Assembly (NCBI GenBank): GCA_945890645.1
Contig: CAMDCV010000003.1
Span: 62,001-126,000 of the forward strand
Direction of reading: 5' to 3'
DNA from: Akkermansia muciniphila
GTDB lineage: Bacteria; Verrucomicrobiota; Verrucomicrobiia; Verrucomicrobiales; Akkermansiaceae
DNA length: 64,000 nt
Shown: piece by piece, positions 1 through 64,000 of the stretch
How the letters are laid out: each line of letters opens with the position of its first letter
How positions within the stretch are numbered: the first letter of the stretch is position 1
Program-made: the position numbers and the translations under genes
Notes under the pieces: model-generated
Told to the model about the DNA's origin: nothing
The model's input: only the letters and a program-made list of their open reading frames with translations
Databases searched by the model: none

Positions 1-1
1 T

Positions 2-1042
2 GCCACCGGGAAAAGTGTCGTCGATGTGTTAGAAAATTATTTTGCCGATGACCGTCTCAAGCTCGCCTTTACGTTTCAGGCGAAATACCTCGGCATGTCG
101 CCATGGCGCTGCCCCGCACTCTTCAGCATTCTTTCTTACATCGAATACCGCTACGGTATTTACCACGTGCAAGGCGGTCTGTGCAAAATCTCCGAAGGCA
201 TGGCCAAACTTTTCACCAAAAACGGTGGCAAGCTACGTCTCAATACGGGCGTGAAAGAGCTGAAATTTACTGGCACACAATGCAATGGAGTTTATCTGGA
301 TAACGGCGAATTGTTAGAGTGCGACGACATTATCATGAATGCCGACTACGCACACGCAGTCACGAACTTGCTCAACGGTCATTCGAAACCAGCGGCTCAG
401 GTGGAGAAGAAAAAATTCTCCTGTTCGACCTTTATGCTCTACTTGGGCATCGATAAAATCTACCACGACGAACCGCATCACCACATCATCTTCGCCGATA
501 ATTACCGCCACAACGTCGAGGACATCCAGAGCGAGAAAATCGTCTCCGATGATATGTCCGTCTATGTGCGTAATTCGTCGATCACCGATCCCTTCGTCGC
601 GCCACCGGGCCAATCAGGACTCTACGTTCTCGTGCCGACGATCAACACGCGTCACGGCTTTGATTGGGAAACATACAAGCAGGAATACCGCGATAAAGTC
701 ATCGCCCGCATTGAGGCCAAGACCGGCATGAAAGATTTGAGCCAGCACATCATTGCTGAGCGCATCCTCACTCCGCAGGACTGGCGTGATGAGGGTGACA
801 TCTTTATGGGGGCTACATTCAACCTCGCGCATACACTCGATCAAATGCTCTATCTGCGTCCGCATAACCGCATGGAAGGATTTGATAATCTTTTCCTAGT
901 AGGTGGAGGCACCCACCCCGGCAGCGGCTTGCCGACGATCTATGAAAGCGGTCGTATTTCGAGCAACTTGTTGTGCGATCGTCATAAAGTAGCGTATGAT
1001 CGCATCGATATGGCGCCCGCCTTCTTGAACTCAGCGGGCTAA
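2..1042 (+). CDS. Phytoene/diapophytoene desaturase family protein (CrtI-type), 3' part
   Basis: This is the C-terminal ~346 residues of an FAD-dependent carotenoid desaturase; the reading frame is open to the left edge, so the N-terminal FAD-binding part lies outside the window. CrtI-type enzymes dehydrogenate phytoene-like C30/C40 polyenes at the membrane. The segment YHVQGGLCKISEGMAK matches the conserved family region that normally reads 'P.GG...l...l', and the end carries VGGGTHPGSGLPTIYESG, the classic C-terminal FAD-contacting motif of CrtI, CrtN and CrtD relatives. The GTG at 26 is internal rather than the true start. The exact substrate (C30 or C40, desaturase or isomerase) cannot be decided from this part. 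No downstream gene is close enough to be an obvious operon partner. Confidence 0.88.
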   Translation, partial: ATGKSVVDVLENYFADDRLKLAFTFQAKYLGMSPWRCPALFSILSYIEYRYGIYHVQGGLCKISEGMAKLFTKNGGKLRLNTGVKELKFTGTQCNGVYLDNGELLECDDIIMNADYAHAVTNLLNGHSKPAAQVEKKKFSCSTFMLYLGIDKIYHDEPHHHIIFADNYRHNVEDIQSEKIVSDDMSVYVRNSSITDPFVAPPGQSGLYVLVPTINTRHGFDWETYKQEYRDKVIARIEAKTGMKDLSQHIIAERILTPQDWRDEGDIFMGATFNLAHTLDQMLYLRPHNRMEGFDNLFLVGGGTHPGSGLPTIYESGRISSNLLCDRHKVAYDRIDMAPAFLNSAG

Positions 1043-1227
1043 TTAAGACAGCCGAAGGCCTTGGGCTGCGCTGAGCATCACCGCTTTGCTTCGGCCTCAA
1101 CATTCTTCGTTTTCAAAGCACACGAATGATGCGCGAGCTGTGTCATCTCACAACAACGTCACAATCGAACGGTTGTTAGAAGGTTGACGGCAGACAAAGG
1201 TGACACGTCCGCCATGGACGCCACCTT

Positions 1228-4200
1228 ATGAAAACCACTCTGCATCGCATTCGCATGATATCACGCCTTATCCTCGGCGTATTGATTGCCACACAGGTCT
1301 ACGCCGCACCTTTCAAGAAGGGCAGTGTCGCCGTTCTTCAAGCAACGGCATCCGCTAATAACACCACTGCTTCGATCGTCGAAGTGAGTTCCACATCCAC
1401 CACGCCTTCGACTCCGTTGCAGACCATCGCAATTGATGGAACTACATTGCCGAACGCGTTGCGTTTTAGTGGCTCCGCGACAAGCACCGGATACCTTTCT
1501 TCTTCGGCGGACCGTAATTTGCTGACTTTCACGGGCCATAACTCGATCACCACAGGGGTTAATGCAAATACCCTCACTGCACGCGCCGTTGCCACCGTCG
1601 ATGGAAGTGGCACACTTGCACTCGCTAGTACCTACACAGGCTCTTCTGGCAATCAAACTCGTTCCGCCACCAGTCTTAATAATTCAAATTGGTTCATTGC
1701 TGATCAGGGTGGCATTTATACTAATTCTTCTAGCTCCGCCAGTCCCTCGGGTAACGTGCGCAGTATCAAAACGTTCGGTGGCACTGTTTATACTCTGCAA
1801 GCATCCGGAACCCTCACCAACATTGCCGTTAATACAATCTCCGCTAGCTCGGGTGGCACTATCACCGGCCTGCCAGGACTGACGAACAAATCCGCCGCGC
1901 AAGACTTTTACCTGATTTCCTCCGGTGCAACTCCAGGCGTCTTCGATGTATTGTATCTTCTCACTGCTACAACCAATACAGCGGGCATCATCGAAAAATA
2001 CTCGCTCGTCGCGGGCACATGGACTGCCAATGGTTCTTACACCACGACCTTCGGTGGCTTCGGTCTTGCTGCTGCTGATAACGGTGACGGCGCCTTATTA
2101 TACGTATCTTCGGGTCTTGGTGCACTCACTGCGAATAGCCTCATCAAACTCGCTGACACCGCCGGCTATAATGCGACGATTTCCATCACCACGGGTAACA
2201 ACGTCACGCTCTATACCGCCCCCGCCGGTAACATCATCAAAGGCGTGGAATTCGCCCCCTTTGCCCCATTCCCAGATCTCTCCACCTACGTCCGCGTGGG
2301 TCGCTACGATCTGCCTGAGCCGACTCGCACCGCTCTTCCTCCCGGCACCGCTTCTCACAATTTGCTGTGCCAAGAGGCTTCCGCTGTGACCTACAACTGG
2401 GATACTGATACGCTTTTCATCTCCTGCGATGGTGGTCGCTCGATCACGCAAGTTTCCAAGAGCGGTGTCTTGATCGATACCATGTCGCTCGACCTGCAAA
2501 GCGGCGCACCTCAAGGCACTGCTTTTTACGATCCAGAAGGCATCACTTACGTCGGGAACGGCCAGTTCGTGATCAGCGAAGAACGTGATCGTCAATTGGT
2601 GAAATTCACCTACGCCGCTGGCACGACGCTCACCCGCGCTGCCGCGCAAACGGTTGATCTCGGCACTTTCGACGACAACACTGGCACCGAAGGACTTTCC
2701 TGGGATCCGCAAACTAACGGCTTCATCGTACTCAAGGAAAAATCCCCCATCGGTCTTTTCCAAACCGCAGTCGATTTCGTCAACGGCACCGCCACCAATG
2801 GTTCGCCCTCTACGGTAAATTCTACTAACCTGTTCGACACGAGCCTACTGGGCATGACCGACGTGGCTGATGTCTTCACGCTCTCCAACATCCCCTCGCT
2901 CGCCATCCATCCTCTTGCCGGAAACATGCTCGTGCTTGGCCAAGAAAACGCACGCGTCGTGAACGTCAGTCGCACGGGTGTCATTCACAGCACTTTGCAG
3001 ATTACCTCAGATCCGGGAAATCCACTCAACGCTGCCGACCAACAGCATGAAGGTATCACCATGGATCGCGATGGCATCATCTACATCGTCAATGAAAACG
3101 GTGGAGGCAGCATCGACTATCCCCAACTCTGGGTCTACGCACCTTCTGCAGTGCCGAATGCGGCACCCACTGCTGTTGCGCTCTTTAATACCACCACCTC
3201 GATTGTTGAAAACAGCAGCACTGCTTCGCCGATCAAAATGGGCGATATCGTCGTCACCGATGACGGGCTTGGCACCAATGCACTTTCCCTCACCGGGGCA
3301 GATGCCGCTTCCTTCGAAATCACTAGTGGTAGTCTCTTCCTGAAATCCGGCACGGTGCTCGATTTCGAAACCAAGACCAGCTTCGCTGTCACCATCAATG
3401 CCGATGACACTACTCTTGGTGCCACGCCTGATGTCACTGTGAATTTCAATCTTACAGTTACCGACCAAGAGCCAGAAGCTTCGGCTACGCCAGCACTTGC
3501 CATCACCGAGGTCTCTCCATGGTCCAGCACCGCCGCTAACAGTCCCATCGCTGCGGATTGGTTCGAGGTCACCAACATCAGCGACAACACCGTGAGCATT
3601 ACCGGGTGGAAAGTTGATGATAGCTCAGCGGCATTTGGCACTGCTGTGGCACTGAACGGCATTACCAGTATCGCACCGGGCGAGTCGGTGATCTTTGTCG
3701 AGGGCGACGCGGCAAAAGCCACTGCGTTCACAGCGAATTGGTTCGATGTCAGCCCGCCTGTTGGCTTGCAAGTGGGTTATTACTCTGGCAGTGGCATCGG
3801 ACTGAGCACCGACGGCGACGGAGTCAATCTATTCAACGCAGCTGGTCTGGTCCAAGCCAGTGTTTCCTTCGGTGTAGCGGATTCTTCCGCGCCTCGTCAA
3901 ACATTCGACAACACCCTAGCGCTCAATTCCGTGACGCTCACCGTGCTCAGCAGCGTGGGAGTGAATGGTGGTTTTGTCGCTGCCAATTCTGCCAACGAAA
4001 TCGGCTCTCCTGGTTATTCCGCACCTGGCGTCCTGCGCATCACTGAAGTCGCGCCCTGGAGCAGTGGAAATAGCCCCGTGCAGCAAGACTGGTTCGAGGT
4101 CACCAACATCGGTGCTCGTGCTGTCAACATCACCGGGTGGAAAATGGATGATGGCTCAGAATCTTATGCGACTGCGGTCCCGATCACTGGAATCAGCAGC

Positions 4201-6417
4201 ATCGCTCCCGGCGAGTCGGTGATTCTCATCGAAACGAACGATCTCGCCACAAAAGCAGCTCTTTTCCGCTCCAACTGGTTCGGTGCGAGTCCTCCTGTTG
4301 GGCTCCAAATTGGTGCTTATAGCGGTGGTGGCGTCGGCCTCAGCACCGGCGGTGACGGCGTGAACCTCTACGACTCGAAATCCCCCATTGCTGTTCGCCG
4401 CGCCAGTGTTAATTTTGGAATCGCTCCCTCAAGTGCGCCTTTCGCTACCTTTGATAACACGGCTGCTGCCGATGTGGCCACTATCTCCCTCAAGAGTGTC
4501 CCCGGGGTCAACGCAGCATTCATTGCAATCAATTCCGCCAATGAAGTCGGCTCGCCTGGCACGATCACCAGTGGCGGACCGACCGACTTCGCCGCTTGGC
4601 TTGCCGCCAACGGCTTCGCTTCCTTCGGTTTGGGTGCGGATACGGATAACGATGGCATACGTGATTCGTTAGAATATTTCTTCAATATGAATCCGAGCGC
4701 AGGCGGCAATTTCGGGAACATGCCTAAACTCCAGCCCAACAACGGCGCGTTGGAATTGGCCTTCACGCGCCTCACCGACACCGGTAGCGTCCTTGGTGAA
4801 CTCCAAGTATCTAGCGATTTGCATTCATGGACACCCGGCTTGCTTGATGTAGATTACGCCATCTCCTCGGCTATCGTCACCGACGACGAAACTGCTTTCA
4901 CCTACGCCCTTCCCGGCAGCGGCCCGTCAGATCCCGGAACCTCTCCGGTCTATCTGACTCCCAATCTGTCAGATCCAGTCGGTGCCTCGCTCGGCGGCGT
5001 TCGCGTCGTGAACGAAGGACTTGTTGGTGTCGGACGCCTCAGCGGTGATAATACCGACAGCTTCGGAGAAACCCAAGGTGCCGCGTCCGGTCTCTTCATT
5101 ACGAACTGGCGCCTTGATGCGGGCCTGCTGAAAGGCACTTTCAATGTGCTTCCTGATCGCGGCCATGGCGACGGCACTTCGAACTATGCCGCCCGCCTCC
5201 ACCGGGTTGACTTCACCTTTACGCCTTACTACGGAGTTGGCCCTGTTGCTCAGGGTCAGGTTTCCCCGAGCTATGTGGACACCACCAAGTTCACCTATCA
5301 AGATGGCCCGATCACGAAATTCACCACCGGACTCAATCCAATTCCGACAGGCAACATCACGCTATTCGGTCAGACGGTCGGCACCGCTACTGCTGCCAAC
5401 GGTCCCGGCGGCTCGCAACAAAGCCTGCTCTCCTTCGATGCCGAGGCTGTCCATTTGTTCGAAGACGGCTCCGGCTTCGTCTCGGACGAGTATGGCACCT
5501 ACATCGCTCGCTTCGACGCCACGAAGAAGATCACTGGCCTGACCCAACTCCCTGGAGCGGCCCAGCCGATTAAGAGCAACGCGCTTAACTTCGATTCCGT
5601 CGCCGCTCCAACGACCGGCCGCCGCAACAACCAGGGCCTTGAAGGCATGTCGGTCACGCCCGACGGCACGCGTCTCTTCGCCATGCTGCAAAGTGCCACC
5701 GTTCAGGACACCAATGGAAGCCAGCAGCAGACCCGCAACAACGCCCGCTTGTTTGTCTATGACATCGTCGGTGCGAACCGCGAGAACCCAGTGCTGGTCG
5801 GCGAGTATGTTGTGAAGCTCCCGCAAATCGACCTGAACAGCAATGGCTCCGGCGCTGACGGCACCGCCGCTCAGTCCGAAATCGTAGCACTCGGCAACAG
5901 CTCGTTCCTGATGCTGCCGCGCGATGGCAACGGCTTGGGCAAGTCCGGCTCCGCACCGATCCTGTTCAAGTCGGTGCAGCTCGTGGATTTTGCCTCCGCC
6001 ACCAACATCCTCGGGATGTTCGACGGAGTTATCCCCGTCAGCCCGCTCGGAGTTCTCGATTCCAACGTGAAAGCGGCTGCCACCGCGGAGATCATCAACA
6101 TGCTCGAACCGACCGACCTGGCGAAGTTTGGTTTGAACACGACCCTCCCTGCAAACTCCAACACGCTCAACGAGAAAATCGAAGGAATGGCGCTGGTGCC
6201 GGATATCTCGACTGAGCAGGCGAACGACTTCTTCCTCTTCGTCGCTAACGACAACGACTTCCAATCGTCCAACGTAATGATGCTCGACGCCGCCGGCACC
6301 GTTTCCACCAAAGGCAACGGTCAAGTCGGGGGAGTCACCAATGATGCCATGTTCTACGTCTATCGCCTCATCATCGATGCCAGTGGCAAGAAATTCTTCC
6401 GCTTCGATGTGGAGTAA
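1228..6417 (+). CDS. Giant secreted protein with SdiA-regulated-like propeller, two lamin-tail domains and a phytase-like esterase domain
   Basis: A 1729-aa exported protein starting with a signal peptide (residues 1-26, ending near VYAAPF). Visible parts in order: a Ser/Thr-rich beta region (30-340); an SdiA-regulated-like propeller (about 345-640) with [18 protein letters not shown]; a cadherin-like repeat (about 645-750); two tandem, clearly homologous lamin-tail domains (about 755-925 and 930-1110) each with DWFEVTNI and TGWK; a linker with [15 protein letters not shown] and an SSDLHSW module (about 1120-1235); and a C-terminal 'esterase-like activity of phytase' domain (about 1240-1725) with [13 protein letters not shown]. 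Family knowledge suggests a surface or secreted phosphoesterase-like protein, but substrate and activity are unknown. It has no PEP-CTERM tail. A Rho-independent terminator follows directly, so it is probably transcribed alone. Confidence 0.8.
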
Positions 6418-6439
6418 GATTTTTCCCATGCACCCATTC

Positions 6440-6472
6440 ACGGTCTTTCTCGCGAGGGAAAGGCCGTTTTTT
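6440..6472 (+). terminator. Rho-independent terminator of the giant phytase-like gene
   Basis: A 10-bp stem (acggtctttc paired with gaaaggccgt, one G-U pair) with a short loop is followed by six T residues, 23 bp after the stop codon of the preceding gene. Confidence 0.8.
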
Positions 6473-6526
6473 GTTAGCAAAAACCAAGGTTGCCAAATCT
6501 GCGTGCTTGGTGCAACTTTCCCTGCC

Positions 6527-7342
6527 ATGTGGACCACTGCCGCCGAGTTTGAAGATATCCGCTACGAGACGACCGATGCCGGAAGCATCGCCAAGATTAC
6601 CATCAATCGACCGGAGGTGCGCAATGCCTTTCGTCCAAAAACAGTGATGGAAATGCTCCAGGCCTTTGAGCTAGCGCATCAAGACCCGCATGTGGGCGTG
6701 ATTATCCTCACGGGCGAGGGTGACCTCGCTTTTTGCTCAGGAGGAGATCAAAAAGTTCGCGGCCACGCGGGCTATGTCGGCGATGACGGTGTACCCCGTC
6801 TCAATGTGCTCGATTTACAAAAAAAAATCCGCTCACTGCCCAAACCCGTCGTCGCGATGGTCGCGGGTTATGCGATCGGTGGCGGACATGTCTTGCACAT
6901 TGTTTGTGACCTAACAATCGCAGCGGAGAACGCACGCTTTGGTCAGACGGGCCCTAAGGTCGGCTCCTTCGATGGCGGCCTAGGTTCCAGTTACCTTGCC
7001 CGCATCGTGGGGCAAAAAAAAGCGCGGGAAATTTGGTATCTTTGTCGTCAATACGATGCCCAGCAAGCGCTCGATATGGGACTCGTGAACACCGTAGTGC
7101 CGCTCGCGGATTTAGAAAAAGAAACGCTGCAATGGTGTCGCGAAATGCTCGCCCATTCGCCGCTTGCCTTACGATGTCTGAAGTCCGCGCTGAACGCCGA
7201 TTGCGATGGCCAGATGGGGCTGCTCGATCTCGCGGGAAATGCGACACTGCTTTATTACATGAGCGAAGAAGGCAAAGAAGGCAAACAAGCGTTCCTTGAA
7301 AAACGTCAGCCTGATTTTAGCAAGTTTCCGCGAGTACCGTGA
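6527..7342 (+). CDS. menB: 1,4-dihydroxy-2-naphthoyl-CoA synthase MenB
   Basis: A 271-aa crotonase-fold enzyme that closes the ring of o-succinylbenzoyl-CoA to give 1,4-dihydroxy-2-naphthoyl-CoA in menaquinone synthesis (cytoplasm). MenB-specific signatures are present: SGGDQKVRG in the oxyanion-hole region, the [11 protein letters not shown] helix and [13 protein letters not shown], which distinguish it from ordinary enoyl-CoA hydratases. The reading frame is open upstream to 6341, inside the previous gene, but the ATG at 6527 gives the usual family length and lies after the terminator. No Shine-Dalgarno sequence precedes it. It sits 89 bp upstream of menA in the same direction, which supports a menaquinone operon. 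Confidence 0.95.
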
Positions 7343-7344
7343 TG

Positions 7345-7372
7345 GAATAGTGAATGGTGAGTAGTGAAGAGT
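7345..7372 (+). repeat. Left arm: four tandem heptamers (gaatagt type)
   Basis: Four 7-bp units (gaatagt, gaatggt, gagtagt, gaagagt) start 2 bp after the menB stop codon. They are the reverse complement type of the units at 7394-7428, so the two arrays can fold on each other, leaving one heptad (gagtagt) bulged. Confidence 0.85.
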
Positions 7373-7393
7373 GAAATTTTTCTGACTGCATCT

Positions 7394-7428
7394 ACCATTC
7401 ACTCTTCACCATTCTTCATTCTTCATTC
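7394..7428 (+). repeat. Right arm: five tandem heptamers (accattc type) ending just before the menA start
   Basis: Five 7-bp units (accattc, actcttc, accattc, ttcattc, ttcattc) end 3 bp before the menA ATG and occupy the position where a ribosome binding site would be. Together with the array at 7345-7372 they form an inverted repeat spaced by about 20 bp. Confidence 0.85.
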
Positions 7429-7431
7429 TTC

Positions 7432-8304
7432 ATGCACTCCTGGTTATTAGCGGCACGACCGAAGACTTTACCCGCCGCGATCGTGCCGGTGTGGGCGGGG
7501 TGCGTGTTGTCTTGGAAGCTGCAAGGTTCATGGAATCCATGGCTGGCCTTCTGCACAGTTGCTGGGGCCATTTGTATCCAGATTGCGACGAATTTTTTCA
7601 ATGATGCCATTGATGCCGAAAAAGGTGCTGATACCGCCAAGCGCCTTGGTCCCGTTCGTGTCACGGCTTCGGGCCTTCTGTCGCGCCGCTCTGTGTTTTC
7701 TGCTGCTACGATATTCCTAGTACTTGCGTTGGCTTGCGGCGTGGTGCTGTATCAAGCAGTGGGCTGGCCTATCCTTGCTATCGGAATTCCCTCTCTTTAT
7801 CTTGCATATGGGTACACAGGTGGGCCGTTTCCCCTAGCCTATCGCGGCATGGGTGAGTTGTTTGTTGTCGCATTTTTTGGGATCATTGCGGTGGGCGGCA
7901 CAGTGTTGATACAGACCGGTCAATGGCGTGATGAAGCGATGCTTCTTGGCTTTCAAGTTGGACTGCTCTCAGCGGTTTTGATCTCCATCAATAACCTGCG
8001 CGATCGGGCCGAAGATGCCACCACTGGCAAGAACACCATGGCCGTGCGGCTCGGGCCGCGTGGTGCGCGCATTTTAATTTGGCTGGAAATCAAGGTTGCT
8101 GCCTTTTGTGGATTATTGTGGCTTAAGCACCAATTACCATGGCTCACGCTGGCAACAATTCCGCTGTGGACGCTGGGAATGTATCTCTGCTTCTGCATTT
8201 TCACTCGCCCCGCGGACAAAGGCATGAACAGTCTGCTCGCGCTTGGTGGAGTGATACTCATCCTCTTCGCCCTATGCTTCCATATTGCCGCTTTGCAGGG
8301 ATGA
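7432..8304 (+). CDS. menA: 1,4-dihydroxy-2-naphthoate polyprenyltransferase MenA
   Basis: A 290-aa integral membrane prenyltransferase of the UbiA superfamily that attaches the isoprenoid tail to 1,4-dihydroxy-2-naphthoate, giving demethylmenaquinone. The first Mg-pyrophosphate motif is NFFNDAIDAEKGAD (about residues 58-71) and the second Asp-rich region is NNLRDRAEDATTGKNT (about 183-198). Eight or nine hydrophobic segments are evident. The N-terminal WLLAARPKTLPAA is typical of MenA rather than UbiA. It follows menB in the same orientation, and the 5' end is preceded by heptamer repeats instead of a Shine-Dalgarno sequence. The neighbouring pair makes the pathway assignment firm. Confidence 0.95.
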   Translation: MHSWLLAARPKTLPAAIVPVWAGCVLSWKLQGSWNPWLAFCTVAGAICIQIATNFFNDAIDAEKGADTAKRLGPVRVTASGLLSRRSVFSAATIFLVLALACGVVLYQAVGWPILAIGIPSLYLAYGYTGGPFPLAYRGMGELFVVAFFGIIAVGGTVLIQTGQWRDEAMLLGFQVGLLSAVLISINNLRDRAEDATTGKNTMAVRLGPRGARILIWLEIKVAAFCGLLWLKHQLPWLTLATIPLWTLGMYLCFCIFTRPADKGMNSLLALGGVILILFALCFHIAALQG

Positions 8305-8359
8305 ATCATTTTTACTCTTGCGCACGAGTCACGAATTCGAGAAGTTGTGTTTAACCCAA

Positions 8360-10114
8360 ATGACCACTTCGTTTATAAAATTTCGATATGCTAGGTGTTA
8401 TACTCTCATCTTTTATGCGTCACTGAGTGGCGGGATGATGCAGTTCTCCCACGCGATCGTGAGCAACCTTGGTGGGACTTCTATTTTTAATGGCGTTTAC
8501 ATCAATGAAGTTTTGGGGGCGGATGCATTTTATAACCAAGGGTTTGGCGGACAGGGCGTGGTCGTGGCAAACATTGAAGCGGGCACCATCTGGGCGGGGC
8601 ATGAAGCGATGCAAGGCCAAGTTTCCCAAACACTCTATGATCCTGCGATCATGGGCACACAGTTGGGGCAGGTGGATTGGCATGCGACCATGGTCGGTCA
8701 TGCGATAGCTGGCACGGGAATTTATGCCCACCAGGTGGGCATTGCGCCAGCTGCGGAAATTTGGTCTGGCGCGATTGCCACCGGATGGAGTGGCGCGCCA
8801 ACTGAACAATACAGCGGCACCTTCAGCATTTCCGATGCGAGCTTTCTCTATCCCTATCGCACGGCGATGCAGACGGGAATCAACGGGGTACGGGCGGATG
8901 TGATGAACAGCAGTTGGGGCTATGGCGACCCTGCTGGGGCATATCAGGAAACGATTGCCATCGATGCGATGATGCGAAGCAGTGGAGTCATCGGAGTTTT
9001 TTCCGCGGGCAACTCTGGACCGGGAGCCAATACGGTGGGTGGTCCAGGTAGTGGCTACAACGGCATCACGGTCGGCGCGCTGACAAATACGGCGGAAAAT
9101 CTTAGTTATAACACGGTAGCGGATTTCTCCAGTCGTGGCTTGAGTGATGCTTATAATCCGCAGACGAATCAATTGATTAGCAATGCTCGGGCCACTGTGG
9201 ACATCGTGGCACCAGGTGATAATCTGACATTGGCCTTTTATGGAGGCATGACGGGTGGTCACATCGCGGGCACGGATCCGACTGCTGGAAATGGAACATT
9301 TTATGTGCCGGGCATGAGTGGCACGAGCTTTTCGGCACCGATTGTTGCGGGCGCCGCTGCCCTGATGGTCGGGGCGGGTAAGGCCTATGGCATTGATGAA
9401 ATGATCCACCCCTTGGTGGTGAAAGCGACTCTTATGGCAGGGGCTTCGACTACACTGGGGTGGAACAACGGTCAGTACCTCGATGGTTCGGTGATTCGAA
9501 CGAGCCAAGCGCTCGACCTTGCCGCAGGTGCAGGCGCGCTTAACTTGGGCACCGCTTACGATATCTTCATCGGTAATTCGACTTTGCTTGCGCCGTCAAT
9601 TTATGCCACCGATGGCAACAACACGCTGGGCATTAGTGGGTTCGATGGCGCAACGGGTGTCGCACGCGCCGGGTGGGATCTCGGTGGTCTGCAAGGTGGC
9701 GCTAACATCTACACATTGGCGGAGACCATGGCCGCGGGAAGTCAGTTTTCCGCTGTGTTGACGTGGCATGCCGAGCGTGGTTTTGGCGTGGATTTGATGA
9801 GTGCCGAAGATATCGCGTTGTCCAATTTATCGCTGGAACTGTGGTTCCTGGATGCGATACTTGGCGATCGTCTGGTCGGACGTTCGGAGTCCCCGTGGGG
9901 CACAACCGAGCATCTGCGTTTTTCTCTAACAGAAACTGGCCAGTATCAAATGCGCGTTGTGTGGGACGGACAAAATTACAACATGGCAGAGACGCCCGAC
10001 CTGTTCACGGAATACGGTCTCGCTTGGCAATTTGCGCCCGTGCCAGAACCTTGGACCATCAGCATGACATGCTACGGGCTTGCTGTGATTGCATTGCGTC
10101 GTCGCCGTAATTGA
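8360..10114 (+). CDS. Secreted subtilase-like (S8) protein with PEP-CTERM anchor
   Basis: A 584-aa exported protein with a signal-like N-terminus and a C-terminal PEP-CTERM signal (VPEP, hydrophobic stretch, RRRR), so it is probably processed by an exosortase not found in this window. The body is a subtilisin-like domain: His108 in DWHATMVGHAIAG, the oxyanion Asn218 in FSAGNSGPGAN and Ser323 in MSGTSFSAP. The position normally taken by the catalytic Asp reads VVVANIEAGTIW, with Glu73 in its place. The frame is open back to 8285, overlapping menA, but the ATG at 8360 leaves a sensible leader. It may be a divergent peptidase or an inactive binding relative. Confidence 0.82.
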   Translation: MTTSFIKFRYARCYTLIFYASLSGGMMQFSHAIVSNLGGTSIFNGVYINEVLGADAFYNQGFGGQGVVVANIEAGTIWAGHEAMQGQVSQTLYDPAIMGTQLGQVDWHATMVGHAIAGTGIYAHQVGIAPAAEIWSGAIATGWSGAPTEQYSGTFSISDASFLYPYRTAMQTGINGVRADVMNSSWGYGDPAGAYQETIAIDAMMRSSGVIGVFSAGNSGPGANTVGGPGSGYNGITVGALTNTAENLSYNTVADFSSRGLSDAYNPQTNQLISNARATVDIVAPGDNLTLAFYGGMTGGHIAGTDPTAGNGTFYVPGMSGTSFSAPIVAGAAALMVGAGKAYGIDEMIHPLVVKATLMAGASTTLGWNNGQYLDGSVIRTSQALDLAAGAGALNLGTAYDIFIGNSTLLAPSIYATDGNNTLGISGFDGATGVARAGWDLGGLQGGANIYTLAETMAAGSQFSAVLTWHAERGFGVDLMSAEDIALSNLSLELWFLDAILGDRLVGRSESPWGTTEHLRFSLTETGQYQMRVVWDGQNYNMAETPDLFTEYGLAWQFAPVPEPWTISMTCYGLAVIALRRRRN

Positions 10115-10170
10115 GAGGTCTGTGTCGCCTTTCTACTTGTCAGTCGGGACCATTTGTGCAAGATGAAACG

Positions 10171-10842
10171 ATGCAAGTTATCACCACTCGCAAATCTCCA
10201 CTGTCACGCCGCGATTTTCTTGTGAAGTCCGCCATGGGTGCGATGTTTCTCGGAACGGCGGGAGCTTACGCGGATGCGCTTACGCTCACTCCGAAACAAA
10301 CGGAAGGACCCTTTTACCCGGATCATTTGCCTCTCGATACCGATAACGACTTGCTTATTCTCAATAACTCGCTCACGCCAGCCGTGGGTGAAGTGACCTA
10401 CCTCAGCGGTCGCATTCTTGATGCCAAGGGCGACCCCTTGCGCGGGGTGGAAGTCGAAATTTGGCAATGCGATAGCGAAGGGGCCTATCTTCACAGCAAG
10501 GGACAAAGCGGTGATAAGCGCGACCAGCATTTCCAAGGATTCGGGCGATTTTTGACCGGAGAAAAAGGGGAATATTTATTCCGCACCATCAAGCCTGTGA
10601 GTTATCCCGGTCGGGCTCCCCACATCCATTATAAGATCAAATCCAAGGGTAAGGACCTGCTGGTAACGCAATGCTACATTAAGGGTGAGCCACGCAACTT
10701 GAAGGATGGAGTCTTCCGCAATATTAAGGATGATCAGGCACGCGCCTCGGTGGAGGTGGATTTTGTGCCGATGAAAAACACTAAAGCAGGGGAGTTGGTG
10801 GCACAATTCGACGTAGTACTCGGTCTGACACCCGAAGGCTGA
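10171..10842 (+). CDS. TAT-exported intradiol ring-cleavage dioxygenase-like protein
   Basis: A 223-aa protein of the protocatechuate 3,4-dioxygenase / intradiol dioxygenase fold. The N-terminus holds a twin-arginine signal (SRRDFLVKSAMG), so it probably acts outside the cytoplasm. All four expected Fe(III) ligands can be placed: Tyr106 (GAYLH), Tyr145 (SYPGRAP), His151 and His153 (PHIHYK). TEGPFYPDHLP near residue 45 is also typical of the family. Known members cleave catechols between the hydroxyls; exported ones are common in PVC and actinobacterial genomes and their substrates are mostly unknown. The frame runs upstream to 10111, overlapping the previous gene by 4 bp, but the ATG at 10171 places the RR motif correctly. 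Confidence 0.85.
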   Translation: MQVITTRKSPLSRRDFLVKSAMGAMFLGTAGAYADALTLTPKQTEGPFYPDHLPLDTDNDLLILNNSLTPAVGEVTYLSGRILDAKGDPLRGVEVEIWQCDSEGAYLHSKGQSGDKRDQHFQGFGRFLTGEKGEYLFRTIKPVSYPGRAPHIHYKIKSKGKDLLVTQCYIKGEPRNLKDGVFRNIKDDQARASVEVDFVPMKNTKAGELVAQFDVVLGLTPEG

Positions 10843-10927
10843 AACTGTTGCTTGCACAAGCCACAATCAATGGCAGCTTGTTGACCAATTGTCTTGGCAT
10901 ACGCCGTAGATATTCGACGACGTTTTC

Positions 10928-11944
10928 ATGAGAATTTTTTCTAACATATTTTTGCTATTCACGACCTTGGTTGTTTTGTCGCCCATGCACGCACAAGGAC
11001 CGCCTGCCGCAGTGAAAGCAGAGTCCCACACGGTTAAAGCCGTGCCGTTTGCCGAGAAAATCCAAACTGTCGGGACGCTGCGCGCCAATGAATCCGTCAC
11101 ATTGGTGGCGGAAACATCACGCCGCTTGACGAAGGTCGTGTGCGTCGAAGGCGCACAGGTGAAAGCGGGCGACTTGCTATTCCAGTTGGACGATGCCGAA
11201 CTACAAACTGAATTGTTAGAAATTGAATCACGTCTCTCGCTCGCACTGGCAAACAAACAACGCAATGAGGATTTGCTTCCTAGCAAAGCGATCAGCCAGT
11301 TGGAGGCGGACATGACGGCTGCTGAATGGAGAGTGCTCGATGCTCAAAAGCAGACCAAGCTGGTCGAAATTTCCAAAACGAAAATCGTGGCTCCTTTCGC
11401 TGGTCGACTCGGCACACGTAAAGTCAGTGAAGGCACGTTTCTCACTCCCGCGATGCCACTCATCGACTTGCATGATGTCGCGCAGATCAAGATTGATTTT
11501 TCTCTCCCAGAGCGCTACGCCAGCGCCATTAAAGTGGGCCAAGATTTTACCTTCACCATCGCCGGACAAGGCAAGGTGCATGCGGGTACTGTTACGGTGA
11601 TCGAGCCCGCCATCGATCCGCAAACCCGCAGTCTGCTCTTGCGCGGCATTTGCACGGAGCCGGAGGGGCTGATTCCCGGAGGATTTGCGGACGTCAGCAT
11701 TCCACTGTCGGCATCGGCAACATCGTTGATGGTGCCCACGCAGGCCATCGTACCCTCACCTCGAGGACATGGCGTTTATCTTGTCACGAACGGCAAAGCG
11801 CAATTCAAGGAAGTCACCATTGGCACCCGTACCAATGATCAAGTGCAAATCCTACGCGGCCTCGCCGAGGGCGATGTCATCGCCACTACCAATCTGAACC
11901 GCATCCGCCCTGGCGTGGACGTATCGCTTGTCACGACGCCATGA
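10928..11944 (+). CDS. RND efflux periplasmic adaptor (membrane fusion protein)
   Basis: A 338-aa HlyD/AcrA-type adaptor with a signal peptide (residues 1-22, ending at MHAQG). The biotinyl-lipoyl halves are visible around residues 55-80 (LVCVEGAQVKAGDLLFQL-like) and 150-180 (APFAGRLGTRKVSEG), with a short coiled-coil hairpin between them, followed by beta-barrel and membrane-proximal domains. It would connect the inner-membrane RND pump to an outer-membrane channel. Its stop overlaps the ATG of the pump gene (ATGA), so the two are translationally coupled. No TolC-like gene is present nearby. The substrate is not predictable. Confidence 0.92.
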   Translation: MRIFSNIFLLFTTLVVLSPMHAQGPPAAVKAESHTVKAVPFAEKIQTVGTLRANESVTLVAETSRRLTKVVCVEGAQVKAGDLLFQLDDAELQTELLEIESRLSLALANKQRNEDLLPSKAISQLEADMTAAEWRVLDAQKQTKLVEISKTKIVAPFAGRLGTRKVSEGTFLTPAMPLIDLHDVAQIKIDFSLPERYASAIKVGQDFTFTIAGQGKVHAGTVTVIEPAIDPQTRSLLLRGICTEPEGLIPGGFADVSIPLSASATSLMVPTQAIVPSPRGHGVYLVTNGKAQFKEVTIGTRTNDQVQILRGLAEGDVIATTNLNRIRPGVDVSLVTTP

Positions 11945-14900
11945 GTTTATCCGATGTGTGTATACGCCGCCCGGTGCTGGCGATCGTGATGTCGGTCATC
12001 ATCGTGCTTTTCGGTGTGACAGGATTTTATTATCTCGGAGTGCGGGAATATCCTGCGGTCGATCCGCCTATCATCACTGTGCAAACGACATATCCTGGTG
12101 CAAACCCGGACGTCGTCGCGGCCCAAATCACTGAGCCACTCGAGCAAGTCATCAACGGTATCGCTGGGATCCGCACGCTGAGTTCCGAATCGCGTGAGGA
12201 ACGCAGTACCATCACTGTCGAATTTACGTTAGATTCCGATCTTGATGCCGCTGCGAACGATGTGCGCGACCGCGTCGCCCGCGCGGCGCGCAATCTCCCT
12301 GTGGATGCGAATCCACCCGTTGTAGAAAAAGCCGATGCCGATTCTTCTCCTATTGTTTTCTTATCAATGGAAAGTGAAACGCGCGATATCCTCGAAGTCA
12401 GTGATTACGCTGACCGTGTGGTGCGCGAGCGCATGGAGACCATACCAGGCGTTTCCTCGATTCGTATTTTTGGAGAAAAACGCTACTCGATGCGACTGTG
12501 GATGGATCCTGTGAAAATGGCGGTGCATGAAATTACTCCGCAGGATCTTCAGGATGCGCTCAACGAACAAAACGTCGATCTGCCCAGTGGTCGGATCGAA
12601 GGGGTGAACAACGAACTTACACTGCGCACACTCGGACGATTGAAGACACCGCAGGAGTTCGATGAGCTCATCATCAAGCAAGTGAACGGACGTCAAATTT
12701 TGTTCCGCGATATAGGCTACGCGGAACTAGGCCCCGAGGTCCTGCGCACTGGCCTGAAAAGCAAAGGCAATCGCAAAATTGGCGTCGCCATCATTCCGCA
12801 ACCGAACACCAACGCTATCGCCATTGCCGATGAATTTTATCGCCGCATGGAGTTGGTGAAAAAAGAATTGCCCGCCGATATCACGGTGGAAATCGGTTAC
12901 GACTTCACGCGCTTCGTGCGCAATAGCGTGGAGGAAGTGAAAGAGACATTATTCATCGCATTCGGTCTGGTGGCTTTGATTATTTTCGTATTCCTGCGCG
13001 ATTGGCGTTCCACTATCATCCCGGTGATTGCGATTCCTGTGAGCATCATTGCTGGATTTTTCATCATGTATGTCGCGGGCTTTTCGATCAACGTGTTAAC
13101 GCTTGTTGCCATCGTGCTATCGATCGGCTTGGTCTGCGATGACGCGATCGTAGTGTTGGAAAACATTTATTCGAAGATTGAAGCCGGTCTTTCGCCGTTA
13201 GAAGCAGCACAAAAAGGATCGCGGGAAATTTATTTTGCAGTCATCTCCACGACCCTGACCTTGGCGGCCGTGTTTACACCGCTGGTGTTTCTCTCGGGCC
13301 TAACCGGTCGATTGTTTCGCGAGTTTGGCATTACCATCGCAGGTTGTGTGCTCGTATCCGCTTTCGTTGCGCTCACCTTGTCACCCATGATGTGCCGCTT
13401 TTTGCTCAAGCATCATGGTGACAAACCCAATTGGTTCTATCGCAGTACCGAGCCATTTTTCCGTTCGCTGACTTCACTCTATCGCGGTCTCTTGTTGCCG
13501 TTTCTGCGCTGGCGTTGGTTGGCATTTCCGATCCTTCTCGGCAGTGCCTGGCTCATCTGGCAAATGATGTTAGTGCTGCCACGCGAACTCGCACCACTCG
13601 AAGATCGTGAAAACGTTCGCGTCAACATCACGGCCCCCGAAGGTTCGACGATGGAATATACAGAAAGTTGGATGGATAAAATCGACACTTATGTGAACGA
13701 CAGTGTTCCAGAAACGTATCGGACATTCAGCATCCTTGGTGGTGGCATGGGCCGGACCGATGCGAATGCCGCAATTCAAAATATCTATCTCACCACGCCG
13801 AGCGATCGCAAACGCAGTCAGGCGGAAATCGCGGAACAGGTGACCAAGGACATGGCGAACTTCACCGGTGTGCGAGCGTTTCCGACGCAGCCGCCGACCA
13901 TCGGCGATCGCCGCGCAGGGCAACCGCTCGCGTATGTATTACAAGCGCCCAATTTCGAGTCCATGGTCGAGGTGCTGCCCAAGTTTCTCGCCGCTGCGAG
14001 CCAAAGTCCTATCCTGCGACAGATTGATGCCGACCTCAAAGTCAATCGACCCGAAGGTGTCATCTCGATCAATCGCAAACGTGCCGCAGAGCTCGGTGTG
14101 TCAGTGCAGGAAATCGCCCGAACGATGGAGTATGCATATTCGGGAAGGCGATTTGGCTATTTTCTTAAAGACGGCAAGCAGTATCAAGTCATCGCGCAAA
14201 TGCAGCGCGAGGATCGCAATGAACCAGGCGATTTAAAAAATCTTTACGTGCGCACACCGGCGGGCGCGATGGTGTCACTCGATAACCTTGTCAGCTTCGA
14301 AGAGTCGGCGAGCCCGGCTGCCATCTTCCGATTCAATCGTTCGGTGTCCGCCACCATCAGCGGAACTCCAAACGCGGGCTACACACTGGGCGATGGCTTG
14401 CAAGAACTCGACCGCATTGCCGCGGAGGTGTTGCCAGAAAATTTCCGCACTTCTCTCTCTGGTCAGTCGCGCGATTTTGCCGATAGCTCATCGTCGCTGC
14501 TGTTCGCCTTTCTGTTAGCGCTGGTCATCATCTTCCTTGTCCTCGCTGCGCAGTTTGAAAGCTTCCGCGATCCGTTCATCATCATTTTGACTGTGCCGCT
14601 CTCGCTTGCTGGTGCGCTGCTTTCGTTGTATTGGACGGATCAAACGCTCAATGTGTTTAGCCAAATCGGCATCATTATGCTGATCGGGATCGTCACCAAA
14701 AATGGCATTTTGATCGTTGAGTTCGCCAATCAACAACGCGACGCCGGACTCTCAAAAATTGACGCGGTGCTGGAAGCTTCCGTCAGCCGCTTTCGCCCGA
14801 TTTTGATGACGAGCCTCTCAACGATCTTCGGCATCTTGCCCATCGCGCTTTCATTAGGCGCGGCCGGCTCTTCGCGCCAATCGCTCGGCATTGCCGTCGT

Positions 14901-15003
14901 TGGCGGTCTTTTAGTGTCGGGTTTCCTGACCTTGTTTATCGTGCCTGCTGTCTATGCTCTCTTCAGCAGCAAGCATCGACATGTGGAAAAAATCGAAGCC
15001 TGA
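11941..15003 (+). CDS. RND efflux permease (HAE1/AcrB type)
   Basis: A 1020-aa inner-membrane proton-driven drug/metabolite exporter. It opens with LSDVCIRRPVLAIVMS, the usual N-terminal signature of MexF/MdtC-like pumps; a second copy of the fold begins around residue 510. Proton-relay aspartates are present as Asp400-Asp401 in GLVCDDAIVVLENI, and the second-half signature GIVTKNGILIVEFANQ is intact. Length is normal. It follows the adaptor with a 4-bp overlap, completing two of the three components of a tripartite pump. Its sequence resembles multidrug (HAE1) rather than heavy-metal (HME) pumps. Confidence 0.95.
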   Translation: MSLSDVCIRRPVLAIVMSVIIVLFGVTGFYYLGVREYPAVDPPIITVQTTYPGANPDVVAAQITEPLEQVINGIAGIRTLSSESREERSTITVEFTLDSDLDAAANDVRDRVARAARNLPVDANPPVVEKADADSSPIVFLSMESETRDILEVSDYADRVVRERMETIPGVSSIRIFGEKRYSMRLWMDPVKMAVHEITPQDLQDALNEQNVDLPSGRIEGVNNELTLRTLGRLKTPQEFDELIIKQVNGRQILFRDIGYAELGPEVLRTGLKSKGNRKIGVAIIPQPNTNAIAIADEFYRRMELVKKELPADITVEIGYDFTRFVRNSVEEVKETLFIAFGLVALIIFVFLRDWRSTIIPVIAIPVSIIAGFFIMYVAGFSINVLTLVAIVLSIGLVCDDAIVVLENIYSKIEAGLSPLEAAQKGSREIYFAVISTTLTLAAVFTPLVFLSGLTGRLFREFGITIAGCVLVSAFVALTLSPMMCRFLLKHHGDKPNWFYRSTEPFFRSLTSLYRGLLLPFLRWRWLAFPILLGSAWLIWQMMLVLPRELAPLEDRENVRVNITAPEGSTMEYTESWMDKIDTYVNDSVPETYRTFSILGGGMGRTDANAAIQNIYLTTPSDRKRSQAEIAEQVTKDMANFTGVRAFPTQPPTIGDRRAGQPLAYVLQAPNFESMVEVLPKFLAAASQSPILRQIDADLKVNRPEGVISINRKRAAELGVSVQEIARTMEYAYSGRRFGYFLKDGKQYQVIAQMQREDRNEPGDLKNLYVRTPAGAMVSLDNLVSFEESASPAAIFRFNRSVSATISGTPNAGYTLGDGLQELDRIAAEVLPENFRTSLSGQSRDFADSSSSLLFAFLLALVIIFLVLAAQFESFRDPFIIILTVPLSLAGALLSLYWTDQTLNVFSQIGIIMLIGIVTKNGILIVEFANQQRDAGLSKIDAVLEASVSRFRPILMTSLSTIFGILPIALSLGAAGSSRQSLGIAVVGGLLVSGFLTLFIVPAVYALFSSKHRHVEKIEA

Positions 15004-15028
15004 CGCATTCCGATTGAGGCCGCCACCA

Positions 15029-15673
15029 TTACGCCTTTTTGCCGTATTTTTCTTTCAAGAATGCAAACACCATCGGCAATAGAGAGAAACCAATGATGCC
15101 GAAAACGACGAGCTCGAAGTTATCTTTAACCACCTGAATCTGGCCGAAGAAATACCCTAATGGAATGAGCGATCCGACCCAAATGATCGCGCCCGTTACA
15201 TTAAACGACATGAACTTCTTAACGTCCATACGACCCATGCCTGCGACGAATGGTGCGAAGGTGCGCACGATCGGCACGAAGCGCGCGATGATGATGGTCT
15301 TGCCGCCGTACTTTTCAAAGAAGGCGTGCGTCTGATCAATATGCTTCTGTTTTATAATGCGAGGAAACTTTCGCATCATCCACTGCCCTGCCAACCTGCC
15401 GATCCAGTAATTGACGATGTCGCCTAAGATCGCAGCAGCCAGCATGAGAAATCCGCAATACCACAAATTCAATGGCACGGTGTGCGAGACCGCACCGACC
15501 GCGAAAAGCAGCGAGTCACCGGGGAGGAAAGGAGTTACGACCAATCCTGTTTCGCAAAAAATGATCGCGAATAATATCGCATAAATCCAGCCGCCATAGA
15601 GAGTGACAAGTTCTGCTAGTTTGACATCGAGGTGCAAAAAGTAGTCAAGAATATCCTTCACGGGCGCTAGCAT
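15029..15673 (-). CDS. DedA family membrane protein
   Basis: A 214-aa polytopic membrane protein of the DedA/SNARE-associated (VTT) family. The signature FVPIVRTFAPFVAGMGRM is clear (about residues 140-157), as is ETGLVVTPFLPGDSLLF in the first half. DedA proteins affect membrane lipid homeostasis and the proton gradient, and some act as flippases. The frame extends upstream to 15925 but that part overlaps the divergent helicase gene; the ATG at 15673 gives the usual family size. It converges with the RND permease, with only 25 bp between their ends, and is divergent from the SNF2 gene. Confidence 0.92.
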   Translation of the reverse strand: MLAPVKDILDYFLHLDVKLAELVTLYGGWIYAILFAIIFCETGLVVTPFLPGDSLLFAVGAVSHTVPLNLWYCGFLMLAAAILGDIVNYWIGRLAGQWMMRKFPRIIKQKHIDQTHAFFEKYGGKTIIIARFVPIVRTFAPFVAGMGRMDVKKFMSFNVTGAIIWVGSLIPLGYFFGQIQVVKDNFELVVFGIIGFSLLPMVFAFLKEKYGKKA

Positions 15674-15781
15674 CGTTAGGAACGGCAAAAGTGCAAGACT
15701 GGAACGATGAAATTTTCGTGAGGTAAGGATTCGGCGGAGTCCGTGCTTGTCAAGATTCGCAGTTCGATTGAACATCAGCGC

Positions 15782-18514
15782 ATGTCTGAATTCGCCACGC
15801 TCCAGGAAATGCTCACGCTGGAAGAGTGGCAGGATCGTTTCGATGAAGACATCGTCGTAGCAGCGCGCAAGATCGTTAAGGAACGCCGCATCAGTGATCT
15901 GGCCGCGGATGCAATCGATGAACAAAACCTCACTGTCACCGGCACCTGCACCGGCACGCCACCGGCGCGTTTGGAAATTAATTTTTGGTTAGAAAAAGAC
16001 GAGTGGCAGATTGACACGACTTGCTCCTGCTCAATCACCTATTTCTGCGAGCACGCCGCGGCGGTGCTGCAGAGTTTGTCCTTGCAAGAAAATCTACTGC
16101 GTTTGGTGGGAGGGCGAAGTGCGGCGTTAAAAAAACCGTTAGATTTAGCGAAGGCCAGTGCGCTCTTGCCGCAGGAACGCAGCGACATCACTACGCTGGT
16201 GACGACGCCAACATTTCGACTCGATGTATGCCGCGAACCGGTGCGCGAACGCAGTGCCTCGATGATTTGCCAATACCTCGGCGAAAAAGAACCGACGGAA
16301 TGGGTCTTTGCACGTGCGGTGGCAATCTACGATCGGTATGAACTGCCGGTGTTTTCGTCGCACCCCGAGCAGGAACGTCTTTGTACCGATCCACAAGGCC
16401 AACCGATTCTCGTGCGACGTGATCGTGCAAGTGAGACAGTCGCTGCATTGGCGTTGCGTGAGATCGGATTAAGCGCCTTCGATTCCACTCCGATGCTGCG
16501 CTTTTTGCATGGCGCGCAAAAGCGTCAATTGCCCGATGACAATCCGTGGCTTCCCTCGCTACCGCCCTCGGCTGCGGCATCGTATTGGCATCAGTTCCGC
16601 GCATTTCATGCCGGGCTTCTTGTCAAACGGGGGTGGCGCATCACGTTCACGGATAATGTCGGTCACGAAGTCTATGATACCTTGCCGGATGATTGGGACA
16701 CTTCGCTCACTGAGATCGATGGCGAGGGCGGATGGTTTTCGTTGTCAGTCGGTTTTCAAGTTGCTGGTAAGCCTTACGATTTATTGCCCATTCTCGCGAA
16801 GTTGATCGAAGAAGATTATCTCGAGGAAACTCTTGATCGTCCGGACAATGGATTCGTTCTCGCGCCTCTGCCCGATGGCTCGGCACTAAAAATACCGTTA
16901 GGCCGAGTGCGTGCGATCTTGAAACATCTCGTTGCCCTGATCGATCCTCAGCACATCGGCAATGTTCGCCTCCATGCGCTCGATGCCGTGGCTCTCAGCG
17001 CGGTGGAAGAGCTCGGTCTCGATACGCCACCGGCCTTGATTGAGCTGCGTGAAAAAATGCACGACTTCACGGGCATCGAAGAAACACCCGCGCCGCTTGG
17101 CCTTCAAGCGACAATGCGCGATTACCAGACCACAGGATTTCGTTGGATGCAATTTCTCGCCCTGCACGGATTGCATGGCATCCTCGCCGATGACATGGGC
17201 TTGGGCAAAACTATGCAGACGCTCGCACATCTTCTCACAGAAAAAGAAAGCGGCCGATCGAAAGGCCTGCCTTCACTTGTCGTAGCGCCCACCTCCGTCG
17301 TCTCGAACTGGCGCGCGGAAGCGATCAAGTTCGCACCATCATTACGCTTGCTCGTGCTCAGTGGTGCGGATCGCACGAAGTATTTCCGCAGCATGCCGTA
17401 TGCCGATGTGGTTCTCACGTCCTTCGCCTTGTTGCATCGCGATATTGAAAAACTTAAGCTCCAGAATTTCCATCTCGTGATTCTTGATGAAGCGCAATAC
17501 ATTAAAAATCCTCGTGCCCAAGTCGCGCAAGCAGCATGCAAGTTGCAAGCGCGGCATCGGCTTTGTCTCTCGGGCACACCGGTGGAAAATCATCTCGGTG
17601 AATTATGGAGCCTCATGCGCTTCCTCATGCCCGGATTTCTCGGCAGCGAAAAATCCTTCAACTCCCGCTTTCGCAAGGCCATTGAAAAGCAAGGCGATGA
17701 AGCTCGTTTCGAGGCTCTGAAACGTCGCGTGGCCCCACTCATCTTGCGTCGCACAAAAGACCAAGTGGCAAAAGAACTGCCGCCGAAAACGATACTCGTG
17801 CATTTGATCGAACTCAGCACGCCGCAGAAAGATCTCTATGAAACCATCCGCGCGACCATGGACAAGCGCGTGCGCGATGCGATTGCCGCGCGCGGCATCG
17901 AACAAAGCCAAATTCTGTTTCTCGATGCTTTATTAAAACTGCGCCAACTCTGTTGCCACCCAACATTATTGCCCTCGGAGTTTTCTAACAACATTGCCGA
18001 GTCGGCGAAATTGAATTTTCTCACCGAGCTGCTCAGCACCTTGTTAGAAGAGGGGCGACGCATTTTGTTATTCTCGCAATTCACCAGCATGCTGGCAATC
18101 ATCGAGCGCCACCTGCAACAGCAAGGCATCCGCTATTTGATTCTCACCGGTAGCAGCAAAGACCGTGGCGCTTTGGTGGAAGAATTCCAAAGCGGTAAGG
18201 TGCCCTTGTTTTTGATCTCGCTCAAAGCTGGGGGCACCGGATTGAATCTCACAGCAGCCGATACTGTGATTCACTACGACCCATGGTGGAATCCTGCCGC
18301 CGAAGCCCAAGCCACCGACCGCGCCTATCGCATCGGCCAGGACAAGCCGGTGTTCGTGCACAAGCTCTTGTGCGAAAACACCGTCGAGCAACGCATCCAT
18401 CTCCTCCAACAAGAAAAAGCCGAACTCGCGAACGCGCTTCTTTCTCAAGCCGACCGTAGCGCGCGCCTTGATCCCGCCACACTGCGGCAACTGTTGGCGC
18501 CGTTAGAGTCGTAA
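15782..18514 (+). CDS. SWIM zinc-finger SNF2-family helicase
   Basis: A 910-aa Swi2/Snf2-type ATPase. Near residue 81 it has a SWIM-like zinc-finger pattern (CSCSITYFCEHAA), then a helicase-associated region, the SNF2 ATPase core with Walker A DDMGLGKTMQ (about 470), the Walker B box DEAQ (about 569), LRRTKDQVAKELPPK, and the helicase C-terminal domain with GLNLTAADTVIHYDPWWNP and QATDRAYRIGQ. Bacterial members probably remodel DNA-protein complexes or RNA polymerase; no specific role can be assigned. There is no methylase, DISARM- or phage-defence-like partner beside it. The ATG at 15782 was preferred over the GTG at 15743. Confidence 0.93.
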   Translation: MSEFATLQEMLTLEEWQDRFDEDIVVAARKIVKERRISDLAADAIDEQNLTVTGTCTGTPPARLEINFWLEKDEWQIDTTCSCSITYFCEHAAAVLQSLSLQENLLRLVGGRSAALKKPLDLAKASALLPQERSDITTLVTTPTFRLDVCREPVRERSASMICQYLGEKEPTEWVFARAVAIYDRYELPVFSSHPEQERLCTDPQGQPILVRRDRASETVAALALREIGLSAFDSTPMLRFLHGAQKRQLPDDNPWLPSLPPSAAASYWHQFRAFHAGLLVKRGWRITFTDNVGHEVYDTLPDDWDTSLTEIDGEGGWFSLSVGFQVAGKPYDLLPILAKLIEEDYLEETLDRPDNGFVLAPLPDGSALKIPLGRVRAILKHLVALIDPQHIGNVRLHALDAVALSAVEELGLDTPPALIELREKMHDFTGIEETPAPLGLQATMRDYQTTGFRWMQFLALHGLHGILADDMGLGKTMQTLAHLLTEKESGRSKGLPSLVVAPTSVVSNWRAEAIKFAPSLRLLVLSGADRTKYFRSMPYADVVLTSFALLHRDIEKLKLQNFHLVILDEAQYIKNPRAQVAQAACKLQARHRLCLSGTPVENHLGELWSLMRFLMPGFLGSEKSFNSRFRKAIEKQGDEARFEALKRRVAPLILRRTKDQVAKELPPKTILVHLIELSTPQKDLYETIRATMDKRVRDAIAARGIEQSQILFLDALLKLRQLCCHPTLLPSEFSNNIAESAKLNFLTELLSTLLEEGRRILLFSQFTSMLAIIERHLQQQGIRYLILTGSSKDRGALVEEFQSGKVPLFLISLKAGGTGLNLTAADTVIHYDPWWNPAAEAQATDRAYRIGQDKPVFVHKLLCENTVEQRIHLLQQEKAELANALLSQADRSARLDPATLRQLLAPLES

Positions 18515-18606
18515 GTTGCTCATGCCTATTCTCATTGCGCTTGACAAGCCCCCACATTCTTCAAGAAAAATACAACGTCAAATCTCCTTCAAAACACATA
18601 ATTCCC

Positions 18607-19530
18607 ATGTTCAAAAAGACTCATCAAAACTCTCCTCAGTTGCTCGACGCTGCAAATTTCAGCAAACTTTCTGCCATGTTCATTCGCGGGTTGGGGGAAG
18701 TCTTTAGCAGCCAGGAGGATATTCGCCTGTGGCCACTCTCAGACAGCAGAGGCATGTTCCTGCGCAAGTTTTGGGATGCGGCCGCAACGGATTTCGGTGC
18801 ACCGGCTCCTGCGATTTCTCCAGAGCCGCTGTCGATCGATATGATGCGTGAGGGGAATTATCTCATGGGACTTTTGCAACTCCCTACCATGGAGGGAAGC
18901 ATCTGTTTTTCTGCGGGGCTTTGGATGCTAGGTCCAGTGGCATTTGGTGAGAACAATCCCTACCAAAATGCACAAATGAGATTTTTCGCCATGGCCGAGC
19001 AAGTGGGCTCTGACTCTGAAGCGCGGATTTACGAAATGAAGGACGGCGATCTTGAGGTCTCTTGTATGCTCGCTCGCGCAGACGTGGGCTTGTTTCTTGA
19101 TACGCTTGTCGATCGATATCTGTCAGGGCAGTTGGTCGCAACGGTGCGAAAAGGAGACGCGGAAATGGCGGCGGCGATGGAAACTGCGATGAGCCAAGTT
19201 CCGTATTTTATCAACATTCTCGAAAACTATCCTGCCGTCGATCAATACTCGATCAAGATCCGCGTGGAGGACAAGGGTGAAGTGGAATATTTTTGGTTAG
19301 AAAACACGCGTTGGCAGGCAGGGCACTTTCACGGCACCGTGGGCAACGATCCGACACTTGTCAAATCCGTGACCTATGGGCAATCCATGGCCATTGCTCC
19401 TGCAGGCGTGTATGACTGGTACTACATGTGGGATGGAAAAATGCGTGGCAACTATACCCTCCGTGCCGGCTTGCCCTACATGGACCCGAATCAAGCGGCG
19501 AAGTTGTTGGCAATTCTTGACGAATCATGA
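18607..19530 (+). CDS. DUF2314-containing protein
   Basis: A 307-aa protein without signal peptide. The last ~80 residues (YFWLENTRWQAGHFHG ... GQSMAIAPAGVYDWYYM-DGKMRGNYTLR) match the layout of DUF2314 domains, in which a conserved 'DWMY.DGK..G.yT.R' ending is typical. The N-terminal ~200 residues are not recognised; they contain an acidic 'DSEARIYEMKDGDLEVSC' strand-rich segment. DUF2314 proteins have no established function and often occur in immunity- or stress-related contexts. The reading frame begins at a TTG at 18535, but the ATG at 18607 is more natural. No close operon partner. Confidence 0.7.
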   Translation: MFKKTHQNSPQLLDAANFSKLSAMFIRGLGEVFSSQEDIRLWPLSDSRGMFLRKFWDAAATDFGAPAPAISPEPLSIDMMREGNYLMGLLQLPTMEGSICFSAGLWMLGPVAFGENNPYQNAQMRFFAMAEQVGSDSEARIYEMKDGDLEVSCMLARADVGLFLDTLVDRYLSGQLVATVRKGDAEMAAAMETAMSQVPYFINILENYPAVDQYSIKIRVEDKGEVEYFWLENTRWQAGHFHGTVGNDPTLVKSVTYGQSMAIAPAGVYDWYYMWDGKMRGNYTLRAGLPYMDPNQAAKLLAILDES

Positions 19531-19691
19531 TGCTCTGACTTTTGCCGATGTGGGGCAGTAATTATTCCAGCAAAATGCGTTTGCAATCTTGCGCTGACTT
19601 TTCATTGCTTGGCATTGCCCTCACTCGCCAATAAACTTGTAGAAATGTCATAAATTCCCGTAGTCTTGGCAGGCAACCAAGCTCACTCCCG

Positions 19692-21329
19692 ATGAATGAA
19701 CCGCAATCCGATTCCCGCTTTCGCACGCGTTTGTTTTCCCATGCGCACCTGTTGTTGCTGATTGCGTGCGCTATCGCTCTTGCGGTGCCACGATTTTATG
19801 CGCAGCAAAATGCGGCCACACCCGCGCCGCCAGCGAAAAGGGATGTTTATCTGCTCCTCGGCGATACCGCTATGGCGGGTGGTGCCGCGATTCCCGCAGA
19901 TGCCGCGGAGGTGCTTGATCGTTGTTTTCTCCTCAACGACAAAAACGAGTGGGAGCCCGCGCGCAACCCACTGAATCGCCATTCCACCATCGCCGATAAA
20001 GCCACCGTCCAGGCACTGGGGCCCGGTTATGAATTCGCTCGCACTCTTCTTGAGAACGATAAGAACCTCACTCTCGGTCTCATTGTCAATGCCGGCAACG
20101 ATACAAAAATCGAGGGCTGGCTCGGTAAGTCCGAACTCTACCGTGGCGCGCGCAAACGCGCCTGCGCTGGTATCAAAGAAGATAGCGAACTCAAGGGCGT
20201 GCTCTGGCAACAAGGCCAAGGTGACGTGGCCACTCCCGATGGCTACCTCGATAAACTCCAGACTCTCGTCAGCAATCTCCGCACCGATTTCAATCATCCG
20301 CATCTTCCCGTCGTGGTCGCGCCTTTGCCACAAGGTGCCGTGATCAATTCTCAAATCGCCAAGCTCCCCACTACCATTCATGGCACCGCGATTGTTAGTA
20401 GCGAAGGGTTAACTATCGAAGGAACACACTTCGATACCAAGAGCCAACTTCTCCTCGGCAAACGTAGTGCCGAGGAAATGATTCGACTGCGCGCCACACT
20501 CCCCGCCGCAGCACAAGCGCCGACAGATATCAAATTCATCGACCCCCACGTTCACGCCATGTCCGTCACCCCTCTCGGCCTCCGCGCCGTCGCGAAGTGG
20601 ATGGAAGAACGCAATGTCGAACGCTGCATCGTCAGCCCGCTCAGCCACAAGGGCTCACGCCCGCAAAGCGAAGAAGAACGCGCGACGATGCTCGAAAATT
20701 TCCGTCCCTACAAAGGCCGCATCGACCGCATGGCGATCATCGATCCCGGCGAAGTCGAGACTGTCGAGCAGGCCGTCACCATACTCCAGCGCGAGATCGC
20801 CGACGGCGCAGTCGGATTCGGTGAGCACTATGGCGTCGGTTTGATGTTTGATGACCCCAAGAACCTCCTCCTCTACGAAGCCTGCGAAAAAGTCGGCCTG
20901 CCCGTGATGTTTCACATCGATCAGAACAAGAACATGGTCGAGCCCGGCATGGCGCGGGTGGATCGTGTGTTAAAAATGTTTCCGCGCTGCAAAGTGGTCG
21001 CTCACGCCTATTGGTGGCGGCAATTGCAAAACGGTGCCTGTGATCGACAACTTCAAGAACACCCGAATCTCTACGCCGACATGTCTGGCGTGGTCGTCAT
21101 GAGCGTGCTCAATCGCGACCGCAAGTATGCCCGTGAATTTCTCATCCGCAATCAGGACAAAGTCCTCTGGGCCACCGATGAAGGCTGGTGGTCCTTTGCC
21201 GACAAAGATCGTCAGATGAATCAGCATTACACCCTGTTAGAAGAACTCGATCTCCCCGACGAAGTCCGCCAAAAAATCTACCGAGGCAATGCGGAAAAAG
21301 TCTATGGCTTGAAAAAACCGGGGAACTAA
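19692..21329 (+). CDS. Exported fusion of a degenerate SGNH/sialate-esterase-like domain and an amidohydrolase
   Basis: A 545-aa protein with a membrane-type signal (about residues 17-40). Residues 53-262 resemble the carbohydrate-esterase SASA domain (VYLLLGDTAMAGG, VLWQQGQGD, THFDTKSQLLLGKR), but the nucleophile motif GQSNM is replaced by GDTAM, with Thr59 where Ser is expected, and the DxxH motif reads as Glu-x-x-His246. Residues 280-545 form an amidohydrolase_2-type metal-dependent TIM barrel: FIDPHVHAM (His286, His288), VMFHIDQ, VVAHAYWW and WATDEGWW are good metal-ligand candidates. The C-terminal part is therefore probably the active one, and the N-terminal part may bind sugar. The gene stands alone. 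Confidence 0.78.
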   Translation: MNEPQSDSRFRTRLFSHAHLLLLIACAIALAVPRFYAQQNAATPAPPAKRDVYLLLGDTAMAGGAAIPADAAEVLDRCFLLNDKNEWEPARNPLNRHSTIADKATVQALGPGYEFARTLLENDKNLTLGLIVNAGNDTKIEGWLGKSELYRGARKRACAGIKEDSELKGVLWQQGQGDVATPDGYLDKLQTLVSNLRTDFNHPHLPVVVAPLPQGAVINSQIAKLPTTIHGTAIVSSEGLTIEGTHFDTKSQLLLGKRSAEEMIRLRATLPAAAQAPTDIKFIDPHVHAMSVTPLGLRAVAKWMEERNVERCIVSPLSHKGSRPQSEEERATMLENFRPYKGRIDRMAIIDPGEVETVEQAVTILQREIADGAVGFGEHYGVGLMFDDPKNLLLYEACEKVGLPVMFHIDQNKNMVEPGMARVDRVLKMFPRCKVVAHAYWWRQLQNGACDRQLQEHPNLYADMSGVVVMSVLNRDRKYAREFLIRNQDKVLWATDEGWWSFADKDRQMNQHYTLLEELDLPDEVRQKIYRGNAEKVYGLKKPGN

Positions 21330-21337
21330 ACAGGGAG

Positions 21338-21356
21338 AGCCGCCGTCTCGGCGGCT
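21338..21356. repeat. Short intergenic hairpin (agccgcc / ggcggct)
   Basis: A perfect 7-bp stem with a 5-nt loop (gtctc) lies 9 bp after the stop of the amidohydrolase gene. There is no T tract, so it is either a weak terminator or a dispersed intergenic repeat. Confidence 0.5.
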
Positions 21357-21555
21357 AATGGTTTGCATAGTTACTGACGGCATTTTTTCATAACCGACAC
21401 ATTTAGATCACTGATTTTTTGAAGGTATTTTGAATCAAAATGGGTCACTTAGCGCTATACCGACATGGCGCGTTACATTTGCGGACAAAAAATTATGAAA
21501 AAAATAATACTATGTACTTCAATATCCTCCCTCAGCAATTAACCCAACAAAATAA

Positions 21556-21975
21556 ATGAATAAATCAGCATCACAATTATTGGTCATGGCAGTGCAGGAA
21601 AGCTTCAAAAGACTTATAGAAAAAGGCTATCGTATAGTAGGAGATTCGGTCTGCGAATCACCCACTCAGGTTTTACTTGAACTTGTCGGCAAAAATGTCG
21701 GCCTACGTTTTTCTCTGGATATTAGAGATGGTGTTATTGATCTCTACGTAACCAAAGCAGTGAACGGGCGGACAGCCAAACGTGGTAGTGGCGCTTATTT
21801 TGATAGATTAACGGGATACCTACGTGAGCGACGACTTCCATTGAAAACAACTGGTGTCTCACAATCGGGAGCTTTGTCACTTGAAGATCGGATTAAATTT
21901 GATGTGCGTGCTTACGCAGAAGTTATATTAAATTCCGCACCAGCAATTGCTGAAGATACTGAGTCTTTTTTATAA
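21556..21975 (+). CDS. Unrecognised small protein
   Basis: A 139-aa soluble protein that I cannot assign. It has an amphipathic N-terminal helix (QESFKRLIEKGYRIV), a central beta-rich segment (QVLLELVGKNVGLRFSLD, DGVIDLYVTKAVNG) and a Leu-rich C-terminal helix region. No signal peptide or transmembrane segment. The coding sequence and its 226-bp upstream region are visibly AT-richer than the genes to the left. The overall pattern (a helix followed by strands describing a 'property' of a chain) recalls small accessory or immunity-type proteins, but this is only an impression. Confidence 0.6.
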   Translation: MNKSASQLLVMAVQESFKRLIEKGYRIVGDSVCESPTQVLLELVGKNVGLRFSLDIRDGVIDLYVTKAVNGRTAKRGSGAYFDRLTGYLRERRLPLKTTGVSQSGALSLEDRIKFDVRAYAEVILNSAPAIAEDTESFL

Positions 21976-22070
21976 TATGAACCAGTCAACCGCAAAGACC
22001 AAGTCATCAAGTTTCTACGAAGCTGGTCGAAGCCCCCCCCAGCCTTCGCCCAAATGAAAAATGAACCCAC

Positions 22071-22100
22071 GGGTCACTGACCCCATTTTTGACCCCATTT
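22071..22100. repeat. Palindrome plus 12-bp direct repeat upstream of a small gene
   Basis: A perfect palindrome gggtca-c-tgaccc (22071-22083) overlaps the first of two copies of tgaccccattt (22078-22088 and 22090-22100), whose period is 12 bp. A run of eight C residues lies about 30 bp upstream. The arrangement resembles remnants found near REP-type elements or an operator. Confidence 0.7.
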
Positions 22101-22109
22101 CCAAATAAT

Positions 22110-22556
22110 ATGAACGACGTTAACACGAATTACAAAGGAATTGAGAAACGTGACGATGGAGACTTTCATGTCTACGATGTGGAAATGGACGATGATGATG
22201 AGACCGACTTCCATATCCCCTCGGGGCTTCTGCTTGAAATTGATGGTAAGTCCCAACTGCGCTACCTCATCTTTCTTAGTGTTGAGAGTCCAGAGTTGAT
22301 GCAGGAGCATGTCATCACAATACTAGACGGACACATCGACAATTGGATGAAGACCGCTTTCTCGGGTGACGTGAATTTCCAATGTTGGAATGACATGCTT
22401 GAACCGGAGCACATGGAGCCTGTGGGTGATATTCTTCGTCAAATTCTCGCTGGTGCTCAGAACGTAATTGATACGAACAAGATTACGTCGGCGGATGGCA
22501 ATCGCGTGGTGCTGCGTGCATCCTTGCATAAATTCGCGAGCGATGCTACCCATTAA
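22110..22556 (+). CDS. Unrecognised small acidic protein
   Basis: A 148-aa very acidic soluble protein (VEMDDDDETDFHIPSG near residue 25). No domain recognised, no signal peptide. The second half is helical (EPVGDILRQILAGAQNVI). The ATG at 22110 was chosen because the upstream part of the frame is made of the tgacccc repeats. It lies 134 bp after the preceding unknown gene, in the same direction, and both sit in the AT-richer patch between the amidohydrolase and GT2 genes, which suggests acquired or fast-evolving DNA. Confidence 0.6.
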   Translation: MNDVNTNYKGIEKRDDGDFHVYDVEMDDDDETDFHIPSGLLLEIDGKSQLRYLIFLSVESPELMQEHVITILDGHIDNWMKTAFSGDVNFQCWNDMLEPEHMEPVGDILRQILAGAQNVIDTNKITSADGNRVVLRASLHKFASDATH

Positions 22557-22705
22557 CCGTTTGAACAGGCGTCGCATCCGTGCGAACTTTGGTATAGTTC
22601 AATTACTTTGTTGTTACCCCTTTATGGAAGGACAACAGGTGTTTTGATTTTTTATTTCAGCTCGTTCATACCCTTAGGGATTTTATCTACGAATATTTTT
22701 TGAAT

Positions 22706-23173
22706 ATGAAAACTATCGTTCTCGCACTCTTTGGCCTATTTGCGATGGGAGCTAGTCCGCTGCTAGCGGGCTCAGATGGCACGGCGGTAATCAAGGGGAG
22801 AAGTGGCACTGGTCGCACTTTGATCGAACTTCATACCAGTGATATTGGCGCGGGCGTGAAGTATCTCAAAGTCACGATAGACGAGAAGTCCTACGAATTC
22901 GATCTGAGAAAGGAGAAGGGAACTTACGGCTACGTGATCCATGATCAGAAGAACGAAGTATTTACCGTGGTTGTGGACAACGAAAGGATCGACTTCAAAT
23001 TTTGGATGATACCGAAGACAAGGAAGATTACAGAGCAAATGGGAACTGCGGAGAAATGGCAGTTTTTCGCCTACGTCGAAGCCACAGATCCCAGAGAATT
23101 CAATCAAGACACGCGAAATCATCCAATTTCGCCCAGGATTTATCTATATTGTACGTTGGACTATAATCTTTAA
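22706..23173 (+). CDS. Small secreted protein of unknown function
   Basis: A 155-aa protein with a clear signal peptide (MKTIVLALFGLFAMGASPLLAG, residues 1-22). The mature part is charged and beta-rich (ITYLKVTIDEKSYEFDL-like strands, KNEVFTVVVDNERIDFKFW). I do not recognise a family. The TTG at 22700 gives two extra residues but the ATG at 22706 is a better start. It is the last of three small same-strand unknown genes and is followed by a 9-bp tandem repeat. Confidence 0.65.
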   Translation: MKTIVLALFGLFAMGASPLLAGSDGTAVIKGRSGTGRTLIELHTSDIGAGVKYLKVTIDEKSYEFDLRKEKGTYGYVIHDQKNEVFTVVVDNERIDFKFWMIPKTRKITEQMGTAEKWQFFAYVEATDPREFNQDTRNHPISPRIYLYCTLDYNL

Positions 23174-23205
23174 GATGGCGTTAATGTGAAGATCACCAGC
23201 CACAA

Positions 23206-23259
23206 AATTCTGCAAATTCTGTCAATTCTGTCAATTCTGTCAATTCTGTCAATTCTGTC
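23206..23259. repeat. 9-bp tandem repeat (aattctgtc x5 plus one variant)
   Basis: Five exact copies of aattctgtc (23215-23259) are preceded by one variant aattctgca (23206-23214). It starts 33 bp downstream of a stop codon, outside any gene. It has no spacers, so it is not a CRISPR array. Confidence 0.97.
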
Positions 23260-23548
23260 GAAAAGGGCTATCCTTACCTGAGATGTCTTTTTGAACCGTT
23301 CAACTATTAGAAAAATACAGTTTTTGAAGAATTATCTATGTTGTTGCTAGGCTTGGAGGCCAGAGGTCTCCGCTACGTTTGCATGCCCAACTTTGCGCTT
23401 GACATCGGGCGGTAATCTCTCTTGGCTACGCCTCGACAGAATCCGACCGGCGCTGTATGTTCGTTCTCTTTGGGAAAGAGCATAAAAGCGCAATGTTGCG
23501 TCTGTTGAAACAAACCGCGCGCCCCGGGCGTAACAACTTCATCATCTT
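23260..23548. other. Non-coding gap upstream of the GT2 gene, with a short hairpin
   Basis: No open reading frame of note on either strand. An imperfect hairpin ggaggcc-aga-ggtctcc lies at 23355-23371. The last 100 bp must hold the promoter of the glycosyltransferase, but no convincing -35/-10 pair or ribosome binding site is visible. Confidence 0.5.
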
Positions 23549-25063
23549 ATGGATATCACTTCACCAGTCTGGTATGTTTGCTATTTAGTCGTACTTATCG
23601 GCATGTCGGGCTACGGCTTTCATCGCCTGACGATCATTTACCTCTATCTGAAGCATCGGAATAACAAACCGCAGCCGAAGGAATTGTTCCAAGAATTGCC
23701 TTTGGTGACGATCCAGCTCCCCGTTTTTAATGAAATGCACGTCGTCGATCGCCTGCTCGATAGCGTGGCCGCGCTCGATTACCCGAAGGATAAGATGCAG
23801 ATTCAGATCATCGATGACTCCACCGATGAAACCACCGCGATCTGCGAGGCCGGTGCCGCGCGCTTGCGGGCCATGGGATTCGATGCGGAAATGATTCACC
23901 GCGATGACCGCACGGGCTACAAAGCCGGTGCTTTGGAAAACGCCACGCCATTTGCCAAGGGCGAGTATCTGTTCATTCTTGATGCCGACTTCGTGCCAAA
24001 CGCCGATGTTTTGCAGAAAACGATGCACTATTTCACCGATGAAAAAGTCGGTCTGATCCAGACGCGCTGGGGTCACTTGAACCGTACTTACAACGTTCTC
24101 ACCCGCGTGCAGGCGATGTTCCTCGACGGTCACCTCGAGCTCGAACAAACCGCTCGCAATCGTTCCGGTCGCTTCTTCACTTTCAACGGCACGGCTGGCA
24201 TTTGGCGCAAGTCCTGCATCGTCGATGCCGGCGGTTGGGAGCACGATACCCTCACCGAGGACATGGACCTTTCCTACCGCGCGCAGCTCAAGGGTTGGCG
24301 CTTCGTGTTCCTCAATGACGTCGAAACGCCTGCGGAGCTGCCCGTGGACATGGATGGCTTCAAGAGCCAACAACACCGCTGGACAAAGGGCTCGATCCAA
24401 GTCTGCAAAAAAGTGCTTCCCACCATCCTGCGCAGCAAGGTTTCCCTGCCAATCAAGCTGGAGGCTTTCGCGCATTTGACCTCGAACTTCGCCTACCTCG
24501 CGTTGATCTGTTTGTGCTTCCTGATCTATCCGAATCTGCACACCAAGATGGATATCGGCAAATTCGGTTTCTACATGATCAATGGTTCAATTTTCTTTTT
24601 CACCACGGTATCCATCGTGGCATTCTACCTGACCTCACAGCGCGCCTTGCGCCCCGGCACTTGGTGGAAGGAAATCCCCTACCTGCCACTGTTGCTAGCA
24701 CTGGGCATTGGGATGTCGGTGAACAATGCGAAAGCCGTCATCGAAGCGATCTTCAATCACCAGTCGGCCTTCGTCCGCACGCCGAAATATGGCATCGATC
24801 AAAAGCCGCGCGCCGACTGGAAAAAGAGCAGCTATAAAGCGATCAAAACACTCACTCCCGTGGTCGAGTTGTTGTTCGGCACATTCTTCCTTTACGTGGT
24901 GATCGAGGCCGCCGTGGATGCAAAATGGAGTTCCGCGATTCTTTTGCTTCCCTTCCCGATCGGATTTTTCTACACTTCCTTATCTTCTTTGGCACGAATG
25001 TTGCCTTCACGCAAGGTGGAGGTGGCCAAAGAGATGGCCACCGTCAACACCCTTGATTCGTGA
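23549..25063 (+). CDS. Processive GT2 glycosyltransferase (cellulose/mannan synthase-like)
   Basis: A 504-aa membrane-bound family 2 glycosyltransferase. One N-terminal TM helix (about 7-30) precedes the catalytic domain with the D,DxD,TED,QxxRW set: IIDDSTDET (~88), LDADFVPN (~145), TEDMDLSYR (~237) and QQHRW (~275). Several TM helices follow (about 310-350, 375-400, 430-480). This arrangement is that of processive beta-glycan synthases such as the CslA/mannan and curdlan/cellulose-like group. It is not next to a BcsB or PilZ gene. The L,D-transpeptidase gene starts in its stop codon (TGATG overlap), implying co-translation and suggesting an envelope-related glycan. Confidence 0.9.
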   Translation: MDITSPVWYVCYLVVLIGMSGYGFHRLTIIYLYLKHRNNKPQPKELFQELPLVTIQLPVFNEMHVVDRLLDSVAALDYPKDKMQIQIIDDSTDETTAICEAGAARLRAMGFDAEMIHRDDRTGYKAGALENATPFAKGEYLFILDADFVPNADVLQKTMHYFTDEKVGLIQTRWGHLNRTYNVLTRVQAMFLDGHLELEQTARNRSGRFFTFNGTAGIWRKSCIVDAGGWEHDTLTEDMDLSYRAQLKGWRFVFLNDVETPAELPVDMDGFKSQQHRWTKGSIQVCKKVLPTILRSKVSLPIKLEAFAHLTSNFAYLALICLCFLIYPNLHTKMDIGKFGFYMINGSIFFFTTVSIVAFYLTSQRALRPGTWWKEIPYLPLLLALGIGMSVNNAKAVIEAIFNHQSAFVRTPKYGIDQKPRADWKKSSYKAIKTLTPVVELLFGTFFLYVVIEAAVDAKWSSAILLLPFPIGFFYTSLSSLARMLPSRKVEVAKEMATVNTLDS

Positions 25064-25683
25064 TGCAAACCAATTCGATCTCACTTCGTCGCCTGTGTTT
25101 ATCCTTTGCTGCTCTCGTGGGCAGCCTGCTTTTCTGCCAATGCGGCAGCAACTATGACACGCAGTCGAAGATGATCGTCTCCGTGCGCGACCAGCAACTA
25201 CTGCTGACGCGCGATGGCGTGCCAGTCAAGGCCTACAAAGTTTCGACATCGAAGTTCGGGCTCGGCAGCGACTCTGGCAGTAATCGCACCCCACTGGGCA
25301 ACTTGATGGTGGCGAAAAAAATCGGCGGCTCCTCGCCGAAGGGCATGGTCTTCAAATCGCGCCGTCCCACAGGAGAAATTCTCAAACCCAACGCACCCGG
25401 ACGTGATCCGATCGTCTCGCGCATCCTCTGGCTGCATGGCAAGGAGTCGCAAAACCGCAATACTTTACGCCGCTGCATCTACATTCACGGCACCCCCGAG
25501 GAATGGAAACTCGGCACGCCAGCCTCTTATGGCTGCATCCGCATGTCCTCCAATGATGTGATCGATCTCTACAAACGCATCGGCGTGGGCGCACAAGTGC
25601 AAGTCATTCGTGGCGGACTGACCACCACTCAGGAAGGTCAACGTTACGCCCGCATCAAGCCAGGCAGCGTGGCACAGAACTAG
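25063..25683 (+). CDS. L,D-transpeptidase lipoprotein (YkuD/ErfK type)
   Basis: A 206-aa predicted lipoprotein (signal with lipobox around LLFCQCGS, residues ~23-29) carrying an L,D-transpeptidase catalytic domain. The catalytic signature is complete: His142 in IHGTPEEW and Cys158 in SYGCIRMSSND. Such enzymes make 3-3 cross-links in peptidoglycan or attach proteins to it. Its ATG overlaps the GT2 stop codon (TGATG), so translation is coupled, and a link between a surface glycan and the wall is plausible. A GTG three bases upstream is the alternative start. Confidence 0.92.
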   Translation: MQTNSISLRRLCLSFAALVGSLLFCQCGSNYDTQSKMIVSVRDQQLLLTRDGVPVKAYKVSTSKFGLGSDSGSNRTPLGNLMVAKKIGGSSPKGMVFKSRRPTGEILKPNAPGRDPIVSRILWLHGKESQNRNTLRRCIYIHGTPEEWKLGTPASYGCIRMSSNDVIDLYKRIGVGAQVQVIRGGLTTTQEGQRYARIKPGSVAQN

Positions 25684-25732
25684 GCGGGGTGGCTCGGGTT
25701 TGCGAAAAATAAACACCTGCCATCGCCACCCT

Positions 25733-26524
25733 ATGCATCACAAAGCACTAACTTCGATCATTGCGTCAACAATCCTGCTGACTCTAGTTAGTGCCCAAGA
25801 GTCACCGACTTCGAATGAGACAAAAATAACGACGCCGAGCGAGTCAAAAACTTCCGCACAGAGAGAGCAACTCACAGAGCAAGCGGATTTTTCGATCTGC
25901 TATGAGGCTTTTTCCATGCCTCTCTCCATCGGAGCGGCTCTCCAACGGGAGAAATTAACGGATGCCACGCTCTACGCCAAAATTCTTGCTGCTGTAGAAA
26001 AAGGCGAATGCCAGCAGGAAACATGCACCGTGCTGCGGGCGAAAAATGGGCAGAGAGCCACAAGTGAGAGCAACGCCGAAATGGTATTTCCTTCAGAGTA
26101 TGATCCGCCAGAAATTCTCGAAACGAAGGCTGCCCCCGCAGAGACTGCAGGAGGAAAAGAAACGGAGAAACAGACGGACTCTTCCTCGAAAACAATCATT
26201 CCTGCAATACCAACCAACTTTGATCTGCGCTGTGTCGGCTTCACAATGGAGATTGAGCCGAAATTGTCAGAGGATGGCAAAACAGTAGACTTACGAATCT
26301 CCCCAGAGCACGTAACGCTTCAAGGCATCGATAGTTGGGGACAAGGATTGAGTAAAATGGAAACGCCAGTTTTTGAAGTGCAACGTATCAGCCATGAAAT
26401 CACGGCAAAAATCAACGTTCCCTACTTGTTAGGTACCATGAACCGCCCTCCCAATTTGAAACAGCAAGCAGATGTAGCAAAGCAGTTGTGGTTTTCGTTT
26501 GTGACCGTGACGCCAGCACAATAA
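25733..26524 (+). CDS. Secreted protein of unknown function
   Basis: A 263-aa exported protein (signal peptide about 1-22, ending ...TLVSAQE). A low-complexity linker rich in Thr, Ser, Lys and Glu separates an N-terminal part from a C-terminal beta-rich domain (TMEIEPKLSEDGKTVDL, EITAKINVPYLLGTMNRP). The C-terminal segment loosely recalls the strand pattern of secretin-type domains but lacks their hallmark glycine motif, so I do not assign it. It may belong to the GT2-transpeptidase transcription unit (49 bp downstream, same strand). Confidence 0.6.
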   Translation: MHHKALTSIIASTILLTLVSAQESPTSNETKITTPSESKTSAQREQLTEQADFSICYEAFSMPLSIGAALQREKLTDATLYAKILAAVEKGECQQETCTVLRAKNGQRATSESNAEMVFPSEYDPPEILETKAAPAETAGGKETEKQTDSSSKTIIPAIPTNFDLRCVGFTMEIEPKLSEDGKTVDLRISPEHVTLQGIDSWGQGLSKMETPVFEVQRISHEITAKINVPYLLGTMNRPPNLKQQADVAKQLWFSFVTVTPAQ

Positions 26525-26880
26525 TACGAGATTCTTTAACTGACTAAGCGAGTTAGCCACAGGGATCTAAGAAATGATTTTTCAGAGAGCGGTCTCTAAC
26601 ATGGATCTGTGGATAATGAGTGAGTCCGATGCGCATCGCGCCAGTGATTGGCACGTGGGGGTTCATGCATTGATTCGGTAACTTTATGCGGCGAGCGGCG
26701 TGATCACCGAAATCCGCGAACGCTCTCGCACGGCGCAGTGACCGCACGTGAAATGCATATCCCCGCCGTGATGACGATACGCTCGTGCTTATCGCAACTC
26801 AAAAGCGGCGAAATCGCATGCACTGATGGAACGCGCGAAAAAGTCACGCGCATCGAAGCAGAATCGACCAAGCCAGAAGG
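26525..26880. other. Non-coding stretch without recognised features
   Basis: About 350 bp between two genes whose ends converge here. Short open frames exist on both strands, but none has recognisable protein content, and I find no tRNA, terminator with T-run or insertion-sequence ends. Confidence 0.5.
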
Positions 26881-28173
26881 TTATACGATCGATTCCTTGG
26901 TAGGCAGAGGGCAGGGGTAGAGGCCATCGGCACCCGCTTTCGGGCCTGGGTCGGTGTCCCAGGTGAGTTCCTTGGGCATGGTATCGACTTTCGAGTTAAG
27001 CGCCATTTCCCAAGTGACTTCCTTGCCGGTGTAGCAGGCCATGCGGCCCATGATGCCGGTGAGGGTAGCTTCAGCCGTGTAGTGGGCGTCGTTGTGCGCT
27101 TTGTTTTCGCGCACGCATTGGTAAAGAACATCGTGCTCGGTTTGATACGGATTGTTATCCGGACCACGGAAGCGCCAGATGATTTTACCGCTGCGATCTT
27201 TGATCACACCCGGCTCGGCGGTGCCTTTCGAGCCGACGATTGCCTCGGAAACTTTCGACCAAACCCCATTCCAGTGACGGCTTTGGCTGTTCATGATGGT
27301 GCCATCGGCGTATTGATATTCGACGAAGAAGTGGTCGTAAATTTCGCCCCAGTCCTTGCCGACGCGATTGGTGCGACCGCCCATGCCCACGGCTTTGACC
27401 GGGTGCTCACCCTTGAACCAATTGCCGACATCAATGTTGTGCACATGCTGCTCGACGATATGATCGCCGCAGAGCCAGTTGAAATAATACCAGTTGCGCA
27501 CTTGGTATTGCATTTCTGTTTGACCCTCGCTGCGGGGGCGGGTCCAGACGCCACCGCTGACCCAATAGACTTGGGAGGTAATGATGTCGCCGATCATGCC
27601 TTCTTTGACTTTCGCCAGAGTTTCCAGGTAGCTTTTTTGGTAACGGCGTTGCAGGCCGCAAACGACTTTGAGATTTTTCTGATCGGCCACCTTGGCGGCT
27701 TCGATCACCATGCGGATGCCCGGGCCATCGACGGCGCAAGGTTTTTCCATGAACACGTGCTTGCCCTTTTCTACGGCGTAAGCGAAATGCGCGGGGCGAA
27801 AGCCAGGAGTCGAGCAAAGCAGTACCACATCGGCGGCATCGATGGCGGCCTTGTAGGCATCGAGTCCCACGAATCGACGAGCTTCAGGGACATCAACGCG
27901 GTCAGCGAACTTCTTGGTGAGTTCCGTGTGGGCGGAGGCGAGATTTTCGGCAAAGGCATCAGCCATAGCGACCAGCGTGGTGCCCGGGACAGCGAGCGAC
28001 TGAGCAGCAGCGCCCGTGCCGCGACCACCGCAACCGATGAGAGCGACTTTGATGGGTTTTACTTCCTCTGCGGCAGAAGAGAATGTGGGGAAAAGGGATG
28101 CTGCGCTGAGCAGGGCACTGGTTTTAAGAAATTGACGACGATCCGACGGCTGTAATGGGGTCATGATCATCAT
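26881..28173 (-). CDS. TAT-exported Gfo/Idh/MocA family oxidoreductase
   Basis: A ~430-aa NAD(P)-dependent oxidoreductase of the glucose-fructose oxidoreductase/inositol dehydrogenase family. The twin-arginine signal (SDRRQFLKTSALL) lies at the N-terminus; the Rossmann fold motif ALIGCGGRGTGAA follows at about residue 45. The family hallmark EKPCAVDGPGIR is present near residue 145. Exported Gfo/Idh/MocA proteins are very numerous in Planctomycetes and Verrucomicrobia and are thought to act on sugars or polyols outside the cytoplasm. Three closely spaced ATG codons (28173, 28170, 28164) are possible starts; the choice changes only 1-3 residues. Confidence 0.93.
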   Translation of the reverse strand: MMIMTPLQPSDRRQFLKTSALLSAASLFPTFSSAAEEVKPIKVALIGCGGRGTGAAAQSLAVPGTTLVAMADAFAENLASAHTELTKKFADRVDVPEARRFVGLDAYKAAIDAADVVLLCSTPGFRPAHFAYAVEKGKHVFMEKPCAVDGPGIRMVIEAAKVADQKNLKVVCGLQRRYQKSYLETLAKVKEGMIGDIITSQVYWVSGGVWTRPRSEGQTEMQYQVRNWYYFNWLCGDHIVEQHVHNIDVGNWFKGEHPVKAVGMGGRTNRVGKDWGEIYDHFFVEYQYADGTIMNSQSRHWNGVWSKVSEAIVGSKGTAEPGVIKDRSGKIIWRFRGPDNNPYQTEHDVLYQCVRENKAHNDAHYTAEATLTGIMGRMACYTGKEVTWEMALNSKVDTMPKELTWDTDPGPKAGADGLYPCPLPTKESIV

Positions 28174-28395
28174 ACTTGGCAGAGATGGTCTATTTTTCAA
28201 CTGGTTTTATGAATCGATCCGAGGAAGCGATGGATTTATTTTGTCAATTGAGCGTTTTTTTCTTGTGTTATCGACGAAATTGGCGTAACCGAACGATGTC
28301 CCACGGCAGTTATGCGGTGGTCGCTGCTTGGGTCTATTCGCTGTTGGCCTCGGAAGTGTTAATCCAAAACAGCGTTTTTTATTACAGTTACTATT

Positions 28396-28869
28396 ATGGA
28401 TATCTATGTGGGCAATTTGCCCTTCTCGGCTACTGAAGAAGAAATTACAGAACTCTTCAGCCCTTACGGCACCGTGGAACGTGTCAAAATCGTCACCGAT
28501 CGTGAAACAGGCCGCCCTCGTGGTTTTGCCTTCGTTACCATGGGCGAAGTGGCGGGAGCGAATGCAGCGATTGCCGCATTGAATGACCAGGACTACCAAG
28601 GACGTGCCTTGCGTATCAACGCAGCAGAAGCTCGTGAACCCCGCACTGGCGGTGGTGGCGGCGGCGGCGGTGGCTACAAAGGCGGCGGCGGCGGTGGCGG
28701 CTACAAAGGTGGCGGCGGCGGTGGCGGCGGCTACAAAGGCGGCGGCGGCGGTGGCTATAAAGGCGGCGGCGGTGGCGGCGGCTATAAAGGCGGTGGCGGC
28801 GGCGGCGGTGATCGTCGTGGCGGTGGCGGCGGCTATAAAGGCGGCGGCGGCGGTGGCGATTGGGGTTAA
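28396..28869 (+). CDS. RRM RNA-binding protein with Gly-rich tail
   Basis: A 157-aa protein with a single N-terminal RNA-recognition motif (residues 1-78): RNP2 IYVGNLPF and RNP1 RGFAFVTM are both intact. From residue 84 on it is a Gly-rich tail built of repeats of the type YKGGGGGGG, interrupted by one RRGGGGG unit. Bacterial single-RRM proteins of this kind are cold-induced RNA chaperone candidates, as in cyanobacteria. The repeats make the DNA (28643-28866) prone to length change. The gene has a ~195-bp leader from the divergent Gfo/Idh gene and ends at a strong terminator. Confidence 0.93.
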   Translation: MDIYVGNLPFSATEEEITELFSPYGTVERVKIVTDRETGRPRGFAFVTMGEVAGANAAIAALNDQDYQGRALRINAAEAREPRTGGGGGGGGGYKGGGGGGGYKGGGGGGGGYKGGGGGGYKGGGGGGGYKGGGGGGGDRRGGGGGYKGGGGGGDWG

Positions 28870-28903
28870 TCCTCGTTTGTCATACACACCCAATCATTTT
28901 TCA

Positions 28904-28933
28904 ACCACGCTCTCTCGGGAGCGTGGTTTTTTT
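28904..28933 (+). terminator. Rho-independent terminator of the RRM gene
   Basis: A perfect 9-bp stem (accacgctc / gagcgtggt) with a 6-nt loop is followed by seven T residues. The stop codon of the convergent recQ gene lies inside the T tract, so this 30-bp element separates the two genes. Confidence 0.88.
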
Positions 28934-30866
28934 ATGCTTCCAGCATTGCGAGAACGTCGAGAAAATCGCGCGATTGCCATAATCCGAATTCATCGCGACT
29001 TTGCAATTTTGCTTGGTAAGCTGCGGGGCTAGAGATGCCGCAGAGGAAACGCGCGAGTTGTCGAGGCGTGCCGAGCGAGGCGTGATTCTCCGCGCGTAAG
29101 TCGAGCATTTGTTGCCATTCCAGGGCAGGGATCGCTGGTAGCGTCACCTCGCGCCAGCGGATCGGCTTGCCACCAAGGCAAATATCACACACACCACAAG
29201 CGGATGGCGCGGCCACGCCGAAGTGCTTGGCCAAGGTGCGCGCGCGGCAAGTGCGCGACTCGACATAGCGCATGACCGTCCGCATGCGCTCGAATTCGAA
29301 GGAAGCACGCGATTCAAAGCGCGCGATCATTTGATCGATCACTTCTGCTACGATAAACGCAGTAGTTTTGCTGCGCTCATAGACTTCGCGCAGTCCGCGT
29401 TGCTCAAGTCGGATATCGCCTGCGTCCGCGAGTGAGGTAATGATTTCCGTGGCTTGCTCGCGGCTAAGGCCGGTTTGCTCGCTGATTTCGTAAAGTCGGA
29501 AATGCAGACTACCGTAGGCGGACTCAGCGGCGGCGAAGAGTGTGCGGATGCGATTTTTTTCGCGCGCGGGATAGCCCGCTACTACGCGTTCGAGCGGTCG
29601 CAGCAAACGCACGCGGAAATACGCATGGAAATGCCCGCTGCGCTCGATGATGTGATCCAACTCCAGATAGGCGAGAACAGTGCGCAGGGTTTCCTCCCGC
29701 ATGTCTTGGCTGATCGAGAGTTCATAGGGCGAAATTGCGAAAGATTTTCCCGGCTCGGCGAGGCGTAGTAGCCGGTCGAGCAAGGTGCGTAGTGACTGCG
29801 GCGAGGGCGTGGCGGCGTGGATGAAATTTTCGAGCGTCTTGGTATCGGGTCGATGTGCGAAAAGCAGGCAGTGTGAAGTCTTACCATCGCGACCGGCGCG
29901 CCCGATTTCTTGGCTATAGCCCTCGATGCATTTTGGTAGGTGGTAGTGGATGATGCTGCGGATGTCGGCTTTATCAATACCCATGCCAAAGGCGATGGTG
30001 GCGACGATGATGCGCGAGCGGTTGTTGAGAAATGATTCCTGTGCCATGGATCGCATCTCAGCCGTAAGACCGGCGTGATAGGCGCGCGCGGCGAAGCCAT
30101 GCTTCTGCAACAGTGCCGCTAAACGCTCCGTGTCTTGCCGTGAGGTGGCATAGACGATGGCTGGGCCATCATGGGCATGCAAGTGCTCGATCAAACGAAG
30201 ATCCTTTTCGGTAGCCGTGCAGGATTCGACACTGAGCTGCAAATTCGGACGATGAAAACCGCCATGAAATTGACAGGCTTTCGTGATGCGGAAACCCTTG
30301 CGAATTTCCTGTGCTACGGCGGTGGTCGCGGTGGCAGTGAGTGCGAGGATTCGTTCGACTTTGAGCCTCTTGCTGAGTCGGGCGATTTTCAAATAATCCG
30401 GACGGAAATTGTGGCCCCATTCGGAAATGCAGTGGGCCTCATCGATCGCTAACAAGCTGATTTTCACACCGCGCAAGTGCTTCCGAAAACTCCGTGAGGC
30501 GAGGCGCTCTGGTGAGAGAAATAACAGCGGCAGCCTGCTTTGTTGCAAGCGATTGATGACGTCCGCCACTTCATCATCCGCGAGAGTGGAATCGATACGA
30601 GCCGCTTCAATGCCACGGCGCTGCAGCGACTCCACTTGATCCTTCATCAGGGCGATTAACGGACTGACGACAAGCGTGACACCGTCAAATAGCAGAGCGG
30701 GCAATTGGTAGCACAACGATTTTCCTGCACCGGTGGGAAAAAGTGCAAGAGTGGATTTCCCTAACAAAAGGGTGCGGATGACTGGTTCCTGTTGGCCGCG
30801 AAAATTTTCCATGCCAAAGCGCTCACGGAGAACCGTGTGGATGGCATCGGAGGTGGTGTGGGACAC
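28932..30866 (-). CDS. recQ: ATP-dependent DNA helicase RecQ
   Basis: A 644-aa superfamily 2 helicase that unwinds DNA in recombination and repair. The motifs are clear: FRGQQEPVI (Q-motif region), Walker A TGAGKS (~43), DEAHCISEWGHNFRPDY (Walker B/aromatic-rich loop), helicase C-terminal motif VI GRAGRDG, and a RecQ zinc-binding region with four Cys near residue 560 (CRARTLAKHFG, CGVCDIC). A winged-helix-like region precedes it. The C-terminal HRDC domain is not clearly seen. The start is a GTG at 30866; the next in-frame ATG would remove the conserved N-terminus. It is separated by only ~50 bp from the upstream accA stop. Confidence 0.95.
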   Translation of the reverse strand: MSHTTSDAIHTVLRERFGMENFRGQQEPVIRTLLLGKSTLALFPTGAGKSLCYQLPALLFDGVTLVVSPLIALMKDQVESLQRRGIEAARIDSTLADDEVADVINRLQQSRLPLLFLSPERLASRSFRKHLRGVKISLLAIDEAHCISEWGHNFRPDYLKIARLSKRLKVERILALTATATTAVAQEIRKGFRITKACQFHGGFHRPNLQLSVESCTATEKDLRLIEHLHAHDGPAIVYATSRQDTERLAALLQKHGFAARAYHAGLTAEMRSMAQESFLNNRSRIIVATIAFGMGIDKADIRSIIHYHLPKCIEGYSQEIGRAGRDGKTSHCLLFAHRPDTKTLENFIHAATPSPQSLRTLLDRLLRLAEPGKSFAISPYELSISQDMREETLRTVLAYLELDHIIERSGHFHAYFRVRLLRPLERVVAGYPAREKNRIRTLFAAAESAYGSLHFRLYEISEQTGLSREQATEIITSLADAGDIRLEQRGLREVYERSKTTAFIVAEVIDQMIARFESRASFEFERMRTVMRYVESRTCRARTLAKHFGVAAPSACGVCDICLGGKPIRWREVTLPAIPALEWQQMLDLRAENHASLGTPRQLARFLCGISSPAAYQAKLQSRDEFGLWQSRDFLDVLAMLEA

Positions 30867-30915
30867 AAGCCTGTTGTAAAAAAACGAAGCTCTGCGGTCA
30901 ACCGTAACCTACATC

Positions 30916-31872
30916 TCACTTGCCTTGCCATTCGCCGTATTGGCGGAATTTGGCGTAGCGTTGTTTGAGCAAGTCGGCGGAAGCCAATTTGAGAAGCTGT
31001 TGCAAGTGCTGGTGGACTTCTTCGCGCAAAGCCATGGCGGCCGCGGCGTGATCATGGTGTGCTCCGCCGACGGGCTCGGCGATGACTCCATCGATGAGAT
31101 TGAGTTTTTTCAAATCGGGTGCCGCGATTTTCATAGCCTCGGCGGCTTCTGGGGCGTGTTTGCGGTGTTTCCACAAAATTGCCGCGCAGCCTTCGGGGCT
31201 GATTACTGAGTAATAAGCGTTTTCCATCATCAGCACGCGGTCGGCGACGCCGATGCCGAGCGCTCCACCGGAACCGCCTTCGCCGAGAACAACGGCGACG
31301 ATGGGCACTTTAATCAGCATCATTTCACGCAGATTGTAGCCGATTGCTTCGGCGATATTGCGCTCTTCGGCACCGATGCCCGGGAAAGCTCCAGGGGTAT
31401 CAATGAGGCAAACGATGGGGATACGGAATTTTTCTGCGAGGCGCATCAGGCGTATCGCTTTGCGGTAGCCTTCGGGATGGGCGCTGCCGAAATTGCGCAG
31501 TAGGTTTTCTTTTGTGTCGCGGCCTTTTTGATGGCCGATGACCATGACCTTTTGGTTGCCGAGCATGGCCAGCCCGCCAGGCATGGACTTGTCATCGCCG
31601 ATGTGGCGATCGCCATGCAGTTCACAAAATTCCGTGAACGCGAGTGACACGTAGTCGAGCATATAGGGTCGTTGCACATGGCGGGCGATTTGCACGCGTT
31701 GCCATGGGGTTAAATCTTGATAAATGGAAATGCGGGTCTCGGCGAGCTTTTCCTCCATGGCGGAAATTTGATCGGAGAGGTCGATGTTTTGTGAGTCTGA
31801 TTTGGCGCGGAGTTTCTCTAACTCGCGTTCCATTTCAGCGATAGGCTTTTCAAATTCGAGCAACTGGATCAT
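30916..31872 (-). CDS. accA: Acetyl-CoA carboxylase carboxyltransferase subunit alpha
   Basis: A 318-aa crotonase-fold subunit that, with AccD, transfers CO2 from carboxybiotin to acetyl-CoA in the first step of fatty-acid synthesis (cytoplasm). The family signatures are unmistakable: LTPWQRVQIARHVQRPY, LHGDRHIGDDKSMPGGLA, GHQKGRDTKENLLRNFG and TPGAFPGIGAEERN. Length matches the family. It lies downstream of a LysM-protein gene and two genes from acpP on the same strand, so fatty-acid and envelope genes are near each other. AccD is not in the window. Confidence 0.98.
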   Translation of the reverse strand: MIQLLEFEKPIAEMERELEKLRAKSDSQNIDLSDQISAMEEKLAETRISIYQDLTPWQRVQIARHVQRPYMLDYVSLAFTEFCELHGDRHIGDDKSMPGGLAMLGNQKVMVIGHQKGRDTKENLLRNFGSAHPEGYRKAIRLMRLAEKFRIPIVCLIDTPGAFPGIGAEERNIAEAIGYNLREMMLIKVPIVAVVLGEGGSGGALGIGVADRVLMMENAYYSVISPEGCAAILWKHRKHAPEAAEAMKIAAPDLKKLNLIDGVIAEPVGGAHHDHAAAAMALREEVHQHLQQLLKLASADLLKQRYAKFRQYGEWQGK

Positions 31873-31896
31873 AGTCGTGCGGGCAAAGTATCAGGG

Positions 31897-32781
31897 TTAC
31901 GGACGGATTTCCACTTCATTTCCTACGCGGAGCAAAAGAGCCAATTCCTCAGTATCGGCAGGATCGAGGTGGCAACCGTGGGCTGCAGGCGTCCCCGCGG
32001 GAACGATGAGCAGATTGCGCGCGAGGGTGATGGTTTTCTGTGATTCACGGTAGCCTTGCATGCCGGGGGCGACTTTTTTTTCGCCGAGGATGCCACCTTT
32101 GTTTGCAATCTGAAGTGTCGCAACGGCGGTGGGTAGACCGAGACTTTTCACAATGCGATATTCCTTCAAGAATTTGCCGCCATGCCACAGTGTTAGGGCA
32201 TCGCGCTTGGCCTCGATGACGACTCGTAAATTCAGGGGCATGACCATGATTTCGTCGCCAGGTTGCAGCGCGCGCAGTTCCATGTAGCCATTGAAGTGCA
32301 TGATCGCATCGAGAGTGGTCTGGTGCTTCGCTGCTATGCCGAGGTAGGAATCGCCACGTACGACTTTGTGGGAGATGAGGTGCGGGTTGTTTCGCAGTGC
32401 GAGAAAATCATCCATGTTCATTTCGCTCAAGATTTGACGAGCCATCGGAGCCGCGTTGGAGGAAGGATAATAGTTGACCAGAAAAGTCAGCTTCTCGCGG
32501 GCTTCGGCCATTTTTCCTGTGGCCAGCAATTCGGCCGCTTTTTGAAAGGCCTTATCGCCGGGCTCGATATCGACCATTTCCGCGAGGTCGGCCACTTTTT
32601 CGTAATCGTTGCTGGGATCTGCCCGTAGGCGTTCGGGTTCTGGCATCCATTGCAAAAAAAGTTTCGCGAGTGGCGCCGGGACGGGCTTTCCCATGACATG
32701 CATCGTGAAATACACCGAGAGCGTCACGATCGCCGCCACGATCAATGCGCAGATGATTTTCACAAAGGTCCAGACTCGCAT
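31897..32781 (-). CDS. LysM protein with degenerate L,D-transpeptidase-like domain
   Basis: A 294-aa protein with an N-terminal TM/signal anchor (about 8-32), a short TPR-like helical region (about 65-115), a LysM domain (VVRGDSYLGIAAKHQTTLDAI, about 140-185) and a C-terminal region resembling YkuD L,D-transpeptidases (about 190-294). The C-terminal motif is AAHGCHLDPADTEEL: it keeps the HGC core, but lacks the Arg that normally follows (HGC-x-R) and I see no upstream HG pair, so it may be inactive or a divergent binding version. A role in peptidoglycan maintenance is likely. It starts 12 bp after the stop of the next gene upstream, forming an operon-like pair. Confidence 0.8.
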   Translation of the reverse strand: MRVWTFVKIICALIVAAIVTLSVYFTMHVMGKPVPAPLAKLFLQWMPEPERLRADPSNDYEKVADLAEMVDIEPGDKAFQKAAELLATGKMAEAREKLTFLVNYYPSSNAAPMARQILSEMNMDDFLALRNNPHLISHKVVRGDSYLGIAAKHQTTLDAIMHFNGYMELRALQPGDEIMVMPLNLRVVIEAKRDALTLWHGGKFLKEYRIVKSLGLPTAVATLQIANKGGILGEKKVAPGMQGYRESQKTITLARNLLIVPAGTPAAHGCHLDPADTEELALLLRVGNEVEIRP

Positions 32782-32793
32782 GGTGGAAAATCG

Positions 32794-33327
32794 TTAGAGC
32801 AGGTTTTTGCGTTGCAGGTCGAAGCGATTGATCGAGTGCGATTGCGCGATCATTTCCAACGAGAACTTGACCAGTGCGACTTCCCAGGCATCGTCCACAC
32901 CTTCGAGAATGGCGAGCATGGGATTGCCGTTGCGGCGCACATCCTCGCGCAATCGGGCACAGACTTCTTCAAGCGGTTCCTTGACGATTTCCTCGGTGAC
33001 AGCCGATCGGCGAAAGCGGAAACCGTATTGTAGGAATGCGAGGTCCATGCCTTGTTGTTGGAGATTGTCCAGCAGCCTTGCGAGGCGCTCGCGCGATTCA
33101 TCGTCGAAGCCCTCCCACTCCATGTCGGGATTCGGTCGGATGAGCAGAGGCTTGCAGGCCTCCATTTCGCCACTGCGGATGCGCACTTCGCCACTGCTGT
33201 CCATCAGTTCGCTGACTAACTGAAATTGAAAACGCGTTTCGCCAAAGGTCGCGATACGGCGATCGGGCTCATGCAAAACCCGGCTGGTTTCCATGGCGTA
33301 GAGGAAGTTGTCGCGCGTTACATTCAT
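32794..33327 (-). CDS. Conserved-looking protein of unknown function
   Basis: A 177-aa soluble protein without signal or TM segments. It is acidic and helical, with RFQFQLVSELMD, EVRIRSGEMEACKPLLI and DAWEVALVKFSLEM as the best candidate conserved blocks. I do not recognise a family. The frame runs back to 33393, but the ATG at 33327 (MNVTRDNFLY) is the likely start. It precedes the LysM gene by 12 bp on the same strand, so a shared envelope-related or metabolic role is possible but unproven. Confidence 0.65.
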   Translation of the reverse strand: MNVTRDNFLYAMETSRVLHEPDRRIATFGETRFQFQLVSELMDSSGEVRIRSGEMEACKPLLIRPNPDMEWEGFDDESRERLARLLDNLQQQGMDLAFLQYGFRFRRSAVTEEIVKEPLEEVCARLREDVRRNGNPMLAILEGVDDAWEVALVKFSLEMIAQSHSINRFDLQRKNLL

Positions 33328-33394
33328 GCAAGCAATCGTGGCAGCAAAATTCAAAATAGCAAAAAATTCCGCGAAAAAGAAGTCCCAAAGCAAG

Positions 33395-33422
33395 GGGGCG
33401 GTTTTTTGGAAAAAACCGCCCC
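33395..33422. repeat. Long perfect hairpin downstream of acpP
   Basis: A 13-bp perfect inverted repeat (ggggcggtttttt / aaaaaaccgcccc) with a 2-nt centre lies between acpP and the next gene of the same strand. Because the T stretch sits inside the stem rather than after it, it is an unusual terminator, but it may stop transcription in either direction. Confidence 0.75.
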
Positions 33423-33473
33423 GTTCCCTTTGAATCTGGCAGACACTAACCCGTGTCGCCGAGTTCTGGAAGA

Positions 33474-33713
33474 TTACGCGTTTGCCTCGATGTAGCGCAC
33501 GACGTCGCCCACAGAGAGAAGTTTTTCCGCCGCTTCGTCAGGCACTTCAATGCCGAACTCTTCTTCGAAAGCCATGACGAGCTCGACGGTATCGAGGGAA
33601 TCGGCACCGAGGTCTTCGATGAATTTAGCGTCGATGGTCACAAGGTCAGCGCTCACGCCGAGTTGCTCCACAATGATATCTTTTACACGATCTTCGGTAC
33701 TCTTGTCTGACAT
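33474..33713 (-). CDS. acpP: Acyl carrier protein
   Basis: A 79-aa acidic four-helix protein that carries growing acyl chains on 4'-phosphopantetheine in fatty-acid synthesis. The attachment motif [11 protein letters not shown] is intact, with Ser39 as the modified residue, and the total length is standard. It is transcribed alone or with the upstream region; fabD/fabG/fabF, its usual neighbours, are absent here, so the gene is uncoupled from the classical fab cluster. The start ATG is preceded by an A/C-rich stretch without Shine-Dalgarno sequence. Confidence 0.98.
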
Positions 33714-33822
33714 GGTTCTGTTTGGTTTGGTTATTGCCCGGGCAAGGCATAGCGCGGTGAGGGGTTCTTGGCAATAGCGAAAATCGAAGAAATTGCCCCT
33801 CGCATCTGTGTTCTGTCTGGCG

Positions 33823-34614
33823 TCATGAGGGGCTCAGTTCTTCCGCAGCGTATTCGATAATTTCTCCGGTAAAATGAGCGCGCAATCGTTCCATCAGAGC
33901 TTCCGCGGGTTCACCTTGATCTTTTTGAAAACCGCCGTAGGTGAGGCCATCAATGCGGATGCGACCTTCTTTGCCGTTGCTCAGCGGGTAATAGGCAAAG
34001 GCTAGGCCTTTGGTGCCCCACTTGCGCAGGTCCAATCGTGTCAACTCGCTCAGGCGCACAGTGCGACCTTCCTGCGTGATGATTTTTTGATCATCGATGA
34101 TGATTCGGCGGCGAATGGTTCGCAGCAAAATGAACAATGCGTAAAGAGCCAATGCGCAAAGAGCGTAGGCAAAATACCATTGCTCGCGGATCGATCCTGC
34201 TTCGTGAAGTTTTTCGGGCGCTTTGCGATCCCATTTCATCCGTCCCGTGTAGGCATCCCATGCCTCTACTTGGCCTTTGGTGAGCAAGGTGCTGTCATGC
34301 AACTCTTCCGGCCACGGCATGGGGAGGGTGACAGAGGCGGGAATGATCGTGAGATCGTCGCCAAAATCCACCGTCTGCTGGCTGGCGAATTTTTTCCATG
34401 ACTCATCCGTGAGCATACCCTCTTGTTGTTGTTTTTGATGGATTGATGCCGCTTGTGCGAAGGTCCGGTTGAGGAAGTACACTTGATTTTCCTGACGATA
34501 ACCGGTGCTGGCATCGATGATGAACCAGCCGCCTAGGAACAAAAACATCGCTAACATGCCAAGCGCGCGCGTTAAGAACCAACGAGTAGGTTTGCAAACA
34601 ATCGGAGTGGTCAC
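33823..34614 (-). CDS. Two-TM membrane protein with a PH-like C-terminal region
   Basis: A ~263-aa protein with a hydrophobic segment near the N-terminus (about 14-35) and another at about 150-170 ([15 protein letters not shown]), flanking an extracytoplasmic domain of ~115 residues. The C-terminal cytoplasmic part ([29 protein letters not shown]) has the strand pattern of bacterial PH-like domains, an impression rather than a firm call. The frame begins at a TTG (34650), but the GTG at 34614 is the more plausible start. It is divergent from thiH, with 124 bp between starts. Confidence 0.7.
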
Positions 34615-34738
34615 GGCGTGAAAGTAACGAGCGACGATCTGATTTGGCAAGGATATTGCGGTGACAAGGCGATCAGATCAGAGGGATCACTTCAAAAACA
34701 GTAGCACGAACGGGCAAAGTGTGGTTCATTGCGCCGCC

Positions 34739-35869
34739 GTGAGTTTTTCTGACCAATTCGATGCCTTGATGGCTCGTCCATCGCCTTTAGTGAGGCGATT
34801 GCTTGGCATGTTGGACTCGAACGTTTCGTTAGAGGCCATGGCGCAGGAAAGTTCTGCCATCACGCGACGCCACTTCGGCAATACGATGCGCTTGTTCGCA
34901 CCCTTGTATGTCTCGAACGAGTGCGTGAACAATTGCTCGTATTGCGGATTTTCGCGCGACAATCCGATTTTCCGCACCACCCTCACACCGGCACAGGTCC
35001 TGCAGGAAGCGCGACACCTCCATGCGCTCGGTTTTCGCAATGTGCTGCTAGTGGCCGGGGAGCACCCGAAATTTGTCTCTGAGGGGTACTTGCAAGCCTG
35101 CCTTGATGAGCTCAAGCCACTCATACCCGGTCTGTCAATCGAGGTTGGGCCTATGGAAGATGAGCAATATGCGGAAATCGTCGCCCATGGGGCCGAGGGT
35201 CTGGTTGTCTATCAGGAAACGTATCACCTGCCGACCTACCAAACACTCCATACCGCGGGCCCTAAGAAAAATTTTCATTGGCGTCTTGATTGTCCCGAGC
35301 GTGCATACGTGGGGGGATTCCGCCGCATTGGCATCGGTGCTTTGTTCGGTCTCGCTGATTGGAAATGGGAAGCGCAGGCATTGGCCACGCACCTCGAATA
35401 TTTGCTGAAGCATTGTTGGAAATCTCAGCTCACCATTGCTTTCCCGCGCATGCGTCCGTATGCCGGAAACTACCAATACACGCCAGAGGAGAGCTTGTTT
35501 CTCTCGGATGCCGCGCTGCTACGCTTGATCACGGCGTTTCGCATTTGTTTTCCTACTATAGGCATCGTAATTTCCACTCGCGAGCCAGCCCCTCTGCGCG
35601 ATGCCCTCGTGCCGCTGGGAGTCACGCACATGTCCGCCGGAGCACGCACAGAGCCAGGCGGCTATACCGGTGCGGGCAGCGATGACCTCCACCTCACCAC
35701 CCGCGGACGACGCGTCGAACTCTCACAAAAAACCGGCTGCGAAAAAGCCACCGAGCAATTTCAAATCAACGACCTGCGCTCCGCCGCCCAAGTCGAGCAG
35801 ATGCTGCGCGAAAAACAATTCGACCCGGTCTGGAAAGATTGGGACGAGGCGATTCTCGCTCACGCGTAA
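34739..35869 (+). CDS. thiH: 2-iminoacetate synthase ThiH
   Basis: A 376-aa radical-SAM enzyme that cleaves tyrosine to 2-iminoacetate and p-cresol for the thiazole part of thiamine. The [4Fe-4S] motif CVNNCSYC (Cys62, Cys66, Cys69) is intact, followed by GFSRDNP; VAGEHP, EVGPMEDEQY, QETYH and the ending of the barrel (MSAGARTEPGGY) are typical ThiH blocks. The frame extends back to a GTG at 34661, overlapping the divergent promoter region; the GTG at 34739 gives 376 aa, essentially the length of E. coli ThiH. No thiG, thiS or thiF is nearby, so thiamine genes are dispersed. Confidence 0.95.
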   Translation: MSFSDQFDALMARPSPLVRRLLGMLDSNVSLEAMAQESSAITRRHFGNTMRLFAPLYVSNECVNNCSYCGFSRDNPIFRTTLTPAQVLQEARHLHALGFRNVLLVAGEHPKFVSEGYLQACLDELKPLIPGLSIEVGPMEDEQYAEIVAHGAEGLVVYQETYHLPTYQTLHTAGPKKNFHWRLDCPERAYVGGFRRIGIGALFGLADWKWEAQALATHLEYLLKHCWKSQLTIAFPRMRPYAGNYQYTPEESLFLSDAALLRLITAFRICFPTIGIVISTREPAPLRDALVPLGVTHMSAGARTEPGGYTGAGSDDLHLTTRGRRVELSQKTGCEKATEQFQINDLRSAAQVEQMLREKQFDPVWKDWDEAILAHA

Positions 35870-35923
35870 TCGCAAAAGTTCTCCGACAAATCGCCACTTC
35901 TGCGACGTATTCCTTTTCCTGCC

Positions 35924-38900
35924 ATGATCGCTTGGTTCGCCCGAAATCACTTAGCCGCCAATTTGATGATCGCCATCATCTTGGTGCTCGGCGCGCACTC
36001 GGTTTGGAAACGCACCACACTCGAAGTGAACCCTGCCGTCCGTTTCGATGAAGTGCAAATTTCCGTCGAATATCGTGGCGGCACACCTGCCGATGTAGAA
36101 CGCGCCGTGGTGATCCCCATTGAGAAAGCGATCGAAAATTTCCCGGGCATCGCTTCGATCGAATCGGAAGCTCGCGCGGGATCAGCACACATCGATGTAG
36201 AAGTCGATCTGATGACCGACCCTGAAAAGCTGATGGAGCAGATCCGTCCGCTGATCGCCGGTATTACCAGTCTTCCTCCGGAAACGGAACCGCCGAAGCT
36301 TGAGGTGCCAAATAGCAGCCGCTGGTATGACGTGATCAAAATTGCGATTACCGGCAACATGGATGAAGCCGATCTGCTCAAGGCCGCGCGCCGCGTGCGC
36401 GATGACCTCAGAGAACTGCCGGGGATTTCTCAAGCACAGTTGCAAGGCGATTCGCCTTACGAAATTTCCATCGAAGCCGATCCGGCCCGCTTGCGCGATT
36501 TCGGACTGACTTACAATGACCTCGCCGAAGCGGTGCGTCGCTCCTCACTCGACATCCCCGCCGGACAAATTCAAACGGACGAGGGCTACTTAATGATTCG
36601 CAGTGCTGGTCAAAAGTTCACACAAGAAGATTTTGCCGATATCTCGCTGCTAAACAATCGCGGCGCGCGCATCAAACTTGGCGATGTCGCGAACGTCACC
36701 GATGGCTTTGAAGAAAGCCGGAAAATCCTCCGCTTTAACGGCCAACCCGCTCTGCTCGTTGAAGTTCTGCGCCTGAATAACGAAAGCGCTTTGGAGATTG
36801 CCGAGCAGGTAAAAAAATACGCGGATCGTGCACCTCAACGTTTTCCTGAGGGTATTGGCATCCATATTTGGGACGATTCCTCCATCGAACTCAAAGGTCG
36901 CTTGTGGTCTCTCGTCGTAACTTTATTGCAAGGCTGCACGCTGGTCATGATCGTGTTGGGCCTTTTCTTGCGACCAAGCATTGCGTTTTGGGTGCTGGTC
37001 GGCATTCCCGTCTCGTTCGCGGGCACATTGTGGATAATGCCGTTTTTTGGGCTCACCGTTAATGTGATGTCAATCTTCGGATTCATCATTGCCGTAGGTC
37101 TCATCGTCGATGATGCCATCGTTACCTCTGAAAACATCTACACGAAGATGAACGAAGGTATGAGTGCGGAAGAAGCAGCCATCTGCGGCACCGAAGAAAT
37201 CGCCCTTCCCGTTACCTTTGGCACCCTCACGACCATCGTCGCATTTTTACCACTGATGTTTTTTGAAGGGTTTTATGGTACCTATGCGAAACAGGTCCCG
37301 CCCATCATCATTGGCATTCTGTTGTTCTCCTTGCTGGAAGCAAAACTGTCGCTACCAGCTCATTTGAAATTTCTTAAACCGCTCTCGACTAAGCCCGGTG
37401 CCTTCGCACGATTCCAGAAACGCATCGCCGATGGGCTGGAAACGTTTATCGAAAAATGCTTCCGACCATTCATCAAATTTACGACGCGCCACCGCTATTC
37501 GACATGCTGTGTTTTCCTTTCCTTCGCCTTGGCATCGGTAGCTCTCATTAAGAGCGGAAGACTCGGTTTCGTATCGATGCCCAACATTGAAAAAAATCGT
37601 CTTATCGGCAGCATTACCATGTCACGTGAAGCAAAGGTCGAGGACACTGATAAAGTCGTGAGACGCACCGCTGCTGCTGCGGAAAAACTTCGCACAGAAT
37701 TTGTAGATCCCGGCACTGGCAAGTCGCTCATCGAAGACATTCTCACTTCATCTGGCGGTTGGTCAGGCAGGCCCGGTGTGGACCCACGTTCAGGATTTGT
37801 GACGATCACCATCGTCGATGCCAGCGAACGCAGCGTGCCAGGCCCCAGCGCTAAGGAAATCGTAAAGCGCTGGCGGGAACTTTGCGGAGACATGAGCGAC
37901 GCCCAATCATTCTATCTCATGGTGGATAGCGGACGCGGTTTCCGCGGCAGTGGTGGCGAAGAATCCATTCAAGTGGAACTACGCGGCAATGCCTCCGAGG
38001 GTCGCGATTTTCTCACCGACGAAATCGAAGCACTATTAAAGTCGTACGAAGGCATTAGCTCTGCCGGCAGTAATACCGCACGCAGCCGTGATGAGCTGGT
38101 GGTGAGCATACGCCCCGAAGGCGAAGCGCTCGGACTTACCCAGCGCGAGCTGGGGCGTCAGGTGCGCTCTTCCTTTTTCGGTGAGCAAGCACAACGCGTG
38201 CAGCGCGACATTGATGACATCCGCGTGATGGTGCGCCTCCCTCTTGAGCAACGTCAGTCATTGCACACCTTCGAGAACATGCGGATCCGCCTTCCCAATG
38301 GCGGCGAGGCACCACTTGCCAGCGTGGCTGATGTAAACTACTCAAAAGCCCGCGCGGAAATTTCGCGTACGAATGGCGCGCAAGCCCTCACCATTTGGGG
38401 CCAAGCGGACGACAGTAACGTGGACATCGTCGAGATCGGTCGCGATCTTGAGCAACGCCTCAACGCTCTCTTCGTCGATCATCCAGAATTTTCCTGGCGT
38501 TTCACCGGCTACCTCGCCGAGCATCAGGCTACTAACCAACGCATCCTCGTCGGTGCTCTTTCCATTATCATCGCGTTATATGTGCTGCTAGTCATTCCGT
38601 TCAAATCATTGCTGCAGCCCTTTTATATTTTGTTAGCAATACCCTTTGGCGTCATTGGCGCACTGCTCGGTCACTTGATCATGGACGTAACACCCTCGTT
38701 CCTGTCGGCCTTCGGAATCCTCGCAGTGGCGGGAATCGTGGTGAACAACGCCATCGTCATGATCGACTTCATCAACCAACATCGCGCGGCTGGGATGAGC
38801 CGCTTCGATGCCGTCATCGGAGCGGGCACCAAACGCTTTCGTCCCATCATGCTCACTTCGCTCACCACTTTCGTCGGACTGTTGCCGACCATTTTTGACA

Positions 38901-39106
38901 AGTCCGTGCAAGGTCAGTTTCTCATCCCGATGGCGGTATCGTTAGCCTTTGGTATATTATTCTCCACGGTCATTACCTTGTTTCTGATCCCATCGTTTTA
39001 TCTCATCACCGAAAGCATGCTTGATCGCTTGAGAATTTTTTGGGCCTGGTATCTTGGCAAAAAAGTTGAATCGCCCGATGATGCGCAAGGTGCCTCCGTC
39101 AACTGA
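35924..39106 (+). CDS. RND family transporter permease without an adjacent adaptor
   Basis: A 1060-aa RND pump with the usual duplicated fold. It opens with IAWFARNHLAANLMIA, a signature of AcrB-type HAE pumps of the less-studied subgroup. The relay aspartates are Asp396-Asp397 in GLIVDDAIVTSENI, and the second half has GIVVNNAIVMIDFINQ. It is distinct from the pump at 11941-15003 (about the same length but different in N-terminal and hinge segments). There is no adaptor or TolC gene beside it, so it must recruit partners encoded elsewhere. It starts 55 bp after thiH, but functional linkage is unlikely. Confidence 0.93.
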   Translation: MIAWFARNHLAANLMIAIILVLGAHSVWKRTTLEVNPAVRFDEVQISVEYRGGTPADVERAVVIPIEKAIENFPGIASIESEARAGSAHIDVEVDLMTDPEKLMEQIRPLIAGITSLPPETEPPKLEVPNSSRWYDVIKIAITGNMDEADLLKAARRVRDDLRELPGISQAQLQGDSPYEISIEADPARLRDFGLTYNDLAEAVRRSSLDIPAGQIQTDEGYLMIRSAGQKFTQEDFADISLLNNRGARIKLGDVANVTDGFEESRKILRFNGQPALLVEVLRLNNESALEIAEQVKKYADRAPQRFPEGIGIHIWDDSSIELKGRLWSLVVTLLQGCTLVMIVLGLFLRPSIAFWVLVGIPVSFAGTLWIMPFFGLTVNVMSIFGFIIAVGLIVDDAIVTSENIYTKMNEGMSAEEAAICGTEEIALPVTFGTLTTIVAFLPLMFFEGFYGTYAKQVPPIIIGILLFSLLEAKLSLPAHLKFLKPLSTKPGAFARFQKRIADGLETFIEKCFRPFIKFTTRHRYSTCCVFLSFALASVALIKSGRLGFVSMPNIEKNRLIGSITMSREAKVEDTDKVVRRTAAAAEKLRTEFVDPGTGKSLIEDILTSSGGWSGRPGVDPRSGFVTITIVDASERSVPGPSAKEIVKRWRELCGDMSDAQSFYLMVDSGRGFRGSGGEESIQVELRGNASEGRDFLTDEIEALLKSYEGISSAGSNTARSRDELVVSIRPEGEALGLTQRELGRQVRSSFFGEQAQRVQRDIDDIRVMVRLPLEQRQSLHTFENMRIRLPNGGEAPLASVADVNYSKARAEISRTNGAQALTIWGQADDSNVDIVEIGRDLEQRLNALFVDHPEFSWRFTGYLAEHQATNQRILVGALSIIIALYVLLVIPFKSLLQPFYILLAIPFGVIGALLGHLIMDVTPSFLSAFGILAVAGIVVNNAIVMIDFINQHRAAGMSRFDAVIGAGTKRFRPIMLTSLTTFVGLLPTIFDKSVQGQFLIPMAVSLAFGILFSTVITLFLIPSFYLITESMLDRLRIFWAWYLGKKVESPDDAQGASVN

Positions 39107-39115
39107 TCGAGAGCC

Positions 39116-39523
39116 ATGAATCCGCCTGACATGCTCCCGCAACAATTGGATCAGTCGGACTCCGAGTATCTTCGATTGTTAGGAATTCTGGGCTACGTCT
39201 ATGCCGGCTTGGAATTCTTATTGGGTATCTTCGCCGCCATCTACATGGGGCTTGGGTTTACGATCGTGATGAACAACGAGCCGATGGGGTGGATGTTTGT
39301 ATTCTTCGGTGCATTGATCAGTTTATGGGTGATCGTCAGCGCGGTTCTTTCGTTTCTCGCCCCAAGATGGATTTCTTTAGGGAAAAATTGGCTCTTCTGC
39401 ATGATCGTGTCAGGCCTGCATTGCGCCTCATTTCCTCTTGGAACTGGCCTGGGAGTATTCAGCATCGTAGTGCTATGCCGCCCGAGCGTAAAAGCATGGT
39501 TCGCTTCAAAACGTGTGCATTAA
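39116..39523 (+). CDS. Small membrane protein of unknown function
   Basis: A 135-aa protein with three to four hydrophobic segments (about 22-45, 50-80, 95-125). The N-terminus is acidic and soluble (LPQQLDQSDSEYLR). No family recognised. It starts 10 bp after the stop of the RND permease on the same strand, so it is very likely in the same transcript and could be a pump accessory, but a small membrane protein in this position may equally be unrelated. Confidence 0.7.
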   Translation: MNPPDMLPQQLDQSDSEYLRLLGILGYVYAGLEFLLGIFAAIYMGLGFTIVMNNEPMGWMFVFFGALISLWVIVSAVLSFLAPRWISLGKNWLFCMIVSGLHCASFPLGTGLGVFSIVVLCRPSVKAWFASKRVH

Positions 39524-39534
39524 AAAACGACGGA

Positions 39535-42102
39535 TCACTTTTTCTGAAACGCTTCCTGTTTCGGATTTCCTCCGGCCACGAGGTATGCGATCAAGTCCTT
39601 CACCTCATCGGCATTCATCCCGGCGATCGTGCCGGGTGGCATCATCGATACTTGCGAAAATTCGATCTTCTCCACTTGCCCCGTAGGCGCTTTGTTGACC
39701 TGACTGAAGTCAAAGGGATTGGAGGCGACTCCGACTTCTTGCTCGTTTTTATAGATCAGTCGACCATATAATGAGCGGCCATCCTTAAGCGTCACAAGGC
39801 TGGCCATGTATTGTTCGGAGATCGATTCACTTGGCTCGCAAATCGCTACAATGATATCGCGAATGGAAAAGCGGTGACCGACCGAACCCAAATCTGGCCC
39901 TGAATGTCCACCCTCTCCTTCGAAGCGATGACAGGCAATGCAGCGGCCTGCAGAGAACATCTTTTTACCATTAGCGAAATCTCTTCCACTCAGTTTGTTT
40001 TCAAAAAGCTTCATCGCCGTCTCGACGGTCCACGCACCCGGTGGACCTTTTGGTGCGGGTAAAGTGGAGAGATCGATGGAGCCAACATCCCCTAACAACT
40101 CTGCAAGCAGGGAGGCATCCTTGGCATCGAGTTGATCGATGGCTTCCTGACGAATCGCGCGGATGTAGCCCGCGAAACTTCTGCCGCCACTGTTCGCGAG
40201 TGAATCTTTCAACCAACCAAAATACGTTTTCCGATCTTCCAGCGTCCAGCCGTTTTTCACGATCCGTAGGCAATAGGCGTAGTGAATGTTGCGCGTGTTT
40301 GGCGTGTTCGCCATCATTTGCAAAATCGCCGCGCCATACTCATGACGAGCTAGCATTTCTTTGTCGTAGCTCACGGCATCGGCGCGGGTGGATTTCATCA
40401 GGCGGATCGTTTTTGACGCCACAGTGGGTGCATCAAGATAAGCGAGAATGCGACAGAGCTCGGCATTGAGCGTATCGTCCGTCGCAGGATAAAAGGGATC
40501 GAGTTTCGCGATGACGGCGGCGGCTTTTTCGGGCGCGGGCTTACCGAGGCGCGTGAAACATAGCGAGTAGGCGCGTAAGAGCGCGACGCGATCATCTGTC
40601 GGGAGTTTCTCGAATGAAAGCTCGCTGAGCTTGTCGATTACCCTTCCGGACAATGCCCCATCGCCATGCCGGCAAAATGCAATCGCAGCATAGATTACAG
40701 CCCGTGGGTTTTTTTCAGCAAAGAATTGATCTTTCCATAGCTCAAGGCTTTGATTCTCGATGGCAATTCGGGCTGCGTAGCGAATCGCTCTCTCCTCGTG
40801 CGCGAGATACTGCCAGAGATATGGCCAATCCTTTTCACCGCCTTTACCGCCCCCGTGATAAGCCTCAATCGAATGCCGCAACGCCCTCATTTCGCTCTTG
40901 GCAAGCGGCGGCAGAGTGGCCGAGGTTTTTTCGCCGACGTAGCGAATGCGATAAAGTTTTGACGCGGTTGTGCGGCCTCCGGTGACAAAATACATCGCGC
41001 CATCAGGACCAAAACGCATCGCCGCGATATTGAGCGGACTGCCATTGAGAAATTCTTGTTTAGTGCCAGTGTAACTCGATCCATTTTCTTCCATTGCGAC
41101 CGTATAGATTGTGCCAAAAGTCCAGTCGCAGATAAAAAGTTTGTCCTGATAGGCGGGCGGAAAATTCGAGTGATGCCCGAAACTCATTGCCGTTGGCGAA
41201 CCGGGGCCGACATCTAGAACCGACCCTAAGCTATCCGCAAAGTAGTCCGGCCAATTATCGGAGCTAGCACGCCAGCCAAACTCCGCACCAGACGTCACGT
41301 GATTGATGCGCGTAGGTCTATACCACGGGCAACCGACATCGAATTCCATGTCTGAGTCATAGGTGAAAAGTTCCCCCTCGCGGTTCAGCGCGATGTCCAC
41401 CGAATTGCGGAATCCCGACGCGATCATTTTCCAATCCTTGCCATCAGGCGAAATGCGACAAATCCACCCACCCGGTGCCTTCAGCCCCACCGCATGCCCG
41501 CTGGGATCGGGGATGGCAGGCAGCAAGGCATCCTGCGCCCACACTGGCGGCTGCGCACTCGTAGTTCCCTCAGGCACTCGTGTGAAATTTCCACTCACCA
41601 AGTAGAGTCCCTTGCCATCGGCGGTAGGGATGATCGAATGCGCCGAATGCTCGTAGCCAACATTCAATTTCCGCAGCAATTGAAACTCATCAAAACGGTC
41701 ATCGCCATCCGTGTCGCGGATGCGATACAGGCCCTTCATCGTTGTCATGTAAAGGCTATCGAACGCATAGAGAAATCCCAAAGCCCCGCCCACTTTCCGA
41801 CGTCCCCAATCAATCGGCTCATAAGGAAATCCTGTGAGACTCTCGACCTTGATTGCTTGCTCAGACGTCGGCAAAGTCACCCGAAACACGCCCTTGTCAT
41901 CCTGATCGGAAACAATCAATCGCCCCTTCGGATCGAACGCCATCGCCACCCACGAACCCTGCGTCTGCGGCACCTCATACACCAACTCCGCATCAAATCC
42001 CTCACGCAACGTGATGCCAGTGTCGGCATCGAGAATGTAGCGACCCTCTGCCGCCGCCACATTTACTACCAAGGTCAACCATAACCACCGTGCTATCACC
42101 AT
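39535..42102 (-). CDS. PVC-type CxxCH cytochrome / membrane-bound dehydrogenase
   Basis: An 855-aa exported protein (signal peptide about 1-20). Residues ~30-400 form a sorbosone-dehydrogenase-like propeller (GLYRIRDTDGDDRFDE, GFRNSVDIALNREGELF), residues ~410-700 are helical HEAT-like repeats, and the C-terminus is a cytochrome c with CIACHRFEGEGGHSGPDL; the haem-binding residues are Cys721, Cys724 and His725. This architecture is the Pirellula/Verrucomicrobium heme-binding protein family, found almost only in PVC bacteria; function is presumed to be periplasmic sugar or polyol oxidation. It converges with the small membrane protein gene, 11 bp apart. Confidence 0.93.
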   Translation of the reverse strand: MVIARWLWLTLVVNVAAAEGRYILDADTGITLREGFDAELVYEVPQTQGSWVAMAFDPKGRLIVSDQDDKGVFRVTLPTSEQAIKVESLTGFPYEPIDWGRRKVGGALGFLYAFDSLYMTTMKGLYRIRDTDGDDRFDEFQLLRKLNVGYEHSAHSIIPTADGKGLYLVSGNFTRVPEGTTSAQPPVWAQDALLPAIPDPSGHAVGLKAPGGWICRISPDGKDWKMIASGFRNSVDIALNREGELFTYDSDMEFDVGCPWYRPTRINHVTSGAEFGWRASSDNWPDYFADSLGSVLDVGPGSPTAMSFGHHSNFPPAYQDKLFICDWTFGTIYTVAMEENGSSYTGTKQEFLNGSPLNIAAMRFGPDGAMYFVTGGRTTASKLYRIRYVGEKTSATLPPLAKSEMRALRHSIEAYHGGGKGGEKDWPYLWQYLAHEERAIRYAARIAIENQSLELWKDQFFAEKNPRAVIYAAIAFCRHGDGALSGRVIDKLSELSFEKLPTDDRVALLRAYSLCFTRLGKPAPEKAAAVIAKLDPFYPATDDTLNAELCRILAYLDAPTVASKTIRLMKSTRADAVSYDKEMLARHEYGAAILQMMANTPNTRNIHYAYCLRIVKNGWTLEDRKTYFGWLKDSLANSGGRSFAGYIRAIRQEAIDQLDAKDASLLAELLGDVGSIDLSTLPAPKGPPGAWTVETAMKLFENKLSGRDFANGKKMFSAGRCIACHRFEGEGGHSGPDLGSVGHRFSIRDIIVAICEPSESISEQYMASLVTLKDGRSLYGRLIYKNEQEVGVASNPFDFSQVNKAPTGQVEKIEFSQVSMMPPGTIAGMNADEVKDLIAYLVAGGNPKQEAFQKK

Positions 42103-42246
42103 GCTGCAAACTACACAAATTTGTCTGGAAAACTAGCACAGAAATAGATTTTGGATAAATTAGCAGTAATGATTGTCCATGAACCGTCGTGCTAATCTAC
42201 AAACGCGATCTATTACACAACATGCTTTTGGCACCGATGATTTCTC

Positions 42247-42311
42247 AATCCCAACGGGATTGTGTAACAAAGCCCAGGGTCGTTACGCCATAGGCGGAGC
42301 TACCCTGGGAA
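42247..42311. repeat. Intergenic inverted-repeat element, copy 1 (ATCCC..GGGAT and CCCAGGGT arms)
   Basis: A small palindrome (atcccaacgggat, 42248-42260) is followed by an inverted pair cccagggt (42273-42280) / accctggg (42302-42309). It occupies the 429-bp gap between the PVC cytochrome and gatB. The arrangement matches dispersed REP-like intergenic repeats. Confidence 0.75.
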
Positions 42312-42401
42312 ATCATCCTCATAATGAATCTTCTACTCTGAAGGAGTTGCGTAGGTAAGCGATTTGTTTGCGCATACAACGATGGTAGTAATAAGTCTGC
42401 A

Positions 42402-42501
42402 ACCCCGTTGGGGTAGAAAAAATTTATTGTGAGGTCTTACCCCCAGGGTAGCCACGCGATGCGTGACAACCCTGGGCTGTATTTCGTAACCCCGTTGGGG
42501 T
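42402..42501. repeat. Intergenic inverted-repeat element, copy 2 (ACCCCGTTGGGGT twice around CCCAGGGT arms)
   Basis: Two identical 13-bp palindromes accccgttggggt (42402-42414 and 42489-42501) flank an inverted pair cccagggt (42442-42449) / accctggg (42469-42476) enclosing the loop segment with acgcgatgcgt. Copy 1 carries one similar palindrome with the same inner arms. No protein is encoded between 42103 and 42531. Confidence 0.8.
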
Positions 42502-42531
42502 ATTTGAAAATTTCTAGAACTCCCGATTATT

Positions 42532-43989
42532 TCACGCCGACGGCAAAATCTTCTCCCGCAGCACGTCCGTCACCATTTTCGGATTTGGTTTGCTGGTGGA
42601 GGCTTTCATCAATTGCCCAGTGAGGAAGTTGAGGAGGCGGTCATTGCCGGCTTGGATCTCGGCAACTTTGTCGGGAAACTGGGCGATGATTTGATCGCAT
42701 AGCTCTTGCAAGGCACCGGTGTCCGTGGGTTTGTAGCCAAGTTCATCGGCGATCTCAGCGGCGGATTTATCGGGCGTTTCGAGCATCACGATCAATACTT
42801 CGCGCGCTTGGTTCGCAGCGAGCGTGCCATTCTCTACAAGGGCGAGCAGGCCGCGCATGCGGGTGGGTGTGACGGCGCATTCTTGAATGGGAATGTTGCG
42901 CTCGTTGATCGTGCCTAACAAATTGTTGATCAGGAAATTCGCCGTCTTTTTCGCGGGGATGGCGGGGGCTAGCGTTTCTTCGAAATATCGTGCCAAGTGT
43001 ATGTCGGATGAAAGCACATTAGCATCGTAGAGAGTGAGAGAAAAATCTTGCTGATAGCGTGCCGCACGAGCATGTGGCAGCTCAGGCACAACTTTTTTCA
43101 TTCGATCTACTATTTCAGTAGTAGTAAGCGGTAACAAATCCGGGCACGGGAAGTAGCGATAGTCGTGCGCGTCTTCCTTGGTGCGCATCATCTGCGTTTC
43201 TCCACGGTCGTCGTCCCAGCGACGCGTTGATTGGATTTGCGCGATGCCAGCATTGAGTTCCTCGGTCTGACGCTCGATCTCGAAATGGATCGCACGGCGC
43301 ACAGCGGAGGTGGAGTTGAGATTTTTCAGTTCGACCTTGGCACCGAGGGGATCGCTGGCATTTCGACGCAGGGAAATGTTCACATCGCAGCGCATCTGGC
43401 CTTTTTCCATGTCGGCATCCGAGACGCCTCCTTGTACGAGGATCATTTGCAAGCTGCGCAGGTAGGCAAAAGCTTCCTCGGCAGATTCGAGGTCGGGCTC
43501 GGTGACGATTTCCATTAGCGGTGTGCCGGCGCGGTTGAAGTCGATGAGCGACGCATTGCCGAGGTGAGTGGATTTCGCCACGTCTTCTTCGAGGTGGATG
43601 CGGTTGAGGCGGATGATTTGGTTGGGGCGCTGGATGGACTTCTGCGCATCGGCGGGGTAGCAGTGATCGTAGAGCGGGACATTGCCACCAATGCACAGCG
43701 GGAGCTCCATCTGGGTGGTCTGGTAGTTTTTCGGCATGTCCGGATAGAAATAATTTTTCCGGTCCCACTTCGAGATGGGCGGCGTGGTGCAGTCGAGCAT
43801 CATGCCGCTGAGAATGGTTTTTTCGATCGCCACTTGATTGAGCACCGGCAGCGCACCCGGCAGTCCGAGACAGGTAGGGCAGATGTTCACATTCGGTTCA
43901 TCGCCAAACGACGTGGCGCAGGCACAAAACATTTTTGTGCGCGTATTGACTTGGCAGTGAACTTCGAGGCCGATGGTGACAAGGTACAT
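42532..43989 (-). CDS. gatB: Aspartyl/glutamyl-tRNA(Asn/Gln) amidotransferase subunit B
   Basis: A 485-aa subunit of the GatCAB complex, which converts Glu-tRNA(Gln) or Asp-tRNA(Asn) to the amide form. The N-terminal LVTIGLEVHCQVNTRTKMFC, CPTCLGLPGALPVLN and the zinc/tRNA-binding region are typical, as are RNYFYPDMPKNYQTTQ and the C-terminal tail domain (YqeY-like). The ATG at 43989 was preferred to the TTG at 44004. GatA and GatC are not adjacent, which is common in this phylum. The downstream end runs into the intergenic repeat element. Confidence 0.97.
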   Translation of the reverse strand: MYLVTIGLEVHCQVNTRTKMFCACATSFGDEPNVNICPTCLGLPGALPVLNQVAIEKTILSGMMLDCTTPPISKWDRKNYFYPDMPKNYQTTQMELPLCIGGNVPLYDHCYPADAQKSIQRPNQIIRLNRIHLEEDVAKSTHLGNASLIDFNRAGTPLMEIVTEPDLESAEEAFAYLRSLQMILVQGGVSDADMEKGQMRCDVNISLRRNASDPLGAKVELKNLNSTSAVRRAIHFEIERQTEELNAGIAQIQSTRRWDDDRGETQMMRTKEDAHDYRYFPCPDLLPLTTTEIVDRMKKVVPELPHARAARYQQDFSLTLYDANVLSSDIHLARYFEETLAPAIPAKKTANFLINNLLGTINERNIPIQECAVTPTRMRGLLALVENGTLAANQAREVLIVMLETPDKSAAEIADELGYKPTDTGALQELCDQIIAQFPDKVAEIQAGNDRLLNFLTGQLMKASTSKPNPKMVTDVLREKILPSA

Positions 43990-44099
43990 GATAAAAAAGA
44001 GCAACGAGCAGCGGGAAATTGCCCTGTTTTCTCACGAAAGTAAAGCATGCAGTCTCCAATGGATCTGACAGAAAATGGTGGGGTGGGCGTATCGTTGTT

Positions 44100-45815
44100 A
44101 TGAATACACGAAAATTTTTTATGGTGGTGGCTGGCCTCTTTTACGGATGGCTTCCGGTTTCGGCAACAGTGGTCGGTACGGGGCTAGTCTTACAGCCGAC
44201 GTATCTCGGAAATGCGTCACAACCCGATCGCATTCCCTTGTCACCCGTCATTTACAATGCCAACCATGGCTATGGCTCGCATTCCGCGATTTTCCAATCG
44301 CGCCCTTGTTTTCATGGGCATTTTCTCACCAATACCCGACCGGAATACGAACAAAATCTCGCGGTGCTTTACGGTATCTCATGCGATTTCAGTGACTCAA
44401 CTCAGATGCACGGATGCACCGCCACTTTTACTCTCGGCAAGGCGCAAGTGCCAATAAATGCACCCTACACTCAAGAACAAGTGTTAGCCGCTTCGCTGCA
44501 AACGTTGTTCCTCCATACGGGGGATGTGAGTCAAAAATATCCTCTCACCATAGAGATCAAAGCCGAAGGGATTCCGCAACCTGATTGGGCGGCGAAATAC
44601 GCGAGACCCTATTTTTACCCGGATGAAGATCTCGAAAAATCGAAGAAAGGGGAACTCAAACTTAAGCCACTGGCGGTGCCCGGCATCACGATCGACAATA
44701 CCACCCTGCTCGGCGTTACATATTTGGTGATTGATGGCATCCAGTCCGATCCGAAAATCACTCCGCAAAAACCTGTTTTCGTTCCCTTCATGCTCGAAGG
44801 CGAGGGAGATTACGGCTCACTATCGTTAGTGCCCATGTGGCCCGGAGACAGTTGGAGTGAACCGATCGGGGTATTGACGCGTCCCGATCTGCCGTACTAT
44901 GAAAAATGGAGCTCAGGGCGCGATACGTTGCGCGAGTCCGATGCCATGCCGCATCAATCTTTCCCGCCTCCACTCATGGGTTTTGGTCGATTGAGCATCC
45001 TGGAGGAGGATTCTCTTTATTCAGTCAGAGTTGAAGGAGGAGAAATGAACCCCCAACAATTTGCTGCCTTTGTCTATTCGTGTGTTGCCACCGTTAGACC
45101 CACAGAGCAGCGTCCGCTAGAAATTGTATTCTCGTATTTCAAGCTTCACGATGAATACCAAGCATTGCTCAAGAACGACCCAGCGTGGAAAGACGGCACA
45201 AGTTGCCGCTTTGTATGGGATGCCAAAACGATGAAGCTATTGAACGGAAGCGTGCCTGGATATGAGATGAAATTTGAGTGGGGTTACACGAGGATAGTGA
45301 GGGAGAATGACAAGGAAACGATGTTTTATGAAGAGGATCCCGCTCCACCTTGGCTATCCGAGCATCTTGCGAAAATTAGCAAAGAACTTCCCGCTATTGC
45401 AGAGAAAGATCACAAGGCAGTGATTCAGTCGAACAAAGTAAAACTAATCAAATGGGCTGCCGACGGGAAAGGTGAGCTAGATGATATTCTTCTCACCATG
45501 CTCACACTTCACCGCTGTGAGATCGATGTGTCGTTTTTTGAGAGCCTTTGGTGGCGAGATAAAAATCGAGTCACCCGTGCTGTGGCCGCGTATTTCGCCC
45601 AGCAAGGATTCATGCATGAGGGGGTCACCATACGTCCGCAACTGGAGAAGCATATCGACCAAATGCAGTATAACTCCTGGGAGTATCCGATGAGGAGTCA
45701 GGAAATTTCCTATCAGATCCAGTCCCGTATCGGTAAAGCGATCCAAGCATGGGAAAAGCGCTGTGATGCATTGAATGCGCCTGAAGCTCCGGTTCCGATT
45801 GAACAAGAAGAGTGA
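44100..45815 (+). CDS. Secreted protein of unknown function
   Basis: A 571-aa protein with a signal peptide (about 1-24, MNTRKFFMVVAGLF...). I recognise no domain. The N-terminal 230 residues are beta-rich, with YNANHGYGSH and LYGISCDFSDS, followed by helical segments (APPWLSEHLAKISKEL, DDILLTMLTLHRCE, WWRDKNRVTRAVAAYFA) that may form a small helical domain. The gene begins 110 bp from the gatB start (divergent) and ends 50 bp before the end of the convergent regulator gene. A role in cell-surface or extracellular function follows only from the signal peptide. Confidence 0.65.
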   Translation: MNTRKFFMVVAGLFYGWLPVSATVVGTGLVLQPTYLGNASQPDRIPLSPVIYNANHGYGSHSAIFQSRPCFHGHFLTNTRPEYEQNLAVLYGISCDFSDSTQMHGCTATFTLGKAQVPINAPYTQEQVLAASLQTLFLHTGDVSQKYPLTIEIKAEGIPQPDWAAKYARPYFYPDEDLEKSKKGELKLKPLAVPGITIDNTTLLGVTYLVIDGIQSDPKITPQKPVFVPFMLEGEGDYGSLSLVPMWPGDSWSEPIGVLTRPDLPYYEKWSSGRDTLRESDAMPHQSFPPPLMGFGRLSILEEDSLYSVRVEGGEMNPQQFAAFVYSCVATVRPTEQRPLEIVFSYFKLHDEYQALLKNDPAWKDGTSCRFVWDAKTMKLLNGSVPGYEMKFEWGYTRIVRENDKETMFYEEDPAPPWLSEHLAKISKELPAIAEKDHKAVIQSNKVKLIKWAADGKGELDDILLTMLTLHRCEIDVSFFESLWWRDKNRVTRAVAAYFAQQGFMHEGVTIRPQLEKHIDQMQYNSWEYPMRSQEISYQIQSRIGKAIQAWEKRCDALNAPEAPVPIEQEE

Positions 45816-45865
45816 AGCAGTTTTCGATTACAAAATTCGATCGTATCGATACCGGTTTTTTCAAT

Positions 45866-46933
45866 TCACGAACGCTTCGCCATGCCGATCGTTCCGCCAT
45901 TGACGAACTCCGTTGTTGTGAAGTTGTGTCTCAAGTCAATTTTACCTTCGGCCATATTGGCTGTCCATCGCAGCACCCGCCTTACCATTTGCAAACTGTC
46001 CCAGCGGATGTGTGCCACCGATGGACGACACCAATCGAAGTCGGAACTTTCATCCATGCAAATCAACGAGACATCTTGTGGCACTCGCAGTCCTCGGGTG
46101 ATGAGAAATTGCTGCGTCGCAAGAAACAACTGCACCTCATCGAGAATCATCGCAGTGGGCGGCGTGAGGTGGAATAATGATTCTAGGCAGCTTTGATAGC
46201 CGTCGATGCTTTCCTGCCAATCAGGTAAATTGTAAGGACCCGGAACTATTCCGTGCTGTGCCAATTGGTTCAGAAATTCCTGCTCAACAGCACCTGGCCG
46301 TGGCACTCGCCGCGCACGGCGAGTGAGCAGCACAATACGCCGATGACCACGCCGGAATAGTTCACTTGTGGCCGCTGCGATGGCAGGCAGCTTGTCTGGA
46401 CCCACGCTCGCGATGGGCAATTCTCGCCTTCTTCCGAAGATCGCCATCACTCTTAGCTTTTCATTCACAAACCACTCCAATACCTCGCGTGATCCCGCGA
46501 CTACTAACCAGATATCCGCCGGATAGCGCTTGACCATTCGCGCGATGCGCCGCACGTCCATTTCCAATTCATACATCCCTTTTGGCAAAAAAATGACCGA
46601 GTGCCCCGCCTCCGTGAGTTGGTGTCGCAGTTCCACCATATAACTGACCTTTTGTTCGACCTGTTCATTTGCCAAGATGCCCACCCGCAGCACATCTTTT
46701 TTTTGTTGAACCTGTGGTCGGATTAACCTCCTCATCCCAGTGCCTTGCGAAATGAGCAAGCCTTCATTTTCTAACAGCCTCAATGCTGCTTCCAGCGTAT
46801 TTCGATTGATTCCGTAATCTGCTTCCAGCCTCAATACGCCGGGCATCACGCCGAGCATGCGACCAGCCATCAATTCTGCCCGCAAATACGCAGCCACCTG
46901 TTCTGCTGCCGTCATGATTTGTAATTTTAGCAT
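45866..46933 (-). CDS. GntR-type transcriptional regulator with LacI-like ligand-binding domain
   Basis: A 355-aa regulator: a winged-helix GntR DNA-binding domain (residues ~1-75, ELMAGRMLGVMPGVLRLEADYG, EAALRLLENEGLLISQGTGMRRL) joined to a periplasmic-binding-protein-like sensor domain (about 85-345) with SLICMDESSDFDW near the end. Such GntR-LacI hybrids are common in Verrucomicrobia and usually respond to sugars. The gene is divergent from the 1054-aa secreted protein, with 152 bp between the two start codons; that gap contains a perfect palindrome and a direct repeat, so it probably controls that neighbour and itself. Confidence 0.88.
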   Translation of the reverse strand: MLKLQIMTAAEQVAAYLRAELMAGRMLGVMPGVLRLEADYGINRNTLEAALRLLENEGLLISQGTGMRRLIRPQVQQKKDVLRVGILANEQVEQKVSYMVELRHQLTEAGHSVIFLPKGMYELEMDVRRIARMVKRYPADIWLVVAGSREVLEWFVNEKLRVMAIFGRRRELPIASVGPDKLPAIAAATSELFRRGHRRIVLLTRRARRVPRPGAVEQEFLNQLAQHGIVPGPYNLPDWQESIDGYQSCLESLFHLTPPTAMILDEVQLFLATQQFLITRGLRVPQDVSLICMDESSDFDWCRPSVAHIRWDSLQMVRRVLRWTANMAEGKIDLRHNFTTTEFVNGGTIGMAKRS

Positions 46934-47020
46934 AGGATTAAACCTGCTGTTTAGTAGGATAGTTTGCAAGGAAAAAAATATCGCGGCATTTACGATGGTT
47001 AGTTACTTACTCACTATAGC

Positions 47021-47057
47021 AATTGTAACTCATACAAGTGTATGTTCTGAATTGTAA
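47021..47057. promoter_or_regulatory. Candidate operator: palindrome ATACA-AG-TGTAT flanked by aattgtaa repeats
   Basis: A perfect 5-bp-arm palindrome (47032-47043) is bracketed by two copies of aattgtaa (47021-47028 and 47050-47057). It lies in the divergent gap between the GntR-type regulator and the 1054-aa secreted protein, 43 bp upstream of the latter. Confidence 0.45.
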
Positions 47058-47085
47058 TAAAACCAATGTATAAACCTCATCAAAC

Positions 47086-50000
47086 ATGAAACCAAATCCC
47101 TATCGATTCCGTATCGCGGCTTTAACCGTACCATCGCTCGCAGCACTCGCCTGCTGCTTGTCCATCGCTCCTCTCCATGCCCAACTGGTGATCCACGAAC
47201 CATTCGCCCAAGCCTCTGGCACCCTTAACGGCAAGGCTGGTGGCACTGGCTTATCGGGAAATTGGACGGTGGGCAGCGGCACGGTGAACGTCGTGACTCC
47301 ATCCACTATGGTCTTCGGTGGCCTAGCCATGACCAATGGACACGCCAATCTCGTGAGGTCCGGTAATACCAATGCTAGGGTCGTCAGGTCCACTGCCTTG
47401 GCGGACGCCGGGTTGCTCGCCAACGATACCGAGCTCTGGTTCAGCCTCGTTATCATGAAAACCAACGGCGGCGGTAACAACGAGTGGTCGGGATTTGCCT
47501 TCGGCACGTCACACCTCACCTCAGGCCCCGGCGCTTTGACCCTCCAAGGAGGTAATGGACTTGGGTTTCGCACAAGAGATGCCAATGTCACGGTCGGCAC
47601 TTGGAACGGCACCACTACCCCTGTCGTAGGAGGCTCACTTGCACTCACTTACAACGTGCCTTCCCTGATCGTGGGAAAAATCAAGTGGGGGGCGACTGTC
47701 TCAGACGTTGAAACCATCACTCTTTACAAACCGACTCCAGACCTCTCGAGCCTGGGTACGGGTGTTTCACAAACCATGGCCGCAGTCGATCAATCGCTTT
47801 TCACCACCATCAGCTATTCCCTGCGGGACGTGGACACGATGAATTATGACGAAATCCGCTTCGGCGCGACCCAAGCCGATGTCATGCCCGTGGACACTGT
47901 TCCGCCGACACTCCTTTCCATTACGGACAATATGGCCGGTGGCCCGATTGGTGAAGATGTGGCGGCTGTCACCTACACCCTGACTTTTGACAAGCACATG
48001 GACCTATCGACCATCACCGCCGCCGATTTCGACAACGCGGGCTCCGCGACCGCCACGGTCGGGACCGTGGCGCAAGTTTCCCAAACCGTCATCACCGTCC
48101 AACTCCTGCCTACGACCCCCGGGACCCTCCAACTCCGCATTCCCTTGGGCAGCGAACTAAAAAGCTTCGCGAATCTCGCCCTCGATACCGATCCTGCCAT
48201 CCTCGACGACACCACCATCACCATCGACGGCGTCACGACTCCCCCTGGCACACCCAGCAGCAACCGTTGGTGGGATGGGGCGACCGTTACGGGCGTCACG
48301 AATGGAGTCAGCGCTGGCGGTGCCGCTACTTGGGACAACGGCACGACCACCAACTGGGACCGCGGTGCTGGATTTGAAGCTCCGGTGGCGTGGGATAATG
48401 CTGGCGGCCACACCGCCATCTTTGGCGGCACGACCGGTACCGGCATAGTCACGCTTGACGGAAACATCACACTCGCTGGACTGACCGTCAACCTTCCCAC
48501 CGCTACCGGCTCCGTTTACTCCATCGGCAATGTGGGTGAGGATAATACGCTCACCTTCACCGGCACGAAAACGGTGACCACCACGGCGACCGGGACCGGC
48601 ACTAACCAAGATGTGATCATCCGCGCGGGGATCTCCGGCTCGCCGACGATGAATATCGATGGTCGCTTGGCGAACTCCGTGGATCAATTCAGCCTTCTAC
48701 CGGGATCTGGCGTCACGCAGACAATTGGCACACTCAACATGCTCAACACCTTTGCCAGCAACAAGCGGCTTATCCTCGGCGGCACCAGCACGGGGAACGT
48801 GGTGGACACGCTCGCGTGGGCTACCACCGCCAACCAATTAATGCTGACGAAGGCGGGTACGGGCAGTTGGACGATCAACAACAACATCTTGGGAATTGGC
48901 AAATCTGGCAGACTCTACGTCGAACAGGGCACCATGACCCTCGGCGGCACGAGCAATTTCCTCTCCCACAAGATTGGGGTGTCTACCGTGCGCGAGTCAA
49001 CTTTCACCGCCTCGAACACGGCCTCCAAGCTGGTCGCCAAAGGCACTATCACGATCGGGGATAACCGTGAGTTTTTCTATGTTCAAAACCTCGGCACGAT
49101 CGCCCCGGGTCCAGGGGTCGCAACACTTGCTGTGACATGGAACGCGAACAATACGTCTCTCGCCAGCAATGGCGCATTCAACATGCAGACTGGCTCCACC
49201 TACGAGTGGGATATTGCTAGCAGCACAAGCACCGACGTAATTAACGTGACCACGGGAGGCTCGAACAACGGAAACCTGATTCTTGGCAACATGACCATCA
49301 AGATTCAGGATGCCGGTGTGACCACTCCCATCGCCGCTGGCGACCAATTGCCCGTGTTCACCTACGAAACCGGCGCGCAAGCGGTGGTTCGCAACATCGG
49401 CACCATTACGTTGGATACATCCGCCCTAGGAGTTGGTTGGTCCGGCACTCCAACCCTCGTCGATAATGGCACAGGCACGATTTACGTGACTGGTCTTTCT
49501 TACACCAGCGGTGGCGATACAACCCCACCCACTTTGACTAGTATCGTCGATGACAAGAGTGGTGGTCCGGTGACTGTAAATACCTTGATCACTTACACCG
49601 TCACATTCGATGAAGACATAGACGATGCAAGTGTCACGGCGGCTGACTTTGACAACGAAGGCACCGCTGCCGTTACTATTGGTTCGATCGCCGAAACTAC
49701 AGCGACTTCCGGCATTTTCACCGTGCAAGTCACGCCAACCAGCGTCGGTAGTCTCAAACTGCGGATCAAATCTGATGCCGTCATCGAAGATACCTCGGGC
49801 AACGATTTGGTGGTTCCGGTCTCCGATGATACGACCATCACCGTGCAAACACACTATCAAGCATGGGCCGGTGGTGCCGCCTTTGGCGATGACGCCAATG
49901 GTGATGGTGTCAGCAACGGTTTAGCGTTCCTGTTAGGTGCCGCTAATACCAGTGCGAATGCGCAGGATCTTCTGCCAAAGGTAGACGAAACGGACGGCAA

Positions 50001-50250
50001 TCTCGTGCTGACATTCAGCATGCGCAACGCGCTTAACCGCGGCGATGCGTCGCTTAACGTCGAGCATAGTAGTGACCTTGGGCTCGTCGATGCATGGGAA
50101 GCCGCCCTGGTGCCGAATACAAGTGGTACTGTTAATGATGTGGTCTTCGCTATCACAGCGGATGGTATCCTCAACGATGTCGTCGCGACCATTCCCGTGA
50201 GCAAAGCAGCCGCAGGGAAGTTGTTCGGACGGGTGGATGGCAACGAGTAA
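47086..50250 (+). CDS. Secreted beta-strand-repeat (PATR) protein with Ig-like repeats
   Basis: A 1054-aa exported protein (signal peptide about 1-30, ending near SIAPLHAQ). It begins with a concanavalin/LamG-like region (about 40-265), followed by two homologous Ig-like domains (about 270-385 and 815-925) recognised by PPTLLSI / PPTLTSI, DNAG/DNEG and TTITV endings, and a central autotransporter-associated beta-strand repeat region (about 390-780; LTKAGTGSWTINNNILGIGKSG). The C-terminal ~130 residues carry the EYxxGxxP-like linker (GDDANGDGVSNGLAFLLGA) and the NVEHSSDL module. No autotransporter beta-barrel or PEP-CTERM tail is present, so the anchoring mode is unknown. A strong terminator follows. 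Confidence 0.82.
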   Translation: MKPNPYRFRIAALTVPSLAALACCLSIAPLHAQLVIHEPFAQASGTLNGKAGGTGLSGNWTVGSGTVNVVTPSTMVFGGLAMTNGHANLVRSGNTNARVVRSTALADAGLLANDTELWFSLVIMKTNGGGNNEWSGFAFGTSHLTSGPGALTLQGGNGLGFRTRDANVTVGTWNGTTTPVVGGSLALTYNVPSLIVGKIKWGATVSDVETITLYKPTPDLSSLGTGVSQTMAAVDQSLFTTISYSLRDVDTMNYDEIRFGATQADVMPVDTVPPTLLSITDNMAGGPIGEDVAAVTYTLTFDKHMDLSTITAADFDNAGSATATVGTVAQVSQTVITVQLLPTTPGTLQLRIPLGSELKSFANLALDTDPAILDDTTITIDGVTTPPGTPSSNRWWDGATVTGVTNGVSAGGAATWDNGTTTNWDRGAGFEAPVAWDNAGGHTAIFGGTTGTGIVTLDGNITLAGLTVNLPTATGSVYSIGNVGEDNTLTFTGTKTVTTTATGTGTNQDVIIRAGISGSPTMNIDGRLANSVDQFSLLPGSGVTQTIGTLNMLNTFASNKRLILGGTSTGNVVDTLAWATTANQLMLTKAGTGSWTINNNILGIGKSGRLYVEQGTMTLGGTSNFLSHKIGVSTVRESTFTASNTASKLVAKGTITIGDNREFFYVQNLGTIAPGPGVATLAVTWNANNTSLASNGAFNMQTGSTYEWDIASSTSTDVINVTTGGSNNGNLILGNMTIKIQDAGVTTPIAAGDQLPVFTYETGAQAVVRNIGTITLDTSALGVGWSGTPTLVDNGTGTIYVTGLSYTSGGDTTPPTLTSIVDDKSGGPVTVNTLITYTVTFDEDIDDASVTAADFDNEGTAAVTIGSIAETTATSGIFTVQVTPTSVGSLKLRIKSDAVIEDTSGNDLVVPVSDDTTITVQTHYQAWAGGAAFGDDANGDGVSNGLAFLLGAANTSANAQDLLPKVDETDGNLVLTFSMRNALNRGDASLNVEHSSDLGLVDAWEAALVPNTSGTVNDVVFAITADGILNDVVATIPVSKAAAGKLFGRVDGNE

Positions 50251-50280
50251 TTGCAACTCGAATCACGTTATCAAATTTAC

Positions 50281-50312
50281 AGCGGCCTCCCCAGTGGGAG
50301 GCCGCTTTTTTT
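50281..50312 (+). terminator. Rho-independent terminator of the PATR gene
   Basis: An 11-bp perfect stem (agcggcctccc / gggaggccgct) with a 4-nt loop (cagt) is followed by seven T residues, 30 bp after the stop codon. Confidence 0.93.
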
Positions 50313-50404
50313 GCAAGAAAATATAGGCATTTGCAAAGCGACAAAAATTTTTCTGTAACGCGGGCAAAAAAAGTGTGTTTCCCCTGAGGAACTCCTTTTT
50401 TCCT

Positions 50405-53400
50405 ATGAAAGCATTCATCCAACTCTTCCGCTTAGTCCTACTCCTAACTCCTCTCTGCCTGCGGGCGGATGTGGAATGGGATTCCGTATTTTCCACGGCT
50501 GCGCCTGTCGAAAATTCCTTCGGTATCCCGATCCTTCATCACCCGACGTCACCTATCGCAGTGTATGCCACGGGTGCTCGCACGGGGGACGATGACCCGT
50601 ATGAAAGTATCGTGGCGGTGCGAACGGACACCGGCGTGGTGACGCGCTGGTTGCACTCAGGCGAGGCCTTTGTGACGAGCGGGGATAACGCACCGAAGTT
50701 TTCCGCCAATGGAGATTATCTGGTGGCGATGGGCGCAGATGGCAGTCTCTGGAGTGTGCAGACATCGAGCGGCATGGCGACTCAGCTTACTTCGGAGTGT
50801 GAGAGCTTTGCTATTTCTGGTGATGGCCTATACGTGGCTTACATCGCGGATGGTATGGCCATTTCGCGAGCGCTGGCTGGTGGCGCGGAAATCAATCTGT
50901 TGCCGCTGGCGTACCGCACGGGCGGAGGCGAGGCTCTTGCCATAGAATCAACAAGTGGAAGCGGGCTGTTCGTCATGTTGCTTTCCAAAGGGGTCTCTAC
51001 CGCTGTAAGCACCCTTTATCGGGTGCATGGCAGCAGTGCGGGCTTCACAAATCTTACGACGAACACTGATAGCATTGGACAATGGGAAGTGAACTCTACT
51101 GGAAGCCACGCTGTTTATCGAACTAGGTCATCCTGCGGATCCGTAAACCTCAACGGAGTTCCGTCGGAGGTTGTTCTATACAGCGGTCTGACCTCTTACC
51201 ATCGCTTTGATATTTCTCCAGACGGCTCAAACGTGGCGATTGTGAGTAGCACTTCCTCTCCAAAAAATATTCAAATGGTAGCAATTACAGGGGGGACTCC
51301 TACAGACTTAATCACGTCAAATCATCCTCGATATATAAGTGATGATTTTGGCATACATTTTTCGAAGGATGGCTTATACCTGTATTATTTTGAGTATGAA
51401 CTTTGTTCTGTTCCAACATCAGGCGGCAGTCATCTGCAACTCGGTGTGGGTGGTTGGGGCTCTTATGATCCTTATCTTCAATTGGGATATAGCAATCATC
51501 ATATTCTCATTTATGGCTCAAGTTATGATCACAAGCTGATATCGGTTGATATGAGTGATGGCACAAGTACGGTTCTTAGTCAACCTTCCTTGTCGGACGC
51601 CGCTATCGGCACTTTTCTCATAGCAGAGGATGGTCAAAGTGTTTATTATCCGAATGACGAGTTAGTTGCAGGACAAACAGATATTTTTCAAGTCGCGGTG
51701 GACGGCTCTACAAAAATCCGAGTTTCAACCGATGCGCTACATGAAGTTTCCCGCATGATTGAAAGCGGTGACGGGGCCTCCATTGTGGGGAATTCAGCAG
51801 ATACAGTAATGAAATTCACGGTGGGAGTACCTGAGTCTGCATCGCTGGTTTCGGTGAACGCTCCGACGAATCATTTGTATAAAACTTTTGAAAAACTTTC
51901 TCCAGACGGCGCTTATATCTTTTTTAAGACGGATGTGCCTGATGCAGAATCGAAAATTCTTAAATGCCATTTGAGTCTTGTTTCCCGGGCATCCGGGAGT
52001 TCCATTGATCTTACAGACGAACCAATTTACGATTTAGGGGATGAGTATGAAATGGCACAATTTACTTCAGATTCACAGTGGATTGTTTTTCTTAAAACGG
52101 AAGACTACACTTCCTATTATCTCATCAATGGCTTTGTCGCATACCGAATCTCTGATGGTTTGCGAATAGAGATTGATGATTCCTTGGATAATTTTGAAAC
52201 TATTTTCTCTAATAGAAATTATTTTAAAATCACTCCTTCTGGTGATGCCGTTGTTTACCGTGACTCGAGCGGTAAAATTTATCGTTTTGATCTTGATGGT
52301 ATCTCTACCGAACCAGTTCAGATCGGCGAATATATTGGTAGCGTGAATTCCTTTACTTTTTCACCAGCAGGTGATGAAATTTTACTGAGTTACTATGGCC
52401 ATACCTCTCGCATCATGCTGGATGGATCAGAAAGTACAATCGTAACTGAAGAGATTTTGAATGGTGTGACCTATTCCGCAGACGGAAGCTCGATATTTTA
52501 CTGTATTCATGACGATCTGTACAAGTATATCATTACCGATGGGACTGTGAGTTTTCTGGCGACTCTTCCTGGTCGATGTGAAGAGATCACCACAACGGAA
52601 AGCGGGAAGTTGATTATTGAAACGATACTTGGCTATTATGTGGTTTCCCCTACTGATGGTTCATACCTTCTTCTTCACAATTACGATGTAGGTGATGCAA
52701 TTATTGACGGAAAGAACTGGGTCACCTGCGATGGCGATTCTTTGTTTGTTTTCTATGCAGAAGATGCCAGTGGCGCGCTAGGTCTGTATAAAGTGCCCAT
52801 GACTGGCGGCACTCCCGCGTTGATTTCGCGCACACTTCCCCTGGGCGGTAAGATCACGGATGTGCAGATTTCCCCCGCTAATACATTTCTCGTTTATCGT
52901 GCGGATGTGAATGCGGATCAGCGGTTTGAGCTATTCTGTGTGGATGTCGCATCGGGATCGGATTGGAGAGTGAATCAGCTCCTCACTGGCGCGGCGGATG
53001 TGCGGTCGGACTGGATTCTTGCCTCGGACAATCATTTGCTCTATCGCGCGGATCCCACGCGGGCGGGATTTCCGCGGCTCTATGGTGTGAGTTTTATCGA
53101 TAGGCAGATCACCGACTTCACTACACCCGCATGGAATCCGAATAGTCGTGTGAATGGACTTTTTGCGACCTCCACGGATGGGCAATTTGCGGTAGTGGAT
53201 GGTGACCCTACGGGCACGCTAACCCATGGTTTGCACAGTGTCTGGGCTAATCCAGAGATTGATATTTTGCCGGATCGTGAATTCCTTGTAGGCGAGCATT
53301 ATTTGAACGACCATTTTACGATCTCTGATTTGGAAAGTGGCCGGGATCTCACAGTGGCATTGGGGACGGATAATGCGGATCTTGTGGATCCATCCAATAC

Positions 53401-55663
53401 CATGCATGGGAGAAGTGGGCCGTATCTGGATTTCACTGTGTTCTTTGAACCGAGCGAATGGGGACTGGTAACCGTTACAGGGGTGGCATATGATGATATG
53501 GGTTCATCGAGCAGTTCGTTTGCCATCAAAGTTTTGCCCGAAAGCAATCTCTCGCCCACGAATATCTTGCTGGCTCCGGCATCGGTGATGGAAAACCAAG
53601 CACCGGGTACCTTAGTTGGCTACTTGAGCGCCACGGATGCGAATGCGTGGGATAGTTTCACCTTCGAATTGGTATCGGGCGCTGGTGATGCGAACAACGC
53701 TTCGTTTTTCATCGATGGCAATTCCTTAAAAACCACGGGGCCGCTCGATCACGAGGCTGGGCCAGTGGTGAGCATTCGCGTAAGGGTAACGGATTTTGCA
53801 GAGGACACTTACGAAAAGAATCTTCACATCCAAGTGCAGGACCAAAAGGGTATTCCCATCGATTTCACTAGAGCGACCGGTGAGGGGCAGTCGTTGGCAT
53901 TTTCCGCCGCTGATTTCATTGATCACTTTGCTCTCACGGATGGTGGTGCCTTGCGTGGCATTCGTCTCGATGGGATGCCGGGAGATGGGACGCTGCATCA
54001 CAAACTATTTCGTCGTGAGATCGACACGGCGGCTACGGCTATTTCCTTCGCGATGCCCGGTGATGTGAATGGCGATGGGCGCGTGGACATCGTGGCCTTG
54101 AACGCGGGGGCTGGGCAGTTGGTATGGTATGAAAATACGGGCACGAGCACTCCGGTGTTCACGAAACGAATCATCGCTAACGGCTTGGTCGATCCGAAGG
54201 ACCTCGTGCTCAGCGACATCGATGCCGATGGCGATCGCGACATCGTGGTGGCGGTCAATGGGGACAATAAAATTTTAGGTTATCGCAACTCCGGCGGGTC
54301 ACTGCCTTCGTTCGTAGGCTTTACCGTTTTTTCAGGAGCGGGCGGTGTTTCGGCAGTCGCGGCATTGGATGTGGATAATGACGGTGACAGAGACCTCGTC
54401 AGCACCCATCCGCTGAATCATACGGTGATGATTCACACCAACGATGGCATGTCGCCACCAGGATTCATCTCCGCCGCACTTTCCACCACGGAAAACGGCG
54501 CGGCGGATGTGATGGCTCGCGATGTAGATCTGGACGGTGACATCGATTTGGTCGTAGCCGCGGCAACAGCGGGTGAAGTCGTATGGTTTGAAAAAGTAGG
54601 ACCATCGTTCAATCGCTTCTCGTTAGCTGGAGGACTGAACGTGCCACGCTCGATTGATATGGCCGACATTGATGGCGATGGCCGCCAAGACCTCGTGCTG
54701 GGCACTGAGGGCGATCATACCGTGCGTTGGTTTAAGAACATGCCGCCCGCCAGCAGCGGCATGCCGCCGGCTTTTGTGGGTCATGTCGTTTCTACAACTG
54801 TCGGCTCGGTTTCGCGAGTGCGTGCAGCGGATTATAGTGGCGATGGTGTGCCCGATATTTTGGCATGCGCGCCATTGGATGGTGAGATCCATCTGCACCG
54901 GACTTTTCGCAGCAGTTCAGTAATTTTTACGCATGACTTTCTCGACCGCACGGCAGATGGGGCCTCGTCGGTGGATGTGGCAGATTTTAATTTGAATGGC
55001 ATGCCGGATATCGTCGCGTCGCACGCCGGAACGAACACACTGGCGTGGTATGAAGATGAACGTTTGTTGTCATCCGGCGATGAAGTGGATATCGATGTGA
55101 TGCATCGTCTGCGCTATCAACCGCGCACTGGCTTCAGCGGTATCGATTCATTCGGATGGTCCGGCGATGATGGCACGGGTTGGTCTTTCCTTTCGGCTTC
55201 GGTGAATATTCGCGTGTTTCACTCGCAGTATTGGGACTGGTTGTTGGATGTGTTTGGCGAAGCGGTGGTGTCGGATTATTCCCAGTATGATGCCGTTTGG
55301 TCACTAAGTGCAGACCCCGATCAAGATGGTCTTAACAATTTGATGGAATATGCCATGGGAGGCATCCCCACCAACCCTTCTGATTTGGGCATTCCCCAAC
55401 GAGTGTGGATTAATGATGTAGCAGGCGTATCGCGCTCTCATCTGATCCATGGCGCGCGCAATGATCCGCACTTGGTATACACTCCCGAAGTTAGCACCGA
55501 CCTAAAAACGTGGAGACGTGGACCTACAGCCCTGCAAGCCATTAACCCCGATCAAGCCACTTCCCACCCCGATCTGTTTCTGAAAATGTGGCGCCATACC
55601 TTGCCTGTCGATGCCACGACGCCCTCTGCATTTTTCCGAGTCATGATCGAAATGCTGCCGTGA
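50405..55663 (+). CDS. Giant secreted protein with TolB-like and FG-GAP propellers
   Basis: A 1752-aa exported protein (signal peptide 1-20, ending LCLRADVEW). Residues ~55-950 are TolB/PD40-like beta-propeller repeats (SPDGSNVAIVSS, SPDGAYIFFKTD, SADGSSIFY); ~950-1050 an Ig-like domain; ~1052-1148 a cadherin-like repeat (MENQAPGTLVGYLSATDAN). An Ig-like sandwich (~1152-1590) is interrupted by seven FG-GAP/VCBS calcium-binding repeats (~1220-1548), e.g. DVNGDGRVDIV, DIDGDGRQDLV, DFNLNGMPDIV. The C-terminus (~1600-1752) has DQDGLNNLMEYAMGGIP and EVSTDLKTW. Part of the first propeller (about nt 51200-52700) is AT-richer than the rest, suggesting mosaic origin. It follows the PATR gene but behind a terminator. 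Confidence 0.85.
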   Translation: MKAFIQLFRLVLLLTPLCLRADVEWDSVFSTAAPVENSFGIPILHHPTSPIAVYATGARTGDDDPYESIVAVRTDTGVVTRWLHSGEAFVTSGDNAPKFSANGDYLVAMGADGSLWSVQTSSGMATQLTSECESFAISGDGLYVAYIADGMAISRALAGGAEINLLPLAYRTGGGEALAIESTSGSGLFVMLLSKGVSTAVSTLYRVHGSSAGFTNLTTNTDSIGQWEVNSTGSHAVYRTRSSCGSVNLNGVPSEVVLYSGLTSYHRFDISPDGSNVAIVSSTSSPKNIQMVAITGGTPTDLITSNHPRYISDDFGIHFSKDGLYLYYFEYELCSVPTSGGSHLQLGVGGWGSYDPYLQLGYSNHHILIYGSSYDHKLISVDMSDGTSTVLSQPSLSDAAIGTFLIAEDGQSVYYPNDELVAGQTDIFQVAVDGSTKIRVSTDALHEVSRMIESGDGASIVGNSADTVMKFTVGVPESASLVSVNAPTNHLYKTFEKLSPDGAYIFFKTDVPDAESKILKCHLSLVSRASGSSIDLTDEPIYDLGDEYEMAQFTSDSQWIVFLKTEDYTSYYLINGFVAYRISDGLRIEIDDSLDNFETIFSNRNYFKITPSGDAVVYRDSSGKIYRFDLDGISTEPVQIGEYIGSVNSFTFSPAGDEILLSYYGHTSRIMLDGSESTIVTEEILNGVTYSADGSSIFYCIHDDLYKYIITDGTVSFLATLPGRCEEITTTESGKLIIETILGYYVVSPTDGSYLLLHNYDVGDAIIDGKNWVTCDGDSLFVFYAEDASGALGLYKVPMTGGTPALISRTLPLGGKITDVQISPANTFLVYRADVNADQRFELFCVDVASGSDWRVNQLLTGAADVRSDWILASDNHLLYRADPTRAGFPRLYGVSFIDRQITDFTTPAWNPNSRVNGLFATSTDGQFAVVDGDPTGTLTHGLHSVWANPEIDILPDREFLVGEHYLNDHFTISDLESGRDLTVALGTDNADLVDPSNTMHGRSGPYLDFTVFFEPSEWGLVTVTGVAYDDMGSSSSSFAIKVLPESNLSPTNILLAPASVMENQAPGTLVGYLSATDANAWDSFTFELVSGAGDANNASFFIDGNSLKTTGPLDHEAGPVVSIRVRVTDFAEDTYEKNLHIQVQDQKGIPIDFTRATGEGQSLAFSAADFIDHFALTDGGALRGIRLDGMPGDGTLHHKLFRREIDTAATAISFAMPGDVNGDGRVDIVALNAGAGQLVWYENTGTSTPVFTKRIIANGLVDPKDLVLSDIDADGDRDIVVAVNGDNKILGYRNSGGSLPSFVGFTVFSGAGGVSAVAALDVDNDGDRDLVSTHPLNHTVMIHTNDGMSPPGFISAALSTTENGAADVMARDVDLDGDIDLVVAAATAGEVVWFEKVGPSFNRFSLAGGLNVPRSIDMADIDGDGRQDLVLGTEGDHTVRWFKNMPPASSGMPPAFVGHVVSTTVGSVSRVRAADYSGDGVPDILACAPLDGEIHLHRTFRSSSVIFTHDFLDRTADGASSVDVADFNLNGMPDIVASHAGTNTLAWYEDERLLSSGDEVDIDVMHRLRYQPRTGFSGIDSFGWSGDDGTGWSFLSASVNIRVFHSQYWDWLLDVFGEAVVSDYSQYDAVWSLSADPDQDGLNNLMEYAMGGIPTNPSDLGIPQRVWINDVAGVSRSHLIHGARNDPHLVYTPEVSTDLKTWRRGPTALQAINPDQATSHPDLFLKMWRHTLPVDATTPSAFFRVMIEMLP

Positions 55664-55692
55664 GATTTTATCATCTTATTGGATGATTCAGT

Positions 55693-57141
55693 TTACAAAC
55701 CAAAGTCCGCGTAGTTGAGGAAAAAGCCTTCGTTTTCTAGGGCATCGATGGGGGCTTCTTGGGGTTGGTAGGTAACGCTGAAAAAGGCTCGGCTTTCGTT
55801 GGGGGCTTGGTGGGAAAAGGGATCGCCGGTGCCGTTGGTCCAGCCGCCTAGGGGCATCCAGTCGTTTTGCAGGGTGAGGCTTTTCATCAAGCGATACGAC
55901 AAGCGCTGGCGCGTGCTCCATTCGATTTCGAAGGGGTTGGGGATGGCAGGGTCGTGGGTAATGGTGACGGCGGGTGGCGGGCGCAGGGAAAAGTCGAGCC
56001 AGCGCAGGACTTGTTGGCGGGCGAGTCGGCGCGCTTTTTGATCGGGGCTTTCGTCTGCCGTGTCCCAGTCGAGTGGATCGGCGAGACCAACGGAACCGAG
56101 ATCAAATGAATGCCCCACGCGCTCACCGGGGGCATGAACGGCGGTGCGATTGAAAATGTAGTGACGCAGAATGGGGTTCGGTAGGTCGAGAGTTGCGGCC
56201 TGTGCGGCAGAGGCGAGCACTTGTTTGATGGGAAAAACACTACCGGTGATGGGATCGGAGTCGTGATCGGAGATGCCCATGAGGGAGTCATCGGTGCCGT
56301 GAAAAAGAATGGCCTTTGTGCGACGGTCGAGCATGTAGCGACCGGCGACGGTGGTCGATGCTTGGCCATGATAGGCGAAGTGAGAGCCGCCGCCGTAGTA
56401 GAAGGCGCAGAATTTTGGGATGGGAAGATGATGGGGAATGCGCACTGGCGATGGCACAGCGAACTTGATCGTTTGGGCATTCGGCGCTATGTAATCGACG
56501 TCGTAATTTCCACGATCCACTGAGACATCCACGAGCGCATTCATGCCGGTCTGCGCACCGTGGGAAAACCCGATCATCGCGATGTTTTGTCGGTCGATGT
56601 CAGGTCGCGAAACTAGATAAGTGAGCGCGGCCACTACGTCCTTGGGGCGTTCGTAATTCGGCGAGCACGCGGCATCGTCAAGGGCCGGGTTGCTATGCGG
56701 ACGCTTGCCCTCAAAACTACCGGTGATACCGCGCGGATGAAAACTATCAGGGAAAAGGCATGCATATCCCTCGGTGACAAGTAGATTTCCCCAATCGCGA
56801 AACTGCGAGGCTGGGGCATTATTGACCGTGATGTTGGGCGGCAAAACGTTGTTCGGCCATAAGCCGCCAGAGCCATGTAAAAACAACACGGTTGGATACG
56901 GGCCGGGTCCATGGACGAGCGGGTCAGGCAAATAGAGGCGCGCTATGAGAGTCATACGTTCTTCGTCGTCCGGATAGCCGGGAGTCGCTATGAGTGCGGC
57001 GGTGGGCGTAGGAATTTCCTCCGGCATCAAGCTCTCCGGCATATCATAAAACACCGTCTCGATCACAGGGTCGGCATAACTCGCAGGGATGAGCAGCAAA
57101 AACCACAACACGTTGTTCCGCCAGAGGTGGAGAAATTTCAT
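55693..57141 (-). CDS. Secreted alpha/beta hydrolase with C-terminal beta-sandwich module
   Basis: A 482-aa exported protein (signal peptide about 1-23, ending PASYADP). Residues ~65-390 are an alpha/beta hydrolase resembling dienelactone-hydrolase-type esterases: the HGSGG oxyanion segment (~96-100), GFSHG nucleophile motif (Ser at ~200), a candidate acid in FHGTDDS and a candidate base in VGHSFDL. The last ~75 residues (LSYRLMKSLTLQNDWMPLGGW, ... ESRAFFSV) belong to the beta-sandwich module seen in other secreted proteins of this window. Substrate unknown; an ester of plant or algal polysaccharide is possible. Convergent with the preceding giant gene. Confidence 0.83.
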   Translation of the reverse strand: MKFLHLWRNNVLWFLLLIPASYADPVIETVFYDMPESLMPEEIPTPTAALIATPGYPDDEERMTLIARLYLPDPLVHGPGPYPTVLFLHGSGGLWPNNVLPPNITVNNAPASQFRDWGNLLVTEGYACLFPDSFHPRGITGSFEGKRPHSNPALDDAACSPNYERPKDVVAALTYLVSRPDIDRQNIAMIGFSHGAQTGMNALVDVSVDRGNYDVDYIAPNAQTIKFAVPSPVRIPHHLPIPKFCAFYYGGGSHFAYHGQASTTVAGRYMLDRRTKAILFHGTDDSLMGISDHDSDPITGSVFPIKQVLASAAQAATLDLPNPILRHYIFNRTAVHAPGERVGHSFDLGSVGLADPLDWDTADESPDQKARRLARQQVLRWLDFSLRPPPAVTITHDPAIPNPFEIEWSTRQRLSYRLMKSLTLQNDWMPLGGWTNGTGDPFSHQAPNESRAFFSVTYQPQEAPIDALENEGFFLNYADFGL

Positions 57142-57260
57142 ACCCTATTTCTTAGAAAAAATCATCCGAGATTCCAGAAAAAAGAGCCTGCCATTTCGTT
57201 TGGTGACAAAACGTTCAGTGTAACTCGATTGACAAAATTTCACATCACTACTTCACTATC

Positions 57261-57737
57261 ATGATGAATCAATCAGGAATACCCGACGGTTATCACACAC
57301 TCACTCCATCCTTGAATTTGCGTGGAGCGAACGAGGCACTTGCCTTTTACAAGAGCGCGTTCAATGCCATAGAGCGCTTTCGCATGCCGGATCCTTCAGG
57401 CGGTGTGATGCACGGAGAATTTCAGATCGGCGACTCGATTGTGATGTTCTGCGATGAAGACGCCACGTGGGGAGCATTGAGTCCACAATCGGTCGGTGGC
57501 TGCCCGCTCAGTCTTAACCTCTATGTGCCGGATTGTGATGCTCTCACCGCCCAAGCCGTGGCCGCCGGGGCGGAAATGCTGCGCCCCCCGACCACTTACC
57601 CGTGGGGCGAGCGAAGTGCCATGGTATGCGATCCTTTCGGTTACCGTTGGGCAATTTGCACGCACATTGAGGAAGTTTCACCGGAGGAAATTCAACGCCG
57701 CATGGCAACATGGAATCCTGAAACGGGAGAGTGGTAA
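57261..57737 (+). CDS. VOC family (PhnB-like / glyoxalase superfamily) protein
   Basis: A 158-aa cytoplasmic protein of the vicinal-oxygen-chelate superfamily with the PhnB/YycE-type layout: PSLNLRGANEALAFYKSAFNA near residue 14, GGVMHGEFQIGDSIVMFCDE near 47, and a C-terminal metal-ligand region (RSAMVCDPFGYRWAI). The usual 'DHFWGDR..DPFGH' motif of the PhnB group is replaced by ERSAMVCDPFGY, so the metal-ligand set is modified. Function uncertain; related proteins are annotated as bleomycin-resistance or methyltransferase-like but often have other roles. It is divergent from the hydrolase gene; gap 119 bp. Confidence 0.85.
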   Translation: MMNQSGIPDGYHTLTPSLNLRGANEALAFYKSAFNAIERFRMPDPSGGVMHGEFQIGDSIVMFCDEDATWGALSPQSVGGCPLSLNLYVPDCDALTAQAVAAGAEMLRPPTTYPWGERSAMVCDPFGYRWAICTHIEEVSPEEIQRRMATWNPETGEW

Positions 57738-57796
57738 TCACGCGAATCAGGCAACGAGGGGTTGTGAAACACCATTTCTGTTCTCAGACTGCTTCC

Positions 57797-59218
57797 TCAA
57801 ACTAGCATTCCCAGTGGGGCTTCGGTTCCGGTAATACTATGGAAGTAGTGGAAGTTAGGGAGAATCAGAGGGAGTTGATTGCGTGATACTCCAAGCCACA
57901 AAGCGAGTTCGGCGAAAAATGTGTCGCAGCTCGTAGTCGGGATGAAACGACCGCGTCCGGTATCAAGAGGGTTCACTTCGGGACCGCTTTCGGGGTTGGT
58001 GAGGAGAGAGGGGTATTGACCAAAAATTCGTCTCCCTTGTACGCCACCACCGACGACAAGTTGGTTGCCGCCCCAGGCGTGATCACTGCCACGGCCATTG
58101 CTGGTAAGCGTGCGACCAAAGTCTGACCCGGTGAAAAGACAGACTTGATCTTGTAAGCCCATGGCTACCATGGCGGCATGGAAGGCCCCAATCGCCGCGC
58201 TGACTTCGGGGAGCATCGCGCCTTGTGTAGTGAGGACTTCGTCGTGATGATCCCAGCCGCCGCGTTGGACAAAAAATGTTTGCCGCACGGCACCGAGCGC
58301 GTTGCGACCTTGGATGGTGCGCGCGATCATCGCGAGCCGATTGCCGATGTAAGTGTTAGGAAATGTGATGCCCGCAGGCAGTGCGGGTGCGCTGGCTGCT
58401 GCGAAGACTTGATAGGCATCGAGTGCTTGTTTTTTTCGTTGGTTAAACGTTTGCGAAAGAAGGTTGTTGTATTGTTGTGCGAGCTGCGAATCGACGGCAG
58501 AGGACATGGCATTTTGCAAATCCTGGTATTGTTGCCACGCGGCGTTGTAGCCGCTGAGTGCGACGGCACCTGAGGGCGTGATGCTGTATTCGGCGACGTC
58601 GTTTCCGGTTTGCCAGACATTCGAGCCATCGAGTGATATTTGCATGGGCACTACTTGGCTGCTGTTGGTATCGCGCAGGATATCGGCCATTTTGCCACCC
58701 CAGCCGATACCGCTGCGGGCGTGGGGAACACTGGTTTGCCATTGCTCGATTTGGTCGCTGTGCGAATAGAGTCCGAGCGGCAGGCGCTTGAGGTTCTGCG
58801 CGACTTGCGTGCGGTTCGCTACTGGCTCGATGAGTGTGCCGACGTTAGCCACAAAGGACGCGTGACCATTTTCAAAAAGCGACGCGACCTCTGGCATGCC
58901 GCCGTGGACGTAGTAGCCTGGCTGGCCGATGGGATTGATCGCGATCAGTTCCTCGGGAGGGAGCGCGAGGTCTGCGCGAGCCGTGGTATATTGCGCATAA
59001 GCAGAGGTTTCACGCGGGACGAGCATGTTGAAGGAATCATTGCCACCGGCGAGGAAGAGGCAAACGAGTGCGCGGTATTCTCCGGCCGCAGGGACGCTTG
59101 CATTGGCAATGCCTTGGCTGAGGCGAAGATTGAGCAGGGTGTTCAGGATCGATACCGAACTGATGGCGGCACAACTGCTCTGTTTGAGAAAGCCACGGCG
59201 TGAGATGGTTGAGTTCAT
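57797..59218 (-). CDS. DUF1501 family protein (exported)
   Basis: A 473-aa protein with a TAT-like signal (SRRGFLKQSSCAAISSV). The DUF1501 hallmarks are visible: ALVCLFLAGGNDSFNMLVP near residue 55, YSHSDQIEQWQT near 155, RGGWDHHDEV near 325 and TGSDFGRTLTSNGRGSDHAWGG near 375. DUF1501 proteins resemble the alkaline-phosphatase/sulfatase fold, have no experimentally established function that I know of, and usually occur next to a DUF1800 gene. Here the DUF1800 gene ends 1 bp before its start, an operon. The frame extends upstream to 59563 but overlaps the neighbour, and the RR signal fixes the start. Confidence 0.93.
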   Translation of the reverse strand: MNSTISRRGFLKQSSCAAISSVSILNTLLNLRLSQGIANASVPAAGEYRALVCLFLAGGNDSFNMLVPRETSAYAQYTTARADLALPPEELIAINPIGQPGYYVHGGMPEVASLFENGHASFVANVGTLIEPVANRTQVAQNLKRLPLGLYSHSDQIEQWQTSVPHARSGIGWGGKMADILRDTNSSQVVPMQISLDGSNVWQTGNDVAEYSITPSGAVALSGYNAAWQQYQDLQNAMSSAVDSQLAQQYNNLLSQTFNQRKKQALDAYQVFAAASAPALPAGITFPNTYIGNRLAMIARTIQGRNALGAVRQTFFVQRGGWDHHDEVLTTQGAMLPEVSAAIGAFHAAMVAMGLQDQVCLFTGSDFGRTLTSNGRGSDHAWGGNQLVVGGGVQGRRIFGQYPSLLTNPESGPEVNPLDTGRGRFIPTTSCDTFFAELALWLGVSRNQLPLILPNFHYFHSITGTEAPLGMLV

Positions 59219-59219
59219 G

Positions 59220-61832
59220 TTAGCGGAGCACGTTGAATTCGGGGGAGGTGGTGATGAGATAAACGGCGAGGCGGAAGCGTTGTCGATGCCACTGCCATGT
59301 CGGTGGATTGATGCGCAGCAGAGCCTCGCGGATGATCTGAAATTGTTGAGGCGATAGTGTGCCTCCGGTGAGTGCGAGGTCGAGTCGGCGCAGCAGGGGA
59401 TCAGGATCAAGCGCGGGTCCGGCAGGAACATCTTGCGCGATTTGCGCGACGGGAACGATGTAGGCGAGTTCTTCGTTAAGATTGAGCCGCACTGAATTTG
59501 CGGCAGTGCCGGAGCCTTGCACATGAAGATCGTTAAGCGTGTGTTCCCAAAAATAATTGGCACCTGTTACTGCCGTGGTGGCATTGATGATTTGAAATTC
59601 TGGTGCCACTTTTTCTGCTTCCGTGAGCGCGCCTTGCGGACTGTGGGAGGGGAGGAAATAGTTGAAAACACTCGGCGCATTCAGCGGATCTTGGGCATGG
59701 GCGAGGTTCATTTGCGTGAGCACATACCAACCACCAGTGGCGGAAGCATTGAACGCATGAGCGAAGTTGACCACTCGAAGTAATGGCTCGCGCAGTTTGC
59801 CCCATGTGGGATCATTCATCATGGCGGGATCGCGTGCTTCGGGGTCGAGCAATACGGCTTTGATGACGGCTTTCATATCGCCGCGAACATTGCTGCCATT
59901 GTCCGCAAATTTCATCGCCACGCGCTCCACGTAGGCATCACTGGGATTTGATGTGACAAAGCGTTGGATGAGTTGCTTGCCGAGAAAAGGGCCGACGTTC
60001 GGGTGATGAAATAGTTGATCAATCGCGGCATTCACATCCGCGAGTCCTGCGGTTCCGGTGTTGCCTGGGCTGGGTGTGCGGGCGGGCAAGGCGAGGCCGA
60101 GAATCGTTTTAGCATCGCAGTCGTGCTGAGCATCCCACATCTTCATCGGCTGGGTGAAATCGCGCGGCCATAGCTGGAAGTTTGTATTGTTGCCAAAAGA
60201 TACACCGGTGAAAACGCGGGCAAGTTCGGTGATGTCGTTGTTGTCGTAGGTGGGGATAGGCAGTCCTTCCGCGACCTCATTGCCAGCAGGATCAAGATCA
60301 TCACCATCTGACAAATAGAGCGTGCCGTTCTCCTTCAATCGCCATAGGCCTATGGAAAAAAGCTGCATGATTTCGCGGGCGAAATTTTCATCGGGAAAGA
60401 TATTGTTTGCCGCATCGGCCTTTACGTTGCCGAGGTGGGAAAGATAAATGCCCATCACCGGATGCATGGCGACGTCGTAGAGGAGATCGCGGAAATTTCC
60501 GAAGGAATGAGTGACAAGTCGATCATAGTAATTGGCAAGGCCGATGCGCTCGACAGCGAGTGCCTCGGGTCGATCACTGACGACGAGAATTTCGCTCAGC
60601 GCAAATGCCAAACGCTGCCGCAGTGGATCGGGTAACTGCGATGTCGTGGCATCCGGGCGCAATTTCGGCACACCCATGACGCGGTTCCACCAGGCCACTT
60701 GCGTGGAGGCGCCATAAATTCCCAGACCCTGCCCATTGGTGGCTTGCCATTCGGTCCATGGTTGGAGTAATCCGATCGGACGGGTGAACTGATCCTCGAT
60801 CCAAGCCTCATATCCCTGCGCCATCAATGCTTCCACATTTTCGGGAATTTCATCGGCATCATTCAAATCTTGATCCGGCCCAAACGAAGCCTGTACAAGA
60901 AATCGCGCAGCAGCTTTTGCCGATGGCAAGCTCGATGCCGTTTCGTTTTCTAACGTGACCGTGCCACTTGTGGTTGTGCCTAGCGAATAACCTGTTCCAG
61001 CGAGCGCGGTGACGATGATGGTTTCGGTGGTTTCCGCATCATTTGCATCGGCGATGGGTGTCAGTGCAATCGGCACTTCGCGCACACCGGCAGCGAAGAA
61101 AACAGAAGTCGAGGCACTGCTCGTGTAGTCCGTTACCAATGTGGCGGTGCCACCGAAGGAGAGCGAAACTGTTAGAGGCTTCAAACCACCACTGCGCCGC
61201 ACCACTATCGTTGCCGGATCGGGCCAGCGCTCCGACATGACAGCATCTAGGACTGCTACGTTGATCGTGCTGATCGCATTCAAGCTTGCATTGATACGAG
61301 CGAGGTCAAGCGTATCGTTTCGATCGGTGCGGTTGGTGGAGGGATTGAAACCGAGCCAGCGTTCTTCTGCATCGTTGGCTCCATCGGTATCGGAATCGAC
61401 ATCATCGATCTTCAAACGCCAGAACTTTGATGGTTCTGCTGCGGGCAGCAGCAGAGAAACAGGTCCCGCCTGTTGCGCAATTTCTGTGGAGTCGGTGAAC
61501 CAATCATTGAGCGACAAGTTTTGTGATGATTCGATACGGTAGCGTTTTCCAAGAATGCGCTTATAGCCTAATTGAAATTGTCCTGAAGTCGATGGAGCAA
61601 GAGAAAGGGCAGCGGAAGAACTCGCGCTGAAAGGATCGGTGCCTGCCGCGCTTTCTTGCGCATTGCTGGCTCCGTCACCATCGGCATCGCCCGCTGCCGT
61701 GAGCGATTGCGCGTTGTAGATGATTTCCCAAACATCATTGAGCCCATCACCATCAGCATCTATCGCGCTCACTGGTAGAGCCATGGCGAACAAAATTGCC
61801 ATGATGATTGGGCGTGTACTTATTTCCTTCAT
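59220..61832 (-). CDS. DUF1800 family protein (exported) with Calx-beta-like N-terminal region
   Basis: An 870-aa exported protein (signal peptide 1-23, ending LPVSAIDAD). It starts with two calcium-binding type-3-like repeats (DADGDGLNDVWE, DADGDGASNAQE), then a SxNLSLNDW beta-sandwich module (~90-165), a Calx-beta-like domain (~220-320, SLSFGGTATLVTDYT, ETTETIIVTAL) and the DUF1800 domain (~330-870; RFLVQASFGPDQDLND, PNVGPFLGKQLIQRFVTSNP, NEEIMQLFS-like ENFAREIMQLFSIG). DUF1800 has no known activity. The gene is followed 1 bp later by DUF1501, the standard arrangement. The ATG at 61832 was chosen because it precedes the signal peptide directly. Confidence 0.93.
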   Translation of the reverse strand: MKEISTRPIIMAILFAMALPVSAIDADGDGLNDVWEIIYNAQSLTAAGDADGDGASNAQESAAGTDPFSASSSAALSLAPSTSGQFQLGYKRILGKRYRIESSQNLSLNDWFTDSTEIAQQAGPVSLLLPAAEPSKFWRLKIDDVDSDTDGANDAEERWLGFNPSTNRTDRNDTLDLARINASLNAISTINVAVLDAVMSERWPDPATIVVRRSGGLKPLTVSLSFGGTATLVTDYTSSASTSVFFAAGVREVPIALTPIADANDAETTETIIVTALAGTGYSLGTTTSGTVTLENETASSLPSAKAAARFLVQASFGPDQDLNDADEIPENVEALMAQGYEAWIEDQFTRPIGLLQPWTEWQATNGQGLGIYGASTQVAWWNRVMGVPKLRPDATTSQLPDPLRQRLAFALSEILVVSDRPEALAVERIGLANYYDRLVTHSFGNFRDLLYDVAMHPVMGIYLSHLGNVKADAANNIFPDENFAREIMQLFSIGLWRLKENGTLYLSDGDDLDPAGNEVAEGLPIPTYDNNDITELARVFTGVSFGNNTNFQLWPRDFTQPMKMWDAQHDCDAKTILGLALPARTPSPGNTGTAGLADVNAAIDQLFHHPNVGPFLGKQLIQRFVTSNPSDAYVERVAMKFADNGSNVRGDMKAVIKAVLLDPEARDPAMMNDPTWGKLREPLLRVVNFAHAFNASATGGWYVLTQMNLAHAQDPLNAPSVFNYFLPSHSPQGALTEAEKVAPEFQIINATTAVTGANYFWEHTLNDLHVQGSGTAANSVRLNLNEELAYIVPVAQIAQDVPAGPALDPDPLLRRLDLALTGGTLSPQQFQIIREALLRINPPTWQWHRQRFRLAVYLITTSPEFNVLR

Positions 61833-61894
61833 GTTGTCGCTGGGTTTGCAATTCTCTTGTAAATGATTCAATAAAATGTTCGACGATTGTCAAG

Positions 61895-62112
61895 TCAGTT
61901 CGAGAGCGGTACGATGGCCACGACCCGGAAAAATTTCTTCGGATTTCCTGGGTAGAAAATCACGCGGGTAGTGGTGGCGCCGGAATCAGGCGTTAAGAGT
62001 CCGAGTGAGGAATCGGTCCATGGTGGGGTGAGGTCGTTTGAGTATTCGATCCGATACAAGCGCTTGGGGCTGCTGTTGAATGTGAGAGATGATTGGGGAA
62101 TGCTAATGTCAT
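61895..62112 (-). pseudogene. C-terminal fragment of a secreted protein (SNDLxxxW module)
   Basis: Reading on the minus strand, about 70 codons give SLTFNSSPKRLYRIEYSN, DLTPPWTDSS and end with PKKFFRVVAI before a TGA. This is the same C-terminal module as in the neighbouring large secreted proteins, but there is no start codon or upstream part: the frame joins directly to a broken sigma-factor gene. It is the remnant of a gene whose 5' part has been lost. Confidence 0.65.
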
Positions 62113-62116
62113 GGCT

Positions 62117-62423
62117 GTGAGAAAAGATTTCACAGCAGTCCCCAGAAAATGCCGGAAACGCCCACGCTCTCGTCGCGCCTTTTCCACGAGTCGACGTTCG
62201 ATCAGCTTGACAAAAAATCCTGCGTCAAATCCTTCGCCTGCTCTGCGTCCACGCCTCTGGCCCGCACCAGCGCATAAATCGGAAACCAATAAATGCGACA
62301 CAACTCCGTCAAAGCCAGCTGCCCCGCATCCGATTCCGCTCCAGCGCCCTGCACGATCGACCACCGCGTCGTAGAAAATATCCCGTCGCCACGACCATCG
62401 TTCTCCGAATTGTCATTCGACAT
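62117..62423 (-). pseudogene. Truncated, frameshifted ECF-like sigma factor gene
   Basis: From the ATG at 62423 the N-terminus SNDNSENDGRGDGIFSTTRWSIVQ ... CRIYWFPIYALVRARGVD ... DLTQDF matches the start of a large ECF-type sigma-factor subfamily common in PVC bacteria (RNA polymerase sigma-70 region 2). The frame stops at 62202-62204 just after DLTQDF. In the next frame the protein continues as FFVKLIERRLVEKARRERG, RFRHFLGTAVKSFLT. The break falls in a run of six T residues (about 62209-62214), consistent with loss of one T. The product is then truncated near 62117, where another coding remnant begins. So this is a pseudogene, unless the shift is a sequencing error. Confidence 0.78.
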
Positions 62424-62504
62424 GCCACACTGCATACCAAATGGAATCATAGATGACAAGAATCCAAGTGTGTTAGATAAAACGGTGCCCTGCCGACAGG
62501 GCAG

Positions 62505-63080
62505 TCAAGATCGCAGAATCCGCTCTATTTGCCTGCGGTGAATCGCCATGTGGCCTGCTGATAATGCTAGCCAGCAATGCGCGTCCATGGGCCCGAACCA
62601 GGGGTGAGTGTAGCGGGCCTTGGTCTTAAAGTCACGAATGCCCGCCGCACAAGTGAGCAGCGCGTCACAGGATTCTTCATAGGTGGCGATAGCTCCGGAG
62701 CCGACATCGACACGAGGTTTGACCGCGGCGGTGCTTGCCTCCCCTGATGGAATTTTTTCGCTGGCGAGAACCGTCAATATGCCGATAAAAGCATGGTGCA
62801 CGATCCGCAAATGCTCGAGTGTCATCGCGACCGACCAATAACGGCTACTGTCCTCTAATCCAGGCAAGCGCGCGATTAAGACACGACGTGTGAGTCGCTC
62901 ATCGCCACAATTTTCGATCAGAGCATGGATCCTTTGTCGCTCGCTTTCAAATTGCGCCATGAAGGTGGCAGGCGTTCCGAAACGGCTCTTCCAGCGTAAC
63001 AAAATTCGCGCAATGCGATTCTCCAGCCATGGCAATCCCGCGCCGGGTGCCTGTAGTGTTGGTTCTTGATCGGTAGGCAT
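62505..63080 (-). CDS. DinB-like four-helix protein
   Basis: A 191-aa soluble protein whose helical pattern resembles the DinB/YfiT metal-binding superfamily: WSVAMTLEHLRIVHHAFIGIL (first His-bearing helix, about 82-102) and WFGPMDAHCWLALSAGHMAIHRRQIERIL (C-terminal helix, about 160-188), with His pairs suitable for a metal site. Members include thiol-S-transferases and stress proteins. It begins 82 bp upstream of a divergently transcribed HxlR regulator, with palindromic motifs in between, so the two are likely a regulated pair. A TTG at 63086 is the alternative start. Confidence 0.78.
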   Translation of the reverse strand: MPTDQEPTLQAPGAGLPWLENRIARILLRWKSRFGTPATFMAQFESERQRIHALIENCGDERLTRRVLIARLPGLEDSSRYWSVAMTLEHLRIVHHAFIGILTVLASEKIPSGEASTAAVKPRVDVGSGAIATYEESCDALLTCAAGIRDFKTKARYTHPWFGPMDAHCWLALSAGHMAIHRRQIERILRS

Positions 63081-63102
63081 TTGCAACTACCGTGCAACAA
63101 TG

Positions 63103-63140
63103 CTTGCATTTTGCAAGTAAAAAACTTGTGGAATGCAAGT
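63103..63140. promoter_or_regulatory. Candidate HxlR operator (two palindromic sites)
   Basis: Two inverted repeats lie in the 81-bp divergent gap: cttgca-ttt-tgcaag (63103-63117) and acttg-tggaatg-caagt (63124-63140). Both share the half-site acttg/caagt and their centres are about two helical turns apart, as expected for a dimeric winged-helix repressor. Confidence 0.6.
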
Positions 63141-63161
63141 ATTTTTCCGTTATGATGATTC

Positions 63162-63551
63162 ATGCCGAAAAAACGTGCCGCCAAACTCAAGAACCAAGCG
63201 GGTGATCTGTTGCGCTCCCCTTGTCCGTTGGCTTGTGCGCTGGATCTGATGGGCGATCGTTGGACGCTGCTGATCATTCGAGATATGATGTTTGGACGCT
63301 CACGCTTCAAAGATTTCAGTGCCTCCCCCGAGGGCGTACCGACGAATATCTTAAGCGAGCGCTTGAGCCGCTTGCAACGTCACGGTCTCGCCGAGCAAGT
63401 GCCAGCAGCGGACGGTAGTCAGCGCATGGGCTACCGTCTCACAGAAAAAGGCTGCGCCCTTCGTCCCGTGCTAGAGGCTCTCCGCGACTGGGGCTTGCGC
63501 TGGGAACCAAGCACGGAAGCCATGCTGGAACAATCATCTGGAAAAACATAA
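63162..63551 (+). CDS. HxlR family transcriptional regulator
   Basis: A 129-aa winged-helix regulator of the HxlR (MarR-like, formaldehyde/quinone-responsive) family. The core CPLACALDLMGDRWTLLIIRD is characteristic, with Cys21 in a conserved position (often the redox-sensing Cys in this family), followed by the recognition helix TNILSERLSRLQRHGLAE and the wing segment (RMGYRLTEKG). It is divergent from the DinB-like gene and probably represses it and itself through the palindromes at 63103-63140. Confidence 0.93.
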   Translation: MPKKRAAKLKNQAGDLLRSPCPLACALDLMGDRWTLLIIRDMMFGRSRFKDFSASPEGVPTNILSERLSRLQRHGLAEQVPAADGSQRMGYRLTEKGCALRPVLEALRDWGLRWEPSTEAMLEQSSGKT

Positions 63552-63631
63552 TGCGGTCAAGCCCGTCACTTTCGTCTCGATGTTCCTCCTTGCGCGGTGG
63601 GCGATAGTGCGTATGGTGACGCCTGCATCCT

Positions 63632-64000
63632 ATGGAAACTCTGAAGACGATTTTGCTCATTCTCGCTGTGGTATTCAGCTTTAACGTGATGATTTTCATC
63701 CACGAACTGGGCCACTTTCTTGCTGCGCGCTGGCGGGGATTGAAGATCGACAAATTCCAAGTTTGGTTCGGTAAGCCGATATGGTCGAAAACGATTAACG
63801 GTGTGCAATACGGCCTCGGGTGGATTCCGGCAGGTGGTTTTGTGGCGCTGCCACAGCTCGCACCGATGGAAACGATCGAAGGCAAAAGCGAAAGCGAGGA
63901 AGCGTTGCCACCGATTTCTCCTCTGGATAAAATTATCGTCGCACTTGCGGGTCCGATTTTTTCTCTCGGCCTAGCACTTGCCATAGGCCTTGCCGTATGG
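63632..64000 (+). CDS. RseP-type M50 site-2 protease, 5' part
   Basis: The first 123 codons of a membrane zinc protease, running off the right edge. The N-terminal TM helix carries the zinc motif in IHELGHFLAARWRG (HExxH with His24, Glu25, His28), followed by WIPAGGFVAL, the conserved membrane-reentrant GxxxGG region, and the start of a second TM segment (IIVALAGPIFSLGLALAI). This is the typical N-terminus of RseP/RasP-type intramembrane proteases, which cut anti-sigma factors or signal peptide remnants. A PDZ domain would be expected beyond the window. The upstream 80 bp has no clear promoter or Shine-Dalgarno sequence. Confidence 0.92.
   Translation, partial: METLKTILLILAVVFSFNVMIFIHELGHFLAARWRGLKIDKFQVWFGKPIWSKTINGVQYGLGWIPAGGFVALPQLAPMETIEGKSESEEALPPISPLDKIIVALAGPIFSLGLALAIGLAVW

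Follow-up and report, generated by a model that had tools for sequence, protein, structure and literature searches.

Why does the leader of menA consist of 7-bp repeats throughout, and does the hairpin that these repeats form control menA, or did it reach this site as something else? In the window, by which we mean the whole stretch of 64,000 nucleotides that was analysed, the stop codon of menB (TGA, 7340-7342) and the start codon of menA (ATG at 7432) are separated by an 89-bp gap with no ORF inside. The features of the locus are as follows:

6527..7342, + strand: menB, the upstream gene (TIGR01929, 458.6 bits; cut-off 342.7)
7343..7431, + strand: the entire intercistronic hairpin element, from the menB stop to the menA start (sequence, RNA fold)
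7345..7375, + strand: left arm, purine-rich, with units GAATAGT (7345-7351), GAATGGT (7352-7358), GAGTAGT (7359-7365), GAAGAGT (7366-7372) and GAA (7373-7375) (sequence, TRF, 30-base match)
7376..7393, + strand: apical loop region (sequence, minimum-energy fold)
7394..7431, + strand: right arm, pyrimidine-rich, with units ACCATTC (7394-7400), ACTCTTC (7401-7407), ACCATTC (7408-7414), TTCATTC (7415-7421), TTCATTC (7422-7428) and TTC (7429-7431) (sequence, TRF, fold)
7432..8304, + strand: menA, the downstream gene, its start abutting the right arm (TIGR00751, 161.2 bits; cut-off 102.15)

With both family models above their cut-offs, the gene names given in the original prediction were upheld. 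The left arm begins 2 bp after the menB stop, the last right-arm heptamer ends 3 bp upstream of the menA ATG, and both arms were called by Tandem Repeats Finder (TRF). The predicted layout, four heptamers (7345-7372) facing five (7394-7428) that end 3 bp 5' of the ATG, can be read directly from the letters, as can the claim that the menA leader and its ribosome-binding region are repeat throughout. The prediction that one heptad would be bulged did not hold in that form: most of the spare heptad falls within the apical loop of the minimum-energy fold. A degenerate TGA-heptamer pattern, composed after the repeats had been seen, matched three times in the 64-kb window when one mismatch at most was allowed, all three in the menB-menA gap, compared to a mean of 0.00 matches across 100 shuffles of the window.

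As RNA, positions 7330-7445 folded with -38.7 kcal/mol, compared to -23.9 +/- 3.3 kcal/mol for 200 shuffles (z -4.53; 0/200 as good), and the gap alone, folded as 92 nt, gave a z of -3.77. The stem of the minimum-energy fold comprises 27 pairs with small symmetric interior loops and a 12-bp core, GTGAAGAGTGAA/TTCACTCTTCAC. As single-stranded DNA the same stretch folded less strongly (6/200 shuffles equal or better), and with a z of just -2.17 a DNA cruciform at this site was rejected. A simple scan of 7200-7600 found no promoter-like site. The family heptamers contain TGA, and, 7 not being a multiple of 3, an array puts stops in all three frames; among the arrays considered (L105, L053, L050 and window 7340-7375), some start at the upstream gene's own stop.

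S23 genes framed by inverted arrays

PF05635 is the S23/IVP four-helix-bundle protein, the ORF of 23S rRNA intervening sequences (IVSs). The window's genome has three matches to this family (L105, L106 and L107) and, by eye, each of the three genes has inverted short-period arrays on its two sides, the sequence differing from locus to locus: L105 has TGA-heptamers, L106 has heptamers of GAG type and L107 has octamers. On contig C2, a pair of arrays of the menA heptamer family, at 158701 and 159115, face inward around a PF05635 ORF (83.3 bits). In the menA hairpin, 30 bases of the left arm (7346-7375) are identical to the reverse complement of the L105 right arm. The flanks of the three genes scored 20, 35 and 28 for complementarity, where controls reach 16 in 15/529 genes. 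In the strict repeat test, period 7 was passed only by the L105 right flank, and the L107 right flank passed for period 8. No trace of an S23 ORF was recognised by eye in the apical loop of the menA hairpin (7376-7393). At L106 (C24:38550-38858) the PF05635 match between the GAG-type heptamer arrays contains an in-frame TAG, and from its sequence this locus looks like a decaying copy.

We then compared S23 loci of the order. PF05635 was matched in 45 of its 57 genomes, in 43 of them above the curated cut-off. The relatives' set comprised 73 loci, namely the 33 first examined (3 of the own genome) and the next 40 in table order; at least 73 exist, and the 73 are not independent, at least 11 lying in the same metK-ahcY gap of different species (ten by motif, plus L141, assigned because its place matches the insert at L201). 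Here and below, metK, ahcY, cysD, cysN, carA, carB, accB and accC are names that we take the genes to have, judged by their translations or flanks rather than by a family search. Complementarity was scored by local alignment between the upstream 180 bp and the reverse-complemented downstream 200 bp, and 529 ordinary genes of two sampled genomes served as controls. A score of at least 16 was reached by 56/72 S23 loci (L163, with a short flank, was left out), compared to those 15 control genes and to 6.1% of 4844 pairs of swapped flanks; a score of at least 21 was reached by 37/72 loci, 1/529 control genes and 1.4% of the swapped pairs. Swapped-flank scores went up to 95, probably from L127, which was excluded from the swapped pairs and kept among the 72; the swapped maximum was then 49.

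The same flanks are periodic. A strict scan requiring 17 of 21 matching positions gave 6 hits at lag 7 in 378 gaps, and for the S23 flanks this threshold was replaced by 16 of 21. Period 7 was found at 37/73 S23 loci compared to 23/529 control genes; other periods were 14 (23 loci), 21 (8), 16 (7), 8 (6) and 3 (5), with every remaining lag from 3 to 21 at no more than 3 of the 73 loci. Counted per genome, 30/34 had at least one complementary locus and 23/34 at least one with period 7. Distal flanks had period 7 in 1/70 cases. In the relatives' set purines prevail in the 60 bases upstream of the S23 start (0.592 compared to 0.480 in controls) and pyrimidines in the 80 bases that follow the stop (0.395 purine compared to 0.475), and the menA hairpin has the same purine-5'/pyrimidine-3' polarity. 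Both neighbours were co-directional with the S23 gene at 49 of the 71 loci where both were called, compared to 43/109 small control genes; these counts, like the intergenic ones, are rough, as genes were called as greedy ORFs with some antisense ORFs mistaken, and control neighbours came from a different routine than S23 neighbours. At L127 the S23 gene lies antisense in a gap read as cysD-cysN, so the operon orientation is common and not absolute.

The association extends to other phyla. From GTDB we took the best 80 of 585 PF05635 loci in named genomes, 79 of them usable (L234 was left out). Among these, period 7 was present in 51/79 and complementarity of at least 16 in 51/79, compared to 5.1% of 6066 swapped pairs; lag 14 was found in 43 loci, lag 21 in 25 and each lag from 8 to 13 in between 1 and 3 loci. 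Four loci duplicate the relatives' set (L208, L213, L236 and L266; L245 is also L289), and leaving these four out of the best-80 set gave period 7 in 48/75 and complementarity in 47/75. Outside Verrucomicrobiota, the figures for the best 80 of 585 were 40/64 and 39/64. With phylum labels assigned by hand, period 7 occurred in 16/22 loci of Bacteroidota, 11/21 of Gammaproteobacteria, 11/15 of Verrucomicrobiota and 4/9 of Bacillota within the best-80 set; its one locus from Campylobacterota had neither period 7 nor complementarity. Distal flanks of this best-80 set had period 7 in 1/72 cases, and its purine share was 0.583 upstream and 0.487 downstream, so that only the upstream half of the polarity holds.

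In Lysobacteraceae, the gammaproteobacterial family of L245, PF05635 was found in 84/198 genomes and period 7 in 21 of the 30 loci examined, with arrays of GGGACTC, GGGACCG and similar types; many of these loci are in gaps taken to be carA-carB or accB-accC. Here complementarity shows a small excess (at least 16 in 19/30 compared to 35.6% of swapped flanks; at least 21 in 7/30 compared to 6.9%), because the arrays are alike between loci. The word GGGAATC occurs once or twice in the flanks of 4/30 of these loci (L308, L310, L315 and L316).

A gap in three states and the origin of the menA hairpin

The metK-ahcY gap offers a comparison of one site across species. ahcY was found in 53/57 genomes and 30 loci were examined, 26 of which had both metK and ahcY. 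An S23-sized insert, giving a gap of 489-582 bp, was present in 9/26 (G009, G001, G041, G005, G031, G028, G019, G045 and G051), with arms whose sequence differs between species. Two of the 26 have arms without the ORF: 32 exact bases of the G007 gap (150 bp) recur in the right arm of the S23 element of G009 and G001, and the G021 gap (114 bp) has 25 exact bases in common with G028. The other 15 gaps measure 22 to 108 bp, that of the window's own genome 50 bp. These shared arm words indicate that the S23 element and the ORF-less unit occupy the same site in different species, and we propose, from the sequences, that such ORF-less units represent the state of the menA hairpin. Their folds give reason for caution: that of the G007 gap is weak (z -2.09), and the best one for G021 (z -3.23) joins other stretches instead of the two arms. 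S23-bearing G009, G001 and G005 straddle G007 in menA identity to the window's species (same genus), and the two ORF-less gaps hint, weakly, that the ORF was lost rather than gained between the arms. G004 and G006 have other short hairpins in this gap (z -4.24 and -3.10), and at L179, L180, L184 and L194 another short repeat or palindrome (GATCTGAC/GATCNGACC words) replaces the heptamer element.

A link between an ORF-less site and S23 arms within one genome was seen three times. Besides the menA hairpin and L105, G025 has, by eye, a GGGTTCA hairpin without an ORF on the 3' side of menA (L029) and an S23 gene flanked by the same GGGTTCA heptamers (L130). In G009 the menB-menA spacer, which folds poorly, contains CAGACATAAGAC, a word that also occurs in the flanks of the S23 gene of G009 (L002, L122).

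We lean towards reading the menA hairpin as an S23/IVS-type element in mRNA, in a copy or relic that has no ORF. Such a unit would consist of a left array of ~7-bp repeats, often an S23 (PF05635) gene, and a reverse-complementary right array; it would be small and selfish, and would sit between a stop and the next start, mostly of co-directional genes. The architecture, the 30-base word, the statistical tie of S23 to heptamer arrays in several phyla, and one gap with ORF-bearing, ORF-less and element-free states are what we observed, and we infer that the unit is mobile.

A different account, which we hold to be unlikely, makes the arrays primary: they would arise by slippage and spread by recombination or some unknown copying, and S23 genes would merely land in array-rich gaps or bind the arrays. 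The distribution of arrays in the window's genome bears on it. The original prediction had suggested looking for the same heptamers at other starts, and by eye they do precede some further starts in the genome. With one mismatch allowed, the heptamer pattern gave 40 overlapping matches, compared to 10 for a reversed control pattern; the 40 group into 14 sites, several of which, by eye, begin right after a stop or end right before an ATG. In a survey covering 464 kb of the window's genome and 240 kb from its relative G009, period 7 or 14 was the largest class of tandem arrays in called-intergenic DNA (17/38 with period up to 31, one stretch inside menB being counted as intergenic by the greedy ORF calls), while in coding stretches it accounted for 3/93 arrays, 74/93 having periods divisible by three. 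As dispersed tandem 7-bp units between genes, the family belongs with the heptameric intergenic repeats (STRR-like). Among the 13 other family sites an inverted partner was found for the S23 pair (counted once), for two clear cases (L066 and L070) and for the borderline L072; the rest are single arrays by a partner search of 300 bp each way, which misses the S23 pair, ~384 bp apart.

That single arrays outnumber inverted pairs in the window's genome agrees with arrays that come first, as does the abundance of heptamer repeats elsewhere, for which the main texts of PMC4679880 and PMC4692102 report no link to S23. However, the two arms at a given S23 locus are far more complementary to each other than swapped flanks are, distal S23 flanks seldom have arrays, and TGA-heptamers are fewer where S23 is absent from the genome (median 1, n=8, compared to 15, n=30; Mann-Whitney U test, p=0.003). 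The TGA-heptamer count correlates with S23 (Spearman 0.34, p=0.03), and more strongly with genome size (rho 0.49). The single arrays would be remains with one arm left, or else arrays that spread independently.

Repeats of other kinds were also seen. Window positions 23206-23259, called intergenic, hold six tandem copies of the nonamer AATTCTGTC (TRF score 94), and words related to it adjoin a heptamer array elsewhere in the genome, on contig C53. A long GGC-rich array of 24-27-bp units spans window positions 28648-28858; if coding, it would be a glycine-rich repeat.

The original prediction was that slippage could tune MenA against MenB; in this reading the hairpin is a selected control of menA translation, adjusted by heptamer number. 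The idea agrees with a stable stem and with a menA leader made up of repeats alone, the last of which stops 3 bp short of the ATG, and heptamer number does differ among Coxiella strains in their IVS (PMC4990558). The comparison among species speaks against it. In the order, 38 genomes proved to have menA, and we examined 30 of the loci. menB lies close upstream (gap of 214 bp at most) in 12/30, and in three further loci of the 30 a menB match lies more than 1 kb upstream. Only one of the 12 species with a close menB, the window's own, has the heptamer array before menA. In seven of the 12 the gap is 28 bp at most or the genes overlap, and in four it contains other sequence (G009, 112 bp; G001, 102 bp; G004, 105 bp; G002, 214 bp), which folded better than shuffles in G004 (z -3.15) and not in G009 (0.45), G001 (-0.08) or G002 (-0.17). 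A conserved leader specific to menA was rejected on this count, and the presence of the array in 1/12 species points instead to its acquisition, or the replacement of other sequence, in one lineage. Since the array is absent from the 11 other species with a close menB, the same family is dispersed over other genes, and arrays of the same kind frame S23 genes, the evidence argues for an element rather than for menA control. Slippage tuning of MenA is possible but unsupported, and a selected leader seems to us quite improbable. A heptamer hairpin between genes, like the one upstream of menA, has not necessarily been selected as a regulator of its gene.

A palindrome mobilised by a Y1 (RAYT-type) or other transposase, as a REP/REPIN or a MITE, is a very remote prospect. 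The genome has eight Y1_Tnp matches, some of them partial, and three have complementary flanks, but none of the eight passes the period-7 test or has the TGA-heptamer words that were tried within 300 bp; the REPIN/RAYT association was rejected, with no heptamer arrays within 300 bp of any of the eight matches. In REP/REPIN sequences, a short palindrome has GTAG or CGTC as a tag on one of its ends (PMC3733652). The three Y1 transposase genes with complementary flanks and no heptamer arrays (L318, L319 and L320; scores of 23, 42 and 47 over 300 bp) are candidate REP-type systems in their own right. An intrinsic terminator or a known structured RNA between menB and menA is scarcely credible despite the strong hairpin, as a simple consensus scan (G+C-rich stem followed by a T run) found 0 sites in 7200-7600 and no Rfam family reached its gathering score in 6400-8400 (best mir-3136, 25.5 of 86 bits).

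Relation to known systems

Several known systems share one trait or another with the menA hairpin. The Avd proteins of diversity-generating retroelements are a four-helix-bundle family related to the S23 fold. RVT_1 was matched in 26/57 genomes, the window's included, and 21 of the 45 S23-bearing genomes had no match; a reverse-transcriptase partner of S23, on the pattern of the Avd retroelements, was rejected on this ground. In the P6b element of the Nostoc tRNA-Leu intron, complementary heptad arrays form a heptanucleotide hairpin whose stem grows by repeats. P6b differs from the menA hairpin in lying inside a group I intron, and to our knowledge it has no S23 gene.

The arrays resemble the heptameric repeats of Beggiatoaceae, Xanthomonas and Nostoc and the STRR of cyanobacteria, which are likewise heptameric repeats, in being intergenic tandem heptamers near starts or stops; they differ in being tied to S23 genes. 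TAACTGA repeats are described for Beggiatoaceae in the part of MacGregor's paper that treats them (PMC4679880), and GGGAATC/GGGGATT repeats for Xanthomonas and Nostoc in the corresponding part of Rehm et al. (PMC4692102), with 70-75 convergent inverted pairs of GGGAATC per Xanthomonas genome; the same part states that no detailed literature is devoted to heptameric repeats. A search of the main texts of both papers for S23, four helix and intervening sequence gave no occurrence. Among the open-access papers that our searches reached, we found no report of S23 genes in protein-gene gaps framed by inverted heptamer arrays, and S23 and heptamers came up together only for the Coxiella rRNA IVS (PMC4990558).

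The closest likeness is with the 23S rRNA IVSs. Their complementary termini form a long stem, as do the 27 pairs at menA and the complementary flanks of 56/72 S23 loci, with the S23 ORF between them in related loci. The menA copy differs in that it lies between menB and menA instead of inside an rRNA gene, and in that it holds no S23/IVP ORF, PF05635 ORFs being found at the 73 other loci examined. Many rRNA IVSs are also without the S23/IVP ORF, and Leptospira, too, has a 23S rRNA IVS with an S23p/IVP ORF. The elements read here lie between protein genes; the IVSs described in the relevant part of PMC4990558 lie in rRNA genes, from whose 23S transcripts they are excised by RNase III. According to the same source, the IVS of Coxiella burnetii has its S23p ORF in a long stem that RNase III cuts in vitro, with GACAGAT heptamers just 5' of the S23p ATG in 2 or 3 units depending on the strain; in its authors' view S23p is probably not made in vivo, and what 23S IVSs do and where they come from is still not clear (PMC4990558).

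Read as a relic of such an element, the menA hairpin would behave as follows. In the menB-menA mRNA the arms would pair into the stem of ~27 pairs, which RNase III could cleave in the way it does the stem of 23S rRNA IVSs; because of the Coxiella precedent, the hairpin is probably an RNase III substrate. Cleavage would separate menB and menA into distinct messages, with menA translated from the cleaved leader. The element would be a passenger, and any effect on MenA a side effect.

A broader view is tentative, and we regard it as rather doubtful in its full extent. S23/IVP genes may mark a pan-bacterial class of selfish elements that act at the RNA level. These would settle between the stop of one operon gene and the start of the next, have inverted arrays in a 7-bp register as their borders, and be excised from mRNA in the manner of IVSs from rRNA. 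The heptameric repeats of Beggiatoaceae, Xanthomonas, Nostoc and others would then be largely ORF-less or one-armed remains of them, and the 7-bp period would come from the S23 pentamer as it binds or copies the arms. The measured tie of heptamer arrays to S23 genes, for its part, joins the puzzle of the heptamer repeats and that of the 23S IVSs in one question that can be tested: does the S23 protein act on heptamer hairpins in mRNA?

Follow-up and report, generated by a model that had tools for sequence, protein, structure and literature searches.

The type IX C-terminal domains (CTDs) of Bacteroidota are Ig-like sandwiches of ~80-100 residues, which are found on many unrelated Sec-exported proteins and carry a short motif near their end. 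A PEP-CTERM tail consists of a short motif, a membrane helix and a basic end. To our knowledge, the route by which Verrucomicrobiota place large polysaccharide-degrading and beta-helical proteins on their surface has not been established. A survey of secreted proteomes reported that Verrucomicrobiota have many proteins with signal peptides and few whose predicted location is extra-cytoplasmic (PMC11495043).

Here, we analyzed a stretch of 64,000 nucleotides from Akkermansia muciniphila (contig CAMDCV010000003.1, positions 62,001 to 126,000; the whole stretch is referred to as the window), in which several proteins share a module that resembles these systems in some respects. The module forms a coherent family with a mostly terminal position, diverse exported cargo, a retained terminal strand and no later membrane helix.

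Detection of the module in the window and its genome

A preliminary description of the window had noted a shared module in its proteins and located it in six segments, whose coordinates proved to be right. We built an independent profile from 36 C-terminal copies, all of which came from other genomes and none from the genome of the window, and ran it against the window translated in six frames. Five of the six segments were matched, with E-values from 1e-6 to 6e-18, and the reversed window gave no match. Thus, the shared module is real and is one coherent protein domain, with the tail of an alpha/beta hydrolase as a doubtful member. Whether the segments align in one profile, the check proposed in the preliminary description, was answered positively for these five.

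Three of the proteins are encoded on the forward strand. A phytase-like protein (ORF 1228-6417) contains the first part of a module, from the calcium loop to the penultimate strand, at 4582-4971 (E 1e-12 with the independent profile), and a split-off last strand of 13 residues at its extreme C-terminus, at 6376-6414. C-terminal modules are present in a 1054-aa exported protein (ORF 47086-50250; module at 49837-50247, E 3e-12) and in a 1762-aa FG-GAP/propeller protein (ORF 50375-55663; module at 55262-55660, E 6e-18), whose length is counted from an upstream GTG and had earlier been given as 1752 aa. The label PATR formerly attached to the 1054-aa protein found no support in Pfam, though PATR proteins do occur elsewhere among the genome's module proteins.

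On the reverse strand, a DUF1800 protein (ORF 59220-61871) carries an N-terminal module right behind its signal peptide, at 61386-61742 (E 8e-18), with a TSP3_bac match in the loop (1.4e-8). The genes for this protein and for a DUF1501 protein are adjacent (57797-61871, reverse strand); only the DUF1800 protein bears the module, and the DUF1501 protein, which has none, begins with a twin-arginine-like SRRGFLK. The alpha/beta hydrolase (ORF 55693-57141, reverse strand) has a sandwich-like tail at 55762-55995 with 22 extra residues. This tail was matched at the expected place by the independent profile only at E 0.07-0.14; a profile to which the tail itself contributes gave E 7e-9. The last segment, at 61898-62131 on the reverse strand, is a remnant (E 1e-6), the C-terminal end of a lost module protein. 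It ends with GNPKKFFRVVAIVPLSN, and its open frame (61898-62224) lacks a plausible gene start. The remnant directly adjoins what appears by eye to be the broken start of a sigma-70/ECF-type sigma factor, RWSIVQ..LTELCRIYWFPIYALVRARG..DLTQDF (61898-62504, reverse strand), for which no Pfam match was found. This arrangement suggests a deletion that joined two gene ends.

A calcium loop, previously assigned to three segments, actually precedes four of the six, being degenerate in the 1054-aa protein and missing from the hydrolase tail and the remnant. The number of copies had likewise been underestimated: about 55, rather than six, are present in the same genome (3.8 Mb). A first profile made of the six window segments gave 62 matches in this genome at E<=1 and 48 at E<=1e-3, and a second one, made of 29 copies, gave 58 at E<=1e-3; most of these matches cover both loop and sandwich, and some weak ones cover the TSP3-like loop only.

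Predicted structure and database matches

According to alignments and AlphaFold2, the module comprises ~110 residues and consists of a short helix, a TSP3-like calcium loop (DxDxDGxxNxxEYxxGxxP), another helix and an FN3/Ig-like sandwich. The loop is followed by 70-90 residues, with YxvExSxDLxxW mid-way and [KR]xFxR[LV]xV, which forms the last strand, at the end. The L, W, F and R residues are near-invariant in the module alignments. The conserved residues look core-like and not like a surface patch, and the conserved core that they form may be purely structural. The copy at 55262-55660 was modeled from a 47-row alignment with a pLDDT of 82 and a pTM of 0.71. In this AlphaFold2 model two short helices flank the loop and a sandwich of at least five strands follows, the FxR strand being the last, which agrees with the candidate beta-sandwich of the preliminary description.

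The best structural matches of the module were fibronectin type III domains of cytokine receptors (Z 7.1, 76 residues, 2.7 A), a likeness that is suggestive only, as a Z below 8 may reflect merely a common arrangement; on the other hand, none of 29 members matched a Pfam FN3 model. Foldseek found nothing in the PDB at E<=0.001. An existing Pfam match would have spoken against novelty, but neither Pfam (models up to 2025) nor NCBIfam (June 2026) contained a model covering the sandwich. TSP3_bac (PF18884) matched the loop in 8 of the 29 members at E<=1; its likeness to the module is limited to this loop of ~20 residues, and the sandwich lies outside that family. Amuc_1099 (NF042425, best E-value 2.7e-8) was rejected, since its matches did not reach the cut-off of the model and, in the members inspected, lay in the loop region alone. 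F5/8 type C models (PF22633/PF00754) matched one or two of the 29 members (E 0.0019-0.013), and the discoidin/CBM32 structures 4zxe, 4zy9 and 2rv9 gave weak profile matches (E 0.04), while no F5/8 type C domain (discoidin, CBM32) was present among the structural matches listed. In a literature search mostly confined to journals outside subscription, no description of the domain was found. The domain is nameless in Pfam, NCBIfam and the searched papers, and we count it, by its putative function, among the C-terminal sorting or anchoring domains.

Position in proteins and the C-terminal tail

It had been suggested that the position of the module argues against a sorting signal. However, the majority of copies are C-terminal. 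In the genome of the window, 45 of 56 copies stop within 10 residues of the C-terminus, and [FYH]xR lies within the last 16 residues in 42 of these; the same motif is similarly placed in two further copies (L081 and L094) though their profile match ends earlier. In 33 other genomes, 36 of 40 copies stop within 6 residues of the C-terminus, in a sample biased toward terminal copies because it consists of the best matches of a profile made mostly of C-terminal ones. Of 78 tails, 64 have 2-4 residues past FxRLxV, and a terminal proline is found in 42 of 83; near-identical copies inflate some of these position and tail counts. Within the genome of the window, proline ends 24 of 46 module tails versus 15 of 130 other ORFs (Fisher p 8e-8, an approximate value, as related copies were counted and the background ORFs were called crudely). 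In other genomes, 18 of 37 copies have it.

The view that other domains follow the module holds for the DUF1800 protein, which has a true N-terminal copy, and fails for the phytase-like protein, in which the module is split and its last strand is terminal. N-terminal copies directly behind a signal peptide were identified in three DUF1800 and two LamG-containing proteins of the same genome (L056, L058, L061, L063 and window 61386-61742), as well as in two other genomes (L117 and L142); one more copy (L066) is internal. These exceptions, mainly N-terminal, weigh most heavily against a purely C-terminal signal. They imply that a free C-terminus is not required for the existence of the domain, which can work away from the C-terminus.

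A split module in the phytase-like protein

The Pfam Phytase-like domain occupies residues 1359-1678 of the window protein, and a homologue from another genus ends with IDTGKKFFRVNVEEAP immediately past the propeller. In the window protein and in ten homologues whose module lies upstream of the propeller, the C-terminus is invariably [KRS]-FFR-x-x-V or a close form, whereas two homologues without the upstream module lack an FFR-type end. One additional homologue with the module, L162 (G238:C40), has an in-frame TAG near its end, before which no FFR terminal strand was seen, and was left out of this judgement owing to the in-frame stop.

We then scored these proteins with a position-specific matrix (PSSM) of the terminal strand that had been trained without the phytase family. 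The extreme C-terminus was the best position in the window protein (19.9 bits versus 7.7 for the next) and in all ten homologues (15-22 bits versus at most 11), and no such end was found in the module-free homologues. When tails were swapped and scored with the whole-domain HMM, a less telling test than the matrix, the real tail of the phytase-like protein ranked 4 of 479, with a gain of 1.6 bits. A second structure model (611 aa, pLDDT 66) contained a separate strand at residues 605-610, and the structural matches of the propeller ended at residue 597-600 of 611. As the terminal strand is kept in the window protein and the ten homologues and is missing where the module is missing, the phytase-like copy is a module that was split by insertion of the propeller before its last strand, and the protein still finishes with that strand. 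The result is a domain nested in a domain, with the propeller inside the terminal module, and this is conserved in the phytase-like family.

Cargo proteins and genomic context

Apart from the module, the cargo proteins are unrelated to each other. They include subtilases with P domains, a GH/sialate-esterase (SASA) protein, a GSDH dehydrogenase, a MauG-type diheme peroxidase, a cyclophilin, a reprolysin-like metallopeptidase, FG-GAP and WD40-type propellers, and at least eight PATR beta-helix proteins; seven PATR beta-helix proteins have the module at their end. By a simple test (not SignalP), a strongly hydrophobic start was present in 40 of 51 ORFs with a complete 5' end. In 91 module proteins, no membrane helix was found past residue 60, and a possible lipobox was present in only four.

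The autotransporter barrel (PF03797) had no match in the genome, while positive controls were detected; thus, at the C-terminus of the PATR proteins the module takes the place that the barrel has in other bacteria. PEP-CTERM tails (PF07589) are present in the same genome, with 12 matches over the cut-off and 17 at E<=0.1, all in other ORFs than the confident modules.

Several PATR-type proteins (L046-L050 and L090, on contigs C10, C25, C27 and C53) have near-identical terminal modules (about 90%), some of them at contig ends, and one fragment of this group (C27:6239-6403) contains an in-frame stop. This points to a recent duplication or conversion of tails. In addition, the ends of two contigs (C52 and C9; L083 and L084) bear an almost identical module fragment of 160 aa, probably a repeat that broke the assembly.

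Distribution in Verrucomicrobiota

Of 289 genomes sampled from the phylum Verrucomicrobiota, 179 contained the family at E<=1e-4, as did 165 of 252 good genomes. The number of matches per genome at E<=1e-3, which may contain some loop-only matches, was at least 150 each in Haloferula sp. BvORR071 and Pontiella sulfatireligans, 81 in a Prosthecobacter, 80 in IMCC26134 and 59 in a Luteolibacter MAG. A search with a single protein as query gave, as the best 80 named relatives, records of Verrucomicrobia and its subgroups, Kiritimatiellales, the PVC group or an unspecified bacterium. This agrees with the lineage-specific nature proposed in the preliminary description, these 80 relatives being only Verrucomicrobiota/Kiritimatiellota (PVC) or unspecified bacterial records. 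A tblastn search against plasmids found nothing.

Possible functions of the module

We see about an even chance that the module serves as a C-terminal surface-targeting or anchoring domain of Sec-exported Verrucomicrobiota proteins. In this case, the signal peptide would bring the protein to the periplasm. There, a partner might recognize the folded domain at the protein end together with its free C-terminus, in which FxRLxV is followed by 2-4 residues, often with proline as the last. The partner, a putative component of the outer membrane or surface layer, would either carry the protein out or hold it there. Such recognition, as well as the surface location and the route, is what we infer from the features described above. 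A more specific form, which is possible but should be regarded as tentative, is that Verrucomicrobiota possess an undescribed system for export across the outer membrane or for surface anchoring, and that this domain marks its cargo. The domain would then act like the type IX CTD but with other machinery, and would serve dozens to more than 100 proteins per cell. Since one C-terminal domain is shared by dozens to more than 100 proteins, it names a candidate surface proteome for each genome, and it could be used as a bait for finding the machinery.

The next most likely explanation after targeting or anchoring, although a doubtful one, is the adhesive or substrate-binding module favored in the preliminary description, in which an FN3- or lectin-like sandwich would attach to polysaccharide, either of the cell's own matrix or of the substrate, as CBMs do at the ends of enzymes. 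The weak matches to discoidin/CBM32 and, in one or two members, to PF22633/PF00754 are in line with it, as are the many hydrolases among the cargoes, and the N-terminal copies suit binding that is independent of position. However, a binder would not be expected to keep a strict terminal position, a short tail of narrow length range and a terminal proline. Cargo such as cyclophilin, MauG and GSDH needs no polysaccharide target, and the core-like appearance of the conserved residues, as we read it, offers no binding patch on the surface.

A passive role is also possible, but we consider it unlikely that the module is simply a structural cap, a terminal Ig-like domain that stabilizes long exported proteins and shields them from carboxypeptidases, with calcium stiffening the linker. 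The terminal proline and short tail would suit protection of the C-terminus, and a calcium loop is predicted ahead of the sandwich; yet small cargo proteins of 350-560 aa also bear the module, and a cap would not require one fold and one terminal motif across a whole phylum. It is highly improbable that there is no true family and that the likeness arose by chance from the TSP3 loops that exported proteins commonly contain. Although such a loop is part of the profile and some weak matches lie only there, most matches span loop and sandwich, the remnant is recognized by the independent profile despite having no loop while the reversed window stays blank, and a confident fold was predicted. Chance likeness is refuted for five of the six segments and is possible for the alpha/beta-hydrolase tail.

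Comparison with known C-terminal systems

Among the described systems, the autotransporter barrel (PF03797) is comparable in that the module occupies the C-terminus of PATR beta-helix passengers, but no such barrel was found in the genome and the module is far too small to form one. PEP-CTERM/exosortase tails (PF07589) are likewise C-terminal tags on many exported proteins, and of the same genome; unlike them, the module is folded and soluble, lacks a membrane helix and occurs on other ORFs.

Another of the closest systems is the type IX CTD (Por_Secre_tail, PF18962/TIGR04183), with which the module shares its size, the Ig-like sandwich (predicted for the module), the C-terminal location on diverse Sec-exported proteins and the end motif. 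It differs in having N-terminal copies and a calcium loop ahead of the sandwich, and none of the 29 members was matched by type IX sorting-tail models of Pfam or NCBIfam at E<=1. SprA was detected in none of 57 genomes of the class, including that of the window, in a search in which no control genome gave a match. In the most likely reading, the module targets or anchors proteins to the outer surface in the manner of the type IX CTDs, yet does not belong to them.
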